Shown piece after piece: positions 1 to 64,000 of a DNA stretch of 64,000 bases. Origin of the DNA: a bacterium (lineage in GTDB: Bacteria > Vulcanimicrobiota > Vulcanimicrobiia > Vulcanimicrobiales > Vulcanimicrobiaceae). The notes under the pieces were generated by a model that saw nothing but the letters and a program-made list of their open reading frames with translations, was not told the origin of the DNA and did not search any database. The DNA is taken from contig JAJZED010000014.1 in the NCBI GenBank assembly GCA_021805775.1, positions 1-64,000 of the forward strand. Reading direction: 5' to 3'. Positions within the stretch are counted from its first letter, which is position 1, and each line of letters begins with the position of its first letter. Both the position numbers and the translations under genes were made by a program.

Positions 1-126
1 TACATCGCCATCTGGTACAATCGTTTACGGACCCACTCGGCGCTCGGTTATCTGAGCCCCGAACGATACGAGTCGCAGCTGCCGATTGCAGTATAGTCAC
101 ATGTCCGGAAAATCGGTACAGGCTCA
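1..126 (+). mobile_element. 3' end of an IS3-family insertion sequence (partial transposase OrfB)
   Basis: The window opens inside a reading frame ending at 96 whose residues YIAIWYNRLRTHSALGYLSP are the typical C-terminus of IS3-family OrfB integrase-type transposases, just after the DDE glutamate. The stop is followed by a terminal sequence that ends in CA at 125-126 (TGTCCGGAAAATCGGTACAG begins at 102), consistent with the right inverted repeat of this family. The catalytic residues and left end lie outside the window. It differs in sequence from the complete IS3 element at 17853-19109, so it is a separate insertion. Confidence 0.8.
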
Positions 127-141
127 TATTGTATCGTGAAA

Positions 142-426
142 TCATGCCTTGGTAGGTTGGGTGGTTGCGACCAAACGCCGAATGAAATCAAACGGCGGTT
201 GGTCCGGCCGGTACTGTGCGTCGCAAATGCACGCGTTGACGTGGAGAACGTCGCCGACTTTCTCGGCTCCGTACGCTTCGTAAATGTGGCCGAACATGTG
301 GAGACGCAAGTTCGGAAGTTTCGCGATGCGGTCTTTGATCGCGACGCACCCCGCGCGCTTTCTGCGCGATGTCTACGTCAACCTCGGCACCGTTGTCGCG
401 TCGGAATGTCCACCTGGTCGCAACGC
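142..426 (-). pseudogene. Remnant of a calcineurin-like metallophosphoesterase
   Basis: On the minus strand one frame reads 95 codons with an in-frame TAG in its upstream third. The rest (GCVAIKDRI, LRLHMFGHIYEAYG, VNACICDAQYRPDQPP) matches the C-terminal half of small calcineurin-like phosphoesterases, where a GHxH metal motif is followed by an Asn-containing strand and a YRPxxPP tail. The second metal-binding histidine is Tyr here (GHIY), and the N-terminal half with the first metal ligands is absent. It lies between an IS end and abiEii, so it looks like decayed cargo or the old flank of the island. Family call from visible motifs; no function is expected. Confidence 0.5.
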
Positions 427-487
427 CTACTGAATAGTCGCATTGGCTTATGGAGAATCGCGTCGCCTTCTGGATCTGACACCGGCT

Positions 488-1411
488 CTACAGCGGCATT
501 TTAAGACGCTCCGCTAACTTATCTGCTTGATCCCGGAACTTCGTCGGATTCGTCTCGGCCAGTTTCCGAAGGTTTTGCAGTTTCCAACGGATGGCGGGCA
601 TTTGCTCCAGATGCTCGATATCAAGTAAGGACCAATCCGGTTCGGCGTTGGCGATAGAAAGCAAAAAGCGTCGTTCCTGTTGTGTCAGATTTTCGTGGAT
701 CTCCGCGATCATGCGCTCACGAGCCGACAACAGTTCCGCTAACTCAACCTGTTCCGCGGTCATCCCTCGGAACGTTCGCTCATACTCCGGCGCGATGTCT
801 TTTATGTTTGGGAAAAGTACTTCATGAATGGGGCGATTGTGGCTGGCTAGGTACACCACAAAGCTACGCCGGATACCGGGCGTGATGCCCTCGTGAGCGA
901 AGAGTTGCATCACGTCGAACAGATCGCGCGGATGCTGGCGGTCCATCGCGGCGACAAGCTTTCCACCGTAGACGTCTTCCAACGATAGGATCGGTAGTTC
1001 CAGATCGGCAAGCAGCGCTTCTTTCGCCCTGGGAGTGAGCGTGGCGGTCTGCACCGGATGAACGGCCCCCCGCATTATGTAGTTTACTTCGATCTTCACC
1101 TCGATCTTGTCGCGTCGCACAAAAAGCTTCGTTTCGCCGGTATCATTGGCGGTGCCGACGCTCACTTGGAAGCCTCGCGCCTCAAGGCGATGGCGTGCGT
1201 TTCCGATTGCCGTATTGATGGATGCAAGGGCCTCATCGCGAGAGGGACGATGATTGATGAAGACAAGATCTAAGTCAACCGAAAGGCGCGGCATGTCGCG
1301 GAGGAAGAGGTTAATCGCCGTTCCCCCTTTCAAAGCGAAGATGCCCTCTTCGAAAACGAAAGGCGCCACTCGCGTCATTAGCCGGGCCGTGTCGAGATAC
1401 AACTGATTCAT
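488..1411 (-). CDS. abiEii: AbiEii-type nucleotidyltransferase toxin
   Basis: This 307-aa protein has the AbiEii/AbiGii nucleotidyltransferase signature: ALKGGTAINL near residue 27 and SVDLDLVF near residue 44, i.e. the G-S/T motif followed by the DxD metal-binding motif, then an EVNY strand. AbiEii toxins act in the cytoplasm by transferring nucleotides to an RNA target (tRNA in characterised relatives) and cause growth arrest or abortive phage infection. It overlaps the upstream abiEi gene by 4 nt (1408-1411), so the two are translationally coupled and the toxin follows its antitoxin as usual. Length is typical and no lesion is visible. Confidence 0.9.
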   Translation of the reverse strand: MNQLYLDTARLMTRVAPFVFEEGIFALKGGTAINLFLRDMPRLSVDLDLVFINHRPSRDEALASINTAIGNARHRLEARGFQVSVGTANDTGETKLFVRRDKIEVKIEVNYIMRGAVHPVQTATLTPRAKEALLADLELPILSLEDVYGGKLVAAMDRQHPRDLFDVMQLFAHEGITPGIRRSFVVYLASHNRPIHEVLFPNIKDIAPEYERTFRGMTAEQVELAELLSARERMIAEIHENLTQQERRFLLSIANAEPDWSLLDIEHLEQMPAIRWKLQNLRKLAETNPTKFRDQADKLAERLKMPL

Positions 1412-2145
1412 GGTTTAAGCACGAGCAAACCGTCCTTGGATTGCGACACCCAGGAACGATCGCTACCGGTGGGTAGTTTTTTCGCGTCCAGCTTTGAAAC
1501 CCAAGGAAGGTTGAGCTCGTGCCCGAGTTTCACGCAGAGACGAACCGTTTTTACGCTTTTGCAGCGCATTAATAACTCGTTGAGCGCGTCGGCGCGCATT
1601 GCGTAGGTGCTCTCGATGATTTCACTCGCCTCGGGCAGTGGTTGGCGAACCCCGACTTCGCTAAGTAGTTCCAGCAAGGCGCGTTCGGGCGTGGAAACGA
1701 GCGGTGCGTTGTCGCGGCTCTCGTAGTGGTCGACCTTTAGCGGCTTGCCAGGCTGTTCATCGAAGAGCCGCTTGCGGTGGTATTCGCCCGGAAATCGGGA
1801 GAGGAACCAGCTGGGCAAACGAGCGTCCTCCCATCCGTACAAATAGACGGTGCTCCGTTGTAGGACGTAGTGGCGAAAGCCGTACCATTCCAACGCCGTC
1901 TTGCCGCCGACGTGGAACCCCTCGATTTTGCGCTGCAGCAAGTTGAGGCTGGGGTATAGCGCCAAGGGATCGCCGGGGCGGCAATACACGCCGCGCGCTA
2001 GTCGGGTCAGCCAGCCCGAGCGTGCATAGTGGACAGCCAAGTCCGCCGATATTCCCAGGTCGGCTAGATCTGCCGAGCTCAGGGGGGTGCCCGCCGGAAG
2101 TTGGGCATAGAGCTGTTTTAGTTTGCCGGGTTTAGTGGTAGCCAC
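1408..2145 (-). CDS. abiEi: AbiEi-type antitoxin and autoregulator
   Basis: This 245-aa protein has an N-terminal winged-helix DNA-binding region (SSADLADLGISADLAVHYAR, then WLTRLARGVYCRPGD) and a C-terminal AbiEi domain, the arrangement of AbiE antitoxins. The antitoxin both neutralises AbiEii and represses its own promoter through inverted repeats. I place the start at GTG 2143-2145 rather than the in-frame ATG at 2179-2181. The upstream ATG would lie within the promoter, whose -10 (2152-2157) ends 6 nt before this GTG, so the transcript would begin at the start codon. The alternative long form has 12 extra residues. Pairs with abiEii. Confidence 0.87.
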   Translation of the reverse strand: MATTKPGKLKQLYAQLPAGTPLSSADLADLGISADLAVHYARSGWLTRLARGVYCRPGDPLALYPSLNLLQRKIEGFHVGGKTALEWYGFRHYVLQRSTVYLYGWEDARLPSWFLSRFPGEYHRKRLFDEQPGKPLKVDHYESRDNAPLVSTPERALLELLSEVGVRQPLPEASEIIESTYAMRADALNELLMRCKSVKTVRLCVKLGHELNLPWVSKLDAKKLPTGSDRSWVSQSKDGLLVLKP

Positions 2146-2151
2146 ACTACG

Positions 2152-2180
2152 ATTATATGACGTATTCCAAAGATTGTCCA
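2152..2180 (-). promoter_or_regulatory. abiE promoter, leaderless type
   Basis: Read on the minus strand, TGGACA (2175-2180) and TATAAT (2152-2157) are separated by exactly 17 nt. This is a near-consensus housekeeping promoter. The expected start of transcription falls on or next to the GTG at 2143-2145, leaving no room for a Shine-Dalgarno sequence, so leaderless initiation is inferred. Confidence 0.65.
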
Positions 2181-2198
2181 TTTGGTTTTATTGTGATA

Positions 2199-2217
2199 GT
2201 CGTAGCCTAGCTACGAC
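2199..2217. promoter_or_regulatory. Inverted repeat, likely AbiEi operator
   Basis: GTCGTAGC-CTA-GCTACGAC is a perfect 8-bp palindrome just upstream of the abiE -35 box. A related imperfect site, GTAG-N5-CTAC, lies at 2138-2150 over the predicted transcription start. AbiEi proteins are known to bind inverted repeats flanking their promoter, so these are the obvious candidates. Binding itself is inferred. Confidence 0.55.
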
Positions 2218-2277
2218 TTGTGAGCCCCGTATCGATTCCGGGCATATGGATTCGATCGGCGCCTTGACGTCGGTGAA

Positions 2278-2303
2278 CCGCCGAGAGACTTTCCTCTCGG
2301 CGG
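2278..2303. other. Perfect 10-bp stem-loop upstream of the drmD-like chimera
   Basis: CCGCCGAGAG and CTCTCGGCGG are separated by a 6-nt loop. There is no T-run on either side, so it is not a standard intrinsic terminator. It could be an operator or an RNA leader structure for the gene starting at 2357. A comparable hairpin lies before the methylase cassette at 19152-19179. Confidence 0.4.
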
Positions 2304-2356
2304 AAAGAGCTGCTCGCAGCGGTGCAGGGTTACCGTCGGGCGAATAGGGGCTTGCA

Positions 2357-3511
2357 GTGATTCACGAGTCAACGGGTGTCGATTGGTCCCAGCTACAGCC
2401 CGGGAGCCTTCTCCTTGGGGTCGACGCGCATGCGCCGGTCGAGGTGATCGCATCCTCGCCCGTCCCCGGCACGAACTCCTATAACGTCGTTTATCGTCGC
2501 GGCGACGGCACCACGGCGATTTTCGTCGTCGACGACAAGACGCAGAACGTCTCGCTGCTCGACAGTGACCGGCGCTGGACGTTTGATGCCGACCCGGCGC
2601 TGTTCCGTCTCGTCACCGAAGCGCAGCGCATCCGGCTCGCTCACCTTTTTGATCCGCTACTTGCGGTGCACACGTCCCTAGTCGAGCCGCTGCCGCACCA
2701 GATTACGGCCGTCTATCACGAGTTGCTCACGCGTCAACCGCTCCGCTTCATCCTGGCCGACGACCCGGGCGCCGGCAAGACGATCATGACAGGCCTCTTC
2801 ATTCGCGAACTTATGGCGCGTGGTGATCTCCAGCGTTGTCTGATCGTTGCTCCCTGTTCGCTCGTCGCAGTCCATGTCCCGTGGGGAATTGAGCAAGGCC
2901 GCTTTACGACGAGTGAAAATCAGCTCTACGTGAGTGCGGGTTTTCTCCAGACGCGCTACGGAACGCCGATTTATTTAGCGTTCGAACGCAACACATTCAG
3001 CAATCCGCCATGGTACCTTAAAGCCGCGCGACCGGACATGGCGGCTGCCGAGCTGCCGATTCCGCCAGATTTCCCCGCTTCGCCAAAGGTACCCGTCGGT
3101 GCGGAGATCATCATGGCGCACGACCATATTCTCGGCGAGAACGCGAATCGGGTCGCGTTTCTTCGAAACACTCCCGCCGTAGCACAGGTATGCGCGATCG
3201 CTGGCGCTATCCAATGGTCGATCAATCGGGGACTTCAACTTCCGCACTGGTATTTTGGGAGGATGAACTATGTCGTACCGGTGTATTTGCAGAGCCTAGA
3301 GGATATCACGCAGATGCCGGACCTTGTTGCGCCGGTGCAAGCCAACCCTAACTCGTTGCTGGTCAGAACGGTGCTCGTTCCACACATGATCTATGCAAAT
3401 TGTCGCGTGGCGGTAGAACGACAAAATCGCTTGCCGCCGTGGCTGCTCGACACATGGGGACAGCACGCCGATATTGAACAAGTCGAAAGCGAGATGTCCG
3501 TTCCGACGTGA
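2357..3511 (+). pseudogene. Chimera: DrmD-like SNF2 helicase N-terminus joined to a DUF3825-like C-terminus
   Basis: Residues 1-172 match the start of DISARM DrmD-type SNF2 helicases: a small N-terminal domain (LQPGSLLLGVDA), then HTSLVEPLPHQITAVY (Q-motif-like), ADDPGAGKTIMTGL (Walker A) and LIVAPCSLV (motif Ia). The frame then passes directly into about 210 residues of another type (RYGTPIYLAFERN, PPWYLKAARPD, DHILGENANRVAFL, MNYVVPVYLQ) that resemble DUF3825 domains. DEAH and the whole second helicase domain are missing, so helicase activity cannot be retained. Full DrmD proteins are around 1000 aa. A GTG start with AGGGG nearby supports translation. It is most simply a deletion scar that happened to stay in frame, although a functional fusion cannot be excluded. 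Confidence 0.6.
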
Positions 3512-3571
3512 GGGAAAATCTACAGGCTTAAACTTACACCCCCGCCAAGCGACAAAGGGTGAATCCAAGAA

Positions 3572-4312
3572 ATGCTCGACCTTACTAACCACAAAACTGC
3601 ATTCAACTCCGTCGGTTGGTTCATTCCGGCGTTCGTGCAGGTCGGGTATCTTTGCGAAATTGAGCAAGCGATATCAAAAGGCGCCATCACTGACCAGAAG
3701 CATCTCGAGTCGGCGCTGGCACCGCTCTATTTACCTGAACACGTCGCAGCGATGGTTTGCGAGCGGTATCCTCTCGATCCGTTCGTGCGAGAATATAAAG
3801 CCATCATCGGCGAATCAGTTGAAGCGCATTTCCTGGGACTCGGCCACGCCGCCATAGCCGCGCTCGTGCCGGTGGTCGAAGGCGTGGCGCGCAAACTGCT
3901 TGCTAGCCGCTTGCTGCATGAAGAAGACGTCAAAAAAGTATTTGCGACACTTGCAGCCGATTGCGCTGCCGAAGTCATCCAGAAGAATATTGGAGCCGTG
4001 AATGAGTTGCTGAATATGTTCGATTCGTTCAAGGTGTTTGCCGAAAAATACCTATACGTGCGTTCCGAAAAGTATGTTCTCTCGGACAATACAAATCGCC
4101 ACGGAATCTTGCACGGGGCGTTCACGGATGCCGAATATGGAGATCCGATCGGATTTTACAAAATTTTGGGCGCCCTTGATTTTCTTTGTTTGGTGGCGGA
4201 ACTGCGTGCGCCCATATCGTGTTTTGCGCCCGGCCCGACCGAGCGCTCACAGCGCCTTGCCACATATTACCGCACCTTGATGGCGCAAGGCCAACGGCGG
4301 CCCGCCATATAG
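3572..4312 (+). CDS. Unrecognised 246-aa protein with a HEPN-like RHxxxH motif
   Basis: I do not recognise a named family. The protein is mostly helical in appearance. Near residue 178 it contains NRHGILHG, i.e. an R-x4-H arrangement preceded by Asn, the type of active-site signature seen in HEPN ribonucleases and in many abortive-infection proteins. It starts 61 nt after the drmD-DUF3825 chimera, with an AAAGGG sequence 11-16 nt upstream. Its place in the island suggests a defence effector or an RNase toxin. The HEPN assignment rests on the short motif only. Confidence 0.55.
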   Translation: MLDLTNHKTAFNSVGWFIPAFVQVGYLCEIEQAISKGAITDQKHLESALAPLYLPEHVAAMVCERYPLDPFVREYKAIIGESVEAHFLGLGHAAIAALVPVVEGVARKLLASRLLHEEDVKKVFATLAADCAAEVIQKNIGAVNELLNMFDSFKVFAEKYLYVRSEKYVLSDNTNRHGILHGAFTDAEYGDPIGFYKILGALDFLCLVAELRAPISCFAPGPTERSQRLATYYRTLMAQGQRRPAI

Positions 4313-4421
4313 CGTTCAACAGGTAAAACCAATACGTCCCCCGGAACCGCCCGCTGAGCGGGCGAAGTCCGGGACCGAGTTCGCCACCGAAGACTCGCCT
4401 GGCGCACACAGGGAAATCTAA

Positions 4422-4971
4422 ATGAGCAAGAAGCGCGCGAAAAAATCATCAACCAAGAAGCCAGATTCTGAGGAGAAACCCTGGTCCGAGGGTAAATGGA
4501 AAATCGTATTCGGCAATCTAGCTAGGGGCCGCGGCAATCCCGGAAAGGTTGAGTCCATCTTCGACGTTGTCGGCGAAAAACTGCCGAAAGAGGCGCTCGG
4601 CTACGTCGAGGATCTTGTCGTGCGTCGGTTCAATTCTCGGGAAGGCGTGTATTTCGCGCACGATTCAGTCGGCTGCGCTCGCTAAGCGGGGCGCGGGCGC
4701 GGTCGCGTCTTCATCCGGCTCCGAAGTCATTTCAAAGCCCATCCAGACGAGTTGCACTTCTTCTCGTTCTACCTGATCAAGAGTAAAAAGCACGAGCGCG
4801 AAATCGAGACCGTCCTCATTCGGGTCGCCAGCCACCTACTCATGTTCAATCGGCGAAAGAAGCGAGATGATATCGAACCGGGCGACGTCCGCGAGCGGCA
4901 CCTCGTATTTCGAACGTCAGCGGAAGAAGGGCAGGCGAAGGACGGTGCGACGCAAGCGGCGGACAAGATAG
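4422..4971 (+). pseudogene. Disrupted GIY-YIG-like nuclease
   Basis: One frame runs from ATG 4422, meets a single TAA at 4683-4685 and then continues. A second shift near 4890 (after PGDVR) moves the sequence into another frame ending at 4971 (TSYFERQRKKG). The rebuilt product reads EGVY, then *AGRG, then RLRSHF and EIETVLIR, which are the spacing and residues of GIY-YIG folds (GVY, YxG, Arg, Glu). The stop falls where the YIG tyrosine is expected. The N-terminus is Lys-rich (KKRAKKSSTKK). Neither piece would be functional alone. The family call is tentative, the disruption is clear. Confidence 0.5.
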
Positions 4972-5063
4972 AGTGCACGAGGGTGATCGCCATCGATCTC
5001 GCATTTCAATTTGCCCCCTGGGCTGCGACCCCGCTTGAAGTGATCGCTGCGGTTGCCGCCTAG

Positions 5064-5396
5064 CAATCCTTCCGGTACCGCAACAAAAGGGCGCCACCGG
5101 ACCGGTGGCACCGTGATTTCGGCATACGCCATGTCGTCACCGAGACATATTTTCGGTTACCGCTGGTTGTTGCAGCGTCGTGGGGCCGATTTGCTCCCCG
5201 GGACGACGATGAGCCCCGCCTGCGCCGCCACAGGCACTTCGAACTGCGGGAGCGATTAGCGCGCTATCTACGAAAACAAATCGCTCGGCCTGCCGCTACA
5301 GCGAAGCCGAGCCTGGGCGTGTACGACTACTTGCGCTACACACGGGCGGAGCGAAGTCTCACGACGGCGAAGGGCAAGATATTGCGGTTCGATTAA
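5064..5396 (+). pseudogene. Stop-free remnant without a start codon, unrecognised
   Basis: From 5064 to the TAA at 5394-5396 one frame stays open for 110 codons. It ends in a protein-like tail (LRERLARYLRKQIAR, YDYLRYTRAERSLTTAKGK). It contains no ATG and no credible alternative start with a ribosome site. It is probably the tail of a gene whose front has been lost. The gene at 5407 follows 10 nt after its stop. I do not recognise the family. Confidence 0.3.
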
Positions 5397-5406
5397 GGAG
5401 GGTACC

Positions 5407-7440
5407 TTGGCAGAGAGCGTGGTGACGACGCCGGGCTTCGTTAGGGAACTCAAGAGTTTCGCTCAGCAGGAGCGGGACCTTATTTTGAAGGCTGTCAATA
5501 TGCTCATGATAAACCCCGACGGCGGCGGTCTGAATCCTGAATATGTCAAGGCGAATCGGAACTACATGACGTTTCGCGCGACGCAGGGAATTCGCATCGT
5601 CGGCTGTCGTACGAAAGGATGCCTGCAACTAGTCGGCGTCGATCGGCATGATAACGCCTATAAGCGGGTGGCGGCGGGTTCTTTTGCTACCCCGAGTAAC
5701 ATTCCAGAGATGGCCGAGCGCCTCTCGGCCGACGCGCTCGATCCGAAGAGGCGCGCCATGCCGACGAGTGGCCCACTAGTCCATTTCTCCGATAACGAGC
5801 TCATTGCTAAATTCGCGATTCCGGAAGACTGGGTTGGAGCGGTGCGGTCGGTGAACGATGCAGAGAGCCTCTGGAGCATCGGGATCGCCAATGTGCTCCC
5901 GGAGGATAACTTCTTCGCGCTTCTTACGATCTTTCCGGAAGTCCCAGTGATCTCGACTGGCGACAAGCCGATTTTTCGGTTTCCAGACGAGGCGCTCGCA
6001 AAAGCGTTCGCTGACGGCGAGATCAAGGAATTACAATTCAACCTTCCGGCTGCATCATGGTCGATTATCGAGAGCACTCGTCGCGCGCCAATTCTGGTAA
6101 AAGGTGGGCCAGGTTCAGGGAAAACTCTCGTCGCGCTCTATCGCGCACTGCACGTCCTGGAAGACCGGGGCCTAGGCCTAGAGGTTGCTCCACGCGTGTT
6201 GTATGTAACGTACACAAATCAGTTGCGCGACGACGCGCGCAATAAGGTCGAACGTCTACGTGGGAAAATACCGGAAAACCTAGCGATCGAAACTTACGAT
6301 CACTTCGCCGTGAGGTATGGCGCTAAAAAGGATCATCGCATTGAGTATGATGTTGCTAATCTCCTTCCATACGTGTTGACGGCCGCAAAAGGAACATCTA
6401 TGGATACAAGCTTCGCGCAGTCGGAAATTGTAAGTATTATAGAAGCGCGCAACGTGCGCACTTTGGAAGAATATCAGAAACTACGTCGACACGGTCGCGG
6501 CGCAGCGCTTGGGCCAAAAGGGCGCGCTACCATTTGGGGAATTTACGAGCGTTACCGAAATGAGCTTGAGAAAAATCGATTAGCTGATATCGGAATCGCT
6601 CGCATGGCCGCGTGCGATTCCACCAAAAATGTTAGCACCACTGAACAATTTGATTTCGTCATTGTCGACGAAGTGCAAGACCTACAAGCATCCGCTCTAA
6701 AGATGATGGTGCACCTTACGCGCGGTAAAGGTACCGCAAAGCATTTGATGCTCGTTGGCGACGCCGGCCAAACAATCCATAGCCGCGGGTTCAGTTGGGC
6801 GGCCGTCGACCTTAGTATAGGCGGCGGCAACGTCCATTCGCTAGGACAGAGCGAACGAAGCACTCAGGAGATCCTCGACTTTGCGCGCGCGCTCTTTGCC
6901 GCGCCAGCCGGCGCGCTCTCTCAGGATATCGAGCAGCTCACCTCTTCGAAGACTGGTGCGCGCCCTCGTATTATAGACGATCTGCCCGCCGAAGACGCGC
7001 TCTATATTCGACTTGTCAAAGATATTCAGGATCGGCTCGACGAGGGCGTTTCGTACACAAAAATCGCAGTGATAGCGCACTCAAAGAGCAAGCTTGCCGC
7101 TATCGCGAAAGCGTTTGAAGGCGCCGGTATTCCTACCGTACAACAAAATCAGGACAACTTTTACACGAAGACTGCCGTGAAACTGATAACCGCTCATAGC
7201 GCCAAAGGGCTCGAGTTTTCCGAAGTCTATATTCCCGACGCAAACGACGGGGTCTACCCGTATTGGACAAACAAGGAGATTGTTGACGCCGACGATCATG
7301 CCGAGAAAAATGTTCAGGACTGTAAGCTCCTATACGTCGCCGCGACCCGAGCGGCCGATCGATTAACCATTGCGTACGTTATTAAGCCGAGCCCAATCCT
7401 TCAGAATGCTCGGAAATTTGCCGAGAGTATCCATTTCTAA
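5407..7440 (+). CDS. RelE/ParE-like domain fused to an SF1 (UvrD-type) helicase
   Basis: The TTG start at 5407 is set by an AAGGAGGG ribosome site at 5396-5403. Residues 1-95 look like a RelE/YoeB-type mRNA interferase fold (FVRELKSFAQQERDLI, YMTFRATQGIRIVGC, VDRHDNAYKR). From about residue 205 there is a complete SF1 motor: KGGPGSGKTLVALY (Walker A), VIVDEVQDL (Walker B), LVGDAGQTI (III), TAHSAKGLEFSEVYIP (V) and LLYVAATRAADRL (VI). Toxin-helicase fusions of this sort occur in defence islands; the mode of action is not established. It ends 54 nt before the tRNA-derived repeat at 7495 and seems complete. Confidence 0.8.
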   Translation: MAESVVTTPGFVRELKSFAQQERDLILKAVNMLMINPDGGGLNPEYVKANRNYMTFRATQGIRIVGCRTKGCLQLVGVDRHDNAYKRVAAGSFATPSNIPEMAERLSADALDPKRRAMPTSGPLVHFSDNELIAKFAIPEDWVGAVRSVNDAESLWSIGIANVLPEDNFFALLTIFPEVPVISTGDKPIFRFPDEALAKAFADGEIKELQFNLPAASWSIIESTRRAPILVKGGPGSGKTLVALYRALHVLEDRGLGLEVAPRVLYVTYTNQLRDDARNKVERLRGKIPENLAIETYDHFAVRYGAKKDHRIEYDVANLLPYVLTAAKGTSMDTSFAQSEIVSIIEARNVRTLEEYQKLRRHGRGAALGPKGRATIWGIYERYRNELEKNRLADIGIARMAACDSTKNVSTTEQFDFVIVDEVQDLQASALKMMVHLTRGKGTAKHLMLVGDAGQTIHSRGFSWAAVDLSIGGGNVHSLGQSERSTQEILDFARALFAAPAGALSQDIEQLTSSKTGARPRIIDDLPAEDALYIRLVKDIQDRLDEGVSYTKIAVIAHSKSKLAAIAKAFEGAGIPTVQQNQDNFYTKTAVKLITAHSAKGLEFSEVYIPDANDGVYPYWTNKEIVDADDHAEKNVQDCKLLYVAATRAADRLTIAYVIKPSPILQNARKFAESIHF

Positions 7441-7494
7441 CTGTAAATCACGCGCCGATAAGTGGTGTCTCCGCAAAGAAGACCGCTCGAGCGC

Positions 7495-7554
7495 TCCTCG
7501 TGATGCTTATTCGTAACCAGCAGGTCAGCGGTTCGAGTCCGCTCGTCGGCTCCA
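7495..7554 (+). repeat. tRNA-Thr(CGT) 3' fragment, attachment-site scar copy 1
   Basis: This 60-bp segment carries the anticodon region (TTCGTAA loop, CGT anticodon), the variable region, the T arm (GGTTCGAGTCC) and the acceptor 3' strand CGTCGGC-TCCA of a tRNA-Thr. No matching 5' half (expected GCCGACG and a D arm) lies upstream, so it is not a functional tRNA gene. It matches 30553-30612 at 58 of 60 positions. The anticodon stem is mispaired here (CTTAT/ACCAG), consistent with decay of an att duplication. Confidence 0.8.
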
Positions 7555-7913
7555 CGAATTGCCTCACGAATTGGGTTTTTTATTTCCCGACTGCTGCAAG
7601 GCGCATGGTGCTGGCACAGAAGTGGCGCAAGCAAGGACGTCAGTCCGCGCGCTCGACCGCCTCTATAGTTCCAAAGGCCTAGGCTCGAAAAGTTCCGACG
7701 ATTAAAGCCGCGGTTTTGAGCCCCGCCGGAAAATCTTACTACTTATCGGCCTTCGATAGCCTAAGGTTCGAAGCCGCCATAAGCCGTCAGTTCGTTTTAG
7801 AAGACGGGGGAATCTCGGTTTGGATTATGCAATAGTTGACGACGCAGTAAAGCGGTCGTCTCTTGAACCAAATCCGTCCGTCTTCTGTCGAAGTGCTGCC
7901 TAGGTGGGTATCA
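7555..7913 (+). other. Non-coding leader region of the drm operon
   Basis: I see no gene in these 359 bp. There is an imperfect inverted repeat around 7749-7775 (CTTCGA ... TCGAAG) and a short direct repeat (CACGAATTG-type) just after the tRNA scar. The drm operon promoter should lie here, but no convincing -35/-10 pair stands out. Confidence 0.3.
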
Positions 7914-10900
7914 ATGGGTGTAGAAAAACCATCGCCGTTAGAGGACCCGAATCCGGACTATCGGGACGAGATCTGTGGCTATTTTGCTCGTCAACTGCTC
8001 GGGCCGTTTGATGGCGCAAACGAGGTGTTGCCAAACGCTCCTCGCACCCGTTACCTTCTCGGCATTCTTTACCCGCAAGAGTCAGCTCCGACAGATTTCT
8101 TATCTGAGGAAGAGATTCAGGATCTATCGGCCGATAGCGGTCTGGGAGCATCTGAACTCGGCGAGGGGCCAACGGACGAAGCAGTTGTCGTAACGAATGA
8201 TTGGCTACCTAGCTCGTTAGGCATCAGTTTCTACTGCACAGCGCGCCGGATACGATGCAAAATCTGGGGCGCCGCCTACGAAGCACAGCGGATCGGAAAA
8301 CGGCAGTGCTGGCGTCGCATCCCGATCTTTGAACGCGAGGCTCCGTCCGAACACATTATTGCCGCTCCGCCTCCGGGAACCACGAGCACACCACCGATTA
8401 AAGCGCTCGGCGATCGCGCCGAGCTTCGAACCGTATGGCGTCCGATTGGCGATGGCTTTCTCGTAACGGTGACTCTAATCAACGCGAGTTCTTTCCCTAA
8501 GTTGAAGAAGTCGTCTTCGAAGAAGGAGCAGCGCGCCCACGATGAGGCTTGCCTTCACCAAATAGGGTTTCGCTGCGAGCCAATAGAGGGGCATATTCCC
8601 GAGTATAAGACGGTAGCGCATGTCGTCCGCGATGACGAAGATGATGAACTGCGCCTTATGTATCGCGATGCGCGCGTCTTCGCCGTTGGACACGGATGTT
8701 CTGTTTCCTGGCCAGTTGGTTCTGCCTTGCACGCCGAACACGTTGAAACGGAACACATTCCTTCATATGAGGTAAGACCGCTCACATACGACCTCGAGGA
8801 CATTGACGGCAGGAAGAAAGACATCGCCGCGATCCTCCACCTGCCCACGCTCATCACATTTGACGTCAACGAGCTAGCGAGACGCCTTAACACGTTTGTC
8901 GACGTGTACGCGGATTGGATAGATCGCATAGAAGGCGTAGATATCCCGGCGATCCACGAAGACGCACGATCGCGAATCATTGGGCGACTCCGAGAAGTGA
9001 CCGCGCGCCTGCGGCGCGGAATAAATTTAATCGAAACGCGCGACGAGGTCTTGCAAGCGTTTAGGCTAGCAAACCGAGCGATGCTTATGCAACGTTATCG
9101 CACGAGAGAGATCATTCAAGATAAGGTTCACGATCGAACAAGAAGACTTCCGAAACAGATTGACTACGTCAGCTACAACTACTCGTGGAGACCATTTCAG
9201 CTTGCGTTTCAACTGCTGACCCTGGAGTCGGTCACCGATGAAAGCGCTCCGGATCGTGATGTAGTGGATTTGATCTGGTTTCCAACTGGAGGAGGCAAGA
9301 CGGAAGCCTACCTTGCAGTTGCCGCCTATACAATTTTCTCCAGAAGACTGCGGGACCGTGAGAAGGGTGCAGGCACTGCTGTTGTAACCCGGTACACGCT
9401 GACGTTGCTGACTGCACAACAGTTTCAGCGTGCCGCAACCATGATATGCGCTTGCGAGCAAATCAGGCTGAACAATCAGCCGGAGTTGGGAGACGCTCCC
9501 ATTTCGATCGGCTTATGGATTGGTGATGAACATACGCCAAACACGACCGTTAAGGCGCACGACAAGTTTCAAGAAGTGCTGGATTCTGATGAGCCATCGA
9601 ACCCATTTAATCTGCACCAGTGCCCCTGGTGCGGAACCGCAATAATCCCGACCAAGAAAGTTAATGATTTCCGAGCGTATGGCATTCGAAGCACTGAAGA
9701 TACATTCGGCTTCTTCTGTGCAAATGATACGTGTGAGTATACCGGTGGCCTCCCCGTTCAGGTCATAGACGACGAGCTGTATCGAAACCCGCCCAGCTTT
9801 CTTCTTGGTACCGTGGACAAATTTGCAATGTTGGCGTGGCATGACAGGCCTGCTGCCTTCTTTGGTTCTGAGGTATTCAAGCCGCCATCCTTGATTATTC
9901 AGGATGAATTGCACCTTTTGTCCGGCCCGCTTGGGACAACCGTTGGCCTATACGAAGCAGCTATTGAAGCGCTGATTGAACTGCGGGGGGCGCTTCCGAA
10001 GGTAATCGCTTCCACCGCAACCATTCGAAGAGCCGGAGACCAGGTAACGGGCTTGTTTGGCCGGCGCCGCACGAGCGTCTTCCCGGCGCCTGGAATTGAT
10101 GCGGGCGACTCGTTTTTTGCTCGTGTCGATACAGAAAGCCCAGGACGTCGCTACGTGGGGGTAATGCCACAAAGTCACTCGACCCAGACCAGCCTCGTAA
10201 ATACATCCGCGGCGCTGCTGCAAGTCGTGCTGGAAATGGAGTTCCTCGACATTGAAGCGAAGGATGCGTACTGGACGCTCGTAATGTATCACAATAGCCT
10301 GCGTGAGCTCGGTCGAACCGTCACGCTCGCGAAGGATGACATCCCGCTCCGCCTCGAGGCTTGGACTTCATCAAGTCCGGAGCGCTGCCGTGACATCAAC
10401 GAAGACAATGTGATTGAGCTTCGTAGTCGTATCGGTAGCGATCAGCTTACAGCGCGCCTGCAGCAGCTGAAGGCAACGATCGGAGACGAGGATTGCCTAT
10501 CGATTGTCGCGTGTACAAATATTTTTTCGGTCGGCGTCGATGTCTCCCGGCTTGGCGTTATGTTAATGAACGGGCAACCAAAATCGACTTCCGAGTACAT
10601 CCAGGCCACGAGCCGAGTGGGTCGCGGAAAATACCCCGGCCTTGTCGTTGCACTGTACGGGCCAACGCGTCCACGCGACAGGTCTCATTACGAGCAGTTC
10701 TTGTCCTACCACTCAGCTTTGTATAAGCATGTGGAGCCGACGAGCGTTACGCCGTTTTCTCCACCATCGCGCGAACGGGCGCTGCATGCTGGTTACGTAA
10801 TACTTATGCGCCACTGGGGTGAGCTAGCTCGAGACGATCAAGCGGGCAGTTTTCGTGCTGGGGACTCGAAGTCGATAGAAGCGCGAGATATGCTTCTCGC

Positions 10901-11159
10901 TCACATCATGCGCGCGGACCCGGAAGAGTATGAAGCATCTAAGAAGCATTTAGACGAACTCATGACGGAGTGGGATGGCCTTGCAGTCGCAGCCATCAAT
11001 AACCGACGCTATTTATACTACAAATCGAGCGGCAAGAGTCAGGCCAACCTCCTCAAAGTGTTTGGCCGCCGAGGAGAGGGCTGGCCAACACTTACCAGTA
11101 TGAGGAGTGTCGATGTACCGTGTCGGGTGTGGGTACTCGGTGAGAGCGACCATCAATGA
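7914..11159 (+). CDS. drmA: DrmA-like SF2 helicase (DISARM core)
   Basis: This protein of about 1081 aa has the layout of DrmA. The N-terminus reads YRDEICGYFARQLLGPFDG. A helicase Walker A, LIWFPTGGGKTEAYL, lies near residue 455. A Cys4-type zinc site (CPWCG with CANDTCEY) sits inside the motor. DELHLLSGPLGTTVGLYE replaces a DEAH box, and NIFSVGVDVSRLGVM with ATSRVGRGK gives motifs V and VI. DrmA with DrmB forms the DNA-translocating core of DISARM, which restricts incoming phage DNA. I prefer ATG 7914, which is preceded by AGGTGG; an in-frame TTG at 7863 would add 17 residues. Its stop overlaps drmB by 4 nt. Confidence 0.87.
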   Translation: MGVEKPSPLEDPNPDYRDEICGYFARQLLGPFDGANEVLPNAPRTRYLLGILYPQESAPTDFLSEEEIQDLSADSGLGASELGEGPTDEAVVVTNDWLPSSLGISFYCTARRIRCKIWGAAYEAQRIGKRQCWRRIPIFEREAPSEHIIAAPPPGTTSTPPIKALGDRAELRTVWRPIGDGFLVTVTLINASSFPKLKKSSSKKEQRAHDEACLHQIGFRCEPIEGHIPEYKTVAHVVRDDEDDELRLMYRDARVFAVGHGCSVSWPVGSALHAEHVETEHIPSYEVRPLTYDLEDIDGRKKDIAAILHLPTLITFDVNELARRLNTFVDVYADWIDRIEGVDIPAIHEDARSRIIGRLREVTARLRRGINLIETRDEVLQAFRLANRAMLMQRYRTREIIQDKVHDRTRRLPKQIDYVSYNYSWRPFQLAFQLLTLESVTDESAPDRDVVDLIWFPTGGGKTEAYLAVAAYTIFSRRLRDREKGAGTAVVTRYTLTLLTAQQFQRAATMICACEQIRLNNQPELGDAPISIGLWIGDEHTPNTTVKAHDKFQEVLDSDEPSNPFNLHQCPWCGTAIIPTKKVNDFRAYGIRSTEDTFGFFCANDTCEYTGGLPVQVIDDELYRNPPSFLLGTVDKFAMLAWHDRPAAFFGSEVFKPPSLIIQDELHLLSGPLGTTVGLYEAAIEALIELRGALPKVIASTATIRRAGDQVTGLFGRRRTSVFPAPGIDAGDSFFARVDTESPGRRYVGVMPQSHSTQTSLVNTSAALLQVVLEMEFLDIEAKDAYWTLVMYHNSLRELGRTVTLAKDDIPLRLEAWTSSSPERCRDINEDNVIELRSRIGSDQLTARLQQLKATIGDEDCLSIVACTNIFSVGVDVSRLGVMLMNGQPKSTSEYIQATSRVGRGKYPGLVVALYGPTRPRDRSHYEQFLSYHSALYKHVEPTSVTPFSPPSRERALHAGYVILMRHWGELARDDQAGSFRAGDSKSIEARDMLLAHIMRADPEEYEASKKHLDELMTEWDGLAVAAINNRRYLYYKSSGKSQANLLKVFGRRGEGWPTLTSMRSVDVPCRVWVLGESDHQ

Positions 11160-12994
11160 GCCGCGCAAATAGAGAGATCAGGATTTCTCAAACGATCGTC
11201 CCGTTCGGCGTCGGCGCGATTTACACAATATTCGGAGAGTCGTTTGTCGCCTGTGACACGGCGCTGTGGCCTAAGGGAATGAACATGCGGAGGGTTCGCG
11301 CGGAAGCACTGCGGCGGTCCCTGGGCGTAGAGGAGCTGCTATCGCCTCTGTCGGCCGACGTAAAAAAAGCCGGGCTACCTTACATGAGGTTTCCCGAGTG
11401 GATGTTTTGCCAGAATAAACGATGTAAGCGTCTCATCAAATGGAATCGGGACGAAGAGAAAATCGGCGAGCCAGCGACGTGCTTCTCTTGTGGGTCAAAC
11501 AAGCCGCTTGCGCCAATGCGTTTCATTTTGGTTTGCAAAAATGGACACTTCGCTGACGTGCCGTGGCACCGGTGGGCCCATGTCGGCAAAGCATTTTGTG
11601 ATAAGCCGAAGGATTTGAAATATGAAGGTGTTAGGGACGCTGGCTCAGGTCTCGCCTCCCTTATTGTTCGCTGTAATACGTGCAAAGCTAGCCGCTCGCT
11701 GAGCGGGATCACATTGACTGATAGTATGCGTGCGCTTGGAGTCGTGTGTACTGGCAAGCATCCGTGGCAGGGTGCTGCGCGCGTCGAAGCGTGTGCTGAG
11801 CCGATGCGCGTTGTCCAACGCGGTGCTAGTAACGTCTACTTTGCCGTGCTGCGGTCTGCCCTAGACATCCCACAGGCTAACGGCGCCATCGAGGACGACG
11901 AAAATGTCGCAGTTCGAAATCATCCCGATTTCGAGCCGCTCCTTCGACACTGGAAAAAGACGGGACATAGGGGCGCTATGGTCGATCCATGCCTCGATTC
12001 AATTGAGACGGACACTGGCATATCGCGACCTCAGATTGTCGCCATCGTGCAACGTGAGCTTACGGAAGCACCCGCGCAAGGCGAATCTGACATCGCGGTG
12101 ACTGAATGGCTGGCGTTGAGAGAAGAGCATGACGAGGAGGGTTATAAATCCCCGCTAATCACGAGGAGAACACCGCTCATGTGGCCGGGAGCCGGTGATA
12201 TTGTACAGCAGATCGCGGATCGAATTAAAGACATAATGCTCGTGACGCGCCTAAAGGAGGCGCGGGCGCTTGTCGGATTCTCTCGCCTGGAACCTGACGC
12301 GCGCATGCTTCGAACCGACTTGACGTCGGCGGGCTCCGCGCGATTGGTGCAATGGGTTCCGACGATCGAAGTATTTGGTGAGGGAGTATTTCTCGAATTC
12401 AATGAGTCGCTGGTGAGAGAGTGGGAACAGCGAAAGCCTGTTATCGCTCGCAGTGAAAAAATGATCGATCGCCTCGAAGGCAGTACCCTCGCAAGCGCGA
12501 TCTTGAAGCAAAGACTACCCTGGCAGCATATCGATGCCCGCTTCATCATGCTCCATAGCTTCGCCCACTTGATTATGCGCGAGCTATGCTATGAAACGGG
12601 ATATTCAAGCGCTGCGCTCTCCGAGCGGGTTTATGCTCGCCCTAGCAGCGATCCCGTTCCGCAGGCCGGCATCTTGATTTATACTGCTGCCGGTGATTCC
12701 GAAGGAACTCTCGGCGGTCTCGTACGGCAAGGTCAAGCTCCTCGGTTAATGAGCTCGATACTCAAAGCGTTGGAGTCAGCGATTTGGTGTTCGGCCGATC
12801 CGCTGTGTCGTGAAAGCGATGGTCAAGGATATGACCGCACAAATCTGGCCGCTTGCCATGCATGTTCCCTGTTGCCCGAAACGAGCTGCATATCGGGAAA
12901 CATGTTGCTCGATAGGTCGCTTGTTGTCGGACCACAAGGAGAGGAAGATCTAGGCTATTTCCCCGATCCAACTTGTTCATTAGGTGACGTATGA
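11156..12994 (+). CDS. drmB: DrmB-like DUF1998 protein (DISARM core)
   Basis: The 612-aa product opens with ISQTIVPFGVGAIYTI, the typical DrmB start. A zinc-ribbon-like region follows near residues 83-140 (CQNKRCKRLI, CFSCGSN, LVCKNGHFADVPWHRW). A C-terminal DUF1998 domain contains LHSFAHLIMRELCYETGYSS, GDSEGTLGGLV and a Cys cluster (NLAACHACSLLPETSC). DrmB binds DrmA, and together they engage unmethylated or 5'-end-bearing phage DNA in studied DISARM. ATGA overlaps join it to drmA upstream and to the next gene, so it sits inside one transcription unit. No damage is visible. Confidence 0.87.
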   Translation: MSRANREIRISQTIVPFGVGAIYTIFGESFVACDTALWPKGMNMRRVRAEALRRSLGVEELLSPLSADVKKAGLPYMRFPEWMFCQNKRCKRLIKWNRDEEKIGEPATCFSCGSNKPLAPMRFILVCKNGHFADVPWHRWAHVGKAFCDKPKDLKYEGVRDAGSGLASLIVRCNTCKASRSLSGITLTDSMRALGVVCTGKHPWQGAARVEACAEPMRVVQRGASNVYFAVLRSALDIPQANGAIEDDENVAVRNHPDFEPLLRHWKKTGHRGAMVDPCLDSIETDTGISRPQIVAIVQRELTEAPAQGESDIAVTEWLALREEHDEEGYKSPLITRRTPLMWPGAGDIVQQIADRIKDIMLVTRLKEARALVGFSRLEPDARMLRTDLTSAGSARLVQWVPTIEVFGEGVFLEFNESLVREWEQRKPVIARSEKMIDRLEGSTLASAILKQRLPWQHIDARFIMLHSFAHLIMRELCYETGYSSAALSERVYARPSSDPVPQAGILIYTAAGDSEGTLGGLVRQGQAPRLMSSILKALESAIWCSADPLCRESDGQGYDRTNLAACHACSLLPETSCISGNMLLDRSLVVGPQGEEDLGYFPDPTCSLGDV

Positions 12995-14148
12995 AGCTGC
13001 CAGCCTATAAGCTTCTATCGAAGGAGCAGGACCGCGTGAACAATCTCCCTCTCGATGGGTCTTATATTGTGGCTGGTCCCCCGGGAACCGGGAAAACCGT
13101 GGTAGCACTTTACCGGACGTCTCTACTCCAAAAGGAGCGGCAACAAGTACAACTCTTAACATATTCGCGCGTCCTTACGAATTATTTAGGAGCAGGAGTT
13201 GCAGATTTGAACCTCGCGGCCGGCGCCAGCACGTATCACCGCTGGGTTGACAACGAGTGGAAGGCTTTGAATCGTCGTAGAACGGATGGCGCTAAGCAGT
13301 GGAAAGTGCCAAATACTGGCGACTGGTACTCGTACGATTGGAACGCGATTCTGGATGCCGTCAACGAATTTCCTCCGGAGAAAGGAGGTCTTCCGTATCT
13401 AATTATCGACGAAGCGCAAGATTTTCCACGGGACTTTTTCAAGCTGGCCCGCTTCATTGCAAAAAATCTGACAGTATTCGCTGACGAAAATCAAACACTC
13501 ACCGATGAGAACTCTACAATAGCAGAGATACGCTCCGCGGCTGCGATTACGGCAGAGACGTTCTTTCTGACGAGGAACTACAGGAATACGCGGCAGATTG
13601 CAAGATTAGCGGGCCATTTCCACTCAGGCCTTCAAACAGGTATTCCGGAGCTTCCCACGCGTTTTGGTAAGCCGATCGTTCTCCAGGAAATGACGCCGGC
13701 TCAAGGCATCGATAGAATCTTGCGTTACCATGCTCTAAGGCCTTCGGCCGAGATCGGCGTTTTTTTGCCGACGATTGCAAAGGTGAAGCATTATGTTGCC
13801 GAGTTTTCGGAAAAGATAAAGAAAAAAGGCGCGATCCAGTACTACTATCGCGACAAGAAGGGCCCCCAGGACACCCTCAACTTTGAAAAGCCTGCAATTC
13901 GCATTCTCACATACAAGAGCGCAAAGGGGCTCGATTTCGACGCCGTATTTATACCCGAATTGGAGCGGTATGCTGGTGATGAGAATGGTGGCACGACTAG
14001 AATGCTGTTTTATGTGCTTCTTTCCCGCGCACGTGAGGAGTTGTTCCTCTTTTTTCACCGGAAGAGGTCAGGGCTGGTGTCCCTTATTGAGCAGTACATG
14101 GCTGAGGATGCGCCTATCAATGAACGGGAGCAAAGTGAAGTACGATGA
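12991..14148 (+). CDS. Minimal SF1 (UvrD/Rep-like) helicase in the drm operon
   Basis: This 385-aa protein has a full but compact SF1A motor without the usual large 1B/2B insertions: VAGPPGTGKTVVALY (Walker A, near residue 28), LLTYSRVL (Ia), LIIDEAQDFP (Walker B), VFADENQTL (III), LTRNYRNT (IV), LTYKSAKGLDFDAVFIP (V) and FYVLLSRAREEL (VI). ATGA overlaps couple it to drmB and to the next gene. It takes the position held by drmC or other accessory genes in classic DISARM. Its role (loading, remodelling or signalling) is unknown. The SF1 assignment is firm; a link to DrmAB is inferred from coupling. Confidence 0.8.
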   Translation: MKLPAYKLLSKEQDRVNNLPLDGSYIVAGPPGTGKTVVALYRTSLLQKERQQVQLLTYSRVLTNYLGAGVADLNLAAGASTYHRWVDNEWKALNRRRTDGAKQWKVPNTGDWYSYDWNAILDAVNEFPPEKGGLPYLIIDEAQDFPRDFFKLARFIAKNLTVFADENQTLTDENSTIAEIRSAAAITAETFFLTRNYRNTRQIARLAGHFHSGLQTGIPELPTRFGKPIVLQEMTPAQGIDRILRYHALRPSAEIGVFLPTIAKVKHYVAEFSEKIKKKGAIQYYYRDKKGPQDTLNFEKPAIRILTYKSAKGLDFDAVFIPELERYAGDENGGTTRMLFYVLLSRAREELFLFFHRKRSGLVSLIEQYMAEDAPINEREQSEVR

Positions 14149-15791
14149 AACGACCTTCTGGACGAGAGATGACCTTGATTGCGGCGGCGGATGAGCAACC
14201 GAAAAGGCGATCCTCGAAAAAACAACCCGGTGCACCGACGCCTCAATTGGAAACTGGCAGCGCTGCAGCGCCGACCCCTTTGACGCCGAGGTTGTACCTG
14301 TTAACGAACAACTTCAATATGCTGGACATCTTGGCATCCGGCTATGCGAAGCCTCGATCGGCGTACGGGAAGTACTACGAGGATTTACTTAGGTTCGCAG
14401 ACGGCTGGGTTCCTCTGGTGCCTGCTCCCGTTGACGGCGCATTGCAAAACGCCGTCTCTACCGAGCAGCTTTCTTTTCCGATATTGATTGAAACAAATGA
14501 TCTCAGCATCCCGTCTACCGCCCCTGAACCGTTTCACGGCGTGCACTTGATAAGGGGAGCCGTGCCGGTTTCTTTGATGAAGACCTTGCACTTTCGAAAC
14601 GACCAGGAGTGCATTAGATTTTATTCTCGCGAGTATGAGGGAATCGACTTCTCGCTTATCTCTGGTCAGGTGTCACCAGAACTCTTTTCTGAAGCGGTAG
14701 CATCCGGCAACCACGTGCTTCAAGCCTTGCAAAGAATGGCAGACGCTGAAATGCCGGAGAGCGGCGTGTACGGGGAGTACGATCGGAAAGCCGGAGCGCT
14801 TGCAGCCTTACTTGCGTTTCGCCACTATACAAGAGACGAAATCGCTACCGCATTGACGCTTTATAATATCGAAAAAACTCCAATTGAACGGCGAGATGCA
14901 ATGACGGCCCTTGGGTTTCCCGCAGTGGATCTTCTAACGTTGAAGGTGGATGAAAATGCCAGCCTCGATGACCTGCTCTTTGCCATTACGCTGCGCAGGT
15001 TCGAGGCGGTAGATCGTGCGGTTTCATGGGATCCGATAGCAATCCTTTCGCATATTAGACGAGATTTTGATGAGCGTCGGCCCGCCGCCTCGAATGCAGA
15101 ATCGCTGGAGTCAGTATTCACCTACATTCATCGGGTCCTCACTCTGGACGCCGAGTTCCGACCTTTCAAGCGCGACTCAGGACACGCGGCTGGGAAAGCT
15201 CTGTTGTTGGCACTTCTCCGCCCGAACATTCGCGAGTTTCTTAACTGGCCTCGTTCTGAAACTGGCTCTGATGATATAACAGATGCTATTGCTGCGACGT
15301 TGATCGGCACGCTCTCGGGGCTTCAACTGTTGCCTCTGTCGGTGCGTCCTCCGGAGGTGGCGCAGTTTTTATCGATGTGGCAGGCGGCTGTTTTGAACAC
15401 TGGCATCAAGGCAGCGCTGCCGATTGCGGTACCGGCGGCGGGTACGGTGGTAGATGACATCATAAAGGCGTCTTGGCAGGTAAGGTCACCGGCCACGGTG
15501 AGCTATCACAAGCCTGCGGATTCTGTCTCAGGTCAGATCACAATAGAAGACCTTGTGAAAAAAGGTTGGACCGAGTGCATCATCACTGTCATTGATGCGG
15601 CGCCAGTTGGAAGCGTAGAGATATCCACCGCGACCGAGAAAGGTCGTGTGCGCATTCAATTGCGCGGAACGGCCATTATGCGACATGAGGTTGACCGTGA
15701 AGCGACGGCACGTCGCATGTCCGCGCCTGAAGGGGGCGTCGCGGCTCTAAAGGGTACGAAGGCGAAATCAAAACAACATCGACGGCCTTGA
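14145..15791 (+). CDS. Unrecognised 548-aa protein of the drm operon
   Basis: I do not recognise this protein. It begins with a basic, low-complexity tail (DEQPKRRSSKKQPG), followed by TPRLYLLTNNFNMLDILASG, AYGKYYEDLLRFADGWVPLV and several helical stretches, and it ends in another Lys/Arg-rich tail. The early segment faintly recalls the start of DarT-type ADP-ribosyltransferases (a strand, then a helix and an xxGxxKP turn), but no catalytic residues can be assigned. No Walker, nuclease or membrane motifs are seen. It overlaps the SF1 helicase gene by 4 nt and is followed 24 nt later by the nuclease-helicase, so it is an integral member of the cassette. Confidence 0.7.
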   Translation: MKRPSGREMTLIAAADEQPKRRSSKKQPGAPTPQLETGSAAAPTPLTPRLYLLTNNFNMLDILASGYAKPRSAYGKYYEDLLRFADGWVPLVPAPVDGALQNAVSTEQLSFPILIETNDLSIPSTAPEPFHGVHLIRGAVPVSLMKTLHFRNDQECIRFYSREYEGIDFSLISGQVSPELFSEAVASGNHVLQALQRMADAEMPESGVYGEYDRKAGALAALLAFRHYTRDEIATALTLYNIEKTPIERRDAMTALGFPAVDLLTLKVDENASLDDLLFAITLRRFEAVDRAVSWDPIAILSHIRRDFDERRPAASNAESLESVFTYIHRVLTLDAEFRPFKRDSGHAAGKALLLALLRPNIREFLNWPRSETGSDDITDAIAATLIGTLSGLQLLPLSVRPPEVAQFLSMWQAAVLNTGIKAALPIAVPAAGTVVDDIIKASWQVRSPATVSYHKPADSVSGQITIEDLVKKGWTECIITVIDAAPVGSVEISTATEKGRVRIQLRGTAIMRHEVDREATARRMSAPEGGVAALKGTKAKSKQHRRP

Positions 15792-15815
15792 CGGGGAAAG
15801 GTCGACAGGTTTGCG

Positions 15816-17789
15816 ATGATAAAGTTGGTGGGTGATCTTGAAGGCAGTGAGTATGAGGCCGCGTGTGAGCTTAGAGAGTCTATAGCGCGAGCATGGCCGG
15901 ACATTGCAGACGATCGAAATAAATTGGATGAGATCATTATTGTAATAGGTGGCCAGATCTTTGGAGGAGCCGTTCAAGATCTAGATCTCGCGGTTCTTCT
16001 ATCTCTATCGCGTAGCAGAATCGTCAAATCCTTAACACGGGTTCGGGCGGATGATACGCCATATGAGTTTGGCGTCCAGCACGCCTGTATCTTAATTGAG
16101 GTGAAAGATCACTCGAAAGCCACGCAAAGCGTTCGGTTTCAAGGCGGGAGCGTCATGGTGCGGTATGGCGAGAAATGGCACAACGCCACGAAGCAGTGCG
16201 CTGCGCAAGTGCGTGTGCTAAAGGCCCTAATCGAAAATATCGGCGCGATTCCGCCGTTTGTCCACGGCCTTGTCTGGCTCCGAAATCTTGAAGAGGACGA
16301 GCATCCGGGCTTTCTTACGAATAATCTAGCTGGACGCGAGCTTGACTGGCAGAGTCTGCTGGATCAAGCGGAGGCGGTTCACCCGGGACAATTCGCACGA
16401 TATGCAAACAACGGCTCCGCAGGGCAATTTCGTCATATTTTCGATGTGCTAGCGCGAACAAAAGAGGTTACGCCACTCGATCGCCGGCGCATGGACGAAG
16501 TGATTCGATCAGGCATTCCCCAGAGCCTTGTGGATGTCGTCGGTAGAAAGATGCTCGTGCTTCGTGGTCACGCAGGCTCCGGAAAAACGGCGACCCTGTT
16601 GCGGTTGGCGTACAGCTTGCATCTCGATCAGAATGCAAAAGTTCTGATTCTAACGTATAACCGTGCTCTAGTTGCTGATTTGCGAAGACAGCTCGACTTG
16701 TTGGGAGTCCCCGCAGCAGTTCAATCAAGAGGCATTCACGTCGAAACCGTCCTCACGTTCTTTACAAAGTGGCTAAAAAATGACATCAGCGGTGTGGACT
16801 ACGAGCAGCCAGGAGGTCATTTTGACAATATGCTATATTCGAAAGCGGTGGACGAGTGCCTCAAGTACGTCTTAAATGGCGCCATTACGGGTCGAGACAT
16901 CGCGGAAGCAAAAGATGAAGAGCATACGGGACAGGAACTCTCTTGGACCTATGTACTCGTGGACGAGGGCCAAGACTCTCCAAAGAATGAGCGCGATTTG
17001 CTGCGGGGACTCTACGATTGCCGCTCCATTATTGTGGCCGACGGCATTGACCAACTGGTGCGTCAGAATCCATTGTGCGACTGGACGGAACGCTTGGACC
17101 CCTCGGTTAAGGCCCACATAGAGCAGCTTCCCGAGTGCAGGCGAATGCAGAGCGGACTGGTAGATTTCTGTAATGCCTTCGCTTCAAGGCTTGGTCTTCA
17201 TGGATCGAAACTGAAGCCTAGTTCCCAGGTCGCCGGGGGCCGGATAATCGTCATTGAAGGCAATTATTTCGCTGACAGATCACTGCACGACGAGCTACGG
17301 TCCGGAAATGCCAAAGCTGGCAATAAGGGTCTCGACATGCTTTTCTGCGTTCCTCCATCGTGGGTTGAAAGGGGGCGCGAAGGCGAAAAAGATTCCACGG
17401 CGGCCAAGCGTCTAAGGCTGTGGAACGAGAAAATTTGGAATGGTGTCTCCGACCTTGAGAGAATTCAATTTCCGTTGGATGTTGAGCAACTACGAATCGT
17501 CCAGTACGACTCGTCTCGTGGACTGGAAGGGTGGGTCGTAGTCAACTTTGCGTTCGACGACTTTTTCGCATATAAGTATGAAACTTGGGAGCCTCTAGCC
17601 GTTGATGGCGTGGCGGTGGACAAGGAGCAAGAACGGCATAAATTTGCAGCAGCCTGGTCGATGATTCCGTTGACGCGAGCAATGGAGACACTGGTAATTA
17701 GCGTCGGTAAGCACGACTCACCGGTCAAATCCGCATTACGAGCAACCCAATCGGTTTTGCCGGAGATCGTCGAATGGCGTACCCTGTAG
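15816..17789 (+). CDS. NERD-like nuclease fused to SF1 helicase
   Basis: The N-terminal 170 residues resemble a NERD/PD-(D/E)xK nuclease: IFGGAVQDLDLAVLL supplies acidic residues and CILIEVKDHSKAT supplies the ExK element. From about residue 245 there is an SF1 motor: LRGHAGSGKTATLLRL (Walker A), VLVDEGQDSP (Walker B), IIVADGIDQLV (III), ECRRM (IV), YDSSRGLEGWVVVNF (V) and PLTRAMETLVIS (VI). A GGGGAAAGG ribosome site precedes ATG 15816. It is the last gene of the coupled drmA-drmB cassette and gives it a plausible DNA-degrading activity. The IS element begins 63 bp after its stop, leaving the gene whole. Confidence 0.8.
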   Translation: MIKLVGDLEGSEYEAACELRESIARAWPDIADDRNKLDEIIIVIGGQIFGGAVQDLDLAVLLSLSRSRIVKSLTRVRADDTPYEFGVQHACILIEVKDHSKATQSVRFQGGSVMVRYGEKWHNATKQCAAQVRVLKALIENIGAIPPFVHGLVWLRNLEEDEHPGFLTNNLAGRELDWQSLLDQAEAVHPGQFARYANNGSAGQFRHIFDVLARTKEVTPLDRRRMDEVIRSGIPQSLVDVVGRKMLVLRGHAGSGKTATLLRLAYSLHLDQNAKVLILTYNRALVADLRRQLDLLGVPAAVQSRGIHVETVLTFFTKWLKNDISGVDYEQPGGHFDNMLYSKAVDECLKYVLNGAITGRDIAEAKDEEHTGQELSWTYVLVDEGQDSPKNERDLLRGLYDCRSIIVADGIDQLVRQNPLCDWTERLDPSVKAHIEQLPECRRMQSGLVDFCNAFASRLGLHGSKLKPSSQVAGGRIIVIEGNYFADRSLHDELRSGNAKAGNKGLDMLFCVPPSWVERGREGEKDSTAAKRLRLWNEKIWNGVSDLERIQFPLDVEQLRIVQYDSSRGLEGWVVVNFAFDDFFAYKYETWEPLAVDGVAVDKEQERHKFAAAWSMIPLTRAMETLVISVGKHDSPVKSALRATQSVLPEIVEWRTL

Positions 17790-17919
17790 TTGGAGGCGCA
17801 ATTAGCGACCCTGACACCACGCCAGTTTGTGACACGCGTGCAAAACAGCTAGTGGCCTGACCTCAGTTTCGTGGACACCATGATAGGCCTCAAGGGGAGG
17901 CCGGAAAGAATGGTGCCCC

Positions 17920-18360
17920 ATGGCAGACCAACGGCGGAAATTTCCGCGTGAGTTGAAGATCGAGGCGGTACGCCGCGTTATCGACAGTGGTGAGACCGCG
18001 ACGGAGATTGCGCGGTCGATCGGTATAGATCCGAGCCTTTTGTATGGGTGGATGCGCCGGCTCAAGGCTGAGGATAAAGAAGCGTTTCGTGGCAATGGGA
18101 AACTTACCGCGCAAGATGAGGAGATTCGTCGCCTTCGGCGACAGCTTGCCGATGTAAGTGAGGAACGGGATATTTTAAAAAAACGGCAATTGGGTTCGCG
18201 AAGCAATCGCGGTGAGATATGCCTGTATTCAAGAACATATCGGCGTGTGGCGGGTGCGCTTGATGTGCCGCGCACTGAATGTTTCGCCGTCCGGATTTTA
18301 TGCATGGCAGCAGCGGCTGCCGAGCGCGCGAACGACGCGAGACGGCGTGCTTCGCTTTGA
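17920..18360 (+). CDS. IS3-family transposase OrfA (helix-turn-helix)
   Basis: The first about 88 residues are a normal OrfA: KFPRELKIEAVRRVIDSGET with a helix-turn-helix (ATEIARSIGIDPSLLYGWMR) and a leucine-zipper-like helix (EEIRRLRRQLADVSEERDIL). A run of seven A (18177-18183, zero-frame TTA AAA AAA C) is the expected slippery site for a -1 shift into the OrfB frame. Beyond it the zero frame runs on to 18360 without family resemblance. The main product is probably the OrfAB fusion. Confidence 0.82.
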   Translation: MADQRRKFPRELKIEAVRRVIDSGETATEIARSIGIDPSLLYGWMRRLKAEDKEAFRGNGKLTAQDEEIRRLRRQLADVSEERDILKKRQLGSRSNRGEICLYSRTYRRVAGALDVPRTECFAVRILCMAAAAAERANDARRRASL

Positions 18361-19078
18361 GGTCGTTACTCTCCACCGCAAGAGCCGCTCTCGATATGGC
18401 AGTCGACCGATCGTACGCGATCTCCGCGATGGCGGCAAACGCGTTTCCCGCCGTCGCGTCGCCAAGCTGATGCGGGAAGCCGGCATTCGCGGCAAAACGC
18501 CTCGTGCATTCAAGGTGACCACCGATTCCAAACACGGCAAGCCGCTCGCCGGAAATCTGCTCGAACGACACTTCGCTCCAGCGGAAATCGAAGCGCCGGA
18601 TCGCGTGTGGACCAGCGACATTACCTACCTGCGTACGCGCGAGGGCTGGCTCTATCTCGCCGTGGTCCTCGATCTTTTCTCGCGGAAGATCGTTGGCTGG
18701 TCGATGAGTCATCGACTTGAGTCGCGACTCGTGCTCGACGCGTTACAAATGGCGGCAGATCGTCGCGCCGTTGAGCAGACGCTGCTCGTTCATTCCGATT
18801 GCGGGGTGCAGTATGCCAGCGATGCGGTTCAGCGCTTTTACGACCGAAACGGGATGCTCTGCAGAATGAGCCGCAAGGGCAACTGTTGGGACAACGCGGT
18901 GACCGAGAGCTTCTTCGCGACGCTCAAGCGCGAACTCGACGATCCGACCTTCGAGTCCCGGGAATCGGCGAGGGCGATCGTTTTCGGCTACATCGAGATC
19001 TGGTACAATCGGCAACATCGGCACTCGAAGCCCCGATACGTCAGCCCCGAGCAGTTCGAAAAGACTCAGGCTGCGTAA
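18212..19078 (+). CDS. IS3-family transposase OrfB (DDE integrase domain)
   Basis: OrfB carries HTH_21-like RLMCRALNVSPSGFYAW followed by the rve integrase core. The DDE residues are visible as VWTSDITYL (D), LVHSDCGVQY (D) and NAVTESFFATLK (E). In the -1 frame reached at 18177-18183 it is continuous with OrfA, so translation likely starts upstream by frameshifting; ATG 18212 is only the first Met inside the frame. No stop or deletion is seen, so the element may be active. Confidence 0.87.
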   Translation: MRYACIQEHIGVWRVRLMCRALNVSPSGFYAWQQRLPSARTTRDGVLRFEVVTLHRKSRSRYGSRPIVRDLRDGGKRVSRRRVAKLMREAGIRGKTPRAFKVTTDSKHGKPLAGNLLERHFAPAEIEAPDRVWTSDITYLRTREGWLYLAVVLDLFSRKIVGWSMSHRLESRLVLDALQMAADRRAVEQTLLVHSDCGVQYASDAVQRFYDRNGMLCRMSRKGNCWDNAVTESFFATLKRELDDPTFESRESARAIVFGYIEIWYNRQHRHSKPRYVSPEQFEKTQAA

Positions 19079-19151
19079 ACTTCGTGTCTACGAAATCGAG
19101 GCCACCCCACTGGAACCTGCGGTCGTCTCGGCGAACCGCCTCCGGTGATAA

Positions 19152-19179
19152 GAGCGAGGGCGTTGACGCGCCCTCGCTC
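19152..19179. other. Perfect 11-bp stem-loop before the methylase cassette
   Basis: GAGCGAGGGCG and CGCCCTCGCTC enclose the 6-nt loop TTGACG. No T-run follows. It lies between the IS element and the methylase start, so it may be a terminator for readthrough from the left or an operator of the cassette. The upstream sequence CGGCGAACCGCC resembles the CGGTGAACCGCC preceding the hairpin at 2278-2303. Confidence 0.4.
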
Positions 19180-19285
19180 ACCTACCTTCGGGAAGCGGTA
19201 TCCGCAGGCCTAGTGGCGAACGCCCGTTCGGCCACAGAATATTGGGATGATGTGGGGATAATCCGTGAATAGGAGCGAAGAATCT

Positions 19286-20392
19286 GTGAACGTGAGCGGA
19301 GAGCCCGGCCTCTACGTGGCTGACCTCTTTGCGGGAGCAGGCGGTCTGACCGAGGGCTTCCGCCATGCTGGCTACACCGCCGTTGCCGCTGTCGAGTTCG
19401 ACCGATGGGCGGCCCGGACGTACGCCGCAAACTTCGGCGACCACATATTCGCGTGCCCCATCGAAGAGGTCACCGTTTCGCGTTGCGATGGTGCTCTTGC
19501 GTGGACCGGCAAGGACGAATATGGCAACGACCTCTCGTTCGAAACGCCCGAAATCGATGTGCTGGTTGGCGGAGTTCCTTGCCAGGGTTTCAGTCCACTT
19601 GGGCGCATGAACGATTGGGATTTCAACGACCCGCGTAACAAACTCTGGAAGCACTACATGCGCGTGCTCGATGCGGTCACGCCGAAGGTGTTCGTTATAG
19701 AAAATGTGCCGGAGATTCTGAAGTCTGAAGAATTCGAACGGTTGAAACGGCATTTGCGCCGATTGGATCATGGATACGAGCTCGCATACGGCGTGCTCAA
19801 CGCGTCGTTCTATGGCGTTCCCCAAAGCCGCAGGCGCGCCACCATAATCGGGAGTAGAATCGGGCGCCCGACGCTTCCACCGGAGACGCTTGAACGCCGC
19901 ACGGTGCGCGATGCCATAGGTGATCTTCCTTCGAAGCCTGATGGAAAAAATTGGCATTTAGCACGCAATCCTCTACCAATGTCGTTAGAGCGTTACAAGT
20001 GCATCCCTGAAGGTGGAAATCGCTTTGACCTGATGCGAATGCGTCCCGACATTACTCCGACGTGCTGGTTGAAAAAGAAAACCGGCAGCACCGACGTGTT
20101 CGGTCGCATGTGGTGGGATGAACCCGCTCCGACGATTCGCACTGAGTTCTTCAAACCGGAGAAGGGGCGCTATCTGCATCCGAAAGCGCATAGGCCCATC
20201 ACTATTCGGGAGGCTGCACGTCTCCAAACATTTTCCGACGAGTTCACCTTTGTGGGATCACACGTTCAAGTAGCGAAGCAAATCGGCAACGCAGTGCCGA
20301 TCAAGCTCGCAGAGGTGATTGCAGCGCACCTTCGCGCAACGCTACTTGCAGAGCGACCGAAGAAGAGAGAACGCGTAGCCGTAGGGGGATGA
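19286..20392 (+). CDS. C5-cytosine DNA methyltransferase (Druantia II DruM / R-M type)
   Basis: All main C5-methylase motifs are present: DLFAGAGGLTEGF (I, AdoMet), GVPCQGFSPLG (IV, catalytic Cys), FVIENVPEIL (VI), QSRRRATIIG (VIII), TIREAARLQTF (IX) and KQIGNAVP (X). It would protect host DNA by 5-methylcytosine. GTG 19286 is preferred, with AGGAG 10 nt upstream; GTG 19265 would add seven residues. It overlaps vsr by 4 nt and heads a cassette that also contains an NgoMIV-like nuclease remnant and a DUF1998 helicase. It may serve a type II R-M unit, Druantia type II (which includes a cytosine methylase), or both. Confidence 0.88.
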   Translation: MNVSGEPGLYVADLFAGAGGLTEGFRHAGYTAVAAVEFDRWAARTYAANFGDHIFACPIEEVTVSRCDGALAWTGKDEYGNDLSFETPEIDVLVGGVPCQGFSPLGRMNDWDFNDPRNKLWKHYMRVLDAVTPKVFVIENVPEILKSEEFERLKRHLRRLDHGYELAYGVLNASFYGVPQSRRRATIIGSRIGRPTLPPETLERRTVRDAIGDLPSKPDGKNWHLARNPLPMSLERYKCIPEGGNRFDLMRMRPDITPTCWLKKKTGSTDVFGRMWWDEPAPTIRTEFFKPEKGRYLHPKAHRPITIREAARLQTFSDEFTFVGSHVQVAKQIGNAVPIKLAEVIAAHLRATLLAERPKKRERVAVGG

Positions 20393-20802
20393 CTCCTCGC
20401 AAGAAGCCGCTTTCCAAAAGCGAGCAGATGTCGCGTGTGAAGTCTCGCGACACTGCGCCTGAAATGCTCGTGCGGCAATTTTTATCCAAGTGCGGCGTTC
20501 GCTATCGGTTGCATCGCAAGGATCTCCCGGGCCGTCCTGACCTCTACATTCCGCGTCTTCACCTGGCGTTGTTCGTAAACGGGTGCTTTTGGCACGGCCA
20601 CGGGTGTCGTCGGGCAGCTCGATCCAAGACGAACGTAGATTTCTGGACTCAGAAGATTGCCCGAAACAAGGCTCGGGATCGGGCCACCGGTGAGGCGCTG
20701 CGGGCAATGGATATTGAGACGTTGACGTTATGGACTTGCGAACTGGATGCGTTTCCAAAAGCATGTCGCGACATCATGCGGCGATACGAACGCGAATCGT
20801 GA
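20389..20802 (+). CDS. vsr: Very short patch repair endonuclease
   Basis: The 137-aa protein has the Vsr family pattern: SRVKSRDTAPEMLVRQFL at the start, LPGRPDLYIP with the catalytic Asp, and LFVNGCFWHGHGC. Vsr nicks next to the T of T:G mismatches produced by deamination of 5-methylcytosine, so it normally accompanies a C5-methylase. The ATGA overlap with the methylase gene fits that pairing. Family length is about 130-155 aa, so it is complete. The usual HGCFWHGH is NGCFWHGH here, a mild variation. Confidence 0.88.
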   Translation: MTPRKKPLSKSEQMSRVKSRDTAPEMLVRQFLSKCGVRYRLHRKDLPGRPDLYIPRLHLALFVNGCFWHGHGCRRAARSKTNVDFWTQKIARNKARDRATGEALRAMDIETLTLWTCELDAFPKACRDIMRRYERES

Positions 20803-20874
20803 TGACCGCGAAACCCGTTGGATGAGCCGCTGATCAGGCGGCTCTGTTCAGTCGATTTTCGGCGAGCGTATAGT

Positions 20875-21995
20875 ATGTCGTCGTTCGAGGAGCTTCGCAA
20901 GCTACGTCAGCGGTTTTTAATGGGCCTAAAGTCCCAGGTTCTCTTCGAACGCGAATTTACCGAGAAAATGAAACCGACGCTGGCGAAGGGCATGTTTCCC
21001 GACGGTCAGCAAGGCAGGATCAACGTTGCCGACCTCTCCAACTATGGAAGTTCGCGAATCGGCTGGGAGTGGCGGCGTAAACTTCCCAGCGAGTTCCATG
21101 AAAAAAAACATCAAGGGACAAACTACGGGAGATCGTTTTACTTCAGCGATTAAAAAAATATCTCGAACTCGGCGTATCTCGCTGCCGAGAGCTTCGGCCC
21201 ACGAATTGGCGTCACACGTTCGACGAAACGTACGTGGGCAAGAAGGCGAAGTCGAAGGCGAAATGCCCTCGAATAAAGGCATCCGAATTCGCGCGGCATG
21301 CGCACTTGAGCAAGATCAAGGAAACTTGCGAACACCGGCCGGATCTTGAGGCCCTATTCGGCTCAAACTACATAGTAGAGCCGAATATCGTGGTTTTCAG
21401 CGCGCCGCTATCGCCAAATTTGCTTGGAGGTAGGCTGAAAGAGCCAGTCACGACGGTTTCGCCATTGATTTTCGATGCGGAGTTTGCATTGGGCGCCCCG
21501 CTTCTTCATGCGAGCGTTTAGTGAAAGTTGACGATTCGCTCCGATCGTGCGCAGAACACGCGTCCCGAAGCGCGGAACTTCATTCGCACGCGCAAGGGGC
21601 GCGTCCCAAACATGATTTTCATCACGACGGAGCCGCTTCCATCGCGCATTTCGTCGCTTGCGTTGAGAACGGGCGATGTTTATTGCATATACCACGCCAG
21701 CCTTTACGAATTGAAAGACGCGGTAGAGGCCGCAATCGCCTTTGGGATAGACCGACTTCCGGCCGACGATGTTAGCGCCGATCCTCGTCTTGGCTTGCTC
21801 GAAACCGAACCAGAAAGGGAGGAAGACGCGGATAAGCGCGCGACTGAGGCCACACCGACGAAACGCCGACTGGAGCCCCAGCGCGACCGCTTGAACAACA
21901 TGATCGCGCAGGGGAAATCGCGCGACTTCGGGAACTTATATCGCGCCTCCGATGAGGACCTCAAGGTCCTCGCGGCTCGCATCCGGCCCGAATAG
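20875..21995 (+). pseudogene. NgoMIV-like type II restriction endonuclease, two lesions
   Basis: ATG 20875 opens MSSFEELRKLRQRFL. At the A8 run (21101-21108) one extra A would restore continuity into KLREIVLLQRLKKYLELGV, which continues as KKAKSKAKC and ALFGSNYIVEPNIVVF to LGAPLLHASV. Two stops in a row (TAG TGA at 21519-21524) follow, and the same frame resumes with KLTIRSDRAQNTRPEARN, GRVPNMIFITTEPLPSRISS and CIYHASLYEL. The last part closely resembles NgoMIV-family enzymes, where SxKWTIRSDR holds the catalytic Lys, so the stops sit in the active site. Relatives cut GCCGGC. As sequenced the gene is dead; assembly error at the homopolymer is possible. Confidence 0.65.
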
Positions 21996-22154
21996 GAGAG
22001 ACGGCCCATTTTTGGCCTTCCAGGAATTACCGGCCCTGACTCCGCCGAACCCTCGACCTGTCTGCCGTACGGCTGGCTCCAGCGGGGTTAAGTCCTGCCT
22101 TAAGTATGGGTGTACGATGTTTAGCGATGGGCACGGGCCCAGCAAGGCGATGAG

Positions 22155-23750
22155 GTGAACGACGCATTCGAGGGGACGCGAGACGCCGAAGCATCGGGCT
22201 GCGATATATTCGGTCGCTACGAGCGTTGGAACTCGGCTATAGCGGCGCATTTTTTTACGCTCGACTATGCGCAGCAACCGGTTCGACTCGCGTTCGATGA
22301 CGAGGCTGCAGCGACAATCGGGAGAGTATTTGACGAAGGGGTCGACGACCTTTCGCGTTGCTTAACGCAGCTGGTCCAGCCGCATGAAGGCGATAACGCC
22401 TTCGACCTCCTGACTCACGGCGGCGGAGATGCATACAGTCGTCTCGCGCTGCTCGCCGTCCAGGTTCTCGCCGCATCGCGGATGGGTGAGGATCCTACGG
22501 CGGACGTGAAAACCTATTGGAAGATCTTCTTCGGTTTGATTGGAACCGACTTGACTCAACGACAGATCGAGCATCTCACCCCATTTTGGTTCGACTGCGA
22601 GCGCTTCTATCGCGAAGAGCAACACGGAGCGATCGGCCTCCTTTCTCTGCCGGCAAATCCCGCTGAGACTCCGCTCTCGGGAAAGCGTCACATAAACTTG
22701 CCGCTATGGCAATGCACATTGCGCGAAGCTGACCGCGAACAACTCCGTCGGCGCTTTCAAATCGCCTCGGCAGATGATCTTCGCATTGCACCCGATCACT
22801 TGCCGGCGCTTGCGCGTACTTGGCCAGAGCTGAACCGCACCCTGGCGAACACGCTTCGCTGGGCTGCCGACAATCCCGACTTCGAGCACCAGCTCGGTCG
22901 GCTTCTTGACGACGTTCGAGTCACCGCGCGAAACACGGCCTACGTCAGCGAAGGACGCAGACACGTTGCCTCGCGCTTACGCTTGGTCGGACTTCGAAAG
23001 CAAAGTTGCTACCTGCAGACGCGATCCGCCAGCGGTCAATGGCTGGACGTCGGTCCCGGAGGGGATGCATCGCCGTTGACGGCAGAGCAGATACTTTACG
23101 GCGTAGACGCGGATGCGTTCGGCGGATCGTGGGTCGGTTCAAACCGTCTCGCATTTTTGAAAGGCAATGATGGATACACCCTGCTCCGTGGCGGTATCAA
23201 TGGGGCCGCGGACGTAATCGTTCTCTATCACACGTCTGCCGCTCCGCCCGATGCGCTATCAGAAGGGTGGCGGGAGTGTACGCTCGATGCGGAAATTCGC
23301 GACGAATTTGTCGCCTTCGAAGGACGTTTTGAACCGGAGAGAGACGAATCGCTCGCGAGGATGTTCGGCGTAGACATGTTGCGCCAACGTGATATCGCGC
23401 TCGAAGGTGGTCTCCCGATTGGTCGGCACACGGACGGGGTCTACATCAGGGGCGCACCGCCTCGCGTTCGCATCGTTAGGAACGTAGGAACCGCGATTTT
23501 GGTCGGCGCGACGCAAATCGAGGTGGCCGGCAGGACAATCGTCCCTCTTCCTGCCTCCTTGTCTGGAACGGAAACGATCCGATACGGCGACGATGTCGTC
23601 ACCATCGAAATGCGCGACATTCCGGAAACGGAGAATGACGATGGTTCGTATTTGGGGTGGGTACTGGATCAACGCGGCACGATGCGAGTCGACGATGCTG
23701 ATGTGTGCGAGCAGGTCGTTCTTGTCGGTGCGGAGTTGCGGCCATGCTGA
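22155..23750 (+). CDS. Uncharacterised 531-aa protein of the methylase-DUF1998 cassette (Druantia II position)
   Basis: The GTG start at 22155 has a purine-rich AAGGCGATGAG before it. The product starts with FGRYERWNSAIAAHFF, a segment I associate with proteins neighbouring DUF1998 helicases in defence islands, followed by QPVRLAFDDEAAATIG. The middle is helical and Trp-rich (LARTWPELNRTLANTLRWAA); the C-terminal third is beta-rich (GTAILVGATQIEVAGRTIV). No enzyme motif is visible. It overlaps the next gene by 7 nt and so belongs to the helicase operon. By position it would be one of the DruF/DruG components of Druantia type II; I cannot tell which. Confidence 0.65.
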   Translation: MNDAFEGTRDAEASGCDIFGRYERWNSAIAAHFFTLDYAQQPVRLAFDDEAAATIGRVFDEGVDDLSRCLTQLVQPHEGDNAFDLLTHGGGDAYSRLALLAVQVLAASRMGEDPTADVKTYWKIFFGLIGTDLTQRQIEHLTPFWFDCERFYREEQHGAIGLLSLPANPAETPLSGKRHINLPLWQCTLREADREQLRRRFQIASADDLRIAPDHLPALARTWPELNRTLANTLRWAADNPDFEHQLGRLLDDVRVTARNTAYVSEGRRHVASRLRLVGLRKQSCYLQTRSASGQWLDVGPGGDASPLTAEQILYGVDADAFGGSWVGSNRLAFLKGNDGYTLLRGGINGAADVIVLYHTSAAPPDALSEGWRECTLDAEIRDEFVAFEGRFEPERDESLARMFGVDMLRQRDIALEGGLPIGRHTDGVYIRGAPPRVRIVRNVGTAILVGATQIEVAGRTIVPLPASLSGTETIRYGDDVVTIEMRDIPETENDDGSYLGWVLDQRGTMRVDDADVCEQVVLVGAELRPC

Positions 23751-24646
23751 TCGACCCGCTTCTGCGCTATTTTCGATTGAAGGGGAGAGGTTCTTGGTCG
23801 TCGTTTGCCAGCGCCGTTGAGGCTTTTGCTCCCGACCTTGACGGGCGAAGTCTGGCGCGAGGTCTTTCGGAGCATTCCCTGATAGAGTTCGACTATGAGC
23901 GTTTGACCTGGAGTGTCGCGCCGACAACAATTGTGTCGGTCCGACAGCAATCTGGTGGCCGCGCCTTCTCCGCCTGGGGAGGCTCAATGCGACCGATCAA
24001 GGACGTTGAACTGCTTTTCGAACCCGGGACGAGGACGATTCACACATGGTCAGGCGACGTCGAATACAGTCACGCCCTACGAATTAAGCAACCTTCGGCG
24101 GGTTGGCCGCGTAGTTGGGAGCCTACGGAAGCAGATGGGGTTCGCGATCGCCTTCCGACTCTCGACGCCGTACTTTACCGGAGCGGGAGCCTTGAATCTC
24201 GTCGTTCAGGCGATCCGTTGGAATTTCATTTCCACTCGCTTTCTCGGGTGAGCGACGGCCAGCCCGCCCGTTGGGTTGAAGTACGCTACGGAGCGCGCCG
24301 CTCCATCGATACGGCATCACCATCCCTTTGGCGATTGCGGCACGGAAGATTCGTCTATACGGAAAACGGGCGAGCCGCAAAGGTTTCCTTCGAGGTCGGT
24401 GCTTGGCTTGCGTTTCGCGCCTGGCTTCGCATGAATGGCGTGGAACGCGGTCTCGCTTACGACGAACAACGTAAGGCGCTGTACATATCGGCCGCACCGT
24501 ATTTGCCGGTGCCCTATGTACGTGCCCTTATGATGTCCGGCGCACGCGAAAGCGCCTACGTGGGAGACAAGATCCGCGTCTTCCATAATGTGGATGCATC
24601 TCTACGTGATTGGTTCGGATCACTCGTCGGCATCTCTTCATACTGA
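23744..24646 (+). CDS. Uncharacterised 300-aa protein of the methylase-DUF1998 cassette (Druantia II position)
   Basis: I place the start at ATG 23744, which overlaps the preceding stop (ATGCTGA), rather than upstream in-frame codons. The N-terminus (DPLLRYFRLKGRGSWSSFASAV, here shown from residue 3) resembles a winged-helix segment. The rest is beta-rich with repeated aromatic strands (LFEPGTRTIHTW, RHGRFVYTENG) and ends in FHNVDASLRDWFGS. No catalytic signature is seen. It is followed 10 nt later by the large helicase gene, with a GACAGGAGA ribosome site in between. By order it fits a DruF/DruG component; the function is unknown. Confidence 0.65.
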   Translation: MLIDPLLRYFRLKGRGSWSSFASAVEAFAPDLDGRSLARGLSEHSLIEFDYERLTWSVAPTTIVSVRQQSGGRAFSAWGGSMRPIKDVELLFEPGTRTIHTWSGDVEYSHALRIKQPSAGWPRSWEPTEADGVRDRLPTLDAVLYRSGSLESRRSGDPLEFHFHSLSRVSDGQPARWVEVRYGARRSIDTASPSLWRLRHGRFVYTENGRAAKVSFEVGAWLAFRAWLRMNGVERGLAYDEQRKALYISAAPYLPVPYVRALMMSGARESAYVGDKIRVFHNVDASLRDWFGSLVGISSY

Positions 24647-24656
24647 CAGGAGAAAC

Positions 24657-27600
24657 ATGCGCGTCTCATCGTTCATCGAAGGCATCGCTCAAGATTTCAT
24701 TCGGTACTACTCCACGCCATACGCGATGCGAAGCACCTCGCTCACCCGGGATCGGCTGCGTTTGCTGAACGAAGAAGGGGCGCTCTATCAAGAACCGTTA
24801 ATCGAGGCGATTCCTCGGTACCGTGCGGCGGAACTAAACCTCGCCGCATTGACGTCGGCCCCCTTTGCCGATATGGCGCGAGCCGGTTTGTTCCCAGCCG
24901 AGTTCCCATATGTGCATCAGGCGTCCGCGATTCAATCCTACCGCGCCGGGCGCAACGTCGTGGTATCTGCCGGGACCGGCGGCGGCAAAACCGAGTGTTT
25001 CACCGTGCCGATCGCTGAAAAATTGTATCAAGAGGCACTACGGGATAGATGGGCGGAACGTGCCCCGGTACGCAATCCGCGCTGGTGGAACGGAGATCAG
25101 CGATACATCGGTCAACGCTCCGGCGATACGTCGAGAACTCCGGCTGTTCGTGCTTTGCTCGTGTACCCGATGAACGCGTTGGTCGAGGATCAGATTCGCC
25201 GCTTGCGTATGGGCCTTGATTCCTCGCGAGCGCTACGATGGTTCAACGACAATCTCGGTGGGCATCGCTTTCATTTCGGTCGCTACACCGGACGAACTCC
25301 CGTGGCCGGCCCTATCGGTTCGAAGCTCTCCGAGTACATTCAAGATCTCCGCGAGGCCGAATATCAGAGCGAATCGCTCGACAGACGAGAAGCACAGGCC
25401 TTGGAAATGTCGCCGGGAACGGAGCGAGACGTTGTTGTTGACCGGATAGCAAACGAGCGAACATTCATGACGCGATTGTATGAAGCTGAGATGTTCGGCC
25501 GTTGGGATATGATGGAATCTCCTCCGGACGTTCTCATCACCAACTTCTCGATGCTCAATGTAATGCTGACCAGGCATCGCGAAAGTGAAATGTTCGCCGC
25601 TACCGAGCGGTGGCTGCGAGAACACGAAGACAACGTCTTTACGTTGGTGGTGGACGAACTTCACATGTATCGCGGCACGGCAGGAACCGAGACGGCGTTG
25701 CTGTTACGCAATGTTCTCGACCGATTTGGAATCAAGGGCGATCTCGCCGATCGAGTACGAATCATCGCCACCTCCGCTTCATTAGGAGACGACGAGGCAC
25801 ACAGCCGCCGCTTTCTGGCGGAGTTCTTCGCGACCGATCCTGACTCGTTCGACATCTTTACCGGCGAACGAATAGATGGTGGCGGAGACCCGAGGGAATT
25901 CGCGCGATACTACGATGCGTTCCGCAAATACGGTGACGAAGGGACCGATGGCGAACAGCTCGCGGCGGCTCTAAATGCGGATTCGCTAGATGGCGCTATG
26001 CGGCTAATGGCGCCGCATTTTACGAGCGCGATCCGGCATGTGGCAAGGGAGTCGCTTCACCGTCGGCATCTCCCCGAATCCGACGATCTTCGGCCTGTTC
26101 GCTACGGTGGTCTCGCGCAGACACTGTTCCCCGGGCGAGAAGACGCGCGAAAAGCGCTGGACGGCGTCGTCGCGGCGTTCGGCATCCGCGATGGTTCACT
26201 TGGGGCGTTTAGCCGGCCCGTGCTTGCGACGCGGTTGCACCTTTTCGTGCGGAGTGTTCCCGGCGGATGGGCTTGCTCACGGCCGACTTGCCCGGACGTA
26301 GAACGCGACGGCGATGCGGATCGATGGTTCGGCAAGTATTATGCGCAGCCGCAAATCAGGTGTACGTGTCAGGCTCACGTATTGCAGTTGTTGTACTGCC
26401 AAACATGTGGGGAGGCATATCTAGGAGGCTGGATACAGGAGCAACACGGCGGCCAGATGATACTCGGCAATGCGCCTGCGCCGAGGCACAACGTCGGCGA
26501 TGAAAGCCTGATTCAGAAGAGCTTCGCCGACTTTCGGGTGTTGGCGCGACCGGGAGCGATCTGGGACGCGCCGCGTTCTCAGGCACAGGTTGTACCGACA
26601 TGGGTCGCGGCCTCGTACGATGCCGACACCGGAACGGTCACGCGTGGTCGCGCCGGCATGCTTCTTTACGACCTGCAGTCTAGAGACGATGTGTCGCAAT
26701 TCCCCGGCTTGCCAGTATCATGTCCGGCTTGCGAAACCACGTCCCATCGGCGTCCGCGTCGAGGTGCGGAAATCGTTGAGGGTTTTAGTTGGCCTGTAGT
26801 ACGAGAACTCTCCACCGGTCTCAATAAGACCATGCAAGTGTATGCAGATTCTTTGCTTGATAGGTTGCCTGCTAGAAGGACACATGACACGGAGTCGCGG
26901 CAACTCGTGGTCTTTTCCGATAACCGGGCGGATGCGGCTGCCCGAAGCGCGGGCATGCAACTCGGCCATGATGCGGATCTCCGAAGAGTTGCGCTGATGC
27001 GTCGCTTGCAGCGACATTGGGATACGTTAAGTCAACCGCGACAATATCTCGGCGGCGCCTTGCCTGCGGGTGAACGAGCGGTGGTGCGACAAGCCTTGCG
27101 CGCGTCGAATCGCGTGTTGTTCGACCTTATCGATGACGCCTTGCAGACGCCGGAAGGGTCGCCGGAAAGGATCGTCGCTGCCGACGCGGTTACCCGCTAC
27201 GAGTCGGCGGGAGTCCCGATGGATGCGGCAATCCGCTATGTATTTGAGTCGCTGCTCGATGTTGGGATGAATCCCGGCGGGTTCGGCAAGGCAGTTGAGG
27301 TTCAGGGACGCGCCCGATGGGGGTTGGCGTACGAGTCCCCAAAAGGGGCATGGCACGAGTCCACTATGACTCCCGACGCAGACTACCGAGCGTTGCGCGC
27401 GGAAATCGAAGCGCGTTCCCGTTCTCTAACGGTCGAAACGGTATTCGACGGAAATCGTCGCGATTTGGAATTTCTGAAGGCAGCTTGGCTCTGTCCGCCG
27501 CTCCCAGATCAAATTGCTGATGACCTGAAGCCGGTAATCGTTGGCGTCGTTCGGTCGCTCGGCCGTCGCCGACGCGTCGACGATTGGGACGGAGATTATC

Positions 27601-30005
27601 CGGAGAGTTGCCCGGCATACGTGAAGAGATTCATCGAGGCGCACGCACGTAGATTGGGGCGGACGGCGGACGATCTGCGTTCGGATGTACAAAACGAACT
27701 CCGGGGTACACTTCGAGACAACGACTGGGTGTTAAGAACCGACGTGTGCGAATTGCGCCGCTTCGGAGAGCGATATTGGCAGTGCGATAACTGTGGAGAA
27801 GTTCACGCACACGATCCCGTTGGCGTTTGCGTATGGTGCCGTCGCGATCGTTTCACGAGTCGACCCTACGAAGGGTTCGACCGCGAAAACTACTATGGCT
27901 ACCTTGCGGCCAGAGGGTCAACATACCGACTTAACTGCGAAGAATTGACCGGCCAGACCGACTTCGGCGAAGCGCAGCGCCGTCAGCGCCGTTTTCAAGA
28001 CATCTTTCTCGAAGACGAAGCAGCACGTCGCATTCAACGCTACGAGAACGGGCACTTCGACGGCATCGACGTGCTTAGCGTCACCACCACTATGGAAGCG
28101 GGGGTGGATATCGGGAGCCTCGAGGCGGTGTTCATGGCGAACGTGCCGCCGCAACGGTTCAATTACCAGCAGAGAGTTGGACGCGCAGGGCGTTCTTCGA
28201 CGCCCATGAGCATCGCGATCACGCTTTGCCGTGGTAGAAGTCACGACGAAAACTACTTTAACGATCCCGAGGCGATGACGGGCGACCCCGTTCCGCCTCC
28301 GTACCTAGCGTTGGACCGCATTCGCATCGCACAACGTGTCGTTACGGCGACCGTGTTGTTTGAGGCTTTTGCATCAGGCGGCGATGACGGCGAGGATGAC
28401 CGTTTCGGCGAAGATGGCTCCTCGACCCACGGCGACTATGGTCGAGTCGACCAATGGCCGGCGGGCAGACCCGACGTAGAAAGGTTTGTGCGGACGCCTC
28501 GCGTCGACATTATAGTCGAACGGGTGCTACGGGGAACGCCGCTCGCCGGTGGGGTGGAGGCGCAGCGAATCGCGGCATTCATTCGGAATGATCTTCTCGC
28601 GGCCATCGATCGGCACGTCCAACGGGCAATCGACGAAGGTCTCGAAGCGGAGCCCTTAAGCCTTATTCTTGCGCAAGGTGGCGAGCTTCCATTGTTCGGC
28701 TTCCCGACGCAGAGTCGCACTCTCTACCTTGAACGGCCCGAAAAGCGCGATACGAAAGCAGTGCAACGCGACCTTCGCATCGCCGTTACCGAATTCGCTC
28801 CGATGAACGAAATCGTTCGTGACAAAAATGTGTATCGTTCCGCCGCGCTCGTTCACTACAAAATGGCTCGAGTGCGATCACGACAGGTCGCCAACGAGCA
28901 ACCTTATGTGACGTTGCACGCTGCTGCGGCGCTGTGCGGCTCATGTGGGCACCTGCGGCTCGCGTTCGATGGCGAAGTAAATTGCGAGGTGTGCGGCGAG
29001 TCTGCGATGCAGCAGCGCTCGCTCGTATCGCCGCACGGCTTCCGAGTTGGCTTCGCGGAGCAGCCGAGACCATATAACCTCTTCGTGGAGCGCCCAAGTA
29101 GAGCGCGTAGTCCGCGTGTGAATCAAATTCCATCACAGGAGCCTCCGCGCGAATGGAACGCGGCGATGACGCGGTTTGGCGAGGGGCACATCTACATCAT
29201 CAACGACGACCTTGGACGCGGTTTCCGATTCAGTCGCGCGGCAACCGGCGGGGAGGGAACGCGTGACGGCATATGGGATGCACGACTTGCTCCGAACGGA
29301 GCGGCCGCAATTGACGGCATCTTTTCGTTGACTGCAAGAACATACACGCAAGTCTTCAGCATGCGCCCATCCGATGCGGCGATGCAGAACTATCGATTGA
29401 ATCCGGGCGGATCAGCGGATCCCGTGTTCTCGGCTTGGATTTCGTTTGCTCATCTGTTCGCTATCGCGGTTGCTAAATCGTTGGCGATTCAGCGGATCGA
29501 CTTTGAAGTTGATGTCTTCCGACTTCCTGGCGGCGACGTCGGTATCTACATGGCGGACGCGCTCGAAAACGGTGCCGGCTTCGCGTGGGACATGTTTTTG
29601 CAACGTCTTGACGTCGTGATGGATCGCGTCCTCGGTGAATTGGCGAACAACTATCGCGGCGTTCGACATTCCGCGAATTGCCAGTCCTCGTGCTACTCGT
29701 GCTTGCGTGATTACGGCAATGTTGCTGTGCACGGCCTACTCGACTGGCGTCTCGGCCTGCAACTCGCTGAGATTCTTGCCGGCCGCGAACCTACGCCAAT
29801 GGACGCGATCTATTTGCAACGTGCCGCTGAAGTGCTGCGTGTTGCAGAACCTCGCCGCGTCGTCGTTCGCGACGGCAACGGCGCGGGACCAATCGTTGCC
29901 ATCGACGGCGCGGACGTTCCGTTCGTGTCGCCACTCGTGCTCGGTCGTGGCATCGTTGCAGCAGAAGTACTGAGGAACCCCGAGAGTTATGCGGCCCGCC
30001 TTTAA
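24657..30005 (+). CDS. druE: Giant DEAD/DEAH helicase with DUF1998 domain, DruE-like
   Basis: The ATG at 24657 has AGGAG 7-8 nt upstream; an earlier in-frame ATG at 24588 lies within the previous gene and is rejected. The 1782-aa product has Walker A VVSAGTGGGKTECFTVPI (about residue 105), a DELH box in LVVDELHMYRGTAGTET, TSASLGDD, several zinc-ribbon-like Cys pairs (CQTCGEAYLGG, CDNCGEVHAH, CGSCGHL, CEVCGE), TTTMEAGVDIGSLEAV with QQRVGRAGR (V, VI), and a C-terminal DUF1998 core (CQSSCYSCLRDYGN). This architecture and size match DruE, the signature of Druantia defence. A generic MrfA/YprA-like DUF1998 helicase is the alternative. Confidence 0.75.
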   Translation: MRVSSFIEGIAQDFIRYYSTPYAMRSTSLTRDRLRLLNEEGALYQEPLIEAIPRYRAAELNLAALTSAPFADMARAGLFPAEFPYVHQASAIQSYRAGRNVVVSAGTGGGKTECFTVPIAEKLYQEALRDRWAERAPVRNPRWWNGDQRYIGQRSGDTSRTPAVRALLVYPMNALVEDQIRRLRMGLDSSRALRWFNDNLGGHRFHFGRYTGRTPVAGPIGSKLSEYIQDLREAEYQSESLDRREAQALEMSPGTERDVVVDRIANERTFMTRLYEAEMFGRWDMMESPPDVLITNFSMLNVMLTRHRESEMFAATERWLREHEDNVFTLVVDELHMYRGTAGTETALLLRNVLDRFGIKGDLADRVRIIATSASLGDDEAHSRRFLAEFFATDPDSFDIFTGERIDGGGDPREFARYYDAFRKYGDEGTDGEQLAAALNADSLDGAMRLMAPHFTSAIRHVARESLHRRHLPESDDLRPVRYGGLAQTLFPGREDARKALDGVVAAFGIRDGSLGAFSRPVLATRLHLFVRSVPGGWACSRPTCPDVERDGDADRWFGKYYAQPQIRCTCQAHVLQLLYCQTCGEAYLGGWIQEQHGGQMILGNAPAPRHNVGDESLIQKSFADFRVLARPGAIWDAPRSQAQVVPTWVAASYDADTGTVTRGRAGMLLYDLQSRDDVSQFPGLPVSCPACETTSHRRPRRGAEIVEGFSWPVVRELSTGLNKTMQVYADSLLDRLPARRTHDTESRQLVVFSDNRADAAARSAGMQLGHDADLRRVALMRRLQRHWDTLSQPRQYLGGALPAGERAVVRQALRASNRVLFDLIDDALQTPEGSPERIVAADAVTRYESAGVPMDAAIRYVFESLLDVGMNPGGFGKAVEVQGRARWGLAYESPKGAWHESTMTPDADYRALRAEIEARSRSLTVETVFDGNRRDLEFLKAAWLCPPLPDQIADDLKPVIVGVVRSLGRRRRVDDWDGDYPESCPAYVKRFIEAHARRLGRTADDLRSDVQNELRGTLRDNDWVLRTDVCELRRFGERYWQCDNCGEVHAHDPVGVCVWCRRDRFTSRPYEGFDRENYYGYLAARGSTYRLNCEELTGQTDFGEAQRRQRRFQDIFLEDEAARRIQRYENGHFDGIDVLSVTTTMEAGVDIGSLEAVFMANVPPQRFNYQQRVGRAGRSSTPMSIAITLCRGRSHDENYFNDPEAMTGDPVPPPYLALDRIRIAQRVVTATVLFEAFASGGDDGEDDRFGEDGSSTHGDYGRVDQWPAGRPDVERFVRTPRVDIIVERVLRGTPLAGGVEAQRIAAFIRNDLLAAIDRHVQRAIDEGLEAEPLSLILAQGGELPLFGFPTQSRTLYLERPEKRDTKAVQRDLRIAVTEFAPMNEIVRDKNVYRSAALVHYKMARVRSRQVANEQPYVTLHAAAALCGSCGHLRLAFDGEVNCEVCGESAMQQRSLVSPHGFRVGFAEQPRPYNLFVERPSRARSPRVNQIPSQEPPREWNAAMTRFGEGHIYIINDDLGRGFRFSRAATGGEGTRDGIWDARLAPNGAAAIDGIFSLTARTYTQVFSMRPSDAAMQNYRLNPGGSADPVFSAWISFAHLFAIAVAKSLAIQRIDFEVDVFRLPGGDVGIYMADALENGAGFAWDMFLQRLDVVMDRVLGELANNYRGVRHSANCQSSCYSCLRDYGNVAVHGLLDWRLGLQLAEILAGREPTPMDAIYLQRAAEVLRVAEPRRVVVRDGNGAGPIVAIDGADVPFVSPLVLGRGIVAAEVLRNPESYAARL

Positions 30006-30552
30006 GCGCTATCGAGAGCGGGATGCAATCCGCGAGCCGCGTGCTCAGCGGAGCATCGCACGAACTGTGCGACGTCTTAGTCAGTTGGGGACGCCGCCCG
30101 AGTTACGACGTCCTTTTGCTCCTCGGAAACCTTAATTCCGATGCGGAGCCTTGGAGTGCGTGCGCGCTGTCTTGCGCTCCATCCATGCCGGCTACTTCAC
30201 GCGGCCACAGAGGTGAAGCGGGCCCGCTTTCGCGGAGGGTTTTTGATTGGACATCATGCGCCCGAGCCTTCCGGCGCTCGAACTCCATGGGAGAGGGATT
30301 CCCTAGCGCCGTATGTCGGCGCCGTGGGTTATACTATCCCTCGCCGCGAAGCGGCAAGTGTCTACGGAAGCGAGCCAGATTCAGATCGGCTACCTTGCGT
30401 GCATAAGAATACGCGCGCATGAGAACAGTACATGGCGATCTCGGGCAAAAATGGTCACCAAAAAGGTCACATTCCCATCAGACCGCTGTGGTCGTACCGG
30501 ACGGAAAACCTCGATTTTACAGGGCATTCTCGTCCAGTACGATCGTTTACGT
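30006..30552 (+). other. Non-coding end of the island
   Basis: I find no credible gene in these 547 bp: the open frames have no ribosome sites and no protein-like composition. The final 120 bp before the tRNA-Thr repeat are the sort of sequence expected to hold integrase arm sites, but no repeats stand out. Confidence 0.3.
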
Positions 30553-30612
30553 TCCTCGTGATGCTGATTCGTAATCAGCAGGTCAGCGGTTCGAGTCCGC
30601 TCGTCGGCTCCA
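30553..30612 (+). repeat. tRNA-Thr(CGT) 3' fragment, attachment-site scar copy 2
   Basis: This is the same 60-bp segment as 7495-7554, differing at two positions. The anticodon stem is still paired (CTGAT/ATCAG around a TTCGTAA loop, CGT anticodon), followed by GGTTCGAGTCC and CGTCGGCTCCA. The 5' half of a tRNA is absent upstream. The C-terminus of an integrase remnant reads through it on the other strand, the usual arrangement for tRNA-targeting tyrosine integrases. Confidence 0.8.
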
Positions 30613-30960
30613 GAAAAAGCCCGTCAAATCTAGCGTTTGGCGGATTTCGTGTTTTAAGCGTCGGAGGGCGGGGGGCAGTTTTGAGGGGCATCCAGTCCCG
30701 CGAAGAGTTTCGCAACGGCGTCGACTGCCCCCGATTGCCGGGAAGCACGTGGCTATAGGTGTCGAGCGTGAGCTCTGCTCGAACGTGCCCGAGGCGATCG
30801 CTGACGACCTTGACGGGGATGCCGGCGGCGAGCAAAGCGGTCGCATGCGCATGGCGCAGGTCGTAAAAGCGGACCGATTTCTCAAGCCCTAGTCGCTCGC
30901 GGAACCTTCTCCCGAGGAATCCGAAATACGTACTGGCAATCGTTGTGGAATCGCATTTGA
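30575..30960 (-). pseudogene. C-terminal remnant of a tyrosine site-specific integrase
   Basis: One minus-strand frame reads VRFYDLRHAHATALLAAGIP, then VVSDRLGHVRAELTLDTYSH, giving the R-H-x-x-H...Y pattern of the phage-integrase catalytic core (Arg/His of DLRH, His of GH, Tyr of DTYSH). It ends in EPTSGLEPLTC inside the tRNA-Thr repeat. Upstream, homology-like sequence fades at about 30960, where the ribosome site of the divergent gene at 30977 begins. The N-terminal arm-binding and core-binding domains are lost. It marks the mobile origin of DNA integrated at tRNA-Thr. Confidence 0.75.
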
Positions 30961-30976
30961 TTAGGGAGGTGGAAAC

Positions 30977-32095
30977 TTGATATCTCGACTCAAAGCGGTC
31001 GTCGGACTGCTGCTAGGACTACTGTGCGCGTGCACCGTTGCGGGTGCGCAAAATGCCCATCTTATCAGCTGCCCGGCTCGCGAGAGGAGGTTGTACCTCG
31101 ATGTATATCAATTTACGGAACCCGGAGATTGGCTTCATCGGATGCATCATTGGGTGAATGTTTATTGCGGTGACGGCACGACACCGGTGGCCGCCCTGAC
31201 AGACGGAATCAAAAATTTTGCCTCCCAAATCGAGTACGATGACTCCCGAAATCTGTACGTGAGCGATTATACCGGTGAATTCGATGGCGACCCTAATCCG
31301 AACGCCTTCCTGATCTACGATAGGTATGGCCGGCTCATACGGCGGGTGCTCGTGCCCGGCTACATTCGCGCATTCGTAACAAATAGACGTTCGGGCGAGA
31401 ACTTTATTTTTTATTCTCCGAACGAGCACAGCGAGCGAATCATGACGGTTGGCGGGAATCCTCCACACGTGCTGGGCAACTACCGTGTGTCCCCCAAGGC
31501 GGGGTTCGTTTTTCAGCCAGAGCTCGTTACGAGCGACATCATTCTTTACCAGGACATGTACGGCATGTCGATTCGTGCCCTGAATGCCAAGACCGGAGCG
31601 ATGCTCGGCATGAATGCGCGAAACGTTCGCGCCTTTTTCATCGGAAGATACCATACGGTGTATGCGAGAGCATATGTTCCGGCCCACTACGACAACCCTT
31701 TGACGCGTCCGCGCGGTATAGTTCGCGTGTATGACCCGCGTAATCTACATCTCCTTCGGTCGTTCCGAATCCCTTCGAGAGGGTTTCGCGATGCCGGACC
31801 GATTGCGACATCTGTTGACGGAACGATCGCGCTAGCTCTCGGAAGGAGCCGTACGATATCGATTTATGGCCCGCGTGCAAAGAAACCGACGGTCGTGATA
31901 AGAGGCATCAGTCACGTAGATAATCTTGTCTTCGATTCCAATGATTCGCTTTATGTACTCGACTCGAGGAGAAGTCGCTTTGGCCCCGCGGGGGTGTATG
32001 TGTTCAAGGCGGGCACGGCCAGGATACTCCGCGAGTACACCGTCGGAAAGTTTCAAGGCGTAGGAGACATGGCGATAATTCCCGGGAGAAGGTAA
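30977..32095 (+). CDS. Secreted 372-aa protein, probably a beta-propeller
   Basis: The TTG start is fixed by AGGGAGGTGG at 30963-30972. Residues 1-24 are a Sec signal peptide (LLLGLLCACTVAGA, cleavage near AQN). The mature part has repeated short strands typical of propellers (NLYVSDYTGEFDG, FLIYDRYGRLIRRVL, GIVRVYDPRNLHLLR, SLYVLDSRRSR), but no named family is recognised. It is expected in the periplasm or outside the cell. It begins just after the integrase remnant and is transcribed away from it. Its neighbours are other exported proteins. Confidence 0.7.
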   Translation: MISRLKAVVGLLLGLLCACTVAGAQNAHLISCPARERRLYLDVYQFTEPGDWLHRMHHWVNVYCGDGTTPVAALTDGIKNFASQIEYDDSRNLYVSDYTGEFDGDPNPNAFLIYDRYGRLIRRVLVPGYIRAFVTNRRSGENFIFYSPNEHSERIMTVGGNPPHVLGNYRVSPKAGFVFQPELVTSDIILYQDMYGMSIRALNAKTGAMLGMNARNVRAFFIGRYHTVYARAYVPAHYDNPLTRPRGIVRVYDPRNLHLLRSFRIPSRGFRDAGPIATSVDGTIALALGRSRTISIYGPRAKKPTVVIRGISHVDNLVFDSNDSLYVLDSRRSRFGPAGVYVFKAGTARILREYTVGKFQGVGDMAIIPGRR

Positions 32096-32580
32096 GGGTC
32101 TTCTGAAGGCCGGCGGGCGAATGCCACAGCGTACTCGCCGTCAAGATGCCCTTGGACGGACCCTACCATGTGCCGTCGTAAGTGGGGTTGTATCGTAGGG
32201 CACCCTACGCCTTGCGGCGCAGATCGAAGTGACCGTGAGGCGCGGCTCGGAGTACGCGTCAAGAACTCAGGGCCCAAAGTTGCTGTAAATTCGATTCAGG
32301 GGCTTTGACCTTTTAGGAGTCGCTCTGCGCGGTCGCGATGGAGGGCATGTGGCGAGCAGCGCAAGAATGGCAAGGGCGGAGAGGCTCTGCTGTCTCATCA
32401 CGATCGAGAAAATGCTCGTTGCCCTTGAGGGCTCTCCATTAGTAACGTAAGCCGGCAAAACGTACGGCATCGACTCGATAGAGTGAAACGAGTCGTCGCG
32501 GCCGGAACCCACGCCGACGACGGAACCAGGAAAACTCTCCAACCTCGAGGGGTCGCCCGAACCCTGTTAAGGCGCTCTCT
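32096..32580. other. Intergenic stretch with one weak small frame
   Basis: These 485 bp contain no gene I can support. On the minus strand, 32267-32399 encodes 43 residues beginning RQQSLSALAILALLATC after the Met, which looks like a signal peptide whose mature part was lost. There is no ribosome site before it, so it may be a truncated exported-protein gene. Confidence 0.25.
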
Positions 32581-33438
32581 CTAGTCGGGATCGGCGTGGA
32601 GAATCGAGCGCGATTGCGCAGCAACCGTCGAGACCGGGGCGTTCGTTGAGGCCGGAGTGAAGCTCGCGCTGCCATAGGTTACCTGCAGCGGAGCGGTGTA
32701 GTTGAACGGCCCTAGCCACGACGTGACCGCCGATGTTCCGGTCCAGAAATTCAGTATGAGATTCGAGGGCGTCGTTGGCATAGTGGCGGGTGAACCGGTC
32801 GCCATATAGAGCGTCCGGCCGTCCACGATCCACGATATCGAATCCGGCAACCATTCAATCGCGTATGTGTGCATTGCGAGCGACGAATCGAACGGCAGCG
32901 AGATTGTGTGCTCGACGCCGGGGCCACCGAGTTTGTAATAGGTCGATTCGAGCGTATTGGTTCTCGCTCCGGGAATCTCGACATCGATCTCGTCGTTGGT
33001 CTCCGGACCGTTCGGCGTGGTGTTGATATAGGTAAAAAATGTTGAGACGATTCCCGACCCTTTCGCCGCTTGCATCGAGACCGTATAGGTTCCGTAGCCG
33101 TAAACCGCATTGGTGCGCATCTCTCCCGAAGCGTACGGCTCATTCGAGCACCCTGCTGGGCAAGGAACGTTGTCGAGCGTAATCGCAAGTTGAGAGCCGG
33201 TCGCAACCGCATGATCGGCGCGCCAACCGACGTTAAAATCGCCGCCGTTCGTGTAGCCATCGTCGCGCGTCCAGAGCGAGGCGTCATTCCATGCGTTCAG
33301 GCTAAGCGGAGTCGCTTGTGAGAGCGGTGTCGCGGTCGGCGCCGGTACGGGCGCGCTTGCGTTCGTCGCGCCGCCTGCCCCGCCGCACGCACAGAGTGCG
33401 AGCGCAAAGATGACTGCTGCAAGAACACGCACGTTCAT
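32581..33438 (-). CDS. GH16 lichenase-like lipoprotein
   Basis: The 285-aa product starts at ATG 33436-33438 (GTGGAG upstream) with an export signal ending in ALCACGG, probably lipoprotein type, and a Pro/Ala linker (APVPAPTATP). The catalytic domain is GH16: NDEIDVEIPG supplies the ExDxxE nucleophile and acid/base glutamates. LESTYYKLGG, MHTYAIEWLPDSISWIVDG and LILNFWTGTSAVTSWLG follow in the order of bacterial beta-1,3-1,4-glucanases. It should hydrolyse mixed-linked or beta-1,3 glucans at the cell surface. A longer in-frame start at 33540 lacks a signal and is less likely. Confidence 0.85.
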   Translation of the reverse strand: MNVRVLAAVIFALALCACGGAGGATNASAPVPAPTATPLSQATPLSLNAWNDASLWTRDDGYTNGGDFNVGWRADHAVATGSQLAITLDNVPCPAGCSNEPYASGEMRTNAVYGYGTYTVSMQAAKGSGIVSTFFTYINTTPNGPETNDEIDVEIPGARTNTLESTYYKLGGPGVEHTISLPFDSSLAMHTYAIEWLPDSISWIVDGRTLYMATGSPATMPTTPSNLILNFWTGTSAVTSWLGPFNYTAPLQVTYGSASFTPASTNAPVSTVAAQSRSILHADPD

Positions 33439-33615
33439 GCGCTCCACTTCGCGGGTGATAGTTTTCTCCCTGGCCTGGAATTTTACGTGCGAACTGGCCA
33501 TGCAGGTCGCTTTCAAACGTGCGAAAACGTCATACCGCACGATGGGTGACGGGAGCCGACGGAAGCGGCCGAAAGTGTGGCCCCTCCGTATCTATAGTAT
33601 TGAGGAACAGCAGCC

Positions 33616-34548
33616 CTATTCCGGCTCGCGCAGCTTGAGATACGTGGCAAAAGGAAGTAGAAACGGCATCCGTTTCTTTCGAGTCTGCACGTTTACAAAG
33701 CGAATCGTTACGCTATTGTAGACGCGACCGGCATAGCGATACGGAGCGTCCGCGCGTTCGGAGGCGATATAGCGTTCGCCGCGGACGTCGGCAAAATCGA
33801 TCGTCCAGGGAATGTGGGTGCCGGGACCGGTAACGAAATTCAGTGCGATACGCGCTCGAACCGTCGCAAAGCTCTTGGTATCGATCCAAAGATCGCGCAA
33901 GCGATAGCGCCCGCTCGCATGTATCGGACGGAGGACTAGGTGATAACAACGGTGCGCACCGATGGTGTTTTTGCCCGCAAGTGCGATGACATAATGTCGA
34001 CCGTAGGCAACGACATCCGCGATCACCGGGATCTTCGTTCTGCCAGATTGCAACGGCAAGGGCCGCGGTTGAGGGTCGTGGAATTCTCGCCGAATCCGGC
34101 GAACGATCTGAGCGGAGTCGAGAGGTTCTCTAACCTTGCTGCGGTTGTCGTCACCGAGTGAAAAAGAATAGTTTGGAGCGAGTACCGGCACGCCGATAAA
34201 ATCTTGATTTGGCGCGGGGTGAAGAGGTGGTCCGCACGGCGGTTGCATCGGCGGTAGGTTGTCGATCGTGAACGGTTGGAAGCTCGTCAATACGCCACCC
34301 GCCGTAACGCAGAAACCGACGCCGCGCCCCTGCGCGGGGTGGGCGCGTTCGTAGTCACTGACGGTGTCGACCCAAATCTCTCCGTTGCGCGCATCGTATG
34401 CCGAGCGAAAATTCTCGACCCGTTTCCCAGCCTTGTCGCGAACGCTAATGCGTACGCTGTAATTAAGGCGTCTTGGATATACTTGCTTATCCCAATACGT
34501 GCGTGCGTTGGCAAATATTTGATAGGCAAGTGCCGCAGAGGCGATCAT
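33616..34548 (-). CDS. Exported 310-aa protein of unknown function
   Basis: The N-terminus has a single hydrophobic segment (MIASAALAYQIFANA), then a beta-rich body (LNYSVRISVRDKAGKRVENF, HRCYHLVLRPIHASGRYRLR, NSVTIRFVNVQTRKK) with the feel of lipoprotein-sorting or outer-membrane-anchored beta proteins. I recognise no family. Its ATG overlaps the stop of the upstream lipoprotein gene (34545-34548), so both are made from one mRNA and may act together. Confidence 0.6.
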   Translation of the reverse strand: MIASAALAYQIFANARTYWDKQVYPRRLNYSVRISVRDKAGKRVENFRSAYDARNGEIWVDTVSDYERAHPAQGRGVGFCVTAGGVLTSFQPFTIDNLPPMQPPCGPPLHPAPNQDFIGVPVLAPNYSFSLGDDNRSKVREPLDSAQIVRRIRREFHDPQPRPLPLQSGRTKIPVIADVVAYGRHYVIALAGKNTIGAHRCYHLVLRPIHASGRYRLRDLWIDTKSFATVRARIALNFVTGPGTHIPWTIDFADVRGERYIASERADAPYRYAGRVYNSVTIRFVNVQTRKKRMPFLLPFATYLKLREPE

Positions 34549-35342
34549 GGCGATGCTTTCGGTGTAAGCATCCGGTTCGGTTTGTGCGTCAAGTTTAGCA
34601 TATTATATCGGTATGTGTCGCGCCCCACGACGACGTAAAAATACCGCCCTATGAGATAATTGTGCTCTCCTTGCCCCAATGGCTGCATATTGCTAGGGTG
34701 CGCCTGTGGATCCGGGGCGAGATCGATCGACCTGCTCGCGGATCCGTTTTTTAACGATATCGAATAAATCGTCGCCGGCCGGTATTCGTCGGGGCGCCCG
34801 AAGCAACACCAATCGTCGATATAGGCACGGTTGCCGATGACGCCGAGGAAGGTACTGTCGCTCATGAGGCCGGGAGGGAGCGTTTTCAAGGTCTTCGCGT
34901 GAAGGAGAATAACCTCTGTCGTCATCATCGCGCCGTCGCTAAAGCCGGATACGGCAATCTCTCTTTGCCCCGCGGGAAGAATTGAGGTAAGTCCGTCCAT
35001 CGGCACCTTGGCCGACGCGAGGATCTCGCCACGCGTATCGACGGCAACGATGCTTCCAGCATTGCATCCAATAAATAGCGTCCCACGAATCCTACGCGCG
35101 ATTTGAGCGAATCGACATGGTCGAGCGCGCGACGCGAGAGCGCGATAGCGCGCCGCTTGCGACTTCGGCAAAGGGAGGGACATCGGTGCTGGATCCACCG
35201 GCGCTCGCTCTACCGGTGCTCGCTCTACCGGCACGATGTCCTGCAGCGGTGTCGAGGTAGCCTGAATGCTCGTTGCGTGCACAACCCGCGAACACGCCGT
35301 AACTCCCAGAGCCACGATTGCCGCAGTCAAAAAGCGCTTCAT
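34545..35342 (-). CDS. 265-aa lipoprotein, possible beta-propeller
   Basis: I start this gene at ATG 35340-35342, where a lipoprotein signal (MKRFLTAAIVALGVTAC) begins; the frame extends further upstream without protein character. After the lipid-Cys comes a short Pro/Arg repeat (PVERAPVERAPVDPAP, encoded by near-identical 12-bp units), then propeller-like strands (GTLFIGCNAGSIVAVDTRG, TLKTLPPGLMSDSTFLG). The function is unknown. It overlaps the next gene by 4 nt. Confidence 0.6.
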   Translation of the reverse strand: MKRFLTAAIVALGVTACSRVVHATSIQATSTPLQDIVPVERAPVERAPVDPAPMSLPLPKSQAARYRALASRARPCRFAQIARRIRGTLFIGCNAGSIVAVDTRGEILASAKVPMDGLTSILPAGQREIAVSGFSDGAMMTTEVILLHAKTLKTLPPGLMSDSTFLGVIGNRAYIDDWCCFGRPDEYRPATIYSISLKNGSASRSIDLAPDPQAHPSNMQPLGQGEHNYLIGRYFYVVVGRDTYRYNMLNLTHKPNRMLTPKASP

Positions 35343-35828
35343 TCCTAAATCATTACCTCGGAGAGTGAACGAAACCTCGCGACCATTCCTTTTGGAGGCC
35401 TCCGATGCGAAAAGTGGCGGTAACGACCCACGGTAAATGAGGCTTCGGAATGGCCGTCCGCGCTTCGAGCAAATGCCGCTCCCAGGCACACGCTTGAGAG
35501 CGGCTCTTCGCGACCCCGAACTCGGCAAAAAAACTTCCGATGGATCGCAGCCTGAGGCATGGTCGTGAGGCGAGGGAGCGCGTAGCGGCAGGCGGCCTGG
35601 AGGGCGACCTCGCGATGGTGAGCCGACCCAGGAAACCGGCGCGAGCGAATCGACAAAGCAGTGCGCGATTATGTCGACGCCGTAGCGCTCGCAGATAAAA
35701 TCGGCAGCGAGCGCCATCGAAGCTTTGCACGGCGTCGATAGGCTCTATCGCCGGTGGGCTCGGCCCTAAAACGGGAGCCAGGGATTTCACTGGATTTCCG
35801 GTCAAAACGCCCATGAAGGAGGTCCATT
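35343..35828. other. 486-bp stretch without a supported gene
   Basis: Open frames on the minus strand here are extensions of the downstream lipoprotein frame or lack ribosome sites. The last 50 bp hold GGATTTCCGGTCAAAA, which recalls the terminal repeat of the IS3-family fragment at 102-126, and lead into the transposase remnant at 35829. Decayed IS sequence is the likeliest content. Confidence 0.3.
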
Positions 35829-35897
35829 ATGCGCAAGAGCCGCTTTACCGAGGCGCAGATCGTCGACATCGTTCGCGAATACGATGCCGGCGTCCCA
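35829..35897 (+). mobile_element. IS3-family OrfA remnant (first 23 codons)
   Basis: After a perfect AAGGAGG ribosome site, ATG 35829 starts RKSRFTEAQIVDIVREYDAG, the N-terminal helix-turn-helix opening of many IS3-family OrfA proteins. After VP the frame continues with no resemblance to a transposase. The break point is therefore near 35897 and the remainder of the element has been lost. Confidence 0.6.
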
Positions 35898-36063
35898 TTT
35901 TTGCGGGGAGGACCGTCTTCTTACGTTAGTCGTGCGCCGCAATTACCTCGAACTAATCGATATCACGGCGTCATCGTGAACGGTACCCTGCGTTGTTCTG
36001 TGCCGGAAACAGCGAATCGCTATGCAAAGGCAAGGCGCAACGCGGAACCGACGAGCGGCGCGT

Positions 36064-37086
36064 CTAAACCGTAATTCGGCCGATCTCATCGACGCCCGGC
36101 ATGGTGAACCACATGTCTCCGCCGGGGCCGGGTGTTATATCGAATGGGCTCGCTCTATCCGGAAGAGTGTACGAAAACGTCGTGACGACGCCGCTTGGTG
36201 TAATGCGGCCGATTTGATCGGCGTTCGACTCAGTGAACCAAAGGTTCCCGTCGGAGCCTGTAGCGATGGCGCCGAGGCCTGAATACGGGGCTATTCCGGA
36301 GTGAAATTCCGTCACCGTGCCGCCGGGTGTAATGCGACCGATGCCGCTGTCTTCGGGCTCTGTGAACCAGATGTTCCCATCGGGCCCCGCAGCGATTCGG
36401 TACGGGTAGGCGTTCGGGCTGATTCCCGTTGCAAATTCGGTGACGACGCCGCTCGGCGTAATGCGACCGATACGGTCGAGGCCCGACTCGGTAAACCAGA
36501 GATTCCCGTCGGCGCCCGTGGTGATATCGGCAAGCCCGGCGTGCGAGCTAATGCCGCTCGAAAATTCGGTGACGACTCCGCTCGGCGTGATGCGACCGAT
36601 TTTATCGGCACCTACCTCGGTGAACCAAAGATTCCCATCGGGGCCCGCGGTGATGAAACGGATTCCTGCATACGCGCTAATGCCGCTTGAAAACTCCGTG
36701 ACGACGCCGCTCGGCGTGATGCGCCCGATGCTGTTGGTGGCACCGTCGGTAAACCAAAGGTTGCCATCGGGACCGGCTGTGATATCTTCGGTACGCGTGA
36801 GTTTGCCGAAACCTTGTGTGAACTCGGAAACGGTTCCGTTCGGCGTGATGCGCCCGATATCGGGAGCGTTATCAGTAAACCAAAGGTTGCCGTCGGGGCC
36901 TTTGGCAATGCTCAGCGGGATATTCGTGGAGGAGACTCCAAGATTATATTCGGTGATAGCCCCCGGCTGAGCCGACCCGTTCGCGTTCGACGGAAGGTTC
37001 GAACCGCCGCAACCGGCTAGCAAAATCGCGAGCCCCGCTGCGGCAATAGAAACGGAGCGAAATAGGGAAGCAATATCCGATTTCAT
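36064..37086 (-). CDS. Vgb-like (streptogramin-lyase-type) beta-propeller lipoprotein
   Basis: The 340-aa product has a lipoprotein signal (AAGLAILLAGC, about residue 26) and then seven near-identical blades of about 41 residues with the pattern ITAGPDGNLWFTE, IGRITPSGVVTEF. This is the repeat of virginiamycin B lyase propellers. The catalytic His residues of true Vgb are not visible in the blades, so binding or scaffold use at the cell surface is more likely than antibiotic cleavage. The nearly identical blade DNA (units of about 120 bp) can recombine, and copy number may vary. Monocistronic, convergent with the IS remnant. Confidence 0.8.
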   Translation of the reverse strand: MKSDIASLFRSVSIAAAGLAILLAGCGGSNLPSNANGSAQPGAITEYNLGVSSTNIPLSIAKGPDGNLWFTDNAPDIGRITPNGTVSEFTQGFGKLTRTEDITAGPDGNLWFTDGATNSIGRITPSGVVTEFSSGISAYAGIRFITAGPDGNLWFTEVGADKIGRITPSGVVTEFSSGISSHAGLADITTGADGNLWFTESGLDRIGRITPSGVVTEFATGISPNAYPYRIAAGPDGNIWFTEPEDSGIGRITPGGTVTEFHSGIAPYSGLGAIATGSDGNLWFTESNADQIGRITPSGVVTTFSYTLPDRASPFDITPGPGGDMWFTMPGVDEIGRITV

Positions 37087-37234
37087 CGAGCGGGGATTAT
37101 CGATTCCTTACGGTATCCCTTGCCGACGACCGTTTTTTCGAGCGGGCGACGCCATGCCCCACAACTTGGGCGTCGTCGTCGAGCCGCGCACCGGTGCTAT
37201 TTTGTTCCTTGGTTCCCATTGAGAAGGTCGTGCA

Positions 37235-37717
37235 ATGACGCTTATTCTTGAAGTCTCGTTGTTGGTGCTTTCGGTCGTCTTGACGGTCGTCATCGTTCGG
37301 TTCGCCTCGCGCAAAGGAAAATGGAATTCTTATGTAACCACGGCAGCCGGGTTCATGTTATTCGTACCTATCGTATTCATTTTGGTTTTTATCGTCTTCG
37401 CCGGTCCGCTGATGCCGATCGAAGCCTGGATGAACCAATGGAAAATTGTGACGTTGGAGCGTCACATTTACGTTGGCGAATCACGCGCAGCTCTTGAAAA
37501 AAACTTCGGCAAGTCGATTCCCTTGCCCGATCTTCGCACTTGCTGCGGGACGGAGCCGCAGCAAAATCAACCGGGCTCGAAGAAGGGACACGAACGCTAC
37601 TACTATCTGGTTGCGGGGTCAGTTTGCACCGCCGCGTACCAAGGCATTGCGGTGCGCTTCGATCGCCACGACCGGATAACGTCGTGGCGACGGGTTGCGA
37701 TGGCCGATGGTTGCTAG
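37235..37717 (+). CDS. Small membrane protein with extracytoplasmic tail, unknown
   Basis: The 160-aa product has two transmembrane helices (VSLLVLSVVLTVVIVRF and FMLFVPIVFILVFIVFAGPL) and a soluble C-terminal domain with paired cysteines (RTCCGTE, GSVCTA), possibly a disulfide. GAGAAGG precedes ATG 37235. I do not recognise a family. It is a lone gene between the propeller lipoprotein and the BNR-repeat gene. Confidence 0.6.
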   Translation: MTLILEVSLLVLSVVLTVVIVRFASRKGKWNSYVTTAAGFMLFVPIVFILVFIVFAGPLMPIEAWMNQWKIVTLERHIYVGESRAALEKNFGKSIPLPDLRTCCGTEPQQNQPGSKKGHERYYYLVAGSVCTAAYQGIAVRFDRHDRITSWRRVAMADGC

Positions 37718-37736
37718 CGCGCCGTGCGGCGATCCG

Positions 37737-39068
37737 TTAAAACTGCGCCATTCCTAAGCGCACGATCGTGCGCGGGGCCCGCCATGCTTTACTCCAGCGC
37801 TTCGCGCGCGTCGGTGCCGATTCGGTCCAGACTCCGTAGATGCGTCCGGCGTAAGCGGCGATGCCGTTGTAGTCGCCCATGAATTGGAAGGACGGGTCGA
37901 ACGGCTTCGTCGTCCACTCGTAGTTTCGGTAACTACCGCCGCCGTCGGTCGAGCGCGCGAGCGTGATCGTCGCGAGTTCGTTGTTTCGGTCGCCGCGACG
38001 ATCGTCGAAGATGACGTATGCGTCGCTCGTAACCGGATCGACGGCGAGCCACTGAAACAGGTGGTCGCGCCCATCGTGCACTCGGTCGTTATTCACCTTC
38101 ACCGGCGCGCTCCAGAGGCGGCCCCCGTCGGTAGAGGTCGAGCTAAAAATATCGACCTCGCCGTACCGGTAATCCGACCACGTAACGAAGAGGCGGTGCG
38201 CTTTCGGTGCCATAGCGATTTGCGGAAATCCGTTGACCTCTCGATCTTGGTAGCCTTGCACGTAAAAATTCATCGAAGGAACGTTGATGATCGCGTGTGA
38301 CGGAGAGAACGTTTTGCCGCCGTCGCGAGATACCGCCATAACGATATGCGTGCCGTCTTGCCAGACGGTGTAGAGCGTTCCACGCGGCCCGACCGCTCCG
38401 TCGAAACCCTCCGTCGCCCCGTTATCGTCGCGCGGCAAGCCGTCGTGCGTGCTGATCCGCAGCGGATGCGACCACGATGCGCCGCCGTCGGTCGAGCGGG
38501 AGAACAACATCTCGGAGTACGAACGGTGGAATTCGGTCCAACCAATATAGAGGTTGCCGCGATAGGGACCGTGCGTGTCGTCGGCGACGATATAGGGTTT
38601 ATCCTCGAAGACGTTTGGGCGCCCGACCGGAGCCTTCACCGCGACGGCGCGTTGCAACCAACGAACGCCGCCATCGTTCGAACGCTCTACAAAAATGCCG
38701 TTGCGCGTTGCATGGTGCGCCCAATAACTCTCGGTACCAAGTTTATCGAAGGCGATGTAGCAGAGAATCGCGTGACCGCGGGCATCGTAGGCGACCGATA
38801 CGTCACCGTCGACCAAGCGATGGTCGTGGGGGACGGCAGCAATGCGTTGCCACGTGCGTCCGGCGTTGCGAGAGTAGTCGACGAAACCGCCGACCTGATA
38901 GGCCGCGATGACGCGGCGTGGATCGCTGGGATCGATTGCCACTGCAGGCTCCGACCAAAAACCGGGAGTGGGGGTTAACGTCATCACGCGCTTCCCGGGC
39001 GCCGGCGGCAACCCGGCCGATGATACAGCGAGCAAACCGAAGGCGAGCGTTAAAAGCAGGCGTTTCAT
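37737..39068 (-). CDS. Exported BNR-repeat (sialidase-like) protein
   Basis: Start ATG 39066-39068 overlaps the cysH stop (TCAT on the plus strand), giving 443 aa with a signal peptide (LLLTLAFGLLAVSSAG). The body is a sialidase-fold propeller with Asp-box-like repeats: DYSRNAGRTWQ, RSTDGGASWS, VSRDGGKTFS, TSTDGGRLWS and RSTDGGGSYR. No sialidase Arg triad can be assigned with confidence, so the substrate is unknown. Translational coupling to cysH is odd for an exported propeller and may be incidental. Confidence 0.75.
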   Translation of the reverse strand: MKRLLLTLAFGLLAVSSAGLPPAPGKRVMTLTPTPGFWSEPAVAIDPSDPRRVIAAYQVGGFVDYSRNAGRTWQRIAAVPHDHRLVDGDVSVAYDARGHAILCYIAFDKLGTESYWAHHATRNGIFVERSNDGGVRWLQRAVAVKAPVGRPNVFEDKPYIVADDTHGPYRGNLYIGWTEFHRSYSEMLFSRSTDGGASWSHPLRISTHDGLPRDDNGATEGFDGAVGPRGTLYTVWQDGTHIVMAVSRDGGKTFSPSHAIINVPSMNFYVQGYQDREVNGFPQIAMAPKAHRLFVTWSDYRYGEVDIFSSTSTDGGRLWSAPVKVNNDRVHDGRDHLFQWLAVDPVTSDAYVIFDDRRGDRNNELATITLARSTDGGGSYRNYEWTTKPFDPSFQFMGDYNGIAAYAGRIYGVWTESAPTRAKRWSKAWRAPRTIVRLGMAQF

Positions 39069-39760
39069 GCTTGGTGCAGGCCGCATTCGGTCTTGGAGTG
39101 TCCCGGCCAGCGCCCGCTTCGCGCGTCACCGGTGATCGATGGGGCCGTACAGGGGAGGCAGCCGAGGCTGCTAAAGCCGTCGTCGTGCAACGGGTTATAG
39201 GGAACGTTCCGTTCGACGATGTAACTCCAAATGGTGCGTTCGTCCCAATGTGCGAGCGGATTGATTTTTACCAAATCGAAGCGCCGATCCCACTCCACGA
39301 CGGGAGTCTGCGCGCGTGACGCAGTTTGGTCGCGGCGAATGCCGGAGATCCACGCGCGATACGGGCGCAAGAACGTGCGTTGCGCTTCAACCTTCCGAAG
39401 TTCGCAGCAGCGGTCGGGATCGCGCTCCCAAAGTCGCTCGCCGTAAAGCGATGCTTGTCGTTCGAGCGTCAGCGGCGCTTGCACCGCGATCGGCGCGATC
39501 TCATATCGCGCGCTAACCGCCTGGATATGCGCGTAGGTTTCTTCGTGCAAGAGTCCGGTATCCAAATAAAAAACCGGCACGCTCCGATCGAGCTCGAGCA
39601 GTTGGTCGAGCAAGACCATGCCGCTCGGCCCTCCGAAGGAACATGCGGCGACGATCGAACCGGAATATCTCGCGAGCGCCCAACGCAAAATCTCCGTCGA
39701 GCTCGCCGCCGCGAGTTCGACGGCTACGCTCTGGAGCTCTTCGCTCGATTCGGCATTCAC
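39065..39760 (-). CDS. cysH: Phosphoadenylyl/adenylyl-sulfate reductase
   Basis: The 231-aa enzyme reduces activated sulfate to sulfite in assimilation. Visible features are CSFGGPSGMVLLD (nucleotide-binding PP-loop variant), FYLDTGLLHEETY, SGIRRDQTASR, and the C-terminal KTECGLH with the catalytic Cys. The CC pair (DRCCELRK) and GCLPCT supply four cysteines for a [4Fe-4S] cluster, which points to the bacterial APS reductase type. It follows the rhodanese gene after 27 nt in the same operon. Confidence 0.88.
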   Translation of the reverse strand: MNAESSEELQSVAVELAAASSTEILRWALARYSGSIVAACSFGGPSGMVLLDQLLELDRSVPVFYLDTGLLHEETYAHIQAVSARYEIAPIAVQAPLTLERQASLYGERLWERDPDRCCELRKVEAQRTFLRPYRAWISGIRRDQTASRAQTPVVEWDRRFDLVKINPLAHWDERTIWSYIVERNVPYNPLHDDGFSSLGCLPCTAPSITGDARSGRWPGHSKTECGLHQA

Positions 39761-39787
39761 GATGCGTCCGCTCCGCGCTGCTTCACG

Positions 39788-40105
39788 TTACGGGCCCTTT
39801 TTTACCGGCAGGCCGCACTGAACCCATCGCAGCATGCCGCCGGCCATATTGTAACTCGTTCCAAAGTGCCCGGAGCGATCGAGCGCGCTCTGCGCGTGTG
39901 CGCTACGCGCCCCGGAGCGGCAGATACAGATGATTTCGCGGTCGGTCGGCAGCTCGGCAACACGCGCGGCCAACTGCCCGAGCGGGATCAGCGTCGCCCC
40001 CTCGATATGCCCGTCGGCCCATTCCGCCGGCTCGCGGACATCAAGAAGAAAGGCGCCTGCTTGCGCTTTCGCGGGAACCTGCTTGGGGTCGATCTCACCG
40101 GGCAA
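39788..40105 (-). CDS. Single-domain rhodanese
   Basis: The 105-aa rhodanese has FLLDVREPAEWADGHIEGA and the active-site loop ICRSGARS with the catalytic Cys. It should transfer sulfane sulfur in the cytoplasm. As first gene of an operon with cysH, it belongs to sulfur metabolism. It is divergent from the cytochrome oxidase operon, with a 116-bp shared upstream region. Confidence 0.87.
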   Translation of the reverse strand: MPGEIDPKQVPAKAQAGAFLLDVREPAEWADGHIEGATLIPLGQLAARVAELPTDREIICICRSGARSAHAQSALDRSGHFGTSYNMAGGMLRWVQCGLPVKKGP

Positions 40106-40159
40106 TTTATCGTCCTTTCCTCAAGCGTACCATGGAGAGAAGAGAGGATTCGCGTGTCA

Positions 40160-40173
40160 TTGACCCCCGTCAT
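40160..40173 (+). promoter_or_regulatory. Crp/Fnr-type site in front of the oxidase operon
   Basis: TTGAC-CCCC-GTCAT matches the Fnr-family palindrome (TTGAC-N4-GTCAA) with one mismatch. A weak -10 (TAGACT, 40195-40200) would place transcription near 40207, putting the site at about -41, the class II activator position. The leader then contains AAGGAGGG at 40208-40215. The nearby DUF2249-Crp regulator is the natural ligand; this link is inferred. Confidence 0.5.
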
Positions 40174-40221
40174 TCCCTTCAGAGCGAAATAAGATAGACT
40201 ACCCCTTAAGGAGGGTCGGAT

Positions 40222-40740
40222 ATGGGCGAGGGTCCGTTGGTCTTGAAACTCTTTCTTGTCGTGGCGGTCGTCGCGATTGCGGCGATGCTCCTGGTCGCAC
40301 TCTACGGGGCGAGGGCGCCTTTGCCGCAGGGCGTCGTTAACGACGCCGGCTACCGAATTCGCAAACTCTGGCTCGGGCTCGTGCTGGTCGTTGCAGCGGC
40401 CGCCTTCGTGCTGACGCTTCCGTTCTTCCCTTATCCGTGGGCGCAGGCGTCGCCGGGGGCGCGCCACTTCGAAGTAACGGCCGCGCAGTATGCATTTGTG
40501 ATGCCTGCGGTCGTCCCGGCTAATGTGCCGATCGTCTTCGATGTTACCTCGCAAGACGTCAATCACGGGTTTGGCATTTACGCTCCCGACGGCAGACTCT
40601 TCGCGCAGGTTCAGGCGATGCCGGATTACGTCAATCACCTCCCAATCGAATTTCATAAAAAAGGCCATTATGTCGTGAGGTGCCTGGAATTTTGCGGAAT
40701 CGGCCACGCTTATATGCACGGAGGTTTTGACGTTCGATGA
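40222..40740 (+). CDS. coxB: Cytochrome c oxidase subunit II, ba3-like
   Basis: The 172-aa protein has two N-terminal membrane helices (LFLVVAVVAIAAMLLVAL and LWLGLVLVVAAAAFVLTL) and a cupredoxin domain with a complete CuA site: NHGFGIY (His), then CLEFCGIGHAYM (Cys, Cys, His, Met). It receives electrons from cytochrome c or a cupredoxin and passes them to subunit I. AAGGAGGG supports the start. It overlaps coxA by 4 nt. The short form is typical of ba3/cbb-like B-family oxidases. Confidence 0.88.
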   Translation: MGEGPLVLKLFLVVAVVAIAAMLLVALYGARAPLPQGVVNDAGYRIRKLWLGLVLVVAAAAFVLTLPFFPYPWAQASPGARHFEVTAAQYAFVMPAVVPANVPIVFDVTSQDVNHGFGIYAPDGRLFAQVQAMPDYVNHLPIEFHKKGHYVVRCLEFCGIGHAYMHGGFDVR

Positions 40741-42170
40741 AAATTATGTGGACCTATATCGTGGCGGGGCTGACGATATTCGGATTGATGCTGCTGGTGG
40801 GGATCGGTTTGCGCGCTTCGCAGGCCGGGTGGTTGCCTATCGATCCGGGTACGTTCTACTCGCTATTGAGCCTTCACGGCGTCGGGATGATTACCGCGAT
40901 GGCGATCGCGGGGCTCGGGCTTCTGTGGTATCTCGTCGATCGCGATATACAATTGGACGCGCGTCTAGCGATGCTCGCCTTCGTATTCTTCGCGCTTGGG
41001 GTGCTCGCCGTTATCGTCAGCGTCATTTTCGGCCATTACGGCGCGCTGTGGACGATGCTCTACCCGCTCCCGTTCGTCGGAACGACGTGGCCTTCATGGG
41101 CGACCGGATTATGGTTGATCGGCGTGGCGTTGGTGATGCTCGGTTTCATGCTGATCTGCGCGCAACTTCTCGGCGCTATCTTGCGTCAGTACGGCGGCTT
41201 AGGGTCGGCGCTCGGTATCGATTATGTCTTTCATCGAAAACGGTTCGAAGCGGCCGGAAAACACCCACCGAGCCCACAGATACTTGCCGCGACCGTCGTT
41301 TCAATCGACGGATTGATCGGCGGTGCGTCGGGGCTTCTCGTCGGAATTGCAATGATCGCTCATTGGCTCGACCCGCACGTCGTAATCGACCCGCTCTGGG
41401 CGAAGAACCTCACCTACCAATTCGGGCATACGTTTGCCAATCTCACCATGTATATGGCGGTCGCCGGTATTTACGTGGCGCTTCCGATCTGCACGAAGCG
41501 CGCGTATCACTCCTCGGTTCCGCTGGTGGTGGCATGCTGGGGAACGCTAGTGTTCGTGATTATCGCCTATTTCCACCATCTGTATATGGATTTCGTGCAA
41601 TGGCCGGCGGTGCAATATATCGGTGAAATTAGTTCCTACCTTGCCGCGGTGCCGGTCGTTGTCGTGACCGTCTTTGGCGGCCTCATGCTCATCCATCGTT
41701 CGGGCATGAAATGGACGTTGGGATCTACCTTTTTTTTCGCCGGCATGGTCGGATGGATCGTCGGCGGGAGCGCCGCGATACTCGATGCGACGATTCCGTT
41801 TAACGTCGATCTCCATAACACGTTGTGGGTACCGGCGCACTTCCACACCTATCTTTTGGAAGGCGTTCTGCTCTTTATACTGGGATGGGTCTTTGTTTCA
41901 CTGGAGCAACGTGCCGATAGCAGTTCGAATGCGTTCGTGCGCTGGATTGTCGGGCTCGGCATCTTCGGTGGCGGCGCGCTCTTTCTGATTCCGTTTTACA
42001 TCGCCGGAGCGGCCGGCGTTCCGCGTCGTTACGCAACCGAACCGGCTCCGGGGCCGTTTTGGGCCGGGGTCGCAACGCTCGGAGCGCTGCTCGTTCTCGT
42101 CGGCGTCCTCGCAGCGCTCGTCGAGGGGATACGCCTCGCGCGCGCACCTGCGGTGAGGGCCGCGGAATGA
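40737..42170 (+). CDS. coxA: Cytochrome c oxidase subunit I, ba3-type
   Basis: The 477-aa, roughly 12-13-helix protein carries the heme-copper ligands: YSLLSLHGVGM (low-spin heme His), FGHTFANLTMY (CuB His, with Tyr nearby), AYFHHLYMDF (CuB His pair) and LWVPAHFHTYLLEG (heme a3 and heme His). The sequence style is B-type (ba3), lacking the K/D-channel residues of A-type enzymes in the expected places. It reduces O2 and pumps protons. It is joined by ATGA overlaps to coxB upstream and to a membrane protein downstream. Confidence 0.88.
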   Translation: MKIMWTYIVAGLTIFGLMLLVGIGLRASQAGWLPIDPGTFYSLLSLHGVGMITAMAIAGLGLLWYLVDRDIQLDARLAMLAFVFFALGVLAVIVSVIFGHYGALWTMLYPLPFVGTTWPSWATGLWLIGVALVMLGFMLICAQLLGAILRQYGGLGSALGIDYVFHRKRFEAAGKHPPSPQILAATVVSIDGLIGGASGLLVGIAMIAHWLDPHVVIDPLWAKNLTYQFGHTFANLTMYMAVAGIYVALPICTKRAYHSSVPLVVACWGTLVFVIIAYFHHLYMDFVQWPAVQYIGEISSYLAAVPVVVVTVFGGLMLIHRSGMKWTLGSTFFFAGMVGWIVGGSAAILDATIPFNVDLHNTLWVPAHFHTYLLEGVLLFILGWVFVSLEQRADSSSNAFVRWIVGLGIFGGGALFLIPFYIAGAAGVPRRYATEPAPGPFWAGVATLGALLVLVGVLAALVEGIRLARAPAVRAAE

Positions 42171-42613
42171 ATCGCCGAAATATCGGGTTCGTCGTCATCG
42201 CGCTGACGGCACTCGCGGCGCTCGTGCCGTTCGTCGATCGCCATGCGGAGCTTCCGATTTGGCAGCACCATCTCTTGCACGCCGCATTAATGGCAGGTGG
42301 CGGAATCGCCGGCATTCTCGTCTCCGCACGGCCGCGTTCCACGTCGGGCGGGAGCGCATTTTGGTTGCTCCCCGCGACCATCGCACCGTTGTTGGCAATG
42401 CTGGCGATGTGGCCTTCGGCGTACGGCTATTTCGAGATGCACCCGATCGGCCACGCGATCGAACATTTCACCCTGATCGCACTGGCGTTTACCGCCACCG
42501 CCTCGGCAGAGTGCTACGCCGCCGGGCTGGGTTGGATCGTCGGCGGTGCGATGATTTTCATGGCCGTCGCAGCGGCGCGCGGCTTCGGCGTAACGTTCGG
42601 CAACGGTTCTTAG
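42167..42613 (+). CDS. Four-helix membrane protein of the oxidase operon
   Basis: Start ATG 42167 overlaps the coxA stop; a longer frame upstream only shadows coxA. The 148-aa protein has about four membrane segments and two His-rich turns (PIWQHHLLHAAL and HPIGHAIEHFTLIAL), compatible with a DUF1404-like or heme/copper-handling accessory. Co-transcription suggests an assembly or auxiliary role for the oxidase. Its end overlaps the convergent regulator by 4 bp. I do not recognise a named gene. Confidence 0.65.
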   Translation: MNRRNIGFVVIALTALAALVPFVDRHAELPIWQHHLLHAALMAGGGIAGILVSARPRSTSGGSAFWLLPATIAPLLAMLAMWPSAYGYFEMHPIGHAIEHFTLIALAFTATASAECYAAGLGWIVGGAMIFMAVAAARGFGVTFGNGS

Positions 42614-43569
42614 TCGGCGGCTTCGTTCGGAAATGCGTTGGCGGCGATCTGCGTGAGCGCCTCGCGGTTGAGTCGAACGATACGCCCCGCAACGCGTTCG
42701 ATCGCTCCGCCGGCCTCGAGCTCTGCGAGCGTGCGATTGACGACTTCTTTGACGGTGCCGGCAGCGACGGCGAGATCGCCTTGGGTAATGCCCTCGAAGC
42801 TGGGCAGCGCTTTCGATAATCCCGAGGCCGGAGAGGCATAGGGAAGCAGCGCCGTCGCGACGCGCCCGATCGTCGGCAGCGAGACCTGCGCGGTAAAGCG
42901 ATCGATTACCATGCGAAGCCGTTGCGCGAGTTGCGCGTTTACAGCGCGGGCGACGCGGAGATCGTCTTGTAAAATCGCACGCACGACGTTACGTGGGAAT
43001 ATCGCAACGCGCGTGCTATCGCTGATGCCGACGAGTCGCGCCGATGCGACGCCGCCGTCGATCGTATCGAGAATGCCGAACGCTTCGCCGGAGAGGACGT
43101 CGTAAAGTGCGTGCTCGCGGCCGAGCGGTGAGGTGACGATGGCGCGAAGGCCGCCGCGCAGCACGAGGCCCAGATGCGGCCACTGCGCTCCCTGCTCGCA
43201 GAGCGAGGCATTTCTGCCGATCTCGCGTTGCGATGCGCTGCGTTCGAGCGATTCGATCGTGCTCGCTTTCGCGGTAGAGAACAATGCGCTGCGGGCAAGC
43301 AAGTGGGCGAGCGTCTCGACCGGCATTTCGCCGATGCGTCGTAACAGAACTTCCCAGGTATCGCTGCCAAGCATGCTCTGTAACCAAACGAACTGCCCCG
43401 GTCGCAAATGTTCGAAATCGCCCTTGAGCGGCCGGGGTTCGTGATCGCTGACGATGCGCATGGCCTCACCGATGGCGAGTGCGTCGAACGAAGCGATGAT
43501 GCGCGCGTGTCGTCGCCACGTCGGCTCGAGCCGTACGTCGATCTCAAAAGCGATATTTTCATCGAACAT
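42610..43569 (-). CDS. DUF2249-Crp/Fnr fusion transcription regulator
   Basis: Residues 1-75 form a DUF2249 domain (FEIDVRLEPTWRRHARIIASFD, HLRPGQFVWLQS), a TusA-like fold usually found with denitrification and oxidase genes. Then comes a Crp/Fnr cyclic-nucleotide-type sensor (LGLVLRGGLRAIVTSPLGRE, YDVLSGEAFGILDTI), a dimer helix, and an HTH (ITQGDLAVAAGTVKEVVNRTL). There is no Fnr-type Cys cluster. It is convergent with the oxidase operon and probably senses redox or respiratory state. ATG 43567-43569 or GTG 43585-43587 may be the start. Confidence 0.8.
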   Translation of the reverse strand: MFDENIAFEIDVRLEPTWRRHARIIASFDALAIGEAMRIVSDHEPRPLKGDFEHLRPGQFVWLQSMLGSDTWEVLLRRIGEMPVETLAHLLARSALFSTAKASTIESLERSASQREIGRNASLCEQGAQWPHLGLVLRGGLRAIVTSPLGREHALYDVLSGEAFGILDTIDGGVASARLVGISDSTRVAIFPRNVVRAILQDDLRVARAVNAQLAQRLRMVIDRFTAQVSLPTIGRVATALLPYASPASGLSKALPSFEGITQGDLAVAAGTVKEVVNRTLAELEAGGAIERVAGRIVRLNREALTQIAANAFPNEAAD

Positions 43570-43582
43570 CGCCTTCTTATGT

Positions 43583-43599
43583 CGCACGGCCGCCGTGCG
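43583..43599. other. Short GC stem-loop between tolC and the Crp gene
   Basis: CGCACGG-CCG-CCGTGCG forms a 7-bp stem. It sits after the tolC stop and just upstream of the Crp gene, both on the minus strand. No T-run follows, so termination is doubtful. Confidence 0.35.
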
Positions 43600-43613
43600 T
43601 TGTCAAGCGGCTT

Positions 43614-44927
43614 CTAGAGGAGGCCGGCGTTAAAGCGCAGCTCGACGACCGCTACGCGGAGGTCGCCTTCGGCGCGGGCGAGCGTTTCGCGCGCGGCCCG
43701 ATCTCCCAGGTCGGCATCCTCGAGTTCGAGTTCCGTTCCGACGCCGCCGCGATATCGCACCTCGGCGAGCCGCAACGTCTCGTCGCTGACGGCGACGAGC
43801 TTTCTTGCTGCCTCTACCTGCGATGCCGCAATGCTCTCGCGCAAGTATGCCTGACGGACTTGGAGCTCGACGCCGTCGTGGAGCTGCTTTACGCCGAGTT
43901 GCGCTTGCTTGAGCCCATCTTCGGCGAGAGCGATACCGTTTCGGGAGTATCCGTTATCGAAGAGCGTCCAGACCGCAGTGAGGCCAATGGAGAACTGGTT
44001 GTGATAGCCGCCGACGACTGCGGGCTGCATGTTGCCGTCGGAGATGACCGCATTTACCTGCGGCACGCGCGAGGCTTTGGCGGCGGCGATGCCCATGCGC
44101 GCCGCTCGCACCGCGGCTTGCGCTGCGGCTAAATCGCCGCGGCGGTCGAGCGCCGTCGTTAAGAGATTCGAAAGATGGAATGTCGGCGGCGAAAGCCCGA
44201 GCGGATCGGTGAGTGTGTAACGGTTGGTAAGCGGTACGCCGAGGAGCATGTCGAGTTGATTTTCGGCGAGCTTGACCGCCCCCGAAGCGCCGATCGCGCG
44301 AACGTTCTCACTTGCAAGTTCGGCCTGTGCGCGAAGCACATCCGCACGCGGAATCGTTCCGTTCTTAAAAAAGAGCTCTGCTTGACGTTCGTGCGCTGCT
44401 GCGACATCGACGGCACGCTTCGCGACGCTATTCATGCGCTCGGCGGTCAAAACGCCGAAGTAGGCTTTCGAAACGGCGGCTATCGTCGCGCCGCGCGCTT
44501 GTACGAATTGCGATTCCGCTGCGGAGAGCCCGGCCGCCGCTTGGCCGACATGGGCGTTGCGGATGCCGCCGTCAAAGAGGGTATATTGCATCGCCAGTAT
44601 CGGGCTGTTGGTAGCATTGACGGCGCTAAACGGAAGCGCTCCGATCGGGGTGCTGAGTTTGGCGACCGCGCTAACGCTTTGGTAGGAATCTTGCAGCGCG
44701 ACTCCCGGAAGGAGCGGCGCCTCGGCTTCACCGAGTTCCGCGCGTGCCGCATCGACGCCGACGGCGGCGCTGCGATAGGCATTATTGCGCTGCAGTGCGA
44801 GTTTGACCGCGTCATCGAGGCTGAGTTGTTGCACGGATGTCGCCGGAACGGTCGTTGCGGCGCTGGTCGCTCCGTAAGGAACGAGCGATGCGGCGAGTGC
44901 GATGGCAAAAAGCGATGTCTTATTCAC
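43614..44927 (-). CDS. tolC: TolC-family outer-membrane channel
   Basis: Starting at GTG 44925-44927, inside the end of the RND gene, gives 437 aa with a signal peptide (NKTSLFAIALAASLVPYGAT). The protein shows the two-fold OEP repeat: LSLDDAVKLALQRNNAYRSA near the N-terminus and LTTALDRRGDLAAAQAAVRA in the second half, with long Ala/Glu-rich coiled-coil helices. It forms the outer-membrane exit duct for the RND pump encoded upstream. An ATG at 44960 would add 11 residues without signal character. Confidence 0.85.
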   Translation of the reverse strand: MNKTSLFAIALAASLVPYGATSAATTVPATSVQQLSLDDAVKLALQRNNAYRSAAVGVDAARAELGEAEAPLLPGVALQDSYQSVSAVAKLSTPIGALPFSAVNATNSPILAMQYTLFDGGIRNAHVGQAAAGLSAAESQFVQARGATIAAVSKAYFGVLTAERMNSVAKRAVDVAAAHERQAELFFKNGTIPRADVLRAQAELASENVRAIGASGAVKLAENQLDMLLGVPLTNRYTLTDPLGLSPPTFHLSNLLTTALDRRGDLAAAQAAVRAARMGIAAAKASRVPQVNAVISDGNMQPAVVGGYHNQFSIGLTAVWTLFDNGYSRNGIALAEDGLKQAQLGVKQLHDGVELQVRQAYLRESIAASQVEAARKLVAVSDETLRLAEVRYRGGVGTELELEDADLGDRAARETLARAEGDLRVAVVELRFNAGLL

Positions 44928-47900
44928 GGTCGAGATCTTTCCATGACGGGGTGGTTTCAATTGAACGTAAGGTGAGGTGTTGCGTCGAGGTTATCGCGCC
45001 GTACGCGCTTTGGAGTTCGACGCTTGCCTTCTCTACGCGGAAGGGGCCGCTGAGATAGGCGACTGCATCGCGCGCGTCTCCCTCGCCGCGGAAGATCTCC
45101 ATATCGAGATTGATGCTTTCGCCCTCGAGGAGACGCGGGAGAGCGGTGGATTCGAGTTCGATACAATCGAGTTCGGGGAAGTTCACGATACTGCGCACGC
45201 GTTCTGCCTCTATGCCCGGTGTCGGGAGAGCGTCGGTGAGCGGTGCGCGATCCCGTGCGATGATGCCGTAGAGCAACGGAATTGCCAGCACCGATAGTAC
45301 GGCCGACATCGTCATGCCGAAGACCAGCGCCCATGCCAAACCGCTCCATACCGGGTCGGCGGCGATCACGATCGAGGAGAGCACTCCGGCCGCAGCGGTA
45401 AGGAAGATCGGCCGGGTTCTCGCGGTCGTCGCCTCGGTTAAGGCTTCATTGAGCGGGATGCCTTCTTTCAATTTCGATTCGATGAAATCGAGCAAGATGA
45501 TGGAATTTCGGACGACGATGCCGATAAGCGCGATCAACCCGATCATCGCCGTCGCCGAAAAATAGATTCCGAACGGAGCGAGAATGGCAAAGCCGGGCAG
45601 CACGCCGATGATCGCGAGCGGCACTGCAGCGAGCACCACGAGCGGAATCATAAACGAGCGGAAACGTGCGACGAGCAAGAAGTAAATCAAGATAAATGCG
45701 AGGAGCATCGCCCGGCCCAGATCGGCGAAGACGCGATTGGTGAGGCTCCACTCGCCGCCCCACGAGATGCTATAACCGGCAGGAAGCGGGTGGTGCATGA
45801 GCGCGAGCGACATGTCGATCACCGCATAGGTCGAGCTACGGCCGGCCATATCGGCCCCGACGTAGGAGACGTTACGGAAATCATCGCGATAGAGCGGACG
45901 CTCCACGTTTCCGGCGCGAGCGGTCACGACCGCGCCGAGCGGGACTTGCACGCCGGTGCGCGATGGAAGCATAAGTGAGTCCAGCGCTGCCGGATCGCCT
46001 CGATACGCGCGTTCGAGCCGCAGGAAGATCGAGACGGGTCGAGCCTGATCGGGAACGTGTAGCGTCGATACCGGTGCCCCGTGGATCTCCATACCGAGCG
46101 TTTGCACGGCATCGGCGACCGATACGCCGGCGAGTGCGGCTTTCGTGGGGTCGACGCGGAGATTGAGTGAGGCGGGCAGATCTTTGAAACTCGAATCGAT
46201 ATCGACAACGCCGCGTTCGCGTTGCATCATCGTAACGAGACGCGCTGCAATCGCACGACGCACCTCGGGATCGGGCCCATAGATCTTCGCGAGGATCGTA
46301 TCGCGCACCGGAGGGCCCGGCGGTACCTGGAGGATGCGGAGCGAGGCGCCCTTCGCGGCGGCGACGGCTGCTAATGCAGGGCGGATCTCCGCGACGAACG
46401 GCGCGGACTCGATCGAGCGGCGATCCTTCGGCAGCAGGCTGACGTGAATCTCCGCTTGATTGGGCGCGTTCCGGAAAACCGTTCCCTGGAAAAGCGCTGC
46501 AAGATCGGGGACGGCGTTGGTGCCGACGAATGTTTGGTACGAGCGCACCTGCGGATAGGTTGCCAACTTCCGCCCGACCGCCGCTGCGATCGCGTCGGTC
46601 TGCGCGATCGAACTCGAAGGCGCAGCGTCGATGGCGACGAGGAACGAGGTTTCGTTGGCGTCGGGAAGCATGCGGAACTTCACCAACTTGAAGACCGGAA
46701 GCATGACGGCGACAAAGAGCGCAAAAACCAGAATGAGAAGGAAACGCCGGCCGAGTTTCCGATCGGCGAGCATTTTTTCCAGAGCATTGCGAAAGGGAAG
46801 AATCCATTTCGGCGTTCCGTGCGAAGGCTTCGGTTTCTGGTTGCGCAGCAGTGCGTAGGTCGCCCAGGGAGTGATCGTAAAGGCGATAAGCAAGGATGCG
46901 ATCATTGCAATCGGGACGTTGAGCGGAATCGGGCGCATATACGGGCCCATCATTCCGGTAACGAAGAGCATGGGAAGGAAGGAGAGCACGACGGTAATCG
47001 TTGCCAGCGTCGTCGGGTTGCCGATCTCTTCGACGGCGAGAACGGTCGCTTCAGCCTTGGAACGGTGCGGATTGACGACGTGGTAATGGCGATGGATGTT
47101 CTCGACGATGACGATCGCCTGATCGACGAGCAGCCCGAGAGAAAGGATCAACGCGAAGAGCGTAATGCGATTGATCGACTGCCCGTCGATCATACCGATG
47201 CCCAGCGTTACGAAGAGCGTTAACGGAATTGCGGTCGCAACGACGAGCGCCTCGCGCCACCCGAGAACGAAGAGCAGAGCGACGACGATAACGATCGCTT
47301 CGAGCAAACGCTGGATGAGCTCGTTTACCGCAAGGTTGGCTTTGTTGCCGTCGTTGCGCGTAACGTCGAGCGTCACACCGGGCGGCAGTGCAATGCTTTT
47401 TACGCGGCTGAGGATCGCATCGGCGACCGTGACGGCGTTGGTGCCGGCTTTTTTAGCGATGGCGATACTCACGGAAGCTTGCAAATTTTGCGACGCGTTC
47501 TTCGTCCCGGCGCCATAGCCGAAACCGGTGGCGCTATCGCGCGGGGGCAGCCCCATGCTCACCGATGCAACCTGCCCGAGCGTGACGGGCTGGCCGCCGC
47601 TCACGTTGACGATTTGGTCGCGCACGGCGGCGAGTGAGGTAAGTGCATCACCGGCGCGAACCGAAAGGCTCTCGCCGTCGCTATGGAGAGATCCGACCGC
47701 TTGCACGGTGTTGCTCGCGCCTAATGCCGCAGCGATCTGCCCGGCGGAGATTCCAAATGCGGCGAGTTTCACCGGGTTGAGGCGAACGTTGACGACCTTC
47801 GGCCGTCCGCCGAAGGTTTGCACCGTCGAGACTCCGGGAATCGCGCGAACGTCGGCGATCACCCGCTGCGCGGACTGATAGAGCTGGCCGCGATTGTAGC

Positions 47901-48357
47901 GTCGGCCGTGAAGATTCAACACGACGATGGGCACATCATCGACCGAGAGCGGCGTGATGACCGGGTGCGAGGCACCGGGGGGGAGATCGCCGAGGTGTGC
48001 GTTTACCTGATCGTAGAGGGCGACGAACGATTTACTCGGGCTCTCGCCGACGTGAAAGAGAACGGTGAGCATCGAGTAATCTTGAGTCGACGTTGCGTAA
48101 ATGTGGCTGATGCCGGGAACTTCTTGCAAGACGCGTTCGCCGCGTTCGGTAATGAGGCGCTCGACCTCGCGCGCCGATCCGCCGGAGTATTGCGTAAAGA
48201 TCGTTGCCGCGGGCATCGTGATCTCGGGGTTCTCTTGCCGCGGCGTTTGTAGGATGGCGAAAATACCCCAGACCGAAATAGCGATGACGATCGTTGGAGT
48301 GAGTTTCGAGGTGAGGAAATACCGGGCGAGACGTCCGATTCCGGTCAATGGCTTCAT
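44920..48357 (-). CDS. RND efflux permease (AcrB-like)
   Basis: The 1145-aa inner-membrane pump has the RND layout: TM1 at about residues 15-35, a first periplasmic loop starting RQENPEITMPAATIF, TM2-6, a second large loop and TM7-12. TM4 reads GLLVDQAIVIVEN, with one Asp where AcrB has two, and TM10 reads GIVVRNSIILLDFI with Arg. A cytoplasmic tail of about 110 residues follows TM12 and is longer than usual. The gene overlaps the MFP gene upstream (48354-48357) and tolC downstream, forming a complete tripartite efflux set. The substrate is unknown. Confidence 0.87.
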   Translation of the reverse strand: MKPLTGIGRLARYFLTSKLTPTIVIAISVWGIFAILQTPRQENPEITMPAATIFTQYSGGSAREVERLITERGERVLQEVPGISHIYATSTQDYSMLTVLFHVGESPSKSFVALYDQVNAHLGDLPPGASHPVITPLSVDDVPIVVLNLHGRRYNRGQLYQSAQRVIADVRAIPGVSTVQTFGGRPKVVNVRLNPVKLAAFGISAGQIAAALGASNTVQAVGSLHSDGESLSVRAGDALTSLAAVRDQIVNVSGGQPVTLGQVASVSMGLPPRDSATGFGYGAGTKNASQNLQASVSIAIAKKAGTNAVTVADAILSRVKSIALPPGVTLDVTRNDGNKANLAVNELIQRLLEAIVIVVALLFVLGWREALVVATAIPLTLFVTLGIGMIDGQSINRITLFALILSLGLLVDQAIVIVENIHRHYHVVNPHRSKAEATVLAVEEIGNPTTLATITVVLSFLPMLFVTGMMGPYMRPIPLNVPIAMIASLLIAFTITPWATYALLRNQKPKPSHGTPKWILPFRNALEKMLADRKLGRRFLLILVFALFVAVMLPVFKLVKFRMLPDANETSFLVAIDAAPSSSIAQTDAIAAAVGRKLATYPQVRSYQTFVGTNAVPDLAALFQGTVFRNAPNQAEIHVSLLPKDRRSIESAPFVAEIRPALAAVAAAKGASLRILQVPPGPPVRDTILAKIYGPDPEVRRAIAARLVTMMQRERGVVDIDSSFKDLPASLNLRVDPTKAALAGVSVADAVQTLGMEIHGAPVSTLHVPDQARPVSIFLRLERAYRGDPAALDSLMLPSRTGVQVPLGAVVTARAGNVERPLYRDDFRNVSYVGADMAGRSSTYAVIDMSLALMHHPLPAGYSISWGGEWSLTNRVFADLGRAMLLAFILIYFLLVARFRSFMIPLVVLAAVPLAIIGVLPGFAILAPFGIYFSATAMIGLIALIGIVVRNSIILLDFIESKLKEGIPLNEALTEATTARTRPIFLTAAAGVLSSIVIAADPVWSGLAWALVFGMTMSAVLSVLAIPLLYGIIARDRAPLTDALPTPGIEAERVRSIVNFPELDCIELESTALPRLLEGESINLDMEIFRGEGDARDAVAYLSGPFRVEKASVELQSAYGAITSTQHLTLRSIETTPSWKDLDRE

Positions 48358-49502
48358 TGAGTCACGGCCGTCACGGCGGCCCCGTCGGTGAGTTCGGCGA
48401 GGTTGCTGGTGGCGATCGTCGTTCCCCCGGCGATCCCGGTCACGATCGCATAACGCGTGTTGCTGACGACCGAATCAACCGGAACGAAGACCGCCTTTCC
48501 GCTGCGAACGGCAAAGATGCCGCTCTGTCCGGCGCGCTCAACTAAGGCCGAGAGGGGAATGCGCGCACCGCGAGCGCTCCGAGCCGGAACGATCGCGCGC
48601 GCGAACATACCGGGAAGCAAGCCGGGGCGGGCGGGAAGATCGATGCGCAAGATTGCGGAGCGGAGCGCGGGATTATCGGAGGGGACGAGCGAGCGAATCG
48701 TGCCTTGCAGCGTGCTTCCGCCGAGAGCGTCGACGCGAACGGCGAGTTGTCGGCCCACGCGGAGCGCGGCGAGGTTCGCGAGCGGAATTGCAACCTTTAA
48801 TTCGAGCTTTCCATCGCTTTCAATGCGGGCGACCGGGCTGCCGGCACCGACGACCTCGCCCTGCCGCACGAACGTCTGCGTGACGACGCCGCTAAAGGGC
48901 GCCGCGATCGTGGCATCGTTCACCGGAACGCTCGCGGCAGCGACGCCGGCGCGTGCGGCGGCTTCGCCGCCGGAGGCCGCTTGTACCTGAGCTCGTGCCT
49001 GTGCGAGCCCGGCGCGGGCGATTTCGAGTTGCGCTTGTACCTGGTCGCGTTGTTCCTTCGAGATCGCGCCTGCCGTATAAAGATTTCCCATGCGTTGCGC
49101 CGTTTTTGCGGCCAGATCGTAGCGGCTCTGCGCCTGCTGTAAGCCGGCGAGCGCCGCTTCCGAACCGGCGCCGGCGGCGCTTGCTCCGGCACGCGCCCCG
49201 GCGAGCATCGCCGAGTATTGCGCGCTATCGACCCGCGCGAGCACGGTGCCCGCGGCGACGCGGTCGCCTGCATGAACGACCACGAGATCGATGCGCCCCG
49301 GGGTGAGCGCGCCGACGGTCGCACGATGCAGGGCGAGCAGCGAGCCGGAAAAATCGGTCGTTGCTGCAATCGAACCGCTTTGCACCGTTGCGGTGCGAAC
49401 CTCGATTGCCGGCGTGGCTTGCTTTGCGGAATTTCCTCCGCCGCACGCCGTTAAGGAAAGCGAAAACGTAACCGCGATCGTCGCGACGATATTACGCTTC
49501 AC
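48354..49502 (-). CDS. RND periplasmic adaptor (membrane fusion protein)
   Basis: GTG 49500-49502 is chosen because GGAGGG lies 7 nt upstream; this gives 382 aa with a lipoprotein signal (VTFSLSLTACGGG). Order of domains: lipoyl half (GALTPGRIDLVVVHAGDRV), a long alpha-hairpin (ISKEQRDQVQAQLEIARAGL), lipoyl/beta-barrel (DATIAAPFSGVVTQTFVRQG) and a membrane-proximal domain. It bridges the RND pump and TolC. It overlaps the upstream DUF2892 gene by 11 nt and the pump gene by 4 nt. Confidence 0.87.
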   Translation of the reverse strand: MKRNIVATIAVTFSLSLTACGGGNSAKQATPAIEVRTATVQSGSIAATTDFSGSLLALHRATVGALTPGRIDLVVVHAGDRVAAGTVLARVDSAQYSAMLAGARAGASAAGAGSEAALAGLQQAQSRYDLAAKTAQRMGNLYTAGAISKEQRDQVQAQLEIARAGLAQARAQVQAASGGEAAARAGVAAASVPVNDATIAAPFSGVVTQTFVRQGEVVGAGSPVARIESDGKLELKVAIPLANLAALRVGRQLAVRVDALGGSTLQGTIRSLVPSDNPALRSAILRIDLPARPGLLPGMFARAIVPARSARGARIPLSALVERAGQSGIFAVRSGKAVFVPVDSVVSNTRYAIVTGIAGGTTIATSNLAELTDGAAVTAVTQ

Positions 49503-49737
49503 GCGTTTTCCCTCCAATGCCGACCGATCCAAGAATGTTCGACATCATGCACCAACCGGTCAGAGACGATTGCAGAAGATTCGCCCCAACGAATGCCGTT
49601 AACCAGAGCCAACGGCGGTCGATTAGCGAGAGCGCGAGGCTGGCGAGCACGAAGGTGCCTGCGATGCCGCGCACTGCGGCCTCGACCTTCCAACCGCGCT
49701 CGCGCGCCGGGCACATGAGTGAGTCGGTGAAACGCAT
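49492..49737 (-). CDS. DUF2892 (YgaP-like) membrane protein
   Basis: The 81-aa protein has two hydrophobic helices (IAGTFVLASLALSLIDRRW, AFVGANLLQSSLTGWC) typical of DUF2892, the membrane domain also found fused to rhodanese in YgaP. ATG 49735-49737 with GGGAG 8 nt upstream is the start; a longer frame upstream crosses the promoter. It is the first gene of the efflux operon, transcribed from the divergent promoter at 49776-49804. Such proteins often accompany persulfide-sensing regulators, which fits its neighbour. Confidence 0.8.
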   Translation of the reverse strand: MRFTDSLMCPARERGWKVEAAVRGIAGTFVLASLALSLIDRRWLWLTAFVGANLLQSSLTGWCMMSNILGSVGIGGKTREA

Positions 49738-49775
49738 TCGAGAAACTCCCAAAGAAGACGAAAGGAACGAGTCGG

Positions 49776-49804
49776 ATAATACCATACCCCCTAGGGTATT
49801 GCAA
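49776..49804 (-). promoter_or_regulatory. Promoter of the DUF2892-RND efflux operon with operator in the spacer
   Basis: On the minus strand TTGCAA (49799-49804) and TATTAT (49776-49781) are 17 nt apart. The spacer is filled by the palindrome ATACCC-CCTA-GGGTAT (49784-49799), the form of CsoR/CstR operators. Repressor binding there would block polymerase directly. Confidence 0.65.
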
Positions 49805-49827
49805 GATGCCCCACTACGGGGTAGAGT
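49799..49827 (+). promoter_or_regulatory. Leaderless promoter of the csoR/cstR gene with second operator
   Basis: The same self-complementary TTGCAA serves as -35 on the plus strand, followed by a 17-nt spacer and TAGAGT (49822-49827). The spacer holds CCCC-ACTAC-GGGG (49809-49821), a second operator-like palindrome. The -10 ends 6 nt before ATG 49834, so the transcript likely starts at the A of the start codon. Confidence 0.6.
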
Positions 49828-49833
49828 ATCGGC

Positions 49834-50145
49834 ATGGCAAAGCAACGGACGGGTGCGCCCGCCGAAGGGCAGGGCAGCCTCGATGCCGCGACCGCCGGCG
49901 ACGTACTGATGCGTCTCCGCCGCGTCGAGGGGCAGATTCAAGGGATCGGTCGCATGATCGAACAGGGGCGCGACTGCCACGCAATCGCCCAACAGATGGG
50001 TGCGGCCAAAGCGGCGCTCGAACGGGCGACGGTGCAGTTGATGACGTCGAGCCTCGTTCAGTGCCTCAAGCCCGGGAAGAACGGCTCGATCGACCAACAG
50101 GAGATCGCACGGCTCACCGATACGTTTGCGAAGATCCTCGGTTAA
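49834..50145 (+). CDS. CsoR/CstR-family repressor (DUF156)
   Basis: The 103-aa all-helical protein has the family core: LRRVEGQIQGIGRMIEQGRDC (first Cys, here split over the helix), AIAQQMGAAKAALERATVQL and SSLVQC (second Cys). Copper-sensing CsoR proteins have His four residues before that second Cys (HxxxC); here that place is Ser. With two Cys but no His it looks like persulfide-sensing CstR-type members rather than a Cu(I) sensor. It is divergent from the efflux operon and sits on its own operator. Its 3' end overlaps pabBC by 32 bp in convergent orientation. Confidence 0.83.
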   Translation: MAKQRTGAPAEGQGSLDAATAGDVLMRLRRVEGQIQGIGRMIEQGRDCHAIAQQMGAAKAALERATVQLMTSSLVQCLKPGKNGSIDQQEIARLTDTFAKILG

Positions 50146-51904
50146 TCGCCGCTACCGGCGCGGATCGAATCGAACGCACGCGCATCAGCCCGCGCGCCGA
50201 ATTCCCCAGATAGGCGGCGTCGGCCCGTTCGAGATCCTCCGGTAGAAGCGTCGCTTCTTCGGCTTCACCCTGCGCGAGGAGCGCGGCGCGAAGAATGCCG
50301 GGTAAAAGGCCGGCCGATATCGGCGGCGTCAGCAGCCGGTCGCCGCGTCGAATGAAGAGATTGGTACGGCTTCCTTCCGTGAGCTCGCCGCGTTCGTTTG
50401 CGAGCAGCGCGTCGAAACAACCCGCGTTTCTCGCTTGAGCGGCTGCATTTTCGTGTGCCGGTCGGTACGAACTCTTCAGGCGCAGCCACCGATCGTCGGA
50501 ACGGACGCGCACCGAGGAGAGCAGGATATCGATCGCCTCGGGACGTTGCAGATCCTCACGATGAAGTGCGATCGTGCCGCGATGGCCGAGGCGCACGCGC
50601 AGTAGGGCCGGCGTCGTTGCCGATGCGCGCACGTCGCCGATGCGCGCACGTAGCGCGTCGAGATCGAACGGCACGTGCAGGCGCTCGGCCGCGCGCTCGA
50701 TTCGTTGCAAGTGCTCTTCGACCGTACGCTCGGGTGCGTCGCTCGCCAACGTCTCCCAGAGCTCGAATCCCGTCGCATCGCCAAGAAAACGCAATTTCGT
50801 ATCGACCTCGCTTCGCTCGTCTGCGGCGACGGAATCATAGACGATGCCGCCGCCGCCGCGAATGCAGGCCGATCCGGCATCGATCTGCACCGTACGAATC
50901 GCGACGTTCCACCAGCCGCGGCGCCGGGGCGAGAGATAGCCGATACTTCCGCAATAGATCTCGCGCGGAGCCTCCTCGAGCCGCGCGATCTGCTCCATGG
51001 CGGCGCGCTTCGGGGCCCCGGTGACGCTCGCGCAAGGAAACGTTGCCGCAAAGATCTCTGCGAGCGTCGACGAACCGGGGAGATGCGCCCGCAACGTCGA
51101 GGTCATCGTCGCGAAGGTCGGATAGCGTTCGATCTCGAGGAGACGCTCCGTCTCGACGCGTGCGCCGAGGCGATGGAGATCGTTGCGAAGCACGTCGACG
51201 ATCATCAGGTTCTCGGCGCGGTTTTTCTCGTTGCAGAGCTCCTCGCTCCGTTCGAGCGCAGCGGTGCCTTTCATCGGGCGAACCACGATCGTGTCGCCGT
51301 CGAACCCGAGGAAGAGCTCGGGCGACCACGAGAGGGCGACGCGCTCTTCGTCCTGCACGAACGCTTGGTAACGCGCCGCGGTTCGGGCAGCAATCGTCGT
51401 CCACAGGGCGTACGGATCGCCGGCGAACGCAAAATGAAAGGGCACCGAATAGTTGACTTGGTAGACATCACCTTCACGAATTGCATCGACGATCTCGGCG
51501 ATGGCGCGCTCGTAGCCGGGCTCGGTAAAGAGCGGAAGCGGGGGCGCAAATGGCGCGATCTCGGTTCCACCCGCAACGCGCGGGGTAGCGCGATCGAAGA
51601 TGCCGATCGTTAACAACGGCCACGCGGCCTCGACGGCGAGCCCATGGTAGGCCGAGCCGAGCGCATAATTCAGATAGCCGGCGACCCAATAGCCGTCGGC
51701 GAGTGCCCGCTCCGCCTCGGCGAGAGCGGTTTGGGCCTCGGGGAGCGTCCGGGCTCGCAGCGCCGCGATGGGATCGCGGAATTCGAGCTCGTCTATACCT
51801 GCAAACGCAACGCGGAGGCGCACCGCCGTCTCTGCTCCCGCCTTTCGAGCGATCCCTGCGTCGCGGCAAGGAATGGCGCCGCGACGGCGTAAGGCCCCGG
51901 TCAT
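50114..51904 (-). CDS. pabBC: PabB-PabC fusion: aminodeoxychorismate synthase I plus lyase
   Basis: The N-terminal two thirds is a chorismate-binding synthase (VYQVNYSVPFHFAF, LSWSPELFLG, RPMKGTAAL, FPCASVTGAPKRAAMEQI, YCGSIGYLSP, IRGGGGIVYDS). From about residue 365 there is a class IV aminotransferase-like lyase (KSSYRPAHENAAAQARNAGC, ELTEGSRTNLFIRRGD, GLLPGILRAALLAQG). Together they make 4-aminobenzoate for folate. The start is uncertain: ATG 51902-51904 overlaps the divergent transporter start, and GTG 51821-51823 is possible. The upstream ATG at 51958 is rejected because it lies in the OPT gene. Confidence 0.85.
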   Translation of the reverse strand: MTGALRRRGAIPCRDAGIARKAGAETAVRLRVAFAGIDELEFRDPIAALRARTLPEAQTALAEAERALADGYWVAGYLNYALGSAYHGLAVEAAWPLLTIGIFDRATPRVAGGTEIAPFAPPLPLFTEPGYERAIAEIVDAIREGDVYQVNYSVPFHFAFAGDPYALWTTIAARTAARYQAFVQDEERVALSWSPELFLGFDGDTIVVRPMKGTAALERSEELCNEKNRAENLMIVDVLRNDLHRLGARVETERLLEIERYPTFATMTSTLRAHLPGSSTLAEIFAATFPCASVTGAPKRAAMEQIARLEEAPREIYCGSIGYLSPRRRGWWNVAIRTVQIDAGSACIRGGGGIVYDSVAADERSEVDTKLRFLGDATGFELWETLASDAPERTVEEHLQRIERAAERLHVPFDLDALRARIGDVRASATTPALLRVRLGHRGTIALHREDLQRPEAIDILLSSVRVRSDDRWLRLKSSYRPAHENAAAQARNAGCFDALLANERGELTEGSRTNLFIRRGDRLLTPPISAGLLPGILRAALLAQGEAEEATLLPEDLERADAAYLGNSARGLMRVRSIRSAPVAAINRGSSQTYR

Positions 51905-53867
51905 GAAAACAAGCCACGAACTGACGCTGCGCGGCGTCATCATCGGCGCGGTCATCACGCTGTTTTTTACCGCCGCAAATGTCTATCTCGGCCTCAAGGT
52001 GGGGCTCACCTTTGCCTCTTCGATCCCCGCAGCGGTCATCTCGATGGCGATCTTGCGCTGGTTTAAAGATTCCAGCGTGCAAGAGAATAATATCGTGCAG
52101 ACCGTCGCGTCGTCGGCCGGAACGCTCTCATCGATTATCTTCGTATTGCCGGGATTGGTGATGATCGGTTGGTGGACGGGCTTTCCGTTCTGGGAGTCGT
52201 TCTCCGTCGCCGCGCTCGGCGGTATCCTCGGGGTCATGTACACGATTCCACTTCGCCGCGCGTTGGTTACGAACTCCGATCTTCCGTACCCCGAGGGCGT
52301 GGCGGCCGCTGAGGTTCTGCGCGTCGGCGCATCGTCGAAGAGCGGCGCTGCGGAAGGCGCGGCGGGGTTGGTTGCGATTATCGCCGGTGCGATTGCGTCG
52401 GCGGCGTTCGCCGCGGTCGTCGCCACGCGCGTTTTCATTGGAGAATTCGATGCCTATCGTCGCTTCGGCCATGCGACGACCGGCATCGGCATCTCGCTCT
52501 CGCTCGCGCTCGTCGGCGCCGGGCACCTGATCGGTCTCAGCGTCGGGCTTGCGATCCTCGCCGGCATCGTCATCGCTTGGGGGGTTTTAGTGCCGATCCT
52601 TACCGCGATCCATCCGGCGGTCGGCGGCGCGCCGATCGACGTTGCAATGGCGACGTGGTCGCACGACGTGCGTTTTATCGGCGCCGGTGCGATCGGGGTC
52701 GCTGCGATCTGGACGTTGCTGAAATTGCTCGCCCCGGTGATCGAGGGGCTGCGCGGCGCTCTCGCCGCGGCGCGGACGCGCAGCGAAGGGCGCGCGCATG
52801 AATTAGCGCAGACCGAACGCGATATTCCGATCGGGATCGTTGCGGGCGTATCCGCCGCGCTTTTGATTCCGCTGGCGATATTGCTCTTTGCATTCGTTCA
52901 CGGCGTCCTGCCGCCCGCGGTGGCGATTCCGCTGATTCTGGTATCGATCGTTTACATCACGATCGTCGGTCTTTTCGTTGCCGCAATCTGCGGCTATATG
53001 GCCGGCCTCATCGGTTCCTCGAACAGCCCGGTCTCCGGGCTTGCGATTCTCGCAGTCTTGGGGATCGCGCTCGTTGCCGTCCTTTTCGCGCACGGGCACC
53101 CGGAGCTCACCCAGCCGCTCCTTGCATTCGCGCTTTTTGTGACGACCGTCGTGATCGCGGTGGCAACGATCGCCAACGATAATTTGCAGGATCTCAAAAC
53201 CGGTCAACTCGTCGACGCAACGCCGTGGAAACAGCAGGTCGCGCTCGTCATCGGCGTCATCGTCGGTGCTGCGGTGATTCCGCCGATTCTCGATCTCTTG
53301 GCGCGCGGCTATGGATTTATGGGCGCGGCGAACCTGCACGTCGCACCGGGTTCGCACCCGTTGCCGGCGCCGCAAGCGATGCTCATCACCGCGCTGGCAA
53401 AGGGCGTCCTCGGCGGCAACCTCGACTGGTCGCTCATCGGCATCGGCGGATTGATCGGCGCTGCAATCGTTGCCATCGACGAAGTCCTGCGCGCGACCGG
53501 TCGCGGAAAATTACCGCCGCTCGCCGTCGGATTGGGAATCTATTTGCCGAGTTCGACGACCGCGCCGGTCGTCATCGGCGCGTTATTGGGCTACTGGTAC
53601 GAACGCCGCTTGCGCGGCGAAAGCTTCGCCGATATCGGGAAGCGCTTGGGAGTATTGCTCGCCTCGGGCCTCATCGTCGGAGAGAGCCTCTTCGGCGTGC
53701 TCTTGGCCGGTGTGATCGTTGCGAGCAATCGCGGAACTCCGTTCGCACTCGTCGGTGACGGGTTTGCCGGGCCCGCGGAAATTCTCGGAACCCTCGCATT
53801 CGTCGTGACCGTCGGCGGCCTTTACGCCTGGATGCGACGGCTCGCACGCGGGATTCCCGAAGCATGA
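51903..53867 (+). CDS. OPT-family oligopeptide transporter
   Basis: Starting at ATG 51903 gives 654 aa with about 15 membrane helices. The opening (LTLRGVIIGAVITLFFTAAN, VYLGLKVGLTFASSIPAAV) and DLPYPEGVAAAEVLRVG, NDNLQDLKTGQLVDATPWKQ and GLGIYLPSSTTAPVVIGALLG are typical of the prokaryotic OPT branch. It probably imports small peptides by proton symport. It overlaps the SemiSWEET gene by 4 nt. Its start is back to back with pabBC, leaving promoters inside coding sequence. Confidence 0.87.
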   Translation: MKTSHELTLRGVIIGAVITLFFTAANVYLGLKVGLTFASSIPAAVISMAILRWFKDSSVQENNIVQTVASSAGTLSSIIFVLPGLVMIGWWTGFPFWESFSVAALGGILGVMYTIPLRRALVTNSDLPYPEGVAAAEVLRVGASSKSGAAEGAAGLVAIIAGAIASAAFAAVVATRVFIGEFDAYRRFGHATTGIGISLSLALVGAGHLIGLSVGLAILAGIVIAWGVLVPILTAIHPAVGGAPIDVAMATWSHDVRFIGAGAIGVAAIWTLLKLLAPVIEGLRGALAAARTRSEGRAHELAQTERDIPIGIVAGVSAALLIPLAILLFAFVHGVLPPAVAIPLILVSIVYITIVGLFVAAICGYMAGLIGSSNSPVSGLAILAVLGIALVAVLFAHGHPELTQPLLAFALFVTTVVIAVATIANDNLQDLKTGQLVDATPWKQQVALVIGVIVGAAVIPPILDLLARGYGFMGAANLHVAPGSHPLPAPQAMLITALAKGVLGGNLDWSLIGIGGLIGAAIVAIDEVLRATGRGKLPPLAVGLGIYLPSSTTAPVVIGALLGYWYERRLRGESFADIGKRLGVLLASGLIVGESLFGVLLAGVIVASNRGTPFALVGDGFAGPAEILGTLAFVVTVGGLYAWMRRLARGIPEA

Positions 53868-54136
53868 GCGCGCTCGATATTCTGGGCCTGAGCGCGGGAA
53901 CGCTCACGACGCTTTCGTTCATGCCGCAGATGTTGCGTATTTTGAAACGTCGCAGCGCGGAGGATCTCTCCTACGGCGCACTCGCGTTTTTTATTATCGG
54001 CATCTCGCTCTGGGTCTGGTACGGCATCGCGTTGCGCTCGTTGCCGATTCTGCTGACGAACGCGGTGACGCTGGCGCTAAACTTTTCTATTCTCGTTCTG
54101 AAGATCGCCCACGATCGTGGGCGGGCGTTGGAATAA
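53864..54136 (+). CDS. SemiSWEET/PQ-loop sugar transporter
   Basis: The 90-aa protein is one three-helix PQ-loop unit: LGLSAGTLTTLSFMPQMLRI with the PQ pair, SAEDLSYGALAFFIIGISLWVWYG and [10 protein letters not shown]. SemiSWEETs dimerise and let sugars pass across the inner membrane. ATGA overlap with the OPT gene shows co-transcription. The 3' end overlaps msrB, convergently, by about 50 bp. Confidence 0.85.
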   Translation: MSALDILGLSAGTLTTLSFMPQMLRILKRRSAEDLSYGALAFFIIGISLWVWYGIALRSLPILLTNAVTLALNFSILVLKIAHDRGRALE

Positions 54137-54593
54137 ACCGTAGAGCGAGCCCGTCGATACAATATCGCAGGCCGGTCGGCTGCGGACTGTCATGAAAGCG
54201 GTGCCCGAGATGCCCTCCGCAACGCGAGCAATGCACCTCGGTGCGAACTTCGCCGATCAGTTGGTAATCTTTTTGGTAGCCGACCGCTCGCGGCAGTGCA
54301 TCCCAAAAAGACGGCCACCCTTCGCCGGCGTGATATTTCGTTGCCGAACTGAATGCGGGTTGGTCGCAGCCGGCGCAGCGATAGGTGCCGGCTGCGAATG
54401 TTTTATCGAGCGGACTCGAGTAGGGAGCCTCCGTGCCGCCCTCGCGCAAGATCGCGTAGCGCGCGGGGCCGAGCCGACGAAGCCATGCCCCCGCACTCAT
54501 CGTGACTGCATATCGCTCGGCGCGAGCGATTGCGGGCAACGATGTCGCGGCAACGAAAGCGGTGGCGACGCGGAGAAGGCCGCCGCGGGTCAT
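54087..54593 (-). CDS. msrB: Peptide methionine (R)-S-oxide reductase, exported
   Basis: The 168-aa MsrB has an N-terminal export signal ([18 protein letters not shown]), then the reductase domain: TYRCAGCD and [14 protein letters not shown] (two CxxC zinc pairs), [10 protein letters not shown] and [11 protein letters not shown] with the catalytic Cys. It repairs oxidised methionine in envelope proteins. ATG 54591-54593 overlaps the msrA stop. The usual RYCINSASL is RYCIDGLAL here. Confidence 0.87.
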
Positions 54594-55063
54594 GGGGCCG
54601 GCACGTGGCAGGCAATAGCGTTGCGTTCGAAATATCGCTGGTGGTAAGCCTCGGCGGGCCAGAACGTCGTGGCATCGACGATCTCGGTGGCAATCGGTTT
54701 GGCGAACGAGGCCTGCGCGGCGGCCTTCGATGCTTCGGCAATCGCACGTTGTTCGGGTGAGAGCACAAAAATTGCGGAGCGATATTGCGAGCCGATATCG
54801 GGCCCCTGCCGATTTACTTGCGTGGGATCGTGCATGCGCCAGAAGTAGGCAACGAGATCCTCGTAGCGTACCTTCGACGGGTCGAAGAGCACCTCGACCG
54901 CCTCGGCGTGCCCCGTCCCATGCGCGCAGACCTCGCGATAGGTCGGGTGTTCGGTATGGCCTCCGGTGTAGCCGCTGGTGACATCGAGGACGCCCGGCAC
55001 TTGAAGAAACCCGGCCTCGACGCCCCAAAAGCAGCCTGCTGCAAAAATTGCTTTCTCCGTCAT
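54590..55063 (-). CDS. msrA: Peptide methionine (S)-S-oxide reductase
   Basis: The 157-aa MsrA has the catalytic [44 protein letters not shown] and [20 protein letters not shown]. It lacks a signal, so it acts in the cytoplasm while MsrB is exported. There is no ribosome site; TATAAT lies 7 nt before ATG 55061-55063 (see 55071-55076), pointing to a leaderless mRNA. Coupled to msrB by an ATGA overlap. Confidence 0.88.
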
Positions 55064-55070
55064 ATCACCG

Positions 55071-55076
55071 ATTATA
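55071..55076 (-). promoter_or_regulatory. -10 box of msrA, probably leaderless
   Basis: A perfect TATAAT on the minus strand ends 7 nt before the msrA ATG. No good -35 is seen at 16-18 nt spacing, so this is weaker than the abiE and csoR/cstR cases. Confidence 0.45.
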
Positions 55077-55113
55077 ACGCCGTCGGGCGGAACTTGGATT
55101 CGACGGAGGCCGC

Positions 55114-56604
55114 TTACGGTGCCGTGGCGATTGCGCGGAGGATTGCGCCGCGCACCGCATCGAGGCGTTTCATCGCCCCGGGGCCGCGATCCATCCAGTC
55201 GTTGACGAGCAAAGCGAAGGTAACCGTGCCGTGTCGCTGGGTGTGCAGGTATCCGGCGAGCGTGCGTACGTGATTGACGCTTCCCGTCTTTGCGTTGACC
55301 TTGCCGAGAAGAATGGGGTCGCGAAAGCGATCTTTCAGCGTGCCGCGCACCCCGGAGAGGGGGAGCGCCGCCTCGACGATCGCCTTGCGTTGTGGAGCCC
55401 GGTCGTACTGAAGGATGCGCACCAGCGCTCGCGGCGTTATGCGGTCGTATGCGGAGAGCCCCGATCCATCGACGATAGTCAGCGTGCGCGGATCGACGCC
55501 GACGTGCCGAAGCCACGCGCGTTCCGGGCGCGCGCCGCCGAGATGGCGAAAGAGCATCTCGGCGATAAAATTATCGCTCGGTTGCCACATGCGGGCGAGT
55601 ATTGTCGAGAGCGGTGGAGAGCGATGCTGCCAGATCGTCGTCGCTTGCGGCGGCAGAGCGCCGGTGCGCATGCCTGCTGCAACCGCGATGCCGTTCGCTT
55701 CGAGATCGGCGAGGAATGCATCGCCGATAAATGCCTGCGGGTTCTCGATCGCAACGCGGAAGCGATCCGGCGAACTCGCGCCTTGAGGGATGACGCCGAT
55801 GATACGCACGACGTTCGGATCGTTCCAAGGACGCATTGCATCGATCGTGTCGCTCGCCTCGCTCGAGCCGGTAATCGCTCGATTATCGATCTGCAGCGAC
55901 GGCGTCTCCGGGGAGACCGAGAGCGTTACCGCAGAGCCTGGGTGCGGGCCCGGCGCAACGGTGATGTGCAATGCGTTTTCATCGAGCGATAGGGCGCTGG
56001 TCGGTGCGCCGTACCCATAGGTGAGATCGTCCCACGCCCACCCCGGCCGATAGAGGGCGCTCGGAAAGCGAAAAGCGGTGTCGTCGAGTAACACCGCGCC
56101 GTCGACCCGCGTGATTCCGGTTCGTGCGAGAGCGCGTGCGGCATCGCGCAGCGCCTTCCCGTCGAGCGTCGGGTCGCCGCCGCCGCGAAGAATAAGGTCT
56201 CCATGCAGCGCGGTCCCCGCGCGCGTTCCATCGGTAGAGAGCGTCGTTTCGAAGCGCTCTTCGGGGCCGAAGCGAGCGAGGCTCGCGGAGCCGACGACGA
56301 GCTTGAACGTCGACGCGGGTATAAAATCGTCGTCGGGATGAACGGCATCGATGAGCGTTCCGCGCGTGGCGTCGATGGCCAAGAACGCGAGGTGGGCTCC
56401 GCGTAACTCGCCGCTGCGAGCGGAGCGGAGAATCGTCGCAATGCGCGCGCGAAGACTCGCCACCGTCGCCGTAGAGAAGCGCGTTGACGAAATCGGCGTC
56501 GGTGAAGGTGCGGCCGCTGAAGAAGCGATCGGCACGGAGAGCGCGAGCGTGAGAGCGAGCGCGCCGAGATTTCTACGGACGAACATCTCGTGCAACCGTT
56601 TCAT
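55114..56604 (-). CDS. dacB: D-alanyl-D-alanine carboxypeptidase/endopeptidase (S13, PBP4-like)
   Basis: About 496 aa with a signal peptide ([20 protein letters not shown]). The three penicillin-binding motifs are visible: [10 protein letters not shown] (SxxK), [10 protein letters not shown] (SxN) and [10 protein letters not shown] (KTG). It trims peptidoglycan peptides in the periplasm. Start may be ATG 56602-56604 or 56584-56586; both overlap the lysA end. The frame extends upstream into lysA without function. Confidence 0.86.
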
Positions 56605-57769
56605 CGAGCGACTCGGCGCGCATCCAGAGGGCCGCATCGTTGCCGCGCACGGCAACGACGGCGGGGCGCGCAAATCGATTGTAGGTACTTGCCATGCTCA
56701 CCGTATATGCTCCGGTATCGAGAAGCGCAATTGCATCCCCCGCCGTTAACGAAAGCGGTAGGTCGTAGGTGCCCAGTTCGTCGCTCTCGCAACTTCGCCC
56801 GCAAAGGAGCGTCGGTTCGGTTGCTTCATCGGCGCGAGAAAGGAGGCGCAACGGGTGCGTAACTCCGTAAAGTGCGGGGCGTGGATTTTCGTAGAGGCCG
56901 CCGTCGCAGATCGCGATGCGCCGCAGCGAGGTGCGTTTGATCGCCCCGATACGCAGAACCGTCATGCCGGCGGCGGCGACGATAGCGCGGCCCGGCTCGA
57001 TGCCGATAGCGGGGAAGGGAATGCTTCGCAGCGCGGCGCGCTCGCGCATCGCGGGAATACACGCCGCGAGTATCGGTTCGGGGTCGCCGACGAAGCCGCC
57101 ACCGAGAATGATGTGCTCCACCGGAAACCCCTCTGCAGTAAAACGAGCGGCTGCATCGATAAGCGCGAGAGCGTGGGCGATAAACGCGGTAGGCTCGTCG
57201 ATTTGCGAACCGAGATGCGCGTGCAGGCCGAGAAAGCGCACGCGCCCCTCCGCGGCGCGCAGAAGTGCAAGCGCTTCGCGTTCGGCGTTGGGAGTGATGC
57301 CGAATTTGCTCGCGTCGCCGGCGGTGCGAATCGCGGCATGGGTCGAGGCGGCGATGCCGGTATTGAGCCGCAGTAGAATCGGGGCCGGTTGCTGACGAGA
57401 GGAGCGTTCGATCGTGCGAGCGAGTTCCTCGCACCCGTCGACGACGGAGCGGCCGACGAAACCGTCGATAACGAGCGAAATCTCCGCGTCGCTCTTCATG
57501 CAGCCGTGCAGCGTGAGCGATTCCGCCGGGATATCGGCGCGACGCACGGTCTCGAACTCACCGAGCGAGCTCACGTCGATGCCGATGCCGCGCTCGTGAA
57601 GATAACGTGCGAACGCAACGCAGAGAAACGCCTTGCCGGCGTATGAAGCCGTTACATCGTAACGTTTTGCCGCTGCGGTAATTTGCGCTATCGACGCGTC
57701 GAGTTTTTCCAAATCGTAAATAACCAACGGCGTTCCAAAACGCTGCGCGAGCGCAACCGCGGACTCCAT
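56573..57769 (-). CDS. lysA: Diaminopimelate decarboxylase
   Basis: The 398-aa PLP enzyme makes lysine from meso-diaminopimelate. Signals: SYAGKAFLCVAFAR (PLP lysine), SLGEFETV, HAHLGSQI, GGGFVGDPEP, EPGRAIVAAAG, LCGRSCESDELG and LLDTGAYTVSMASTYNRFARP in family order. It precedes dacB, with overlap, so lysine/peptidoglycan precursor use and peptidoglycan trimming are co-expressed. It lies 12 nt after manA. Confidence 0.88.
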   Translation of the reverse strand: MESAVALAQRFGTPLVIYDLEKLDASIAQITAAAKRYDVTASYAGKAFLCVAFARYLHERGIGIDVSSLGEFETVRRADIPAESLTLHGCMKSDAEISLVIDGFVGRSVVDGCEELARTIERSSRQQPAPILLRLNTGIAASTHAAIRTAGDASKFGITPNAEREALALLRAAEGRVRFLGLHAHLGSQIDEPTAFIAHALALIDAAARFTAEGFPVEHIILGGGFVGDPEPILAACIPAMRERAALRSIPFPAIGIEPGRAIVAAAGMTVLRIGAIKRTSLRRIAICDGGLYENPRPALYGVTHPLRLLSRADEATEPTLLCGRSCESDELGTYDLPLSLTAGDAIALLDTGAYTVSMASTYNRFARPAVVAVRGNDAALWMRAESLDETVARDVRP

Positions 57770-57781
57770 AATCGTGCGCCC

Positions 57782-58861
57782 CTACTTATTGCCGGAGAAC
57801 TGTTCTAAGAACTCACCGATAGCGCGATCGACGATTCCGGCCTGATGCATGCGCGTGCCGAGGCGTTCCGGAACGGTTGGAACGACGCAGAGAAAGTCGG
57901 TGGCGTCGGTGCTGCTGATCGTCACCGAATCGAGTTCTGCGGGTACCAGAGCGCTCTGATAGGGCGCGAGCCGCAACGCTCCGCTCTCGTGGGCGAGCTC
58001 GATGCTGCCGGCGAGGGCGGTCACGATCGCCGGGCGAGCGTCGGTGAGCAACGTTGTCGTGGCGCCGCCGACGAGCGCCAATCGTTCCACCGTAAAATTC
58101 TCGTCGGAGATCAATGCGGTCCGCGAGCATCCCTGCCAGGCATACGTAATCGTCGTGAGGGCTCCCATCGTGCCGGCGCGATAATCGAGCACGTCGCCGG
58201 CTTTTGCAACGTGGAGCTCGCGCGGTTTCCGATCGTTACCGAGACGATTCCAATCGAAAATACGATAGGTAAGATCGCTTGTTTGTTGGGTTTCGTAGAC
58301 GACGATGCCCGGCCCGATAGCGTGGAGCGTCCCCGAGGGCAGATAGAATGCGTCGCCGGTTTTCACCGGTACTCGACGAAGTAGTTCGCCGAGCGTCCCA
58401 TCGGCAACGCGCCGCTCGTACTCATCGCGCGACGTATCGCGCGTCCATCCGAGAACGATCTCGGCCTCCGGCTCGGCATGGAGGACGTACCAGCACTCCG
58501 TCTTTCCGAACGGCTGATGTTCGACGCGCTGGGCGTACGCATCGGTCGGATGTACCTGCACGGAGAGCCAGTCCCGGGCATCGATAAATTTCGTGAGGAT
58601 CGGGAAGACGCGCTCCACGTCGAGCGCTCCCATCAAGCGCGCACCGAGGCTCGCCCGAAGCGAAGAAAGGGTGCTGCCGGCGAGCGGACCGTCGACGACG
58701 CGGCTGCCTTCCCAACACTCCCACGATTCGCCGATGCGCTCGTTTGGGTCACCGTGCTTGCCGAAGAGGCGAACGAGAGCGTTCCCGCCCCAGATCGCGG
58801 GCGTTAGGACGGGGTCGAGGCGAAACGGCATGAGCGCTACGCTCGTGGAGATATCGGCCAT
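57782..58861 (-). CDS. manA: Mannose-6-phosphate isomerase (class I/ManA type)
   Basis: About 359 aa. The cupin metal site is seen in LSVQVHPTDAYAQ and FGKTECWYVL, with YLPSGTLHAIGPGIVVYETQ and SDLTYRIFDWNR further on. It interconverts mannose-6-P and fructose-6-P. ATG 58859-58861 or 58829-58831 may be the start; the in-frame extension to 58990 overlaps the divergent folK gene and is rejected. Likely co-transcribed with lysA. Confidence 0.85.
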   Translation of the reverse strand: MADISTSVALMPFRLDPVLTPAIWGGNALVRLFGKHGDPNERIGESWECWEGSRVVDGPLAGSTLSSLRASLGARLMGALDVERVFPILTKFIDARDWLSVQVHPTDAYAQRVEHQPFGKTECWYVLHAEPEAEIVLGWTRDTSRDEYERRVADGTLGELLRRVPVKTGDAFYLPSGTLHAIGPGIVVYETQQTSDLTYRIFDWNRLGNDRKPRELHVAKAGDVLDYRAGTMGALTTITYAWQGCSRTALISDENFTVERLALVGGATTTLLTDARPAIVTALAGSIELAHESGALRLAPYQSALVPAELDSVTISSTDATDFLCVVPTVPERLGTRMHQAGIVDRAIGEFLEQFSGNK

Positions 58862-58942
58862 GACGGCTCTTTTACGCGCGGGAGAGCGGTGTCCTGGCGC
58901 GCGCTGCGGGGAACGTATGGGCCGGGCCGGAAACGAGAGAGC

Positions 58943-60403
58943 GTGTACCAGTTCCATATCAGTCTCGGCTCGAACCTCGGCGACCGCCAAGCGAATATTC
59001 TCAGCGCGTTGCAGCGCCTCCGCACGCGCGTGGAAGTACTCGCACTCTCGGGCTTTTACGAAAGTGCCCCCGCGAACGGCGCTCTAGGACCGACATTTTT
59101 GAACGTAGCCGCCGAAATTCGCGGACCGCTCGATATCGACGACTTCGTCCTTTATGCCGCGGGCGTGGAGCGTTCCGTCGGCCGAGCCGGGCACGAACCG
59201 CTCGCCGCGCGGGCGATCGATATCGATATTACGGTGGCGCAGGGAACCGTACGCCCCGATATCGCCGAACGCATCTTCGATTTGCTTCCGCTCGCCGAGA
59301 TCGCCCCCGACCTGCGCGACGGAACCAGCGGCAGGTTGCTGCGCGAACTCGTTGCATCGCATGGCAGCAACGGAGTACGGAGACTCGAGCGATCCTTGCA
59401 CTTTCTTGCGAATCGGCAAGAAGAGGAACCGGAGGTCCGTCTCTCGCTCAATCGCGTCGGCGTCGCTCGGGTCAAGCGAGTGATTCATCTCGATGTGGAA
59501 GGTGAACCGCGCGTCTATAACGCGGAATTTTCGATGGTGGCGGACCTTGCGCCCGATAAGGCCGGCGTGCATATGTCGCGCTTCTCGGAAATTCTCGAGG
59601 AGACGCTGCTCGACGTTTTAGCCGATGGAGATATGCCGGCGCGAATCGAACGTTTAGGCGAACGGATCGCTCAACGCGTCGTCCATACGCAGCGTGCGGT
59701 TCGCGCCGACGTAAAAATTCGTGCCGAGTTCGGGCTCGAGCGCTGGACGCCCGTCAGCGGCAAGCGCGGGGTGGAAACCTACGCACTCGTCGGCATCGCG
59801 CATGCCGATAGTGAGACGACGCGACATGCAGTGGGAGTCGAAGCCGAGGGTATGACGGCGTGTCCGTGCGCGCAGCAGATGGTGCGCGAACATTCGCAGC
59901 GCGAGCTGCTCGAGGCCGGTTTTTCGGCAGAGGAAGCGGAACGCGCTCTGGACGCACTACCCAGTGCAACGCATAACCAACGCGGACGAGGGAGCGTGCT
60001 CATCGGTACGACCGACCGGCGCGGCGAGGCGATTCGAGCGGAGGATCTCGTCGAGATCGTCGAGTCGTCGATGTCCTCGGAGACCTACGATCTTCTCAAG
60101 CGCCCCGACGAGTTCTTCATCGTCAATAAGGCGCATCACAACCCGAAATTTGTCGAGGATGTCGTGCGCGGCATTCTGGCGCGAGCGCTCGATTTCTATG
60201 CCGATTTCGGCGACGATGCGTTTCTTTTTGCCAGCCAAGTCAACGACGAATCGATCCACAAACACGATGCCTTCGCCGAAGCTTTCGGGACGTTTGGAGA
60301 GTTTCGTCGCGAACTTGCCGGCGGATCCTACGTGACGGCGAAGACCGATCTCGCGACGTGGTTGGGGACGCGGAACTCGCGGATCGTCGACGCGGCGCGC
60401 TAG
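58943..60403 (+). CDS. folKE2: FolK-FolE2 fusion: HPPK plus GTP cyclohydrolase IB
   Basis: Residues 1-150 are 7,8-dihydro-6-hydroxymethylpterin pyrophosphokinase (YQFHISLGSNLGDRQANILS, ARAIDIDITV). From about residue 185 it is GTP cyclohydrolase FolE2/MptA type (DKAGVHMSRFSE, GMTACPCAQQMVREHS with the metal Cys, LPSATHNQRGRGSVLIGT, KAHHNPKFVEDVVR). Both act in folate synthesis, at steps that are not adjacent. GTG 58943 puts the start right before the HPPK strand; GTG 58889 would add 18 residues. Confidence 0.85.
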   Translation: MYQFHISLGSNLGDRQANILSALQRLRTRVEVLALSGFYESAPANGALGPTFLNVAAEIRGPLDIDDFVLYAAGVERSVGRAGHEPLAARAIDIDITVAQGTVRPDIAERIFDLLPLAEIAPDLRDGTSGRLLRELVASHGSNGVRRLERSLHFLANRQEEEPEVRLSLNRVGVARVKRVIHLDVEGEPRVYNAEFSMVADLAPDKAGVHMSRFSEILEETLLDVLADGDMPARIERLGERIAQRVVHTQRAVRADVKIRAEFGLERWTPVSGKRGVETYALVGIAHADSETTRHAVGVEAEGMTACPCAQQMVREHSQRELLEAGFSAEEAERALDALPSATHNQRGRGSVLIGTTDRRGEAIRAEDLVEIVESSMSSETYDLLKRPDEFFIVNKAHHNPKFVEDVVRGILARALDFYADFGDDAFLFASQVNDESIHKHDAFAEAFGTFGEFRRELAGGSYVTAKTDLATWLGTRNSRIVDAAR

Positions 60404-61599
60404 GTCGCGGCGCGCTCTTCGAGGGCGTGACGCAACGTATCGATGCGCTCGCGGAGGCTGGGATGCGATGCAAAGAGGATCTCGAACCAACGCGGCGATT
60501 CCGGCTCGGCAAGATTTTGAGCGGCGAGCCGTTCGAAGGCGGCGATGCCCCAAGCCGGAGCACCCGTCGCGGCGACGGCAAAGCGGTCCGCCGCGCGCTC
60601 GCGGTCGCGCGTCAGTTTAAGGACGAGCGGCCGCAGTGCCGCCGAAGCGAGTGCAACGCGCGCCGAGATGCGCGCGAGAAAAATCGGACGTTCGCGCGAA
60701 GCGACATCCCGATTTTCCGGAAGCGACGCGGCGAAAAAGAGCGCGACGGCGACCAACGCTTCGGCAGCCGCCATCAGGCGATAGGTGTCGTGCTCGACGT
60801 AGTGTCCGAGTTCGTGAGCGACGACGAATTCGATCTCCTCGGGAGTGAAATTTTCCAGTAGCGTATCGCCGATTACGATGCGATGCGTGCCGCCGATGCC
60901 GATGACGAACGCGTTCGCCTTGGTCGTCTGCGCGCTCATATTCATTTTGAGGATCTCGGCATCGCCGCAGCCGTATCGCGCGGCGAGTTGCCGCAAGCGC
61001 TGTTCGATCGCCCCTTCGATCGGTTCGAAGCGGTTAAAGAGCGGTAAAACGTAGAGGGGAACGACGATATTCCCCAACGCCAGAAGTGGAAACGCGAGCG
61101 CCGCGCCGACGAGCGGCCAACTCCGCCCGGTGCGGCGAATAACCGCACCGCCGATCGTTGCGAGGATCGCCGAGAGCGTCGTTGCTAAGGCCACACCCTT
61201 CACCTGCTCCGTCAGCCATGCTTGCGGCGACTGCTCGGTCAAGCCGTAACGTCGCTCGGTCGCGTACCCTTCGATGAAATCGACCGGCAACTCAAGAATT
61301 GCCCCGATCGCGGTGATCGGCGCTGCGAACGCCGCCGGTGCGAGCCACGGAGGTGCCTTGGCGGCGAATCGGTCGAGCAGGTCGGCGATCGGGTTCTCCG
61401 GCAGCGCCCACGATTGCGCGAGCGAACGCAGGGTGCCGACCACTGCGAGCGTGCGGCGTTCGCGCGCGTAACGAACGACGTCGCGCTCGCCGCGAGGCGT
61501 CGGCGAACGAAGTTCGTTGCGGCTCTGTGCCGCACGCCAGAGGACGTAACCGAGCCCGGCGGCGCCGACGAGGAGAGCGGCGAGTCGTCGTTGCTTCAT
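60400..61599 (-). CDS. M48 membrane zinc metallopeptidase (Ste24/CAAX type)
   Basis: The 399-aa protein has an N-terminal anchor (AALLVGAAGLGYVLWRAA), a Ste24-like membrane region (ILELPVDFIEGYATERRYGL, TLSAILATIGGAVIR), then MSAQTTKANAFVIGIGGTHR and EIEFVVAHELGHYVEHDTYR with the HExxH zinc motif, and DRERAADRFAVA with the third ligand Glu. It likely clips membrane proteins. It begins 4 nt after the mrp stop. Confidence 0.87.
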   Translation of the reverse strand: MKQRRLAALLVGAAGLGYVLWRAAQSRNELRSPTPRGERDVVRYARERRTLAVVGTLRSLAQSWALPENPIADLLDRFAAKAPPWLAPAAFAAPITAIGAILELPVDFIEGYATERRYGLTEQSPQAWLTEQVKGVALATTLSAILATIGGAVIRRTGRSWPLVGAALAFPLLALGNIVVPLYVLPLFNRFEPIEGAIEQRLRQLAARYGCGDAEILKMNMSAQTTKANAFVIGIGGTHRIVIGDTLLENFTPEEIEFVVAHELGHYVEHDTYRLMAAAEALVAVALFFAASLPENRDVASRERPIFLARISARVALASAALRPLVLKLTRDRERAADRFAVAATGAPAWGIAAFERLAAQNLAEPESPRWFEILFASHPSLRERIDTLRHALEERAAT

Positions 61600-61603
61600 C
61601 ACG

Positions 61604-62698
61604 TTAGATGATCGAGATCGTTTCCTTGGGTTTTGGATGCGCGGCGAGCGCATCGAGCAATCGGGCGGCGAGTTCGTCGCAGAGCGGATCGTCGATCTCT
61701 TCGACGCGCCCTTCGTCGGCGAGCATCGCCTTCTTCGGATCGATCGGCAGCGTTGCGAGCACCGGCGCCGCCGCCAACTCGGCGACGCGGCTTGCATACG
61801 ATGGGCCGAAAACGTCGTAACGCACGCCGGTATCGGGGGCGATGAAATACGACATGTTCTCGACGACACCGAGGATCGGTTTTTTGAGTTGGTGGATGAG
61901 GTTTGCCGCTTTGCGGACGATCATCGTCGCGAGCGCTTGCGGCATCGTGACGAGAACGACGCCGTCGATCGGCAGCGATTGCAGCACCGTCAACGGCGCG
62001 TCGGAGGTGCCGGGCGGGAGATCGATGAGCAATACGTCGAGCTCGCTCCAGAGAACCTGTTCGTAAAACTGGCGAATGACGCCGCTGACGATCGGGCCGC
62101 GCCAGATCATCGCCGTATCTTCCTTGTCGGTTAAGAGGTTCGAACTGACGATCTCGATGGCGCTGCGCGTGAGCGCCGGAACCATGAGCGGCTGCGGATT
62201 TCCTTGCGGTGTCTTCGGTGCGTTGGGGTCGGCTTCGATCGCTAAGGGTTCTCGCAGCCCAAAGAGTTTCGGAATCGATGGGCCGGTAATATCTCCGTCG
62301 AGAATACCGACGCGGAGATTGCGGCGCCGCAACCCTAACGCGAGCAATGCCGTAACGAGCGACTTTCCGACGCCGCCTTTCCCCGACATCACCGGAACGA
62401 TATGCGCGATTTTCGCGCGGCCGCTAAAACTCCCCGGAGCGCGACGGTGTGGGGTGCGGTCGTCGTTGGCGACGAGCGGAACGAAGCCCGAGAGGCGAGC
62501 CTGCGTCAGCGCGGCGAGAATCGGCTCGACGCGGAGGCCGTGCGCGGCAGCGCCCTGCGCGATCGTTTCATACTTACTCACGCCGCATCCCGAGCACCCA
62601 AGCCCGAACGTAGTGAGGACCTCGGCGGCGATGGGAAGGGCGGCGACTAATTCGCGAATATTGCTTTGCGGGGTAATCTCGATGGTGCTATGCGGCAT
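61604..62698 (-). CDS. mrp: DUF1858-Mrp fusion: Fe-S carrier ATPase
   Basis: Residues 1-65 are a DUF1858-like domain (IRELVAALPIAAEVLTTFGL, GCSGCG). The rest is an Mrp/NBP35-type P-loop ATPase: PVMSGKGGVGKSLVTALLA (deviant Walker A), GILDGDITGPSIPKLFG, LLIDLPPGTSDAPLTVLQ and VVENMSYFIAPDTG. The usual C-terminal CxxC of Mrp is missing; the GCSGC of the extra domain may supply cysteine ligands instead. Role: Fe-S cluster storage or transfer in the cytoplasm. Confidence 0.84.
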   Translation of the reverse strand: MPHSTIEITPQSNIRELVAALPIAAEVLTTFGLGCSGCGVSKYETIAQGAAAHGLRVEPILAALTQARLSGFVPLVANDDRTPHRRAPGSFSGRAKIAHIVPVMSGKGGVGKSLVTALLALGLRRRNLRVGILDGDITGPSIPKLFGLREPLAIEADPNAPKTPQGNPQPLMVPALTRSAIEIVSSNLLTDKEDTAMIWRGPIVSGVIRQFYEQVLWSELDVLLIDLPPGTSDAPLTVLQSLPIDGVVLVTMPQALATMIVRKAANLIHQLKKPILGVVENMSYFIAPDTGVRYDVFGPSYASRVAELAAAPVLATLPIDPKKAMLADEGRVEEIDDPLCDELAARLLDALAAHPKPKETISII

Positions 62699-62834
62699 AC
62701 GTTCACTAGTAAAGCGCGAAGCGGCGCAATCCTCTCCGACCTAAGGGTGCGGAGAGTCGGCGCGCTTGCCGGTGGGCTCGCGCGCGGGTCGCCGCGCAGG
62801 GTGCGGGCATGCCGGGCCTGAAGCCCCGCCCGTC

Positions 62835-64000
62835 GTGCAGACGAGAGATACAAGCGAGCGCGCGCGTGCGGTTCTCGCAGGCGGTTGCGATTCGCCCGTA
62901 AGGAGCGGCCATTCCATCGGTGCCCCGATGTTCGTGCAAGCGAGCGCGCGGGGCGCCTACGCCTATGACGAACATGGGCGGCGGTACATCGATTACATCA
63001 TGGGGTACGGCCCGTTGCTCTTCGGGCATACGCATCCGGCGTTGGTCGCCGACCTCGATACCCTCGCCGCTTCCGGATGGATATGGGGAACGACGCACCC
63101 GGAAGAGATTCGCCTCGCGGAGCGCATTCGCAACTATCTCCCCGCGATGGAGCGAATGCGCTTCACTTCTACCGGAACCGAAGCGGTGATGGGGGCCGTT
63201 CGCGTCGCTCGCGCATCGACGCGCCGGTCGATCGTCGTAAAATTTGCCGGAAACTATCACGGCCACTCCGATCTCGCGCTCTTCGACGCCGGCGCTTCGG
63301 CGCATACCGACGATGCGTCGCGCAGCGGCATCCCTTATGGCGTCACGCAAGATGTCATCGTTGCCCGCTACAACGATCTCGACGACCTCGATGCGAAGAT
63401 GAACGGGCGCGAAGGCGATATCGCGGCGATCCTCGTCGAACCGATCGTCGGAAATATGGGGTACGTTACGCCGGTTCCGGGATTTCTCGCCGGTTTGCGC
63501 GCACGCGCCGACCGCGTTGGGGCGTTGCTGGTCTTCGATGAAGTGATAACCTGGTTGCGCCTCGGTCTTCACGGTGCTTCAGCGATCGTCGGCATCACCC
63601 CCGATCTGGTCACCGTCGGAAAAATTCTCGGCGGCGGCGCGCCGATAGCCGCATTCGGCGGCCGCGCCGAGGTGATGGCCGAGCTCGCTCCCGCCGGCCG
63701 GGTCTTCACCGGCGGAACGCACGCCGGCAATCCCGTCTCGGTCGGTATGGCGCATCGCGTGCTCGATCTTCTCGAATCGCATCCGCACTATTATCCGCAG
63801 ATGGAGACCCTCGCGGAGAGACTCGCATCCGGTATTCGCTCGCTATTCGCCGATCGCGCTTTGCCCTACGCGGTGGTGCAACACGCCTCGATCGTCGATT
63901 TTAAGTTTCGCGCCGGGGAACCGAATCGTAACTACGACGATGCGCGGCGCGCCGACAAGGAACTCTATCGCCGATATTACGACGCCATGCTGGCGCGCGG
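62835..64000 (+). CDS. hemL: Glutamate-1-semialdehyde 2,1-aminomutase-like enzyme, 3' end outside window
   Basis: This class III aminotransferase starts probably at GTG 62835 (SERARAVLAGGCDSPVRSG follows, as in HemL) and runs off the end. It has DEHGRRYIDYIMGYGPLLFG, RFTSTGTEAVMGAVRVAR, KFAGNYHGHSDLALF, LLVFDEVITWLRLGLHG and VTVGKILGGGAPIAAFGG with the PLP lysine. HemL makes 5-aminolevulinate for tetrapyrroles. FDEVITWLR replaces the usual FDEVMTGFR, so a related aminotransferase remains possible. ATG 62928 is an alternative but would cut conserved sequence. Confidence 0.8.
   Translation, partial: MQTRDTSERARAVLAGGCDSPVRSGHSIGAPMFVQASARGAYAYDEHGRRYIDYIMGYGPLLFGHTHPALVADLDTLAASGWIWGTTHPEEIRLAERIRNYLPAMERMRFTSTGTEAVMGAVRVARASTRRSIVVKFAGNYHGHSDLALFDAGASAHTDDASRSGIPYGVTQDVIVARYNDLDDLDAKMNGREGDIAAILVEPIVGNMGYVTPVPGFLAGLRARADRVGALLVFDEVITWLRLGLHGASAIVGITPDLVTVGKILGGGAPIAAFGGRAEVMAELAPAGRVFTGGTHAGNPVSVGMAHRVLDLLESHPHYYPQMETLAERLASGIRSLFADRALPYAVVQHASIVDFKFRAGEPNRNYDDARRADKELYRRYYDAMLAR

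Follow-up and report, generated by a model that had tools for sequence, protein, structure and literature searches.

The locus considered here raises the question of whether a compact row of genes that begins with drmA and drmB is an ordinary DISARM system in altered form or a system of its own. It is found in a 64,000-nucleotide stretch of bacterial DNA (contig JAJZED010000014.1, family Vulcanimicrobiaceae), which is called the window throughout. The first-pass annotation had described it as an unnamed DrmAB variant with two SF1 helicases and an orphan protein, and with no DrmC, DrmD, DrmE or methylase in the operon. This description is strongly upheld, both by profile searches and by the recurrence of its core in at least 40 other loci.

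Organization of the cassette

The features of the cassette and its surroundings are listed in Table 1. All five cassette reading frames are intact, with no interruption. The junctions drmA/drmB, drmB/HEL and HEL/ORPH are overlaps of 4 nt, and ORPH is separated from the fifth gene, P5, by a gap of 24 nt; a check of the open reading frames reproduced the coordinates, overlaps and gap exactly as they had been annotated. Terminator-like sites in the region 7400-18000 are not above chance (10 found, 11.7 expected). No methylase is encoded by the five genes.

Table 1. Features of the cassette and its neighbourhood, in window positions.
Feature	Position	Strand	Description and basis
DrmA-like YprA-family SF2 helicase	7863..11159	+	TTG start, 1098 aa; profile, solved structure, tree
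DrmB-like protein (DUF1998/MZB)	11156..12994	+	612 aa; PADLOC, NCBIfam
HEL, minimal SF1 (UvrD/HelD-like) helicase	12991..14148	+	385 aa; Pfam UvrD_C, AAA_19
ORPH (orphan)	14145..15791	+	548 aa; ART/DarT-like fold ~50-186, helical 188-420, disordered tail
P5 (gene 5), predicted PD-(D/E)xK/NERD-like nuclease and SF1 helicase	15816..17789	+	657 aa; motif
IS3-type transposase pair	17920-19078		between P5 and the Druantia locus
Druantia type II-like locus	19265-30005		DruM C5-methylase, Vsr endonuclease, DruF-like protein, unmatched 313-aa protein in the DruG position, DruE (1805 aa)
Cytosine-5 methyltransferase, DruM-like	19265..20392	+	of the neighbouring Druantia II; PADLOC DruM E=6e-104
DruE	24588-30005		of the neighbouring Druantia II locus
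RelE-UvrD gene	5407-7440		677-aa SF1 (UvrD) helicase, N-terminus RelE-like by eye
SNF2 fragment	2357-3511		384-aa ORF, truncated SNF2-like N-terminal half joined to a DUF3825 domain
Two-gene pair	488-2181	-	AbiEii/AbiEi toxin-antitoxin-like by eye

The RelE-UvrD gene stands alone upstream of drmA, outside the operon, and resembles ArmD of ARMADA type II. DrmD is absent from the operon. The SNF2 fragment, 4 kb upstream, aligns with DrmD over 39 residues; since the Walker A region alone aligns, this fragment was rejected as a remnant of DrmD. The whole ORF is possibly a broken helicase of the DrmD/ArmA type.

DrmA and DrmB

The identities proposed earlier for the first two genes hold, and by profile and structure comparison they can be regarded as certain. 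DrmA is matched by the PADLOC profile with E=2e-213 and by the solved Serratia DrmA structure 7s9v with E=7.5e-160, while its score with the NCBIfam model DISARM_DrmAS, 882.1 bits, falls narrowly below the cut-off of 950. DrmB is matched by PADLOC with E=5e-73 and passes the cut-off of NCBIfam DrmB_fam (437.6 bits against 240).

In the alignment to 7s9v, residue 9 of the query corresponds to chain residue 113. The protein of the window is without the N-terminal section of about 110 residues, an EVE-like domain, that is found in class 1 DrmA. At the position of the trigger loop a shorter acidic segment is kept.

A quickly built tree of 81 DrmA sequences, with few class 1 references, one class 2 reference and a root that is not fixed, places the window and all 66 HEL-associated sequences on one side of a branch with SH-aLRT support of 96. 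The other side holds the class 1 and class 2 loci, those associated with UvrD/NERD, and further DrmAB loci. This supports the view that the HEL-associated DrmA proteins are a separate lineage.

Recurrence of the four-gene core

HEL, the signature gene of the cassette, has the Walker A and DEAQD motifs and matches the Pfam families UvrD/UvrD_C and AAA_19. The best four HEL matches on plasmids all adjoin DrmB (Deinococcus, Streptomyces and two Photobacterium), and the remaining matches, with lower identities of mostly 21-26%, are generic SF1 helicases. ORPH has a single match among 72,556 plasmids, in Deinococcus gobiensis, where it is located directly downstream of DrmA-DrmB-HEL. The gene order of this plasmid locus is NERD-helicase, DrmA, DrmB, HEL and ORPH, with equally tight junctions, and the identities with the window are 43% for DrmA, 35% for DrmB and 40% for HEL. 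Since the Deinococcus gobiensis locus was found by way of ORPH, it represents an independent route to the DrmA-DrmB-HEL-ORPH order.

A scan of GTDB genomes with an alignment of five HEL sequences gave at least 80 loci; as HEL was the seed of this survey, the figures for HEL loci are counts and not frequencies or shares of a population. DrmA and DrmB lie directly upstream of HEL in 62 of the 80 genome loci among the matches listed. An iterated ORPH profile, started from the two founding orphans, yielded 40 ORPH proteins, each of them directly 3' of HEL. The complete DrmA-DrmB-HEL-ORPH core is present in at least 41 loci, with the window, plasmid and viral loci included, and in at least ten phyla. 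These include Pseudomonadota, Actinomycetota, Bacteroidota, Planctomycetota, Chlorobiota, Verrucomicrobiota, Lentisphaerota, Myxococcota and Deinococcota, together with a Parcubacteria MAG and the phylum of the window, in which ORPH was found in the window's own genome only.

The recurrence of the four-gene order in at least 40 other loci indicates that the association of DrmAB with HEL and ORPH is not a matter of chance. The first-pass annotation had allowed that the extra genes might never be met beside drmAB elsewhere, and for HEL and ORPH the opposite is the case. The five-gene order for which it had proposed a neighbourhood survey is seen again only in its four-gene part; P5 as the fifth gene occurs in the window only, in one of the 41 core loci among the matches listed. 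DrmC has no match at the cassette, be it that of the window or that of a HEL locus among the matches listed, and DrmE, searched with one reference sequence, has none in the HEL loci among the matches listed.

Two other kinds of HEL locus were observed. The first, 27 loci among the matches listed, has DrmA but no ORPH; all are from Actinomycetota and nearly all from Streptomyces. A large gene is often located directly upstream of DrmA-DrmB-HEL in these Streptomyces loci, and in one of them it codes for a sigma-factor-like protein of 1273 aa that matches the MzaA profile. In the second kind, eight loci, a HEL-like helicase is followed by an ORPH-like or similar protein with no DrmAB nearby. One of these ORPH-like proteins ends in a 2OG-Fe(II) oxygenase (AlkB-type) domain. 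The occurrence of distant ORPH-like proteins after HEL-like helicases in places lacking DrmAB suggests that HEL and ORPH may form a separate module.

Methylases and self-protection

The C5-methyltransferase (C5-MTase) nearest to the cassette in the window is DruM, 1.5 kb downstream and beyond the IS element. A C5-MTase is located outside the operon, within about 10 kb, in 26 of the 41 core loci among the matches listed, a raw count that is uncorrected for the background of defence islands. It was not seen within this distance in the other 15. Leaving the window aside, 11 core loci have it no more than 0.8 kb away with no intervening ORF, in most cases on the other strand. The neighbouring enzymes belong to several subfamilies, and the same profiles found none in the 27 Streptomyces-type HEL loci among the matches listed.

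It had been proposed that self-protection does not use an in-operon methylase. The operon indeed contains none; however, the wider conclusion that no methylase is used at all cannot be drawn, because a C5-MTase is found near 26 of the 41 core loci. Methylase-based self-protection in trans is possible. One could go further and see here a counterpart of DISARM class 2, in which restriction depends on methylation and the cytosine-5 methylase comes from an adjacent, separately transcribed gene. The 26 loci, and the 11 in which nothing stands between the methylase and the core, would agree with such an arrangement. However, the 15 loci with no C5-MTase and the mixture of subfamilies speak against it, and C5-MTases are common in defence islands. 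We consider this reading unlikely. The short acidic segment of DrmA, for its part, fits a discrimination by DNA structure, as was reported for DISARM (PMC9142583).

A second DrmA-DrmB pair is present in the genome of the window (contig 25, positions 1-14000). It is of class 1 type, with a DrmMI-like methylase upstream.

Fold of the ORPH protein

ORPH has no match in Pfam, PADLOC or NCBIfam, and in this respect its earlier designation as an unknown protein stands; its fold, however, could be recognized as similar to ADP-ribosyltransferases. The AlphaFold model, which is based on an alignment of 35 sequences, reaches a pLDDT of about 90 in most of the stretches 50-186 and 275-420. The top seven Foldseek matches in the PDB are DarT DNA ADP-ribosyltransferases and the tRNA 2'-phosphotransferase Tpt1, with probabilities of 0.90-1.00, E-values of 0.01-0.13 and low TM-scores. 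Weaker matches include ADP-ribosylglycohydrolases (ARH), which the helical domain matches with a Foldseek probability of 0.3-0.5. In one ORPH homologue (L029) the Pfam family 2CompART is matched over residues 23-136 with E=4.6e-5, just under the gathering score. Comparison of profiles gave a score of 21.7 for the ORPH N-terminus with DarT (unrelated controls 10-13) and of 21.8 for the helical part with ARH (controls 10-16); the register is plausible in both cases, and neither score is significant alone. A PDB sequence search with the ORPH profile gave no significant match, and the viral structure library gave weak matches only.

The catalysis of Thermus DarT requires R51 and E160 (PMC9967889). 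In the sequence-based alignment of the 35 ORPH proteins no conserved Arg or Glu is apparent at the equivalent positions. Only Glu116 is frequent (26/35), and by eye it is located on a different strand. Overall, the N-terminus of ORPH is best regarded as an ART/DarT-like fold in which catalysis has probably been lost; the likeness of the helical domain to ARH is a lead.

These features allow two readings in which ORPH is at the centre. In one, an ORPH derived from ART and ARH proteins would couple NAD- or ADP-ribose-related sensing, or the marking of DNA, to a DISARM-type helicase. The effectors would be the pair of SF1 helicases together with a NERD nuclease that can be swapped, and the two-gene HEL-ORPH module would also be paired with non-DISARM partners, including AlkB-like enzymes. 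We regard this as a doubtful but conceivable interpretation. In the other, the system would act by abortive infection: ORPH would be an active ADP-ribosyltransferase of the DarT kind which, once triggered by DrmAB, would modify DNA or some other target and halt growth. The ART/DarT-like fold, the 2CompART match in the homologue and the ARH-like helical domain are in line with such a toxin, and an annotated DarT is found beside another DrmAB-NERD operon, directly after it in Azospirillum. However, no His, Arg or Glu is evidently kept at the sites of DarT R51 and E160, the frequent Glu116 is, by eye, not on the strand expected, and the genes conserved next to ORPH include no dedicated antitoxin, which makes a toxic role rather improbable.

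The fifth gene and the defence island

A NERD-type nuclease-SF1 helicase stands first in 26 and last in 7 of the 41 core loci among the matches listed, and is missing from 7. The D...ExK pattern of this usual enzyme is kept in 39/39. P5 has SF1 Pfam matches and, ahead of the SF1 core, a PD-(D/E)xK-like motif (D55/D57 ... E95-x-K97) that is kept in all aligned homologues. It has no NERD Pfam match and no significant similarity to the Deinococcus NERD-helicase; the architecture is alike. A PDB search with the P5 profile gave weak SF1 and ATPase matches only, and a model made from three sequences (pLDDT 46) was too poor for use. From its motif P5 would be a nuclease-helicase that degrades DNA.

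P5 is found in four genomes of the window's phylum. In six loci with readable context the gene immediately before its homologues encodes a DruE-type YprA helicase (Alisedimentitalea, where the order is DruF-DruE-P5, Shinella, Sinorhizobium, two viral contigs and one relative of the window's genome). The P5 of the window itself comes after the split YprA pair DrmA and DrmB with HEL and ORPH, in a slot which is used by the NERD-helicase in seven other loci among the matches listed. Since the P5 family otherwise follows DruE-type helicases, the best reading appears to be a partner exchange between YprA-family systems, DISARM-like and Druantia-like. Alternatively, P5 may be a remnant of the adjacent Druantia II locus. 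The place of its homologues after DruE-type helicases also led to the rejection of P5 as the system's conserved nuclease. The first-pass annotation had taken P5 for an integral member of the cassette, but it does not belong to the core, and the relatives mostly carry the unrelated NERD-helicase. Three operons, two of them on contigs of the viral collection, each combine a P5 nuclease-helicase with a DruE-type YprA helicase and a pair of unmatched genes; they are possibly another undescribed YprA-based system.

The neighbourhood of the cassette is a defence island with Druantia II. That the locus is an ordinary DISARM with its accessory genes lost, on which three separate defence genes were stacked by chance, is very improbable: an island that also holds the RelE-UvrD gene and an IS element would favour such stacking, and it is possible for P5 with its usual place after DruE-type helicases, but for HEL and ORPH it is refuted by their recurrent order after DrmAB, with overlaps, in at least 40 other loci of ten phyla, and the DrmA sequences of the HEL-ORPH loci group together.

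Proposed mechanism

The reading that we favour, and consider probable, is that of a distinct DISARM-like anti-phage system with a DrmA-DrmB-HEL-ORPH core, which an exchangeable NERD-type nuclease-SF1 helicase would assist. The analysis directly shows which genes are present, that their order is conserved, to which families and folds they belong and how the DrmA proteins group in the tree; from this we infer a defence function, the formation of a complex, the degradation of DNA and a role for ORPH. In DISARM, DrmAB is autoinhibited by a trigger loop, binds single-stranded DNA with a 5' overhang, is activated by 5'-overhang DNA and requires ATP hydrolysis, while DrmC is dispensable (PMC9142583). 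In the cassette, the DrmAB complex would be restrained by the acidic loop, load on phage DNA that is exposed as a single strand or a 5' overhang, and then translocate. HEL and the NERD-helicase could be recruited to unwind and cut the phage DNA in place of the PLD nuclease DrmC. ORPH, probably without catalysis, might link HEL either with DrmAB or with a ligand (DNA or a nucleotide), in the manner of an adaptor or a sensor. Self-protection would result from the DNA structure that DrmAB requires, possibly with the help of a cytosine-5 methylase next door. The nuclease is not universal, and in the seven core loci without a NERD-helicase cutting would need another enzyme.

The survey shows the DrmAB core in a second, widespread setting, in which DrmC, DrmD and DrmE are missing and the operon has no methylase. 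The compact four- and five-gene operons make the nuclease of DISARM and its sparing of host DNA directly testable. The ORPH family is defined here, with an unexpected ADP-ribosyltransferase-like fold within a DISARM-like system, and an exchange of partners between the YprA helicases of DISARM-like and Druantia-like systems is indicated.

Comparison with known systems

The combination of HEL-ORPH with DrmAB has no entry in PADLOC, NCBIfam or Pfam. The open-access papers searched name no subtype with DrmA-DrmB-HEL-ORPH; the earlier concern that the set might already be catalogued as a DISARM subtype found no support in these sources. The cassette looks like a so far undescribed, widespread relative of DISARM. 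Bell et al. (2025, PMC12458937) described ARMADA, BRIGADE and TALON, and stated that the DISARM-like clade holds many uncharacterized classes.

Unlike Druantia type II, the cassette has no DruE in its operon; the DruE of the window belongs to the neighbouring locus. ARMADA type II (PMC12458937) and the cassette share a YprA-family helicase and a UvrD/GajB-like helicase. However, the YprA of ARMADA is a fused protein of the Druantia branch and comes with a SNF2 helicase and a PglX methylase; the cassette contains none of the three. TALON (PMC12458937) also combines a YprA-family helicase with a NERD nuclease, but its YprA is ARMADA-like and is accompanied by TPR-CSD and TBP genes, whereas the cassette is without these and has DrmA and DrmB as separate proteins. 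Two other candidates were set aside. The McrBC-associated DISARM-like cassette (PMC11090510) consists of SNF2, PglX and YprA, according to its figure key and a follow-up paper, and is not the present set; the ShdA-associated DISARM-like operons (PMC10270631) are different and occur in Pseudomonas only.

Other DrmAB operons, in Azospirillum, Rhizobium and Rhodococcus, are similar to the cassette in that SF1 helicases, NERD helicases or both accompany DrmAB and the operon encodes no methylase. They differ in the SF1 helicase, no ORPH was found in them and they fall outside the HEL group of the tree. Operons of this kind, four of which are uncatalogued, have a UvrD helicase ahead of DrmAB and a NERD-helicase after it, or else the NERD protein on the upstream side.

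DISARM class 2 (drmE, drmMII, drmA, drmB, drmC) shares DrmA and DrmB with the cassette loci, and a C5-methylase is often near these loci, although it is outside the operon and usually on the other strand, and no homologue of DrmE is present. With DISARM class 1 (drmD, drmMI, drmA, drmB, drmC) the cassette has no DrmC, DrmD or DrmMI in common, and its DrmA, which does not have the N-terminal EVE-like region of class 1, belongs to a separate group of the tree. In both systems, however, homologous DrmA and DrmB are encoded in the same order with overlapping genes, and in the cassette HEL and ORPH take the place of DrmC.

Follow-up and report, generated by a model that had tools for sequence, protein, structure and literature searches.

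The locus examined here raises the question of what a protein of 548 amino acids contributes to a gene set in which it directly follows DrmA, DrmB and a short SF1 ATPase. The original prediction for the window (the whole stretch of DNA analysed, 64,000 nucleotides long) called this protein an orphan locked inside the drm operon. Neither part of that description held up: the protein is a recurring partner of the short SF1 ATPase, with relatives at seven other loci, and in one of these (genome G381) the SF1-partner pair is present without drmAB.

The gene and its surroundings

Judged by its sequence relationships, the frame of the 548-aa protein is a genuine gene and not a chance reading frame, because tblastn against 72,556 plasmids gave one match (E 4e-6), a hypothetical protein of Deinococcus gobiensis plasmid P4 whose gene lies in an identical arrangement, DrmA-DrmB-SF1-partner, and because BLASTP linked it to four relatives, in D. 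gobiensis (1.5e-13) and in genomes G979 (5.9e-10), G360 (2.7e-8) and G1118 (3.4e-7). The antisense frame is rich in stops, which leaves the opposite strand closed. The start codon lies in an ATGA at 14145-14148, a 4-nt overlap with the upstream SF1 gene, and overlaps of the same type occur at the drmA/drmB, drmB/SF1 and SF1/548-aa gene junctions. The translational coupling that had been proposed is thus borne out, as is the location in a drmA/drmB operon, through the PADLOC and PDB matches of the two drm genes (Table 1). The gene of the 657-aa SF1 protein starts 24 nt downstream of the 548-aa gene. The UvrD helicase gene on the other side is an uncertain member of the operon, with a gap of 422 nt before drmA.

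Table 1 Genes of the window around the 548-aa protein and in the neighbouring Druantia-like set
Feature	Position	Strand	Matches and remarks
UvrD helicase, 677 aa	5407..7440	+	N-terminus may be RelE/ParE-like (Pfam ParE-like_toxin E 0.028, under the cut-off)
DrmA, YprA-type SF2 helicase	7863..11159	+	PADLOC 2.1e-213; PDB 7s9v_A 7.5e-160
DrmB, MrfA Zn-binding/DUF1998 type	11156..12994	+	PADLOC 4.9e-73; PDB 7s9v_B 3.7e-70
Short SF1 ATPase, 385 aa	12991..14148	+	Helicase motifs intact; HelD/UvrD-type named matches
SF1-partner protein, 548 aa	14145..15791	+	ATG start; the protein under study
SF1 protein, 657 aa	15816..17789	+	May carry an N-terminal NERD-like nuclease (Pfam NERD E 0.01-0.05, under the cut-off); EVK motif seen by eye
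Vsr endonuclease	20389-20802		Pfam 2.2e-26
DruF-like gene	22155-23750
DEAD helicase, 1805 aa	24588-30005		Occupies the place of DruE

The short SF1 ATPase resembles HelD/UvrD/GajB-type SF1 ATPases, which are its named matches (HelD in NCBIfam, 5e-17, and in the PDB, 1.7e-7; NERD+UvrD C3a187, 4.2e-17, and GajB, 2.6e-10, in PADLOC). Unlike HelD, it is only 385 aa long and matches the ATPase parts alone. Among the six genes at 5407-17789, Pfam and PADLOC detected neither a PLD nuclease (DrmC) nor a methylase, and none of the six encoded proteins contains the PLD motif HxKxxxxD.

An IS3-like transposase pair (17920-19078) separates, by eye, the DISARM-like genes from a Druantia-II-like set at 19265-30005. 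The latter opens with a C5 methylase gene at 19265, the best PADLOC match of which is DruM (5.6e-104), with DrmMII as a lesser one (1.9e-53). A second DrmB-like gene of the same genome is located near a contig end (C25:125-1855, E 1.7e-47).

Relatives and gene order

The family and its gene order are well supported. At all eight loci, the window included, the partner gene comes directly after the short SF1 gene, although this adjacency is partly built in, since most of them were retrieved with SF1 as bait; the D. gobiensis copy came from a search that did not use it. The order DrmA-DrmB-SF1-partner is present at seven loci (the window, the D. gobiensis plasmid, G360, G979, G1118 and two Photobacterium plasmids). 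The partner gene likewise overlaps the SF1 gene at seven of the eight, the start codon in G1118 having been chosen by the analyst; in Photobacterium damselae, the two genes are 32 nt apart. With the SF1 bait, the window's own genome was the only match among 149 of its phylum (E≤1e-22), and at least three genomes matched among 388 relatives, its own included. The bait matched at least 5 of 400 genomes in the phylum of G208, one of them strongly (L115), and at least 17 of 395 in that of G210. A partner stood next to SF1 at two of the 17 loci of the latter phylum, in G979 and G1118, and was recognized there by a profile built without either (E 5.3e-12 and 7.3e-35, respectively). At L115, DrmA and DrmB are present, and the SF1 frame ends early (profile positions 1-307 of 384), with the contig ending 190 nt further on, which cuts off the stretch where a partner gene would lie.

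The company of the pair varies. In G360, the four genes DrmA, DrmB, SF1 and partner stand alone by eye, and so does the set in G1118, where SF1 and a partner of only 391 aa, without the C-terminal region, follow a fused DrmA-DrmB. As the set occurs alone in these two genomes, the partner and SF1 seem to belong to its core rather than to be cargo. In D. gobiensis and G979, a gene for a NERD-SF1 protein precedes DrmA (NERD 1.5e-7 and 2.2e-12, respectively). On both Photobacterium plasmids, DrmA, DrmB and SF1 are followed by a gene for a protein of 467 or 483 aa. The P. damselae protein was matched at 3.3e-13 by a profile built without it; the second was unmatched by this profile at E≤0.1 and was included through its 35% identity to the first (E 4e-102). 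Aligned as a pair to the partner profile with hhalign, they gave 96.6% and E 5.7e-10 over 234 columns, and 29.6% and E 5.7e-4 with a thinner profile. In G381 (L016:10895-13081), a methyltransferase-like gene (weak Pfam match, E 0.015) and SF1 precede a gene in which the partner is joined to a 2OG-Fe(II) dioxygenase (Pfam 1.8e-20), which we take to be AlkB; BLASTP relates this partner to that of G360 (4.6e-6), and neither DrmA nor DrmB occurs in the 19.5-kb stretch around the pair. The fusion suggests a role in nucleic-acid repair or demodification at least there. On Streptomyces fungicidicus p1, no partner is annotated behind DrmA-DrmB-SF1 and the partner profile found no match in that stretch, which argues against the partner being indispensable.

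Two further features of these loci may be recorded. The fused DrmA and DrmB of G1118 form a single ORF of 1673 codons (L138:4043-9061). Adjoining the four-gene operon of G360 is a CBASS-like pair (L015:4952-7470; patatin 5.2e-30, SMODS 1e-31).

The protein of the window has basic tails, as had been noted (net charge +4 for aa 1-48, +5 for aa 525-548 and -11 for the core). Their use as a sign of nucleic-acid contact was rejected, since they are not common to all relatives: among five relatives (G979 and G1118 left out), the N-terminal tail is basic in none, and the C-terminal end is mildly basic in D. gobiensis and both Photobacterium proteins and not in G360 or G381.

At other loci, SF1 is followed by different proteins. 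A protein of about 585-690 aa with an N-terminal motif like 'SESISPxxFYxxRGYG' comes next at L020:7881-11034, L143, L144 and L145; hhalign E-values of 0.016-0.088 were not accepted as making these proteins remote relatives of the partner. At L116, L117, L146, L147, L152 and L153, a DarT-type protein follows, with an ADP-ribosylglycohydrolase at five of the six (by Pfam at L116 and L117, by eye at L146, L147 and L153). The two DarT-type genes of the G208 phylum are recognized by Pfam (DarT 4.8e-18 and 1.5e-23), and each is followed by the glycohydrolase gene.

Several searches added no member. Scans of genome contigs with short peptide patterns revealed no homologue. In viral contigs, pattern P0001 hit L002, by eye a phage-like transposase locus and a chance match, and the other pattern scans returned distant SF1s, the same contig or nothing. 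Five Vibrio plasmid matches of one Photobacterium protein cover 16% of the query, and the one inspected, a gene of 93 aa, adjoins an IS5 transposase; they were set aside. The G360 and G381 copies had no match among plasmids, and the L020 protein had none among plasmids or phages. In a Deinococcota-like phylum (so classed by eye), 0 of 111 matched; this set holds no known positive, so that the empty result proves nothing.

Conservation, fold and competing explanations

The 548-aa protein matched nothing in Pfam, PADLOC, NCBIfam or the PDB at E≤1; PHROGs gave a single noise match (E 0.093), profile searches of the PDB gave noise only, and five relatives matched no PADLOC family at E≤5. The DISARM accessory proteins DrmD and DrmE, for which PADLOC presumably contains models, likewise gave no profile match (E≤1). 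The protein thus remains without an assignable motif, as had been stated, and in the libraries searched, no DISARM subunit or housekeeping family matched it with confidence. AlphaFold, run without an alignment, reached a pLDDT of 35-36 for the whole protein and for aa 45-200, which speaks neither for nor against a fold.

Conservation of both proteins was compared over one set of four genomes (window, D. gobiensis, G360 and G381), with three alignments for the partner. In the SF1 protein, 53-55 columns are invariant, 19 of them polar, and the helicase motifs are retained. The partner keeps 18-19; its polar invariants are R359 and R401 in every alignment, joined by E107 in one of them. Among all eight partners, M1, Y77, P112, A352, L355 and G392 are invariant (a second eight-way alignment gave the same without P112), Y77 being the only polar residue. 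The catalytic cluster for which conservation mapping had been proposed is not evident: it appears unlikely because the partner keeps two to three invariant polar residues against 19 in SF1, and the pattern points to a role in structure or binding, with the reservation that alignments at 17-27% identity may conceal a shifted catalytic residue.

These observations bear on the idea that the partner is an enzyme that replaces DrmC, either a modifier or an effector nuclease, whose active site evolves fast. Its gene does lie close to the position of DrmC in DISARM (PMC12458937), and no other nuclease is apparent by eye in G360 and G1118; with so few invariant polar residues, and the HxKxxxxD motif in none of the six proteins of the window set, we nevertheless regard this as improbable. 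We hold it to be just as improbable that the partner is an immunity or regulatory protein which restrains the SF1/DrmAB motors until it is released on phage DNA. The one-to-one coupling with the motor gene and the lack of an evident active site would suit such a protein, but the dioxygenase fusion in G381 would be odd for a pure inhibitor. A third explanation takes up the remark in the original prediction that the N-terminal segment recalls DarT-type folds. The N-terminal ~150 residues would then be a catalytically dead DarT-type ADP-ribosyltransferase fold that reads ssDNA fed to it by the SF1 motor, which seems to us rather unlikely. Elements occur in a like order by eye (Y..T.N.N...L..G / P-I-L-I / P...I..I.V..DE), and distant SF1s precede DarT-type proteins at two of five loci in the G208 phylum and four of 17 in the G210 phylum (15 of the 17 scanned). 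In hhalign, the eight partners scored 35.3 against ten DarTs (E 0.00086, 24%), above the maximum of 20.2 in 25 decoy comparisons (the 'SESISP' set, a possible remote relative, scored 13.7), and the 28.5 obtained with a six-partner profile was reached in 0 of 150 column shuffles (maximum 18.4), albeit that column shuffling is a lenient null.

That similarity is weak, however, and confined to a short segment. Nine profile pairs were compared, with E falling as the profiles deepened, from null values for the thinner pairs (0.4, 0.23, 0.13 and 0.11) through weak intermediate ones (0.0092, 0.0076 and 0.023) to the best; a separate run on slightly different alignments gave E 0.0036 at 9%, and the two Photobacterium proteins by themselves scored 16.3, within the range of the decoys. 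Where E was below 0.1, 38-74 columns around 'P...I..I.V' were aligned, and the N-terminal motif, matched by eye only, was never reached. DarT had, moreover, been picked as the target because the earlier prediction named it, and Pfam DarT (PF14487) matches none of six members scanned (the window protein and five relatives; G979 and G1118 left out). E164 of the QAE motif, which we take to be the catalytic residue, is invariant in all nine DarTs aligned and replaced in the partners at the aligned place (exact placement by eye), so that what is left of the DarT remark is at most a possible dead ADP-ribosyltransferase fold. DarT is an ssDNA thymidine ADP-ribosyltransferase. Like the DarT proteins found beside SF1 and an ADP-ribosylglycohydrolase, the partner comes immediately after the SF1 gene; it is unlike them in its larger size, its long middle region, a C-terminal region in most copies and the absence of that Glu. 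It is unlikely, in our estimate, that all these loci hold a single two-gene cassette of an SF1 motor and an N-terminal ART-like reader swapped among immune contexts, namely DrmAB, the dioxygenase fusion, the 'SESISP' proteins (in Bacteroidota-like genomes) and active DarT with ADP-ribosylglycohydrolase, the DrmAB form being an inactive transferase that detects phage DNA in single-stranded form and does not modify it.

Proposed role and comparison with known systems

We favour, as close to an even call, the reading in which the partner serves a DISARM variant as an adaptor or sensor subunit without catalytic activity. The analysis shows the gene order, the overlaps, the co-occurrence, the intact ATPase motifs and the scarcity of catalytic residues that are widely conserved, from which binding, sensing and a function in defence are inferred. 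The short SF1 ATPase and its dedicated 548-aa partner would form one translated module that is plugged into DrmA-DrmB. As in DISARM, DrmAB would load onto the ends of phage DNA or onto ssDNA, and the SF1 motor would travel along the same DNA; the partner would grip SF1 and the DNA (or DrmAB) and set the time at which the motors fire. DNA destruction, where it occurs, would be carried out by the accompanying NERD nuclease-helicase, or else the defence would be a plain block of replication. The G1118 copy without a C-terminal region, the partnerless set of S. fungicidicus p1, the dioxygenase fusion in G381 and the low identity of the alignments argue against this adaptor reading. A compact form that combines DrmAB, a second motor and a single recurring partner would offer a small testable system of three to four genes for the coupling of DrmAB to an outcome, and the variant connects defence of the DISARM type with SF1 modules that elsewhere bear DarT or a dioxygenase.

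Titles and abstract openings in the openly licensed literature contained no description of this gene set as a DISARM variant with UvrD/SF1, with NERD or of a third class, nor of AlkB or DarT with UvrD. For ARMADA type II, a UvrD helicase of GajB-like type that begins with a RelE-like part has been described (PMC12458937), and the UvrD gene of the window has a layout similar to this ArmD type, with a possible RelE/ParE-like part below the Pfam cut-off. Unlike ARMADA type II, the window has a YprA helicase that matches DrmA and is separate from DrmB, and Pfam found no SNF2/BrxHII-like helicase or PglX-like methylase in the ten window ORFs scanned.

The adjacent DrmA and DrmB of the window show clear homology to the DISARM pair of known structure. 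In DISARM, the gene of the PLD nuclease comes after that of the DUF1998 protein (PMC12458937), whereas DrmB of the window is followed by SF1 and the 548-aa protein, with no PLD motif or methylase in the six genes. Another account states that DrmC is often missing from DISARM, that this nuclease is reportedly dispensable and that the less-conserved subunits are unexplained (PMC9142583). The window set is best read as a DrmAB core of the DISARM type joined by an SF1-partner module, a rare and scattered variant in which the SF1-partner pair occupies the place of the usual DISARM nuclease.
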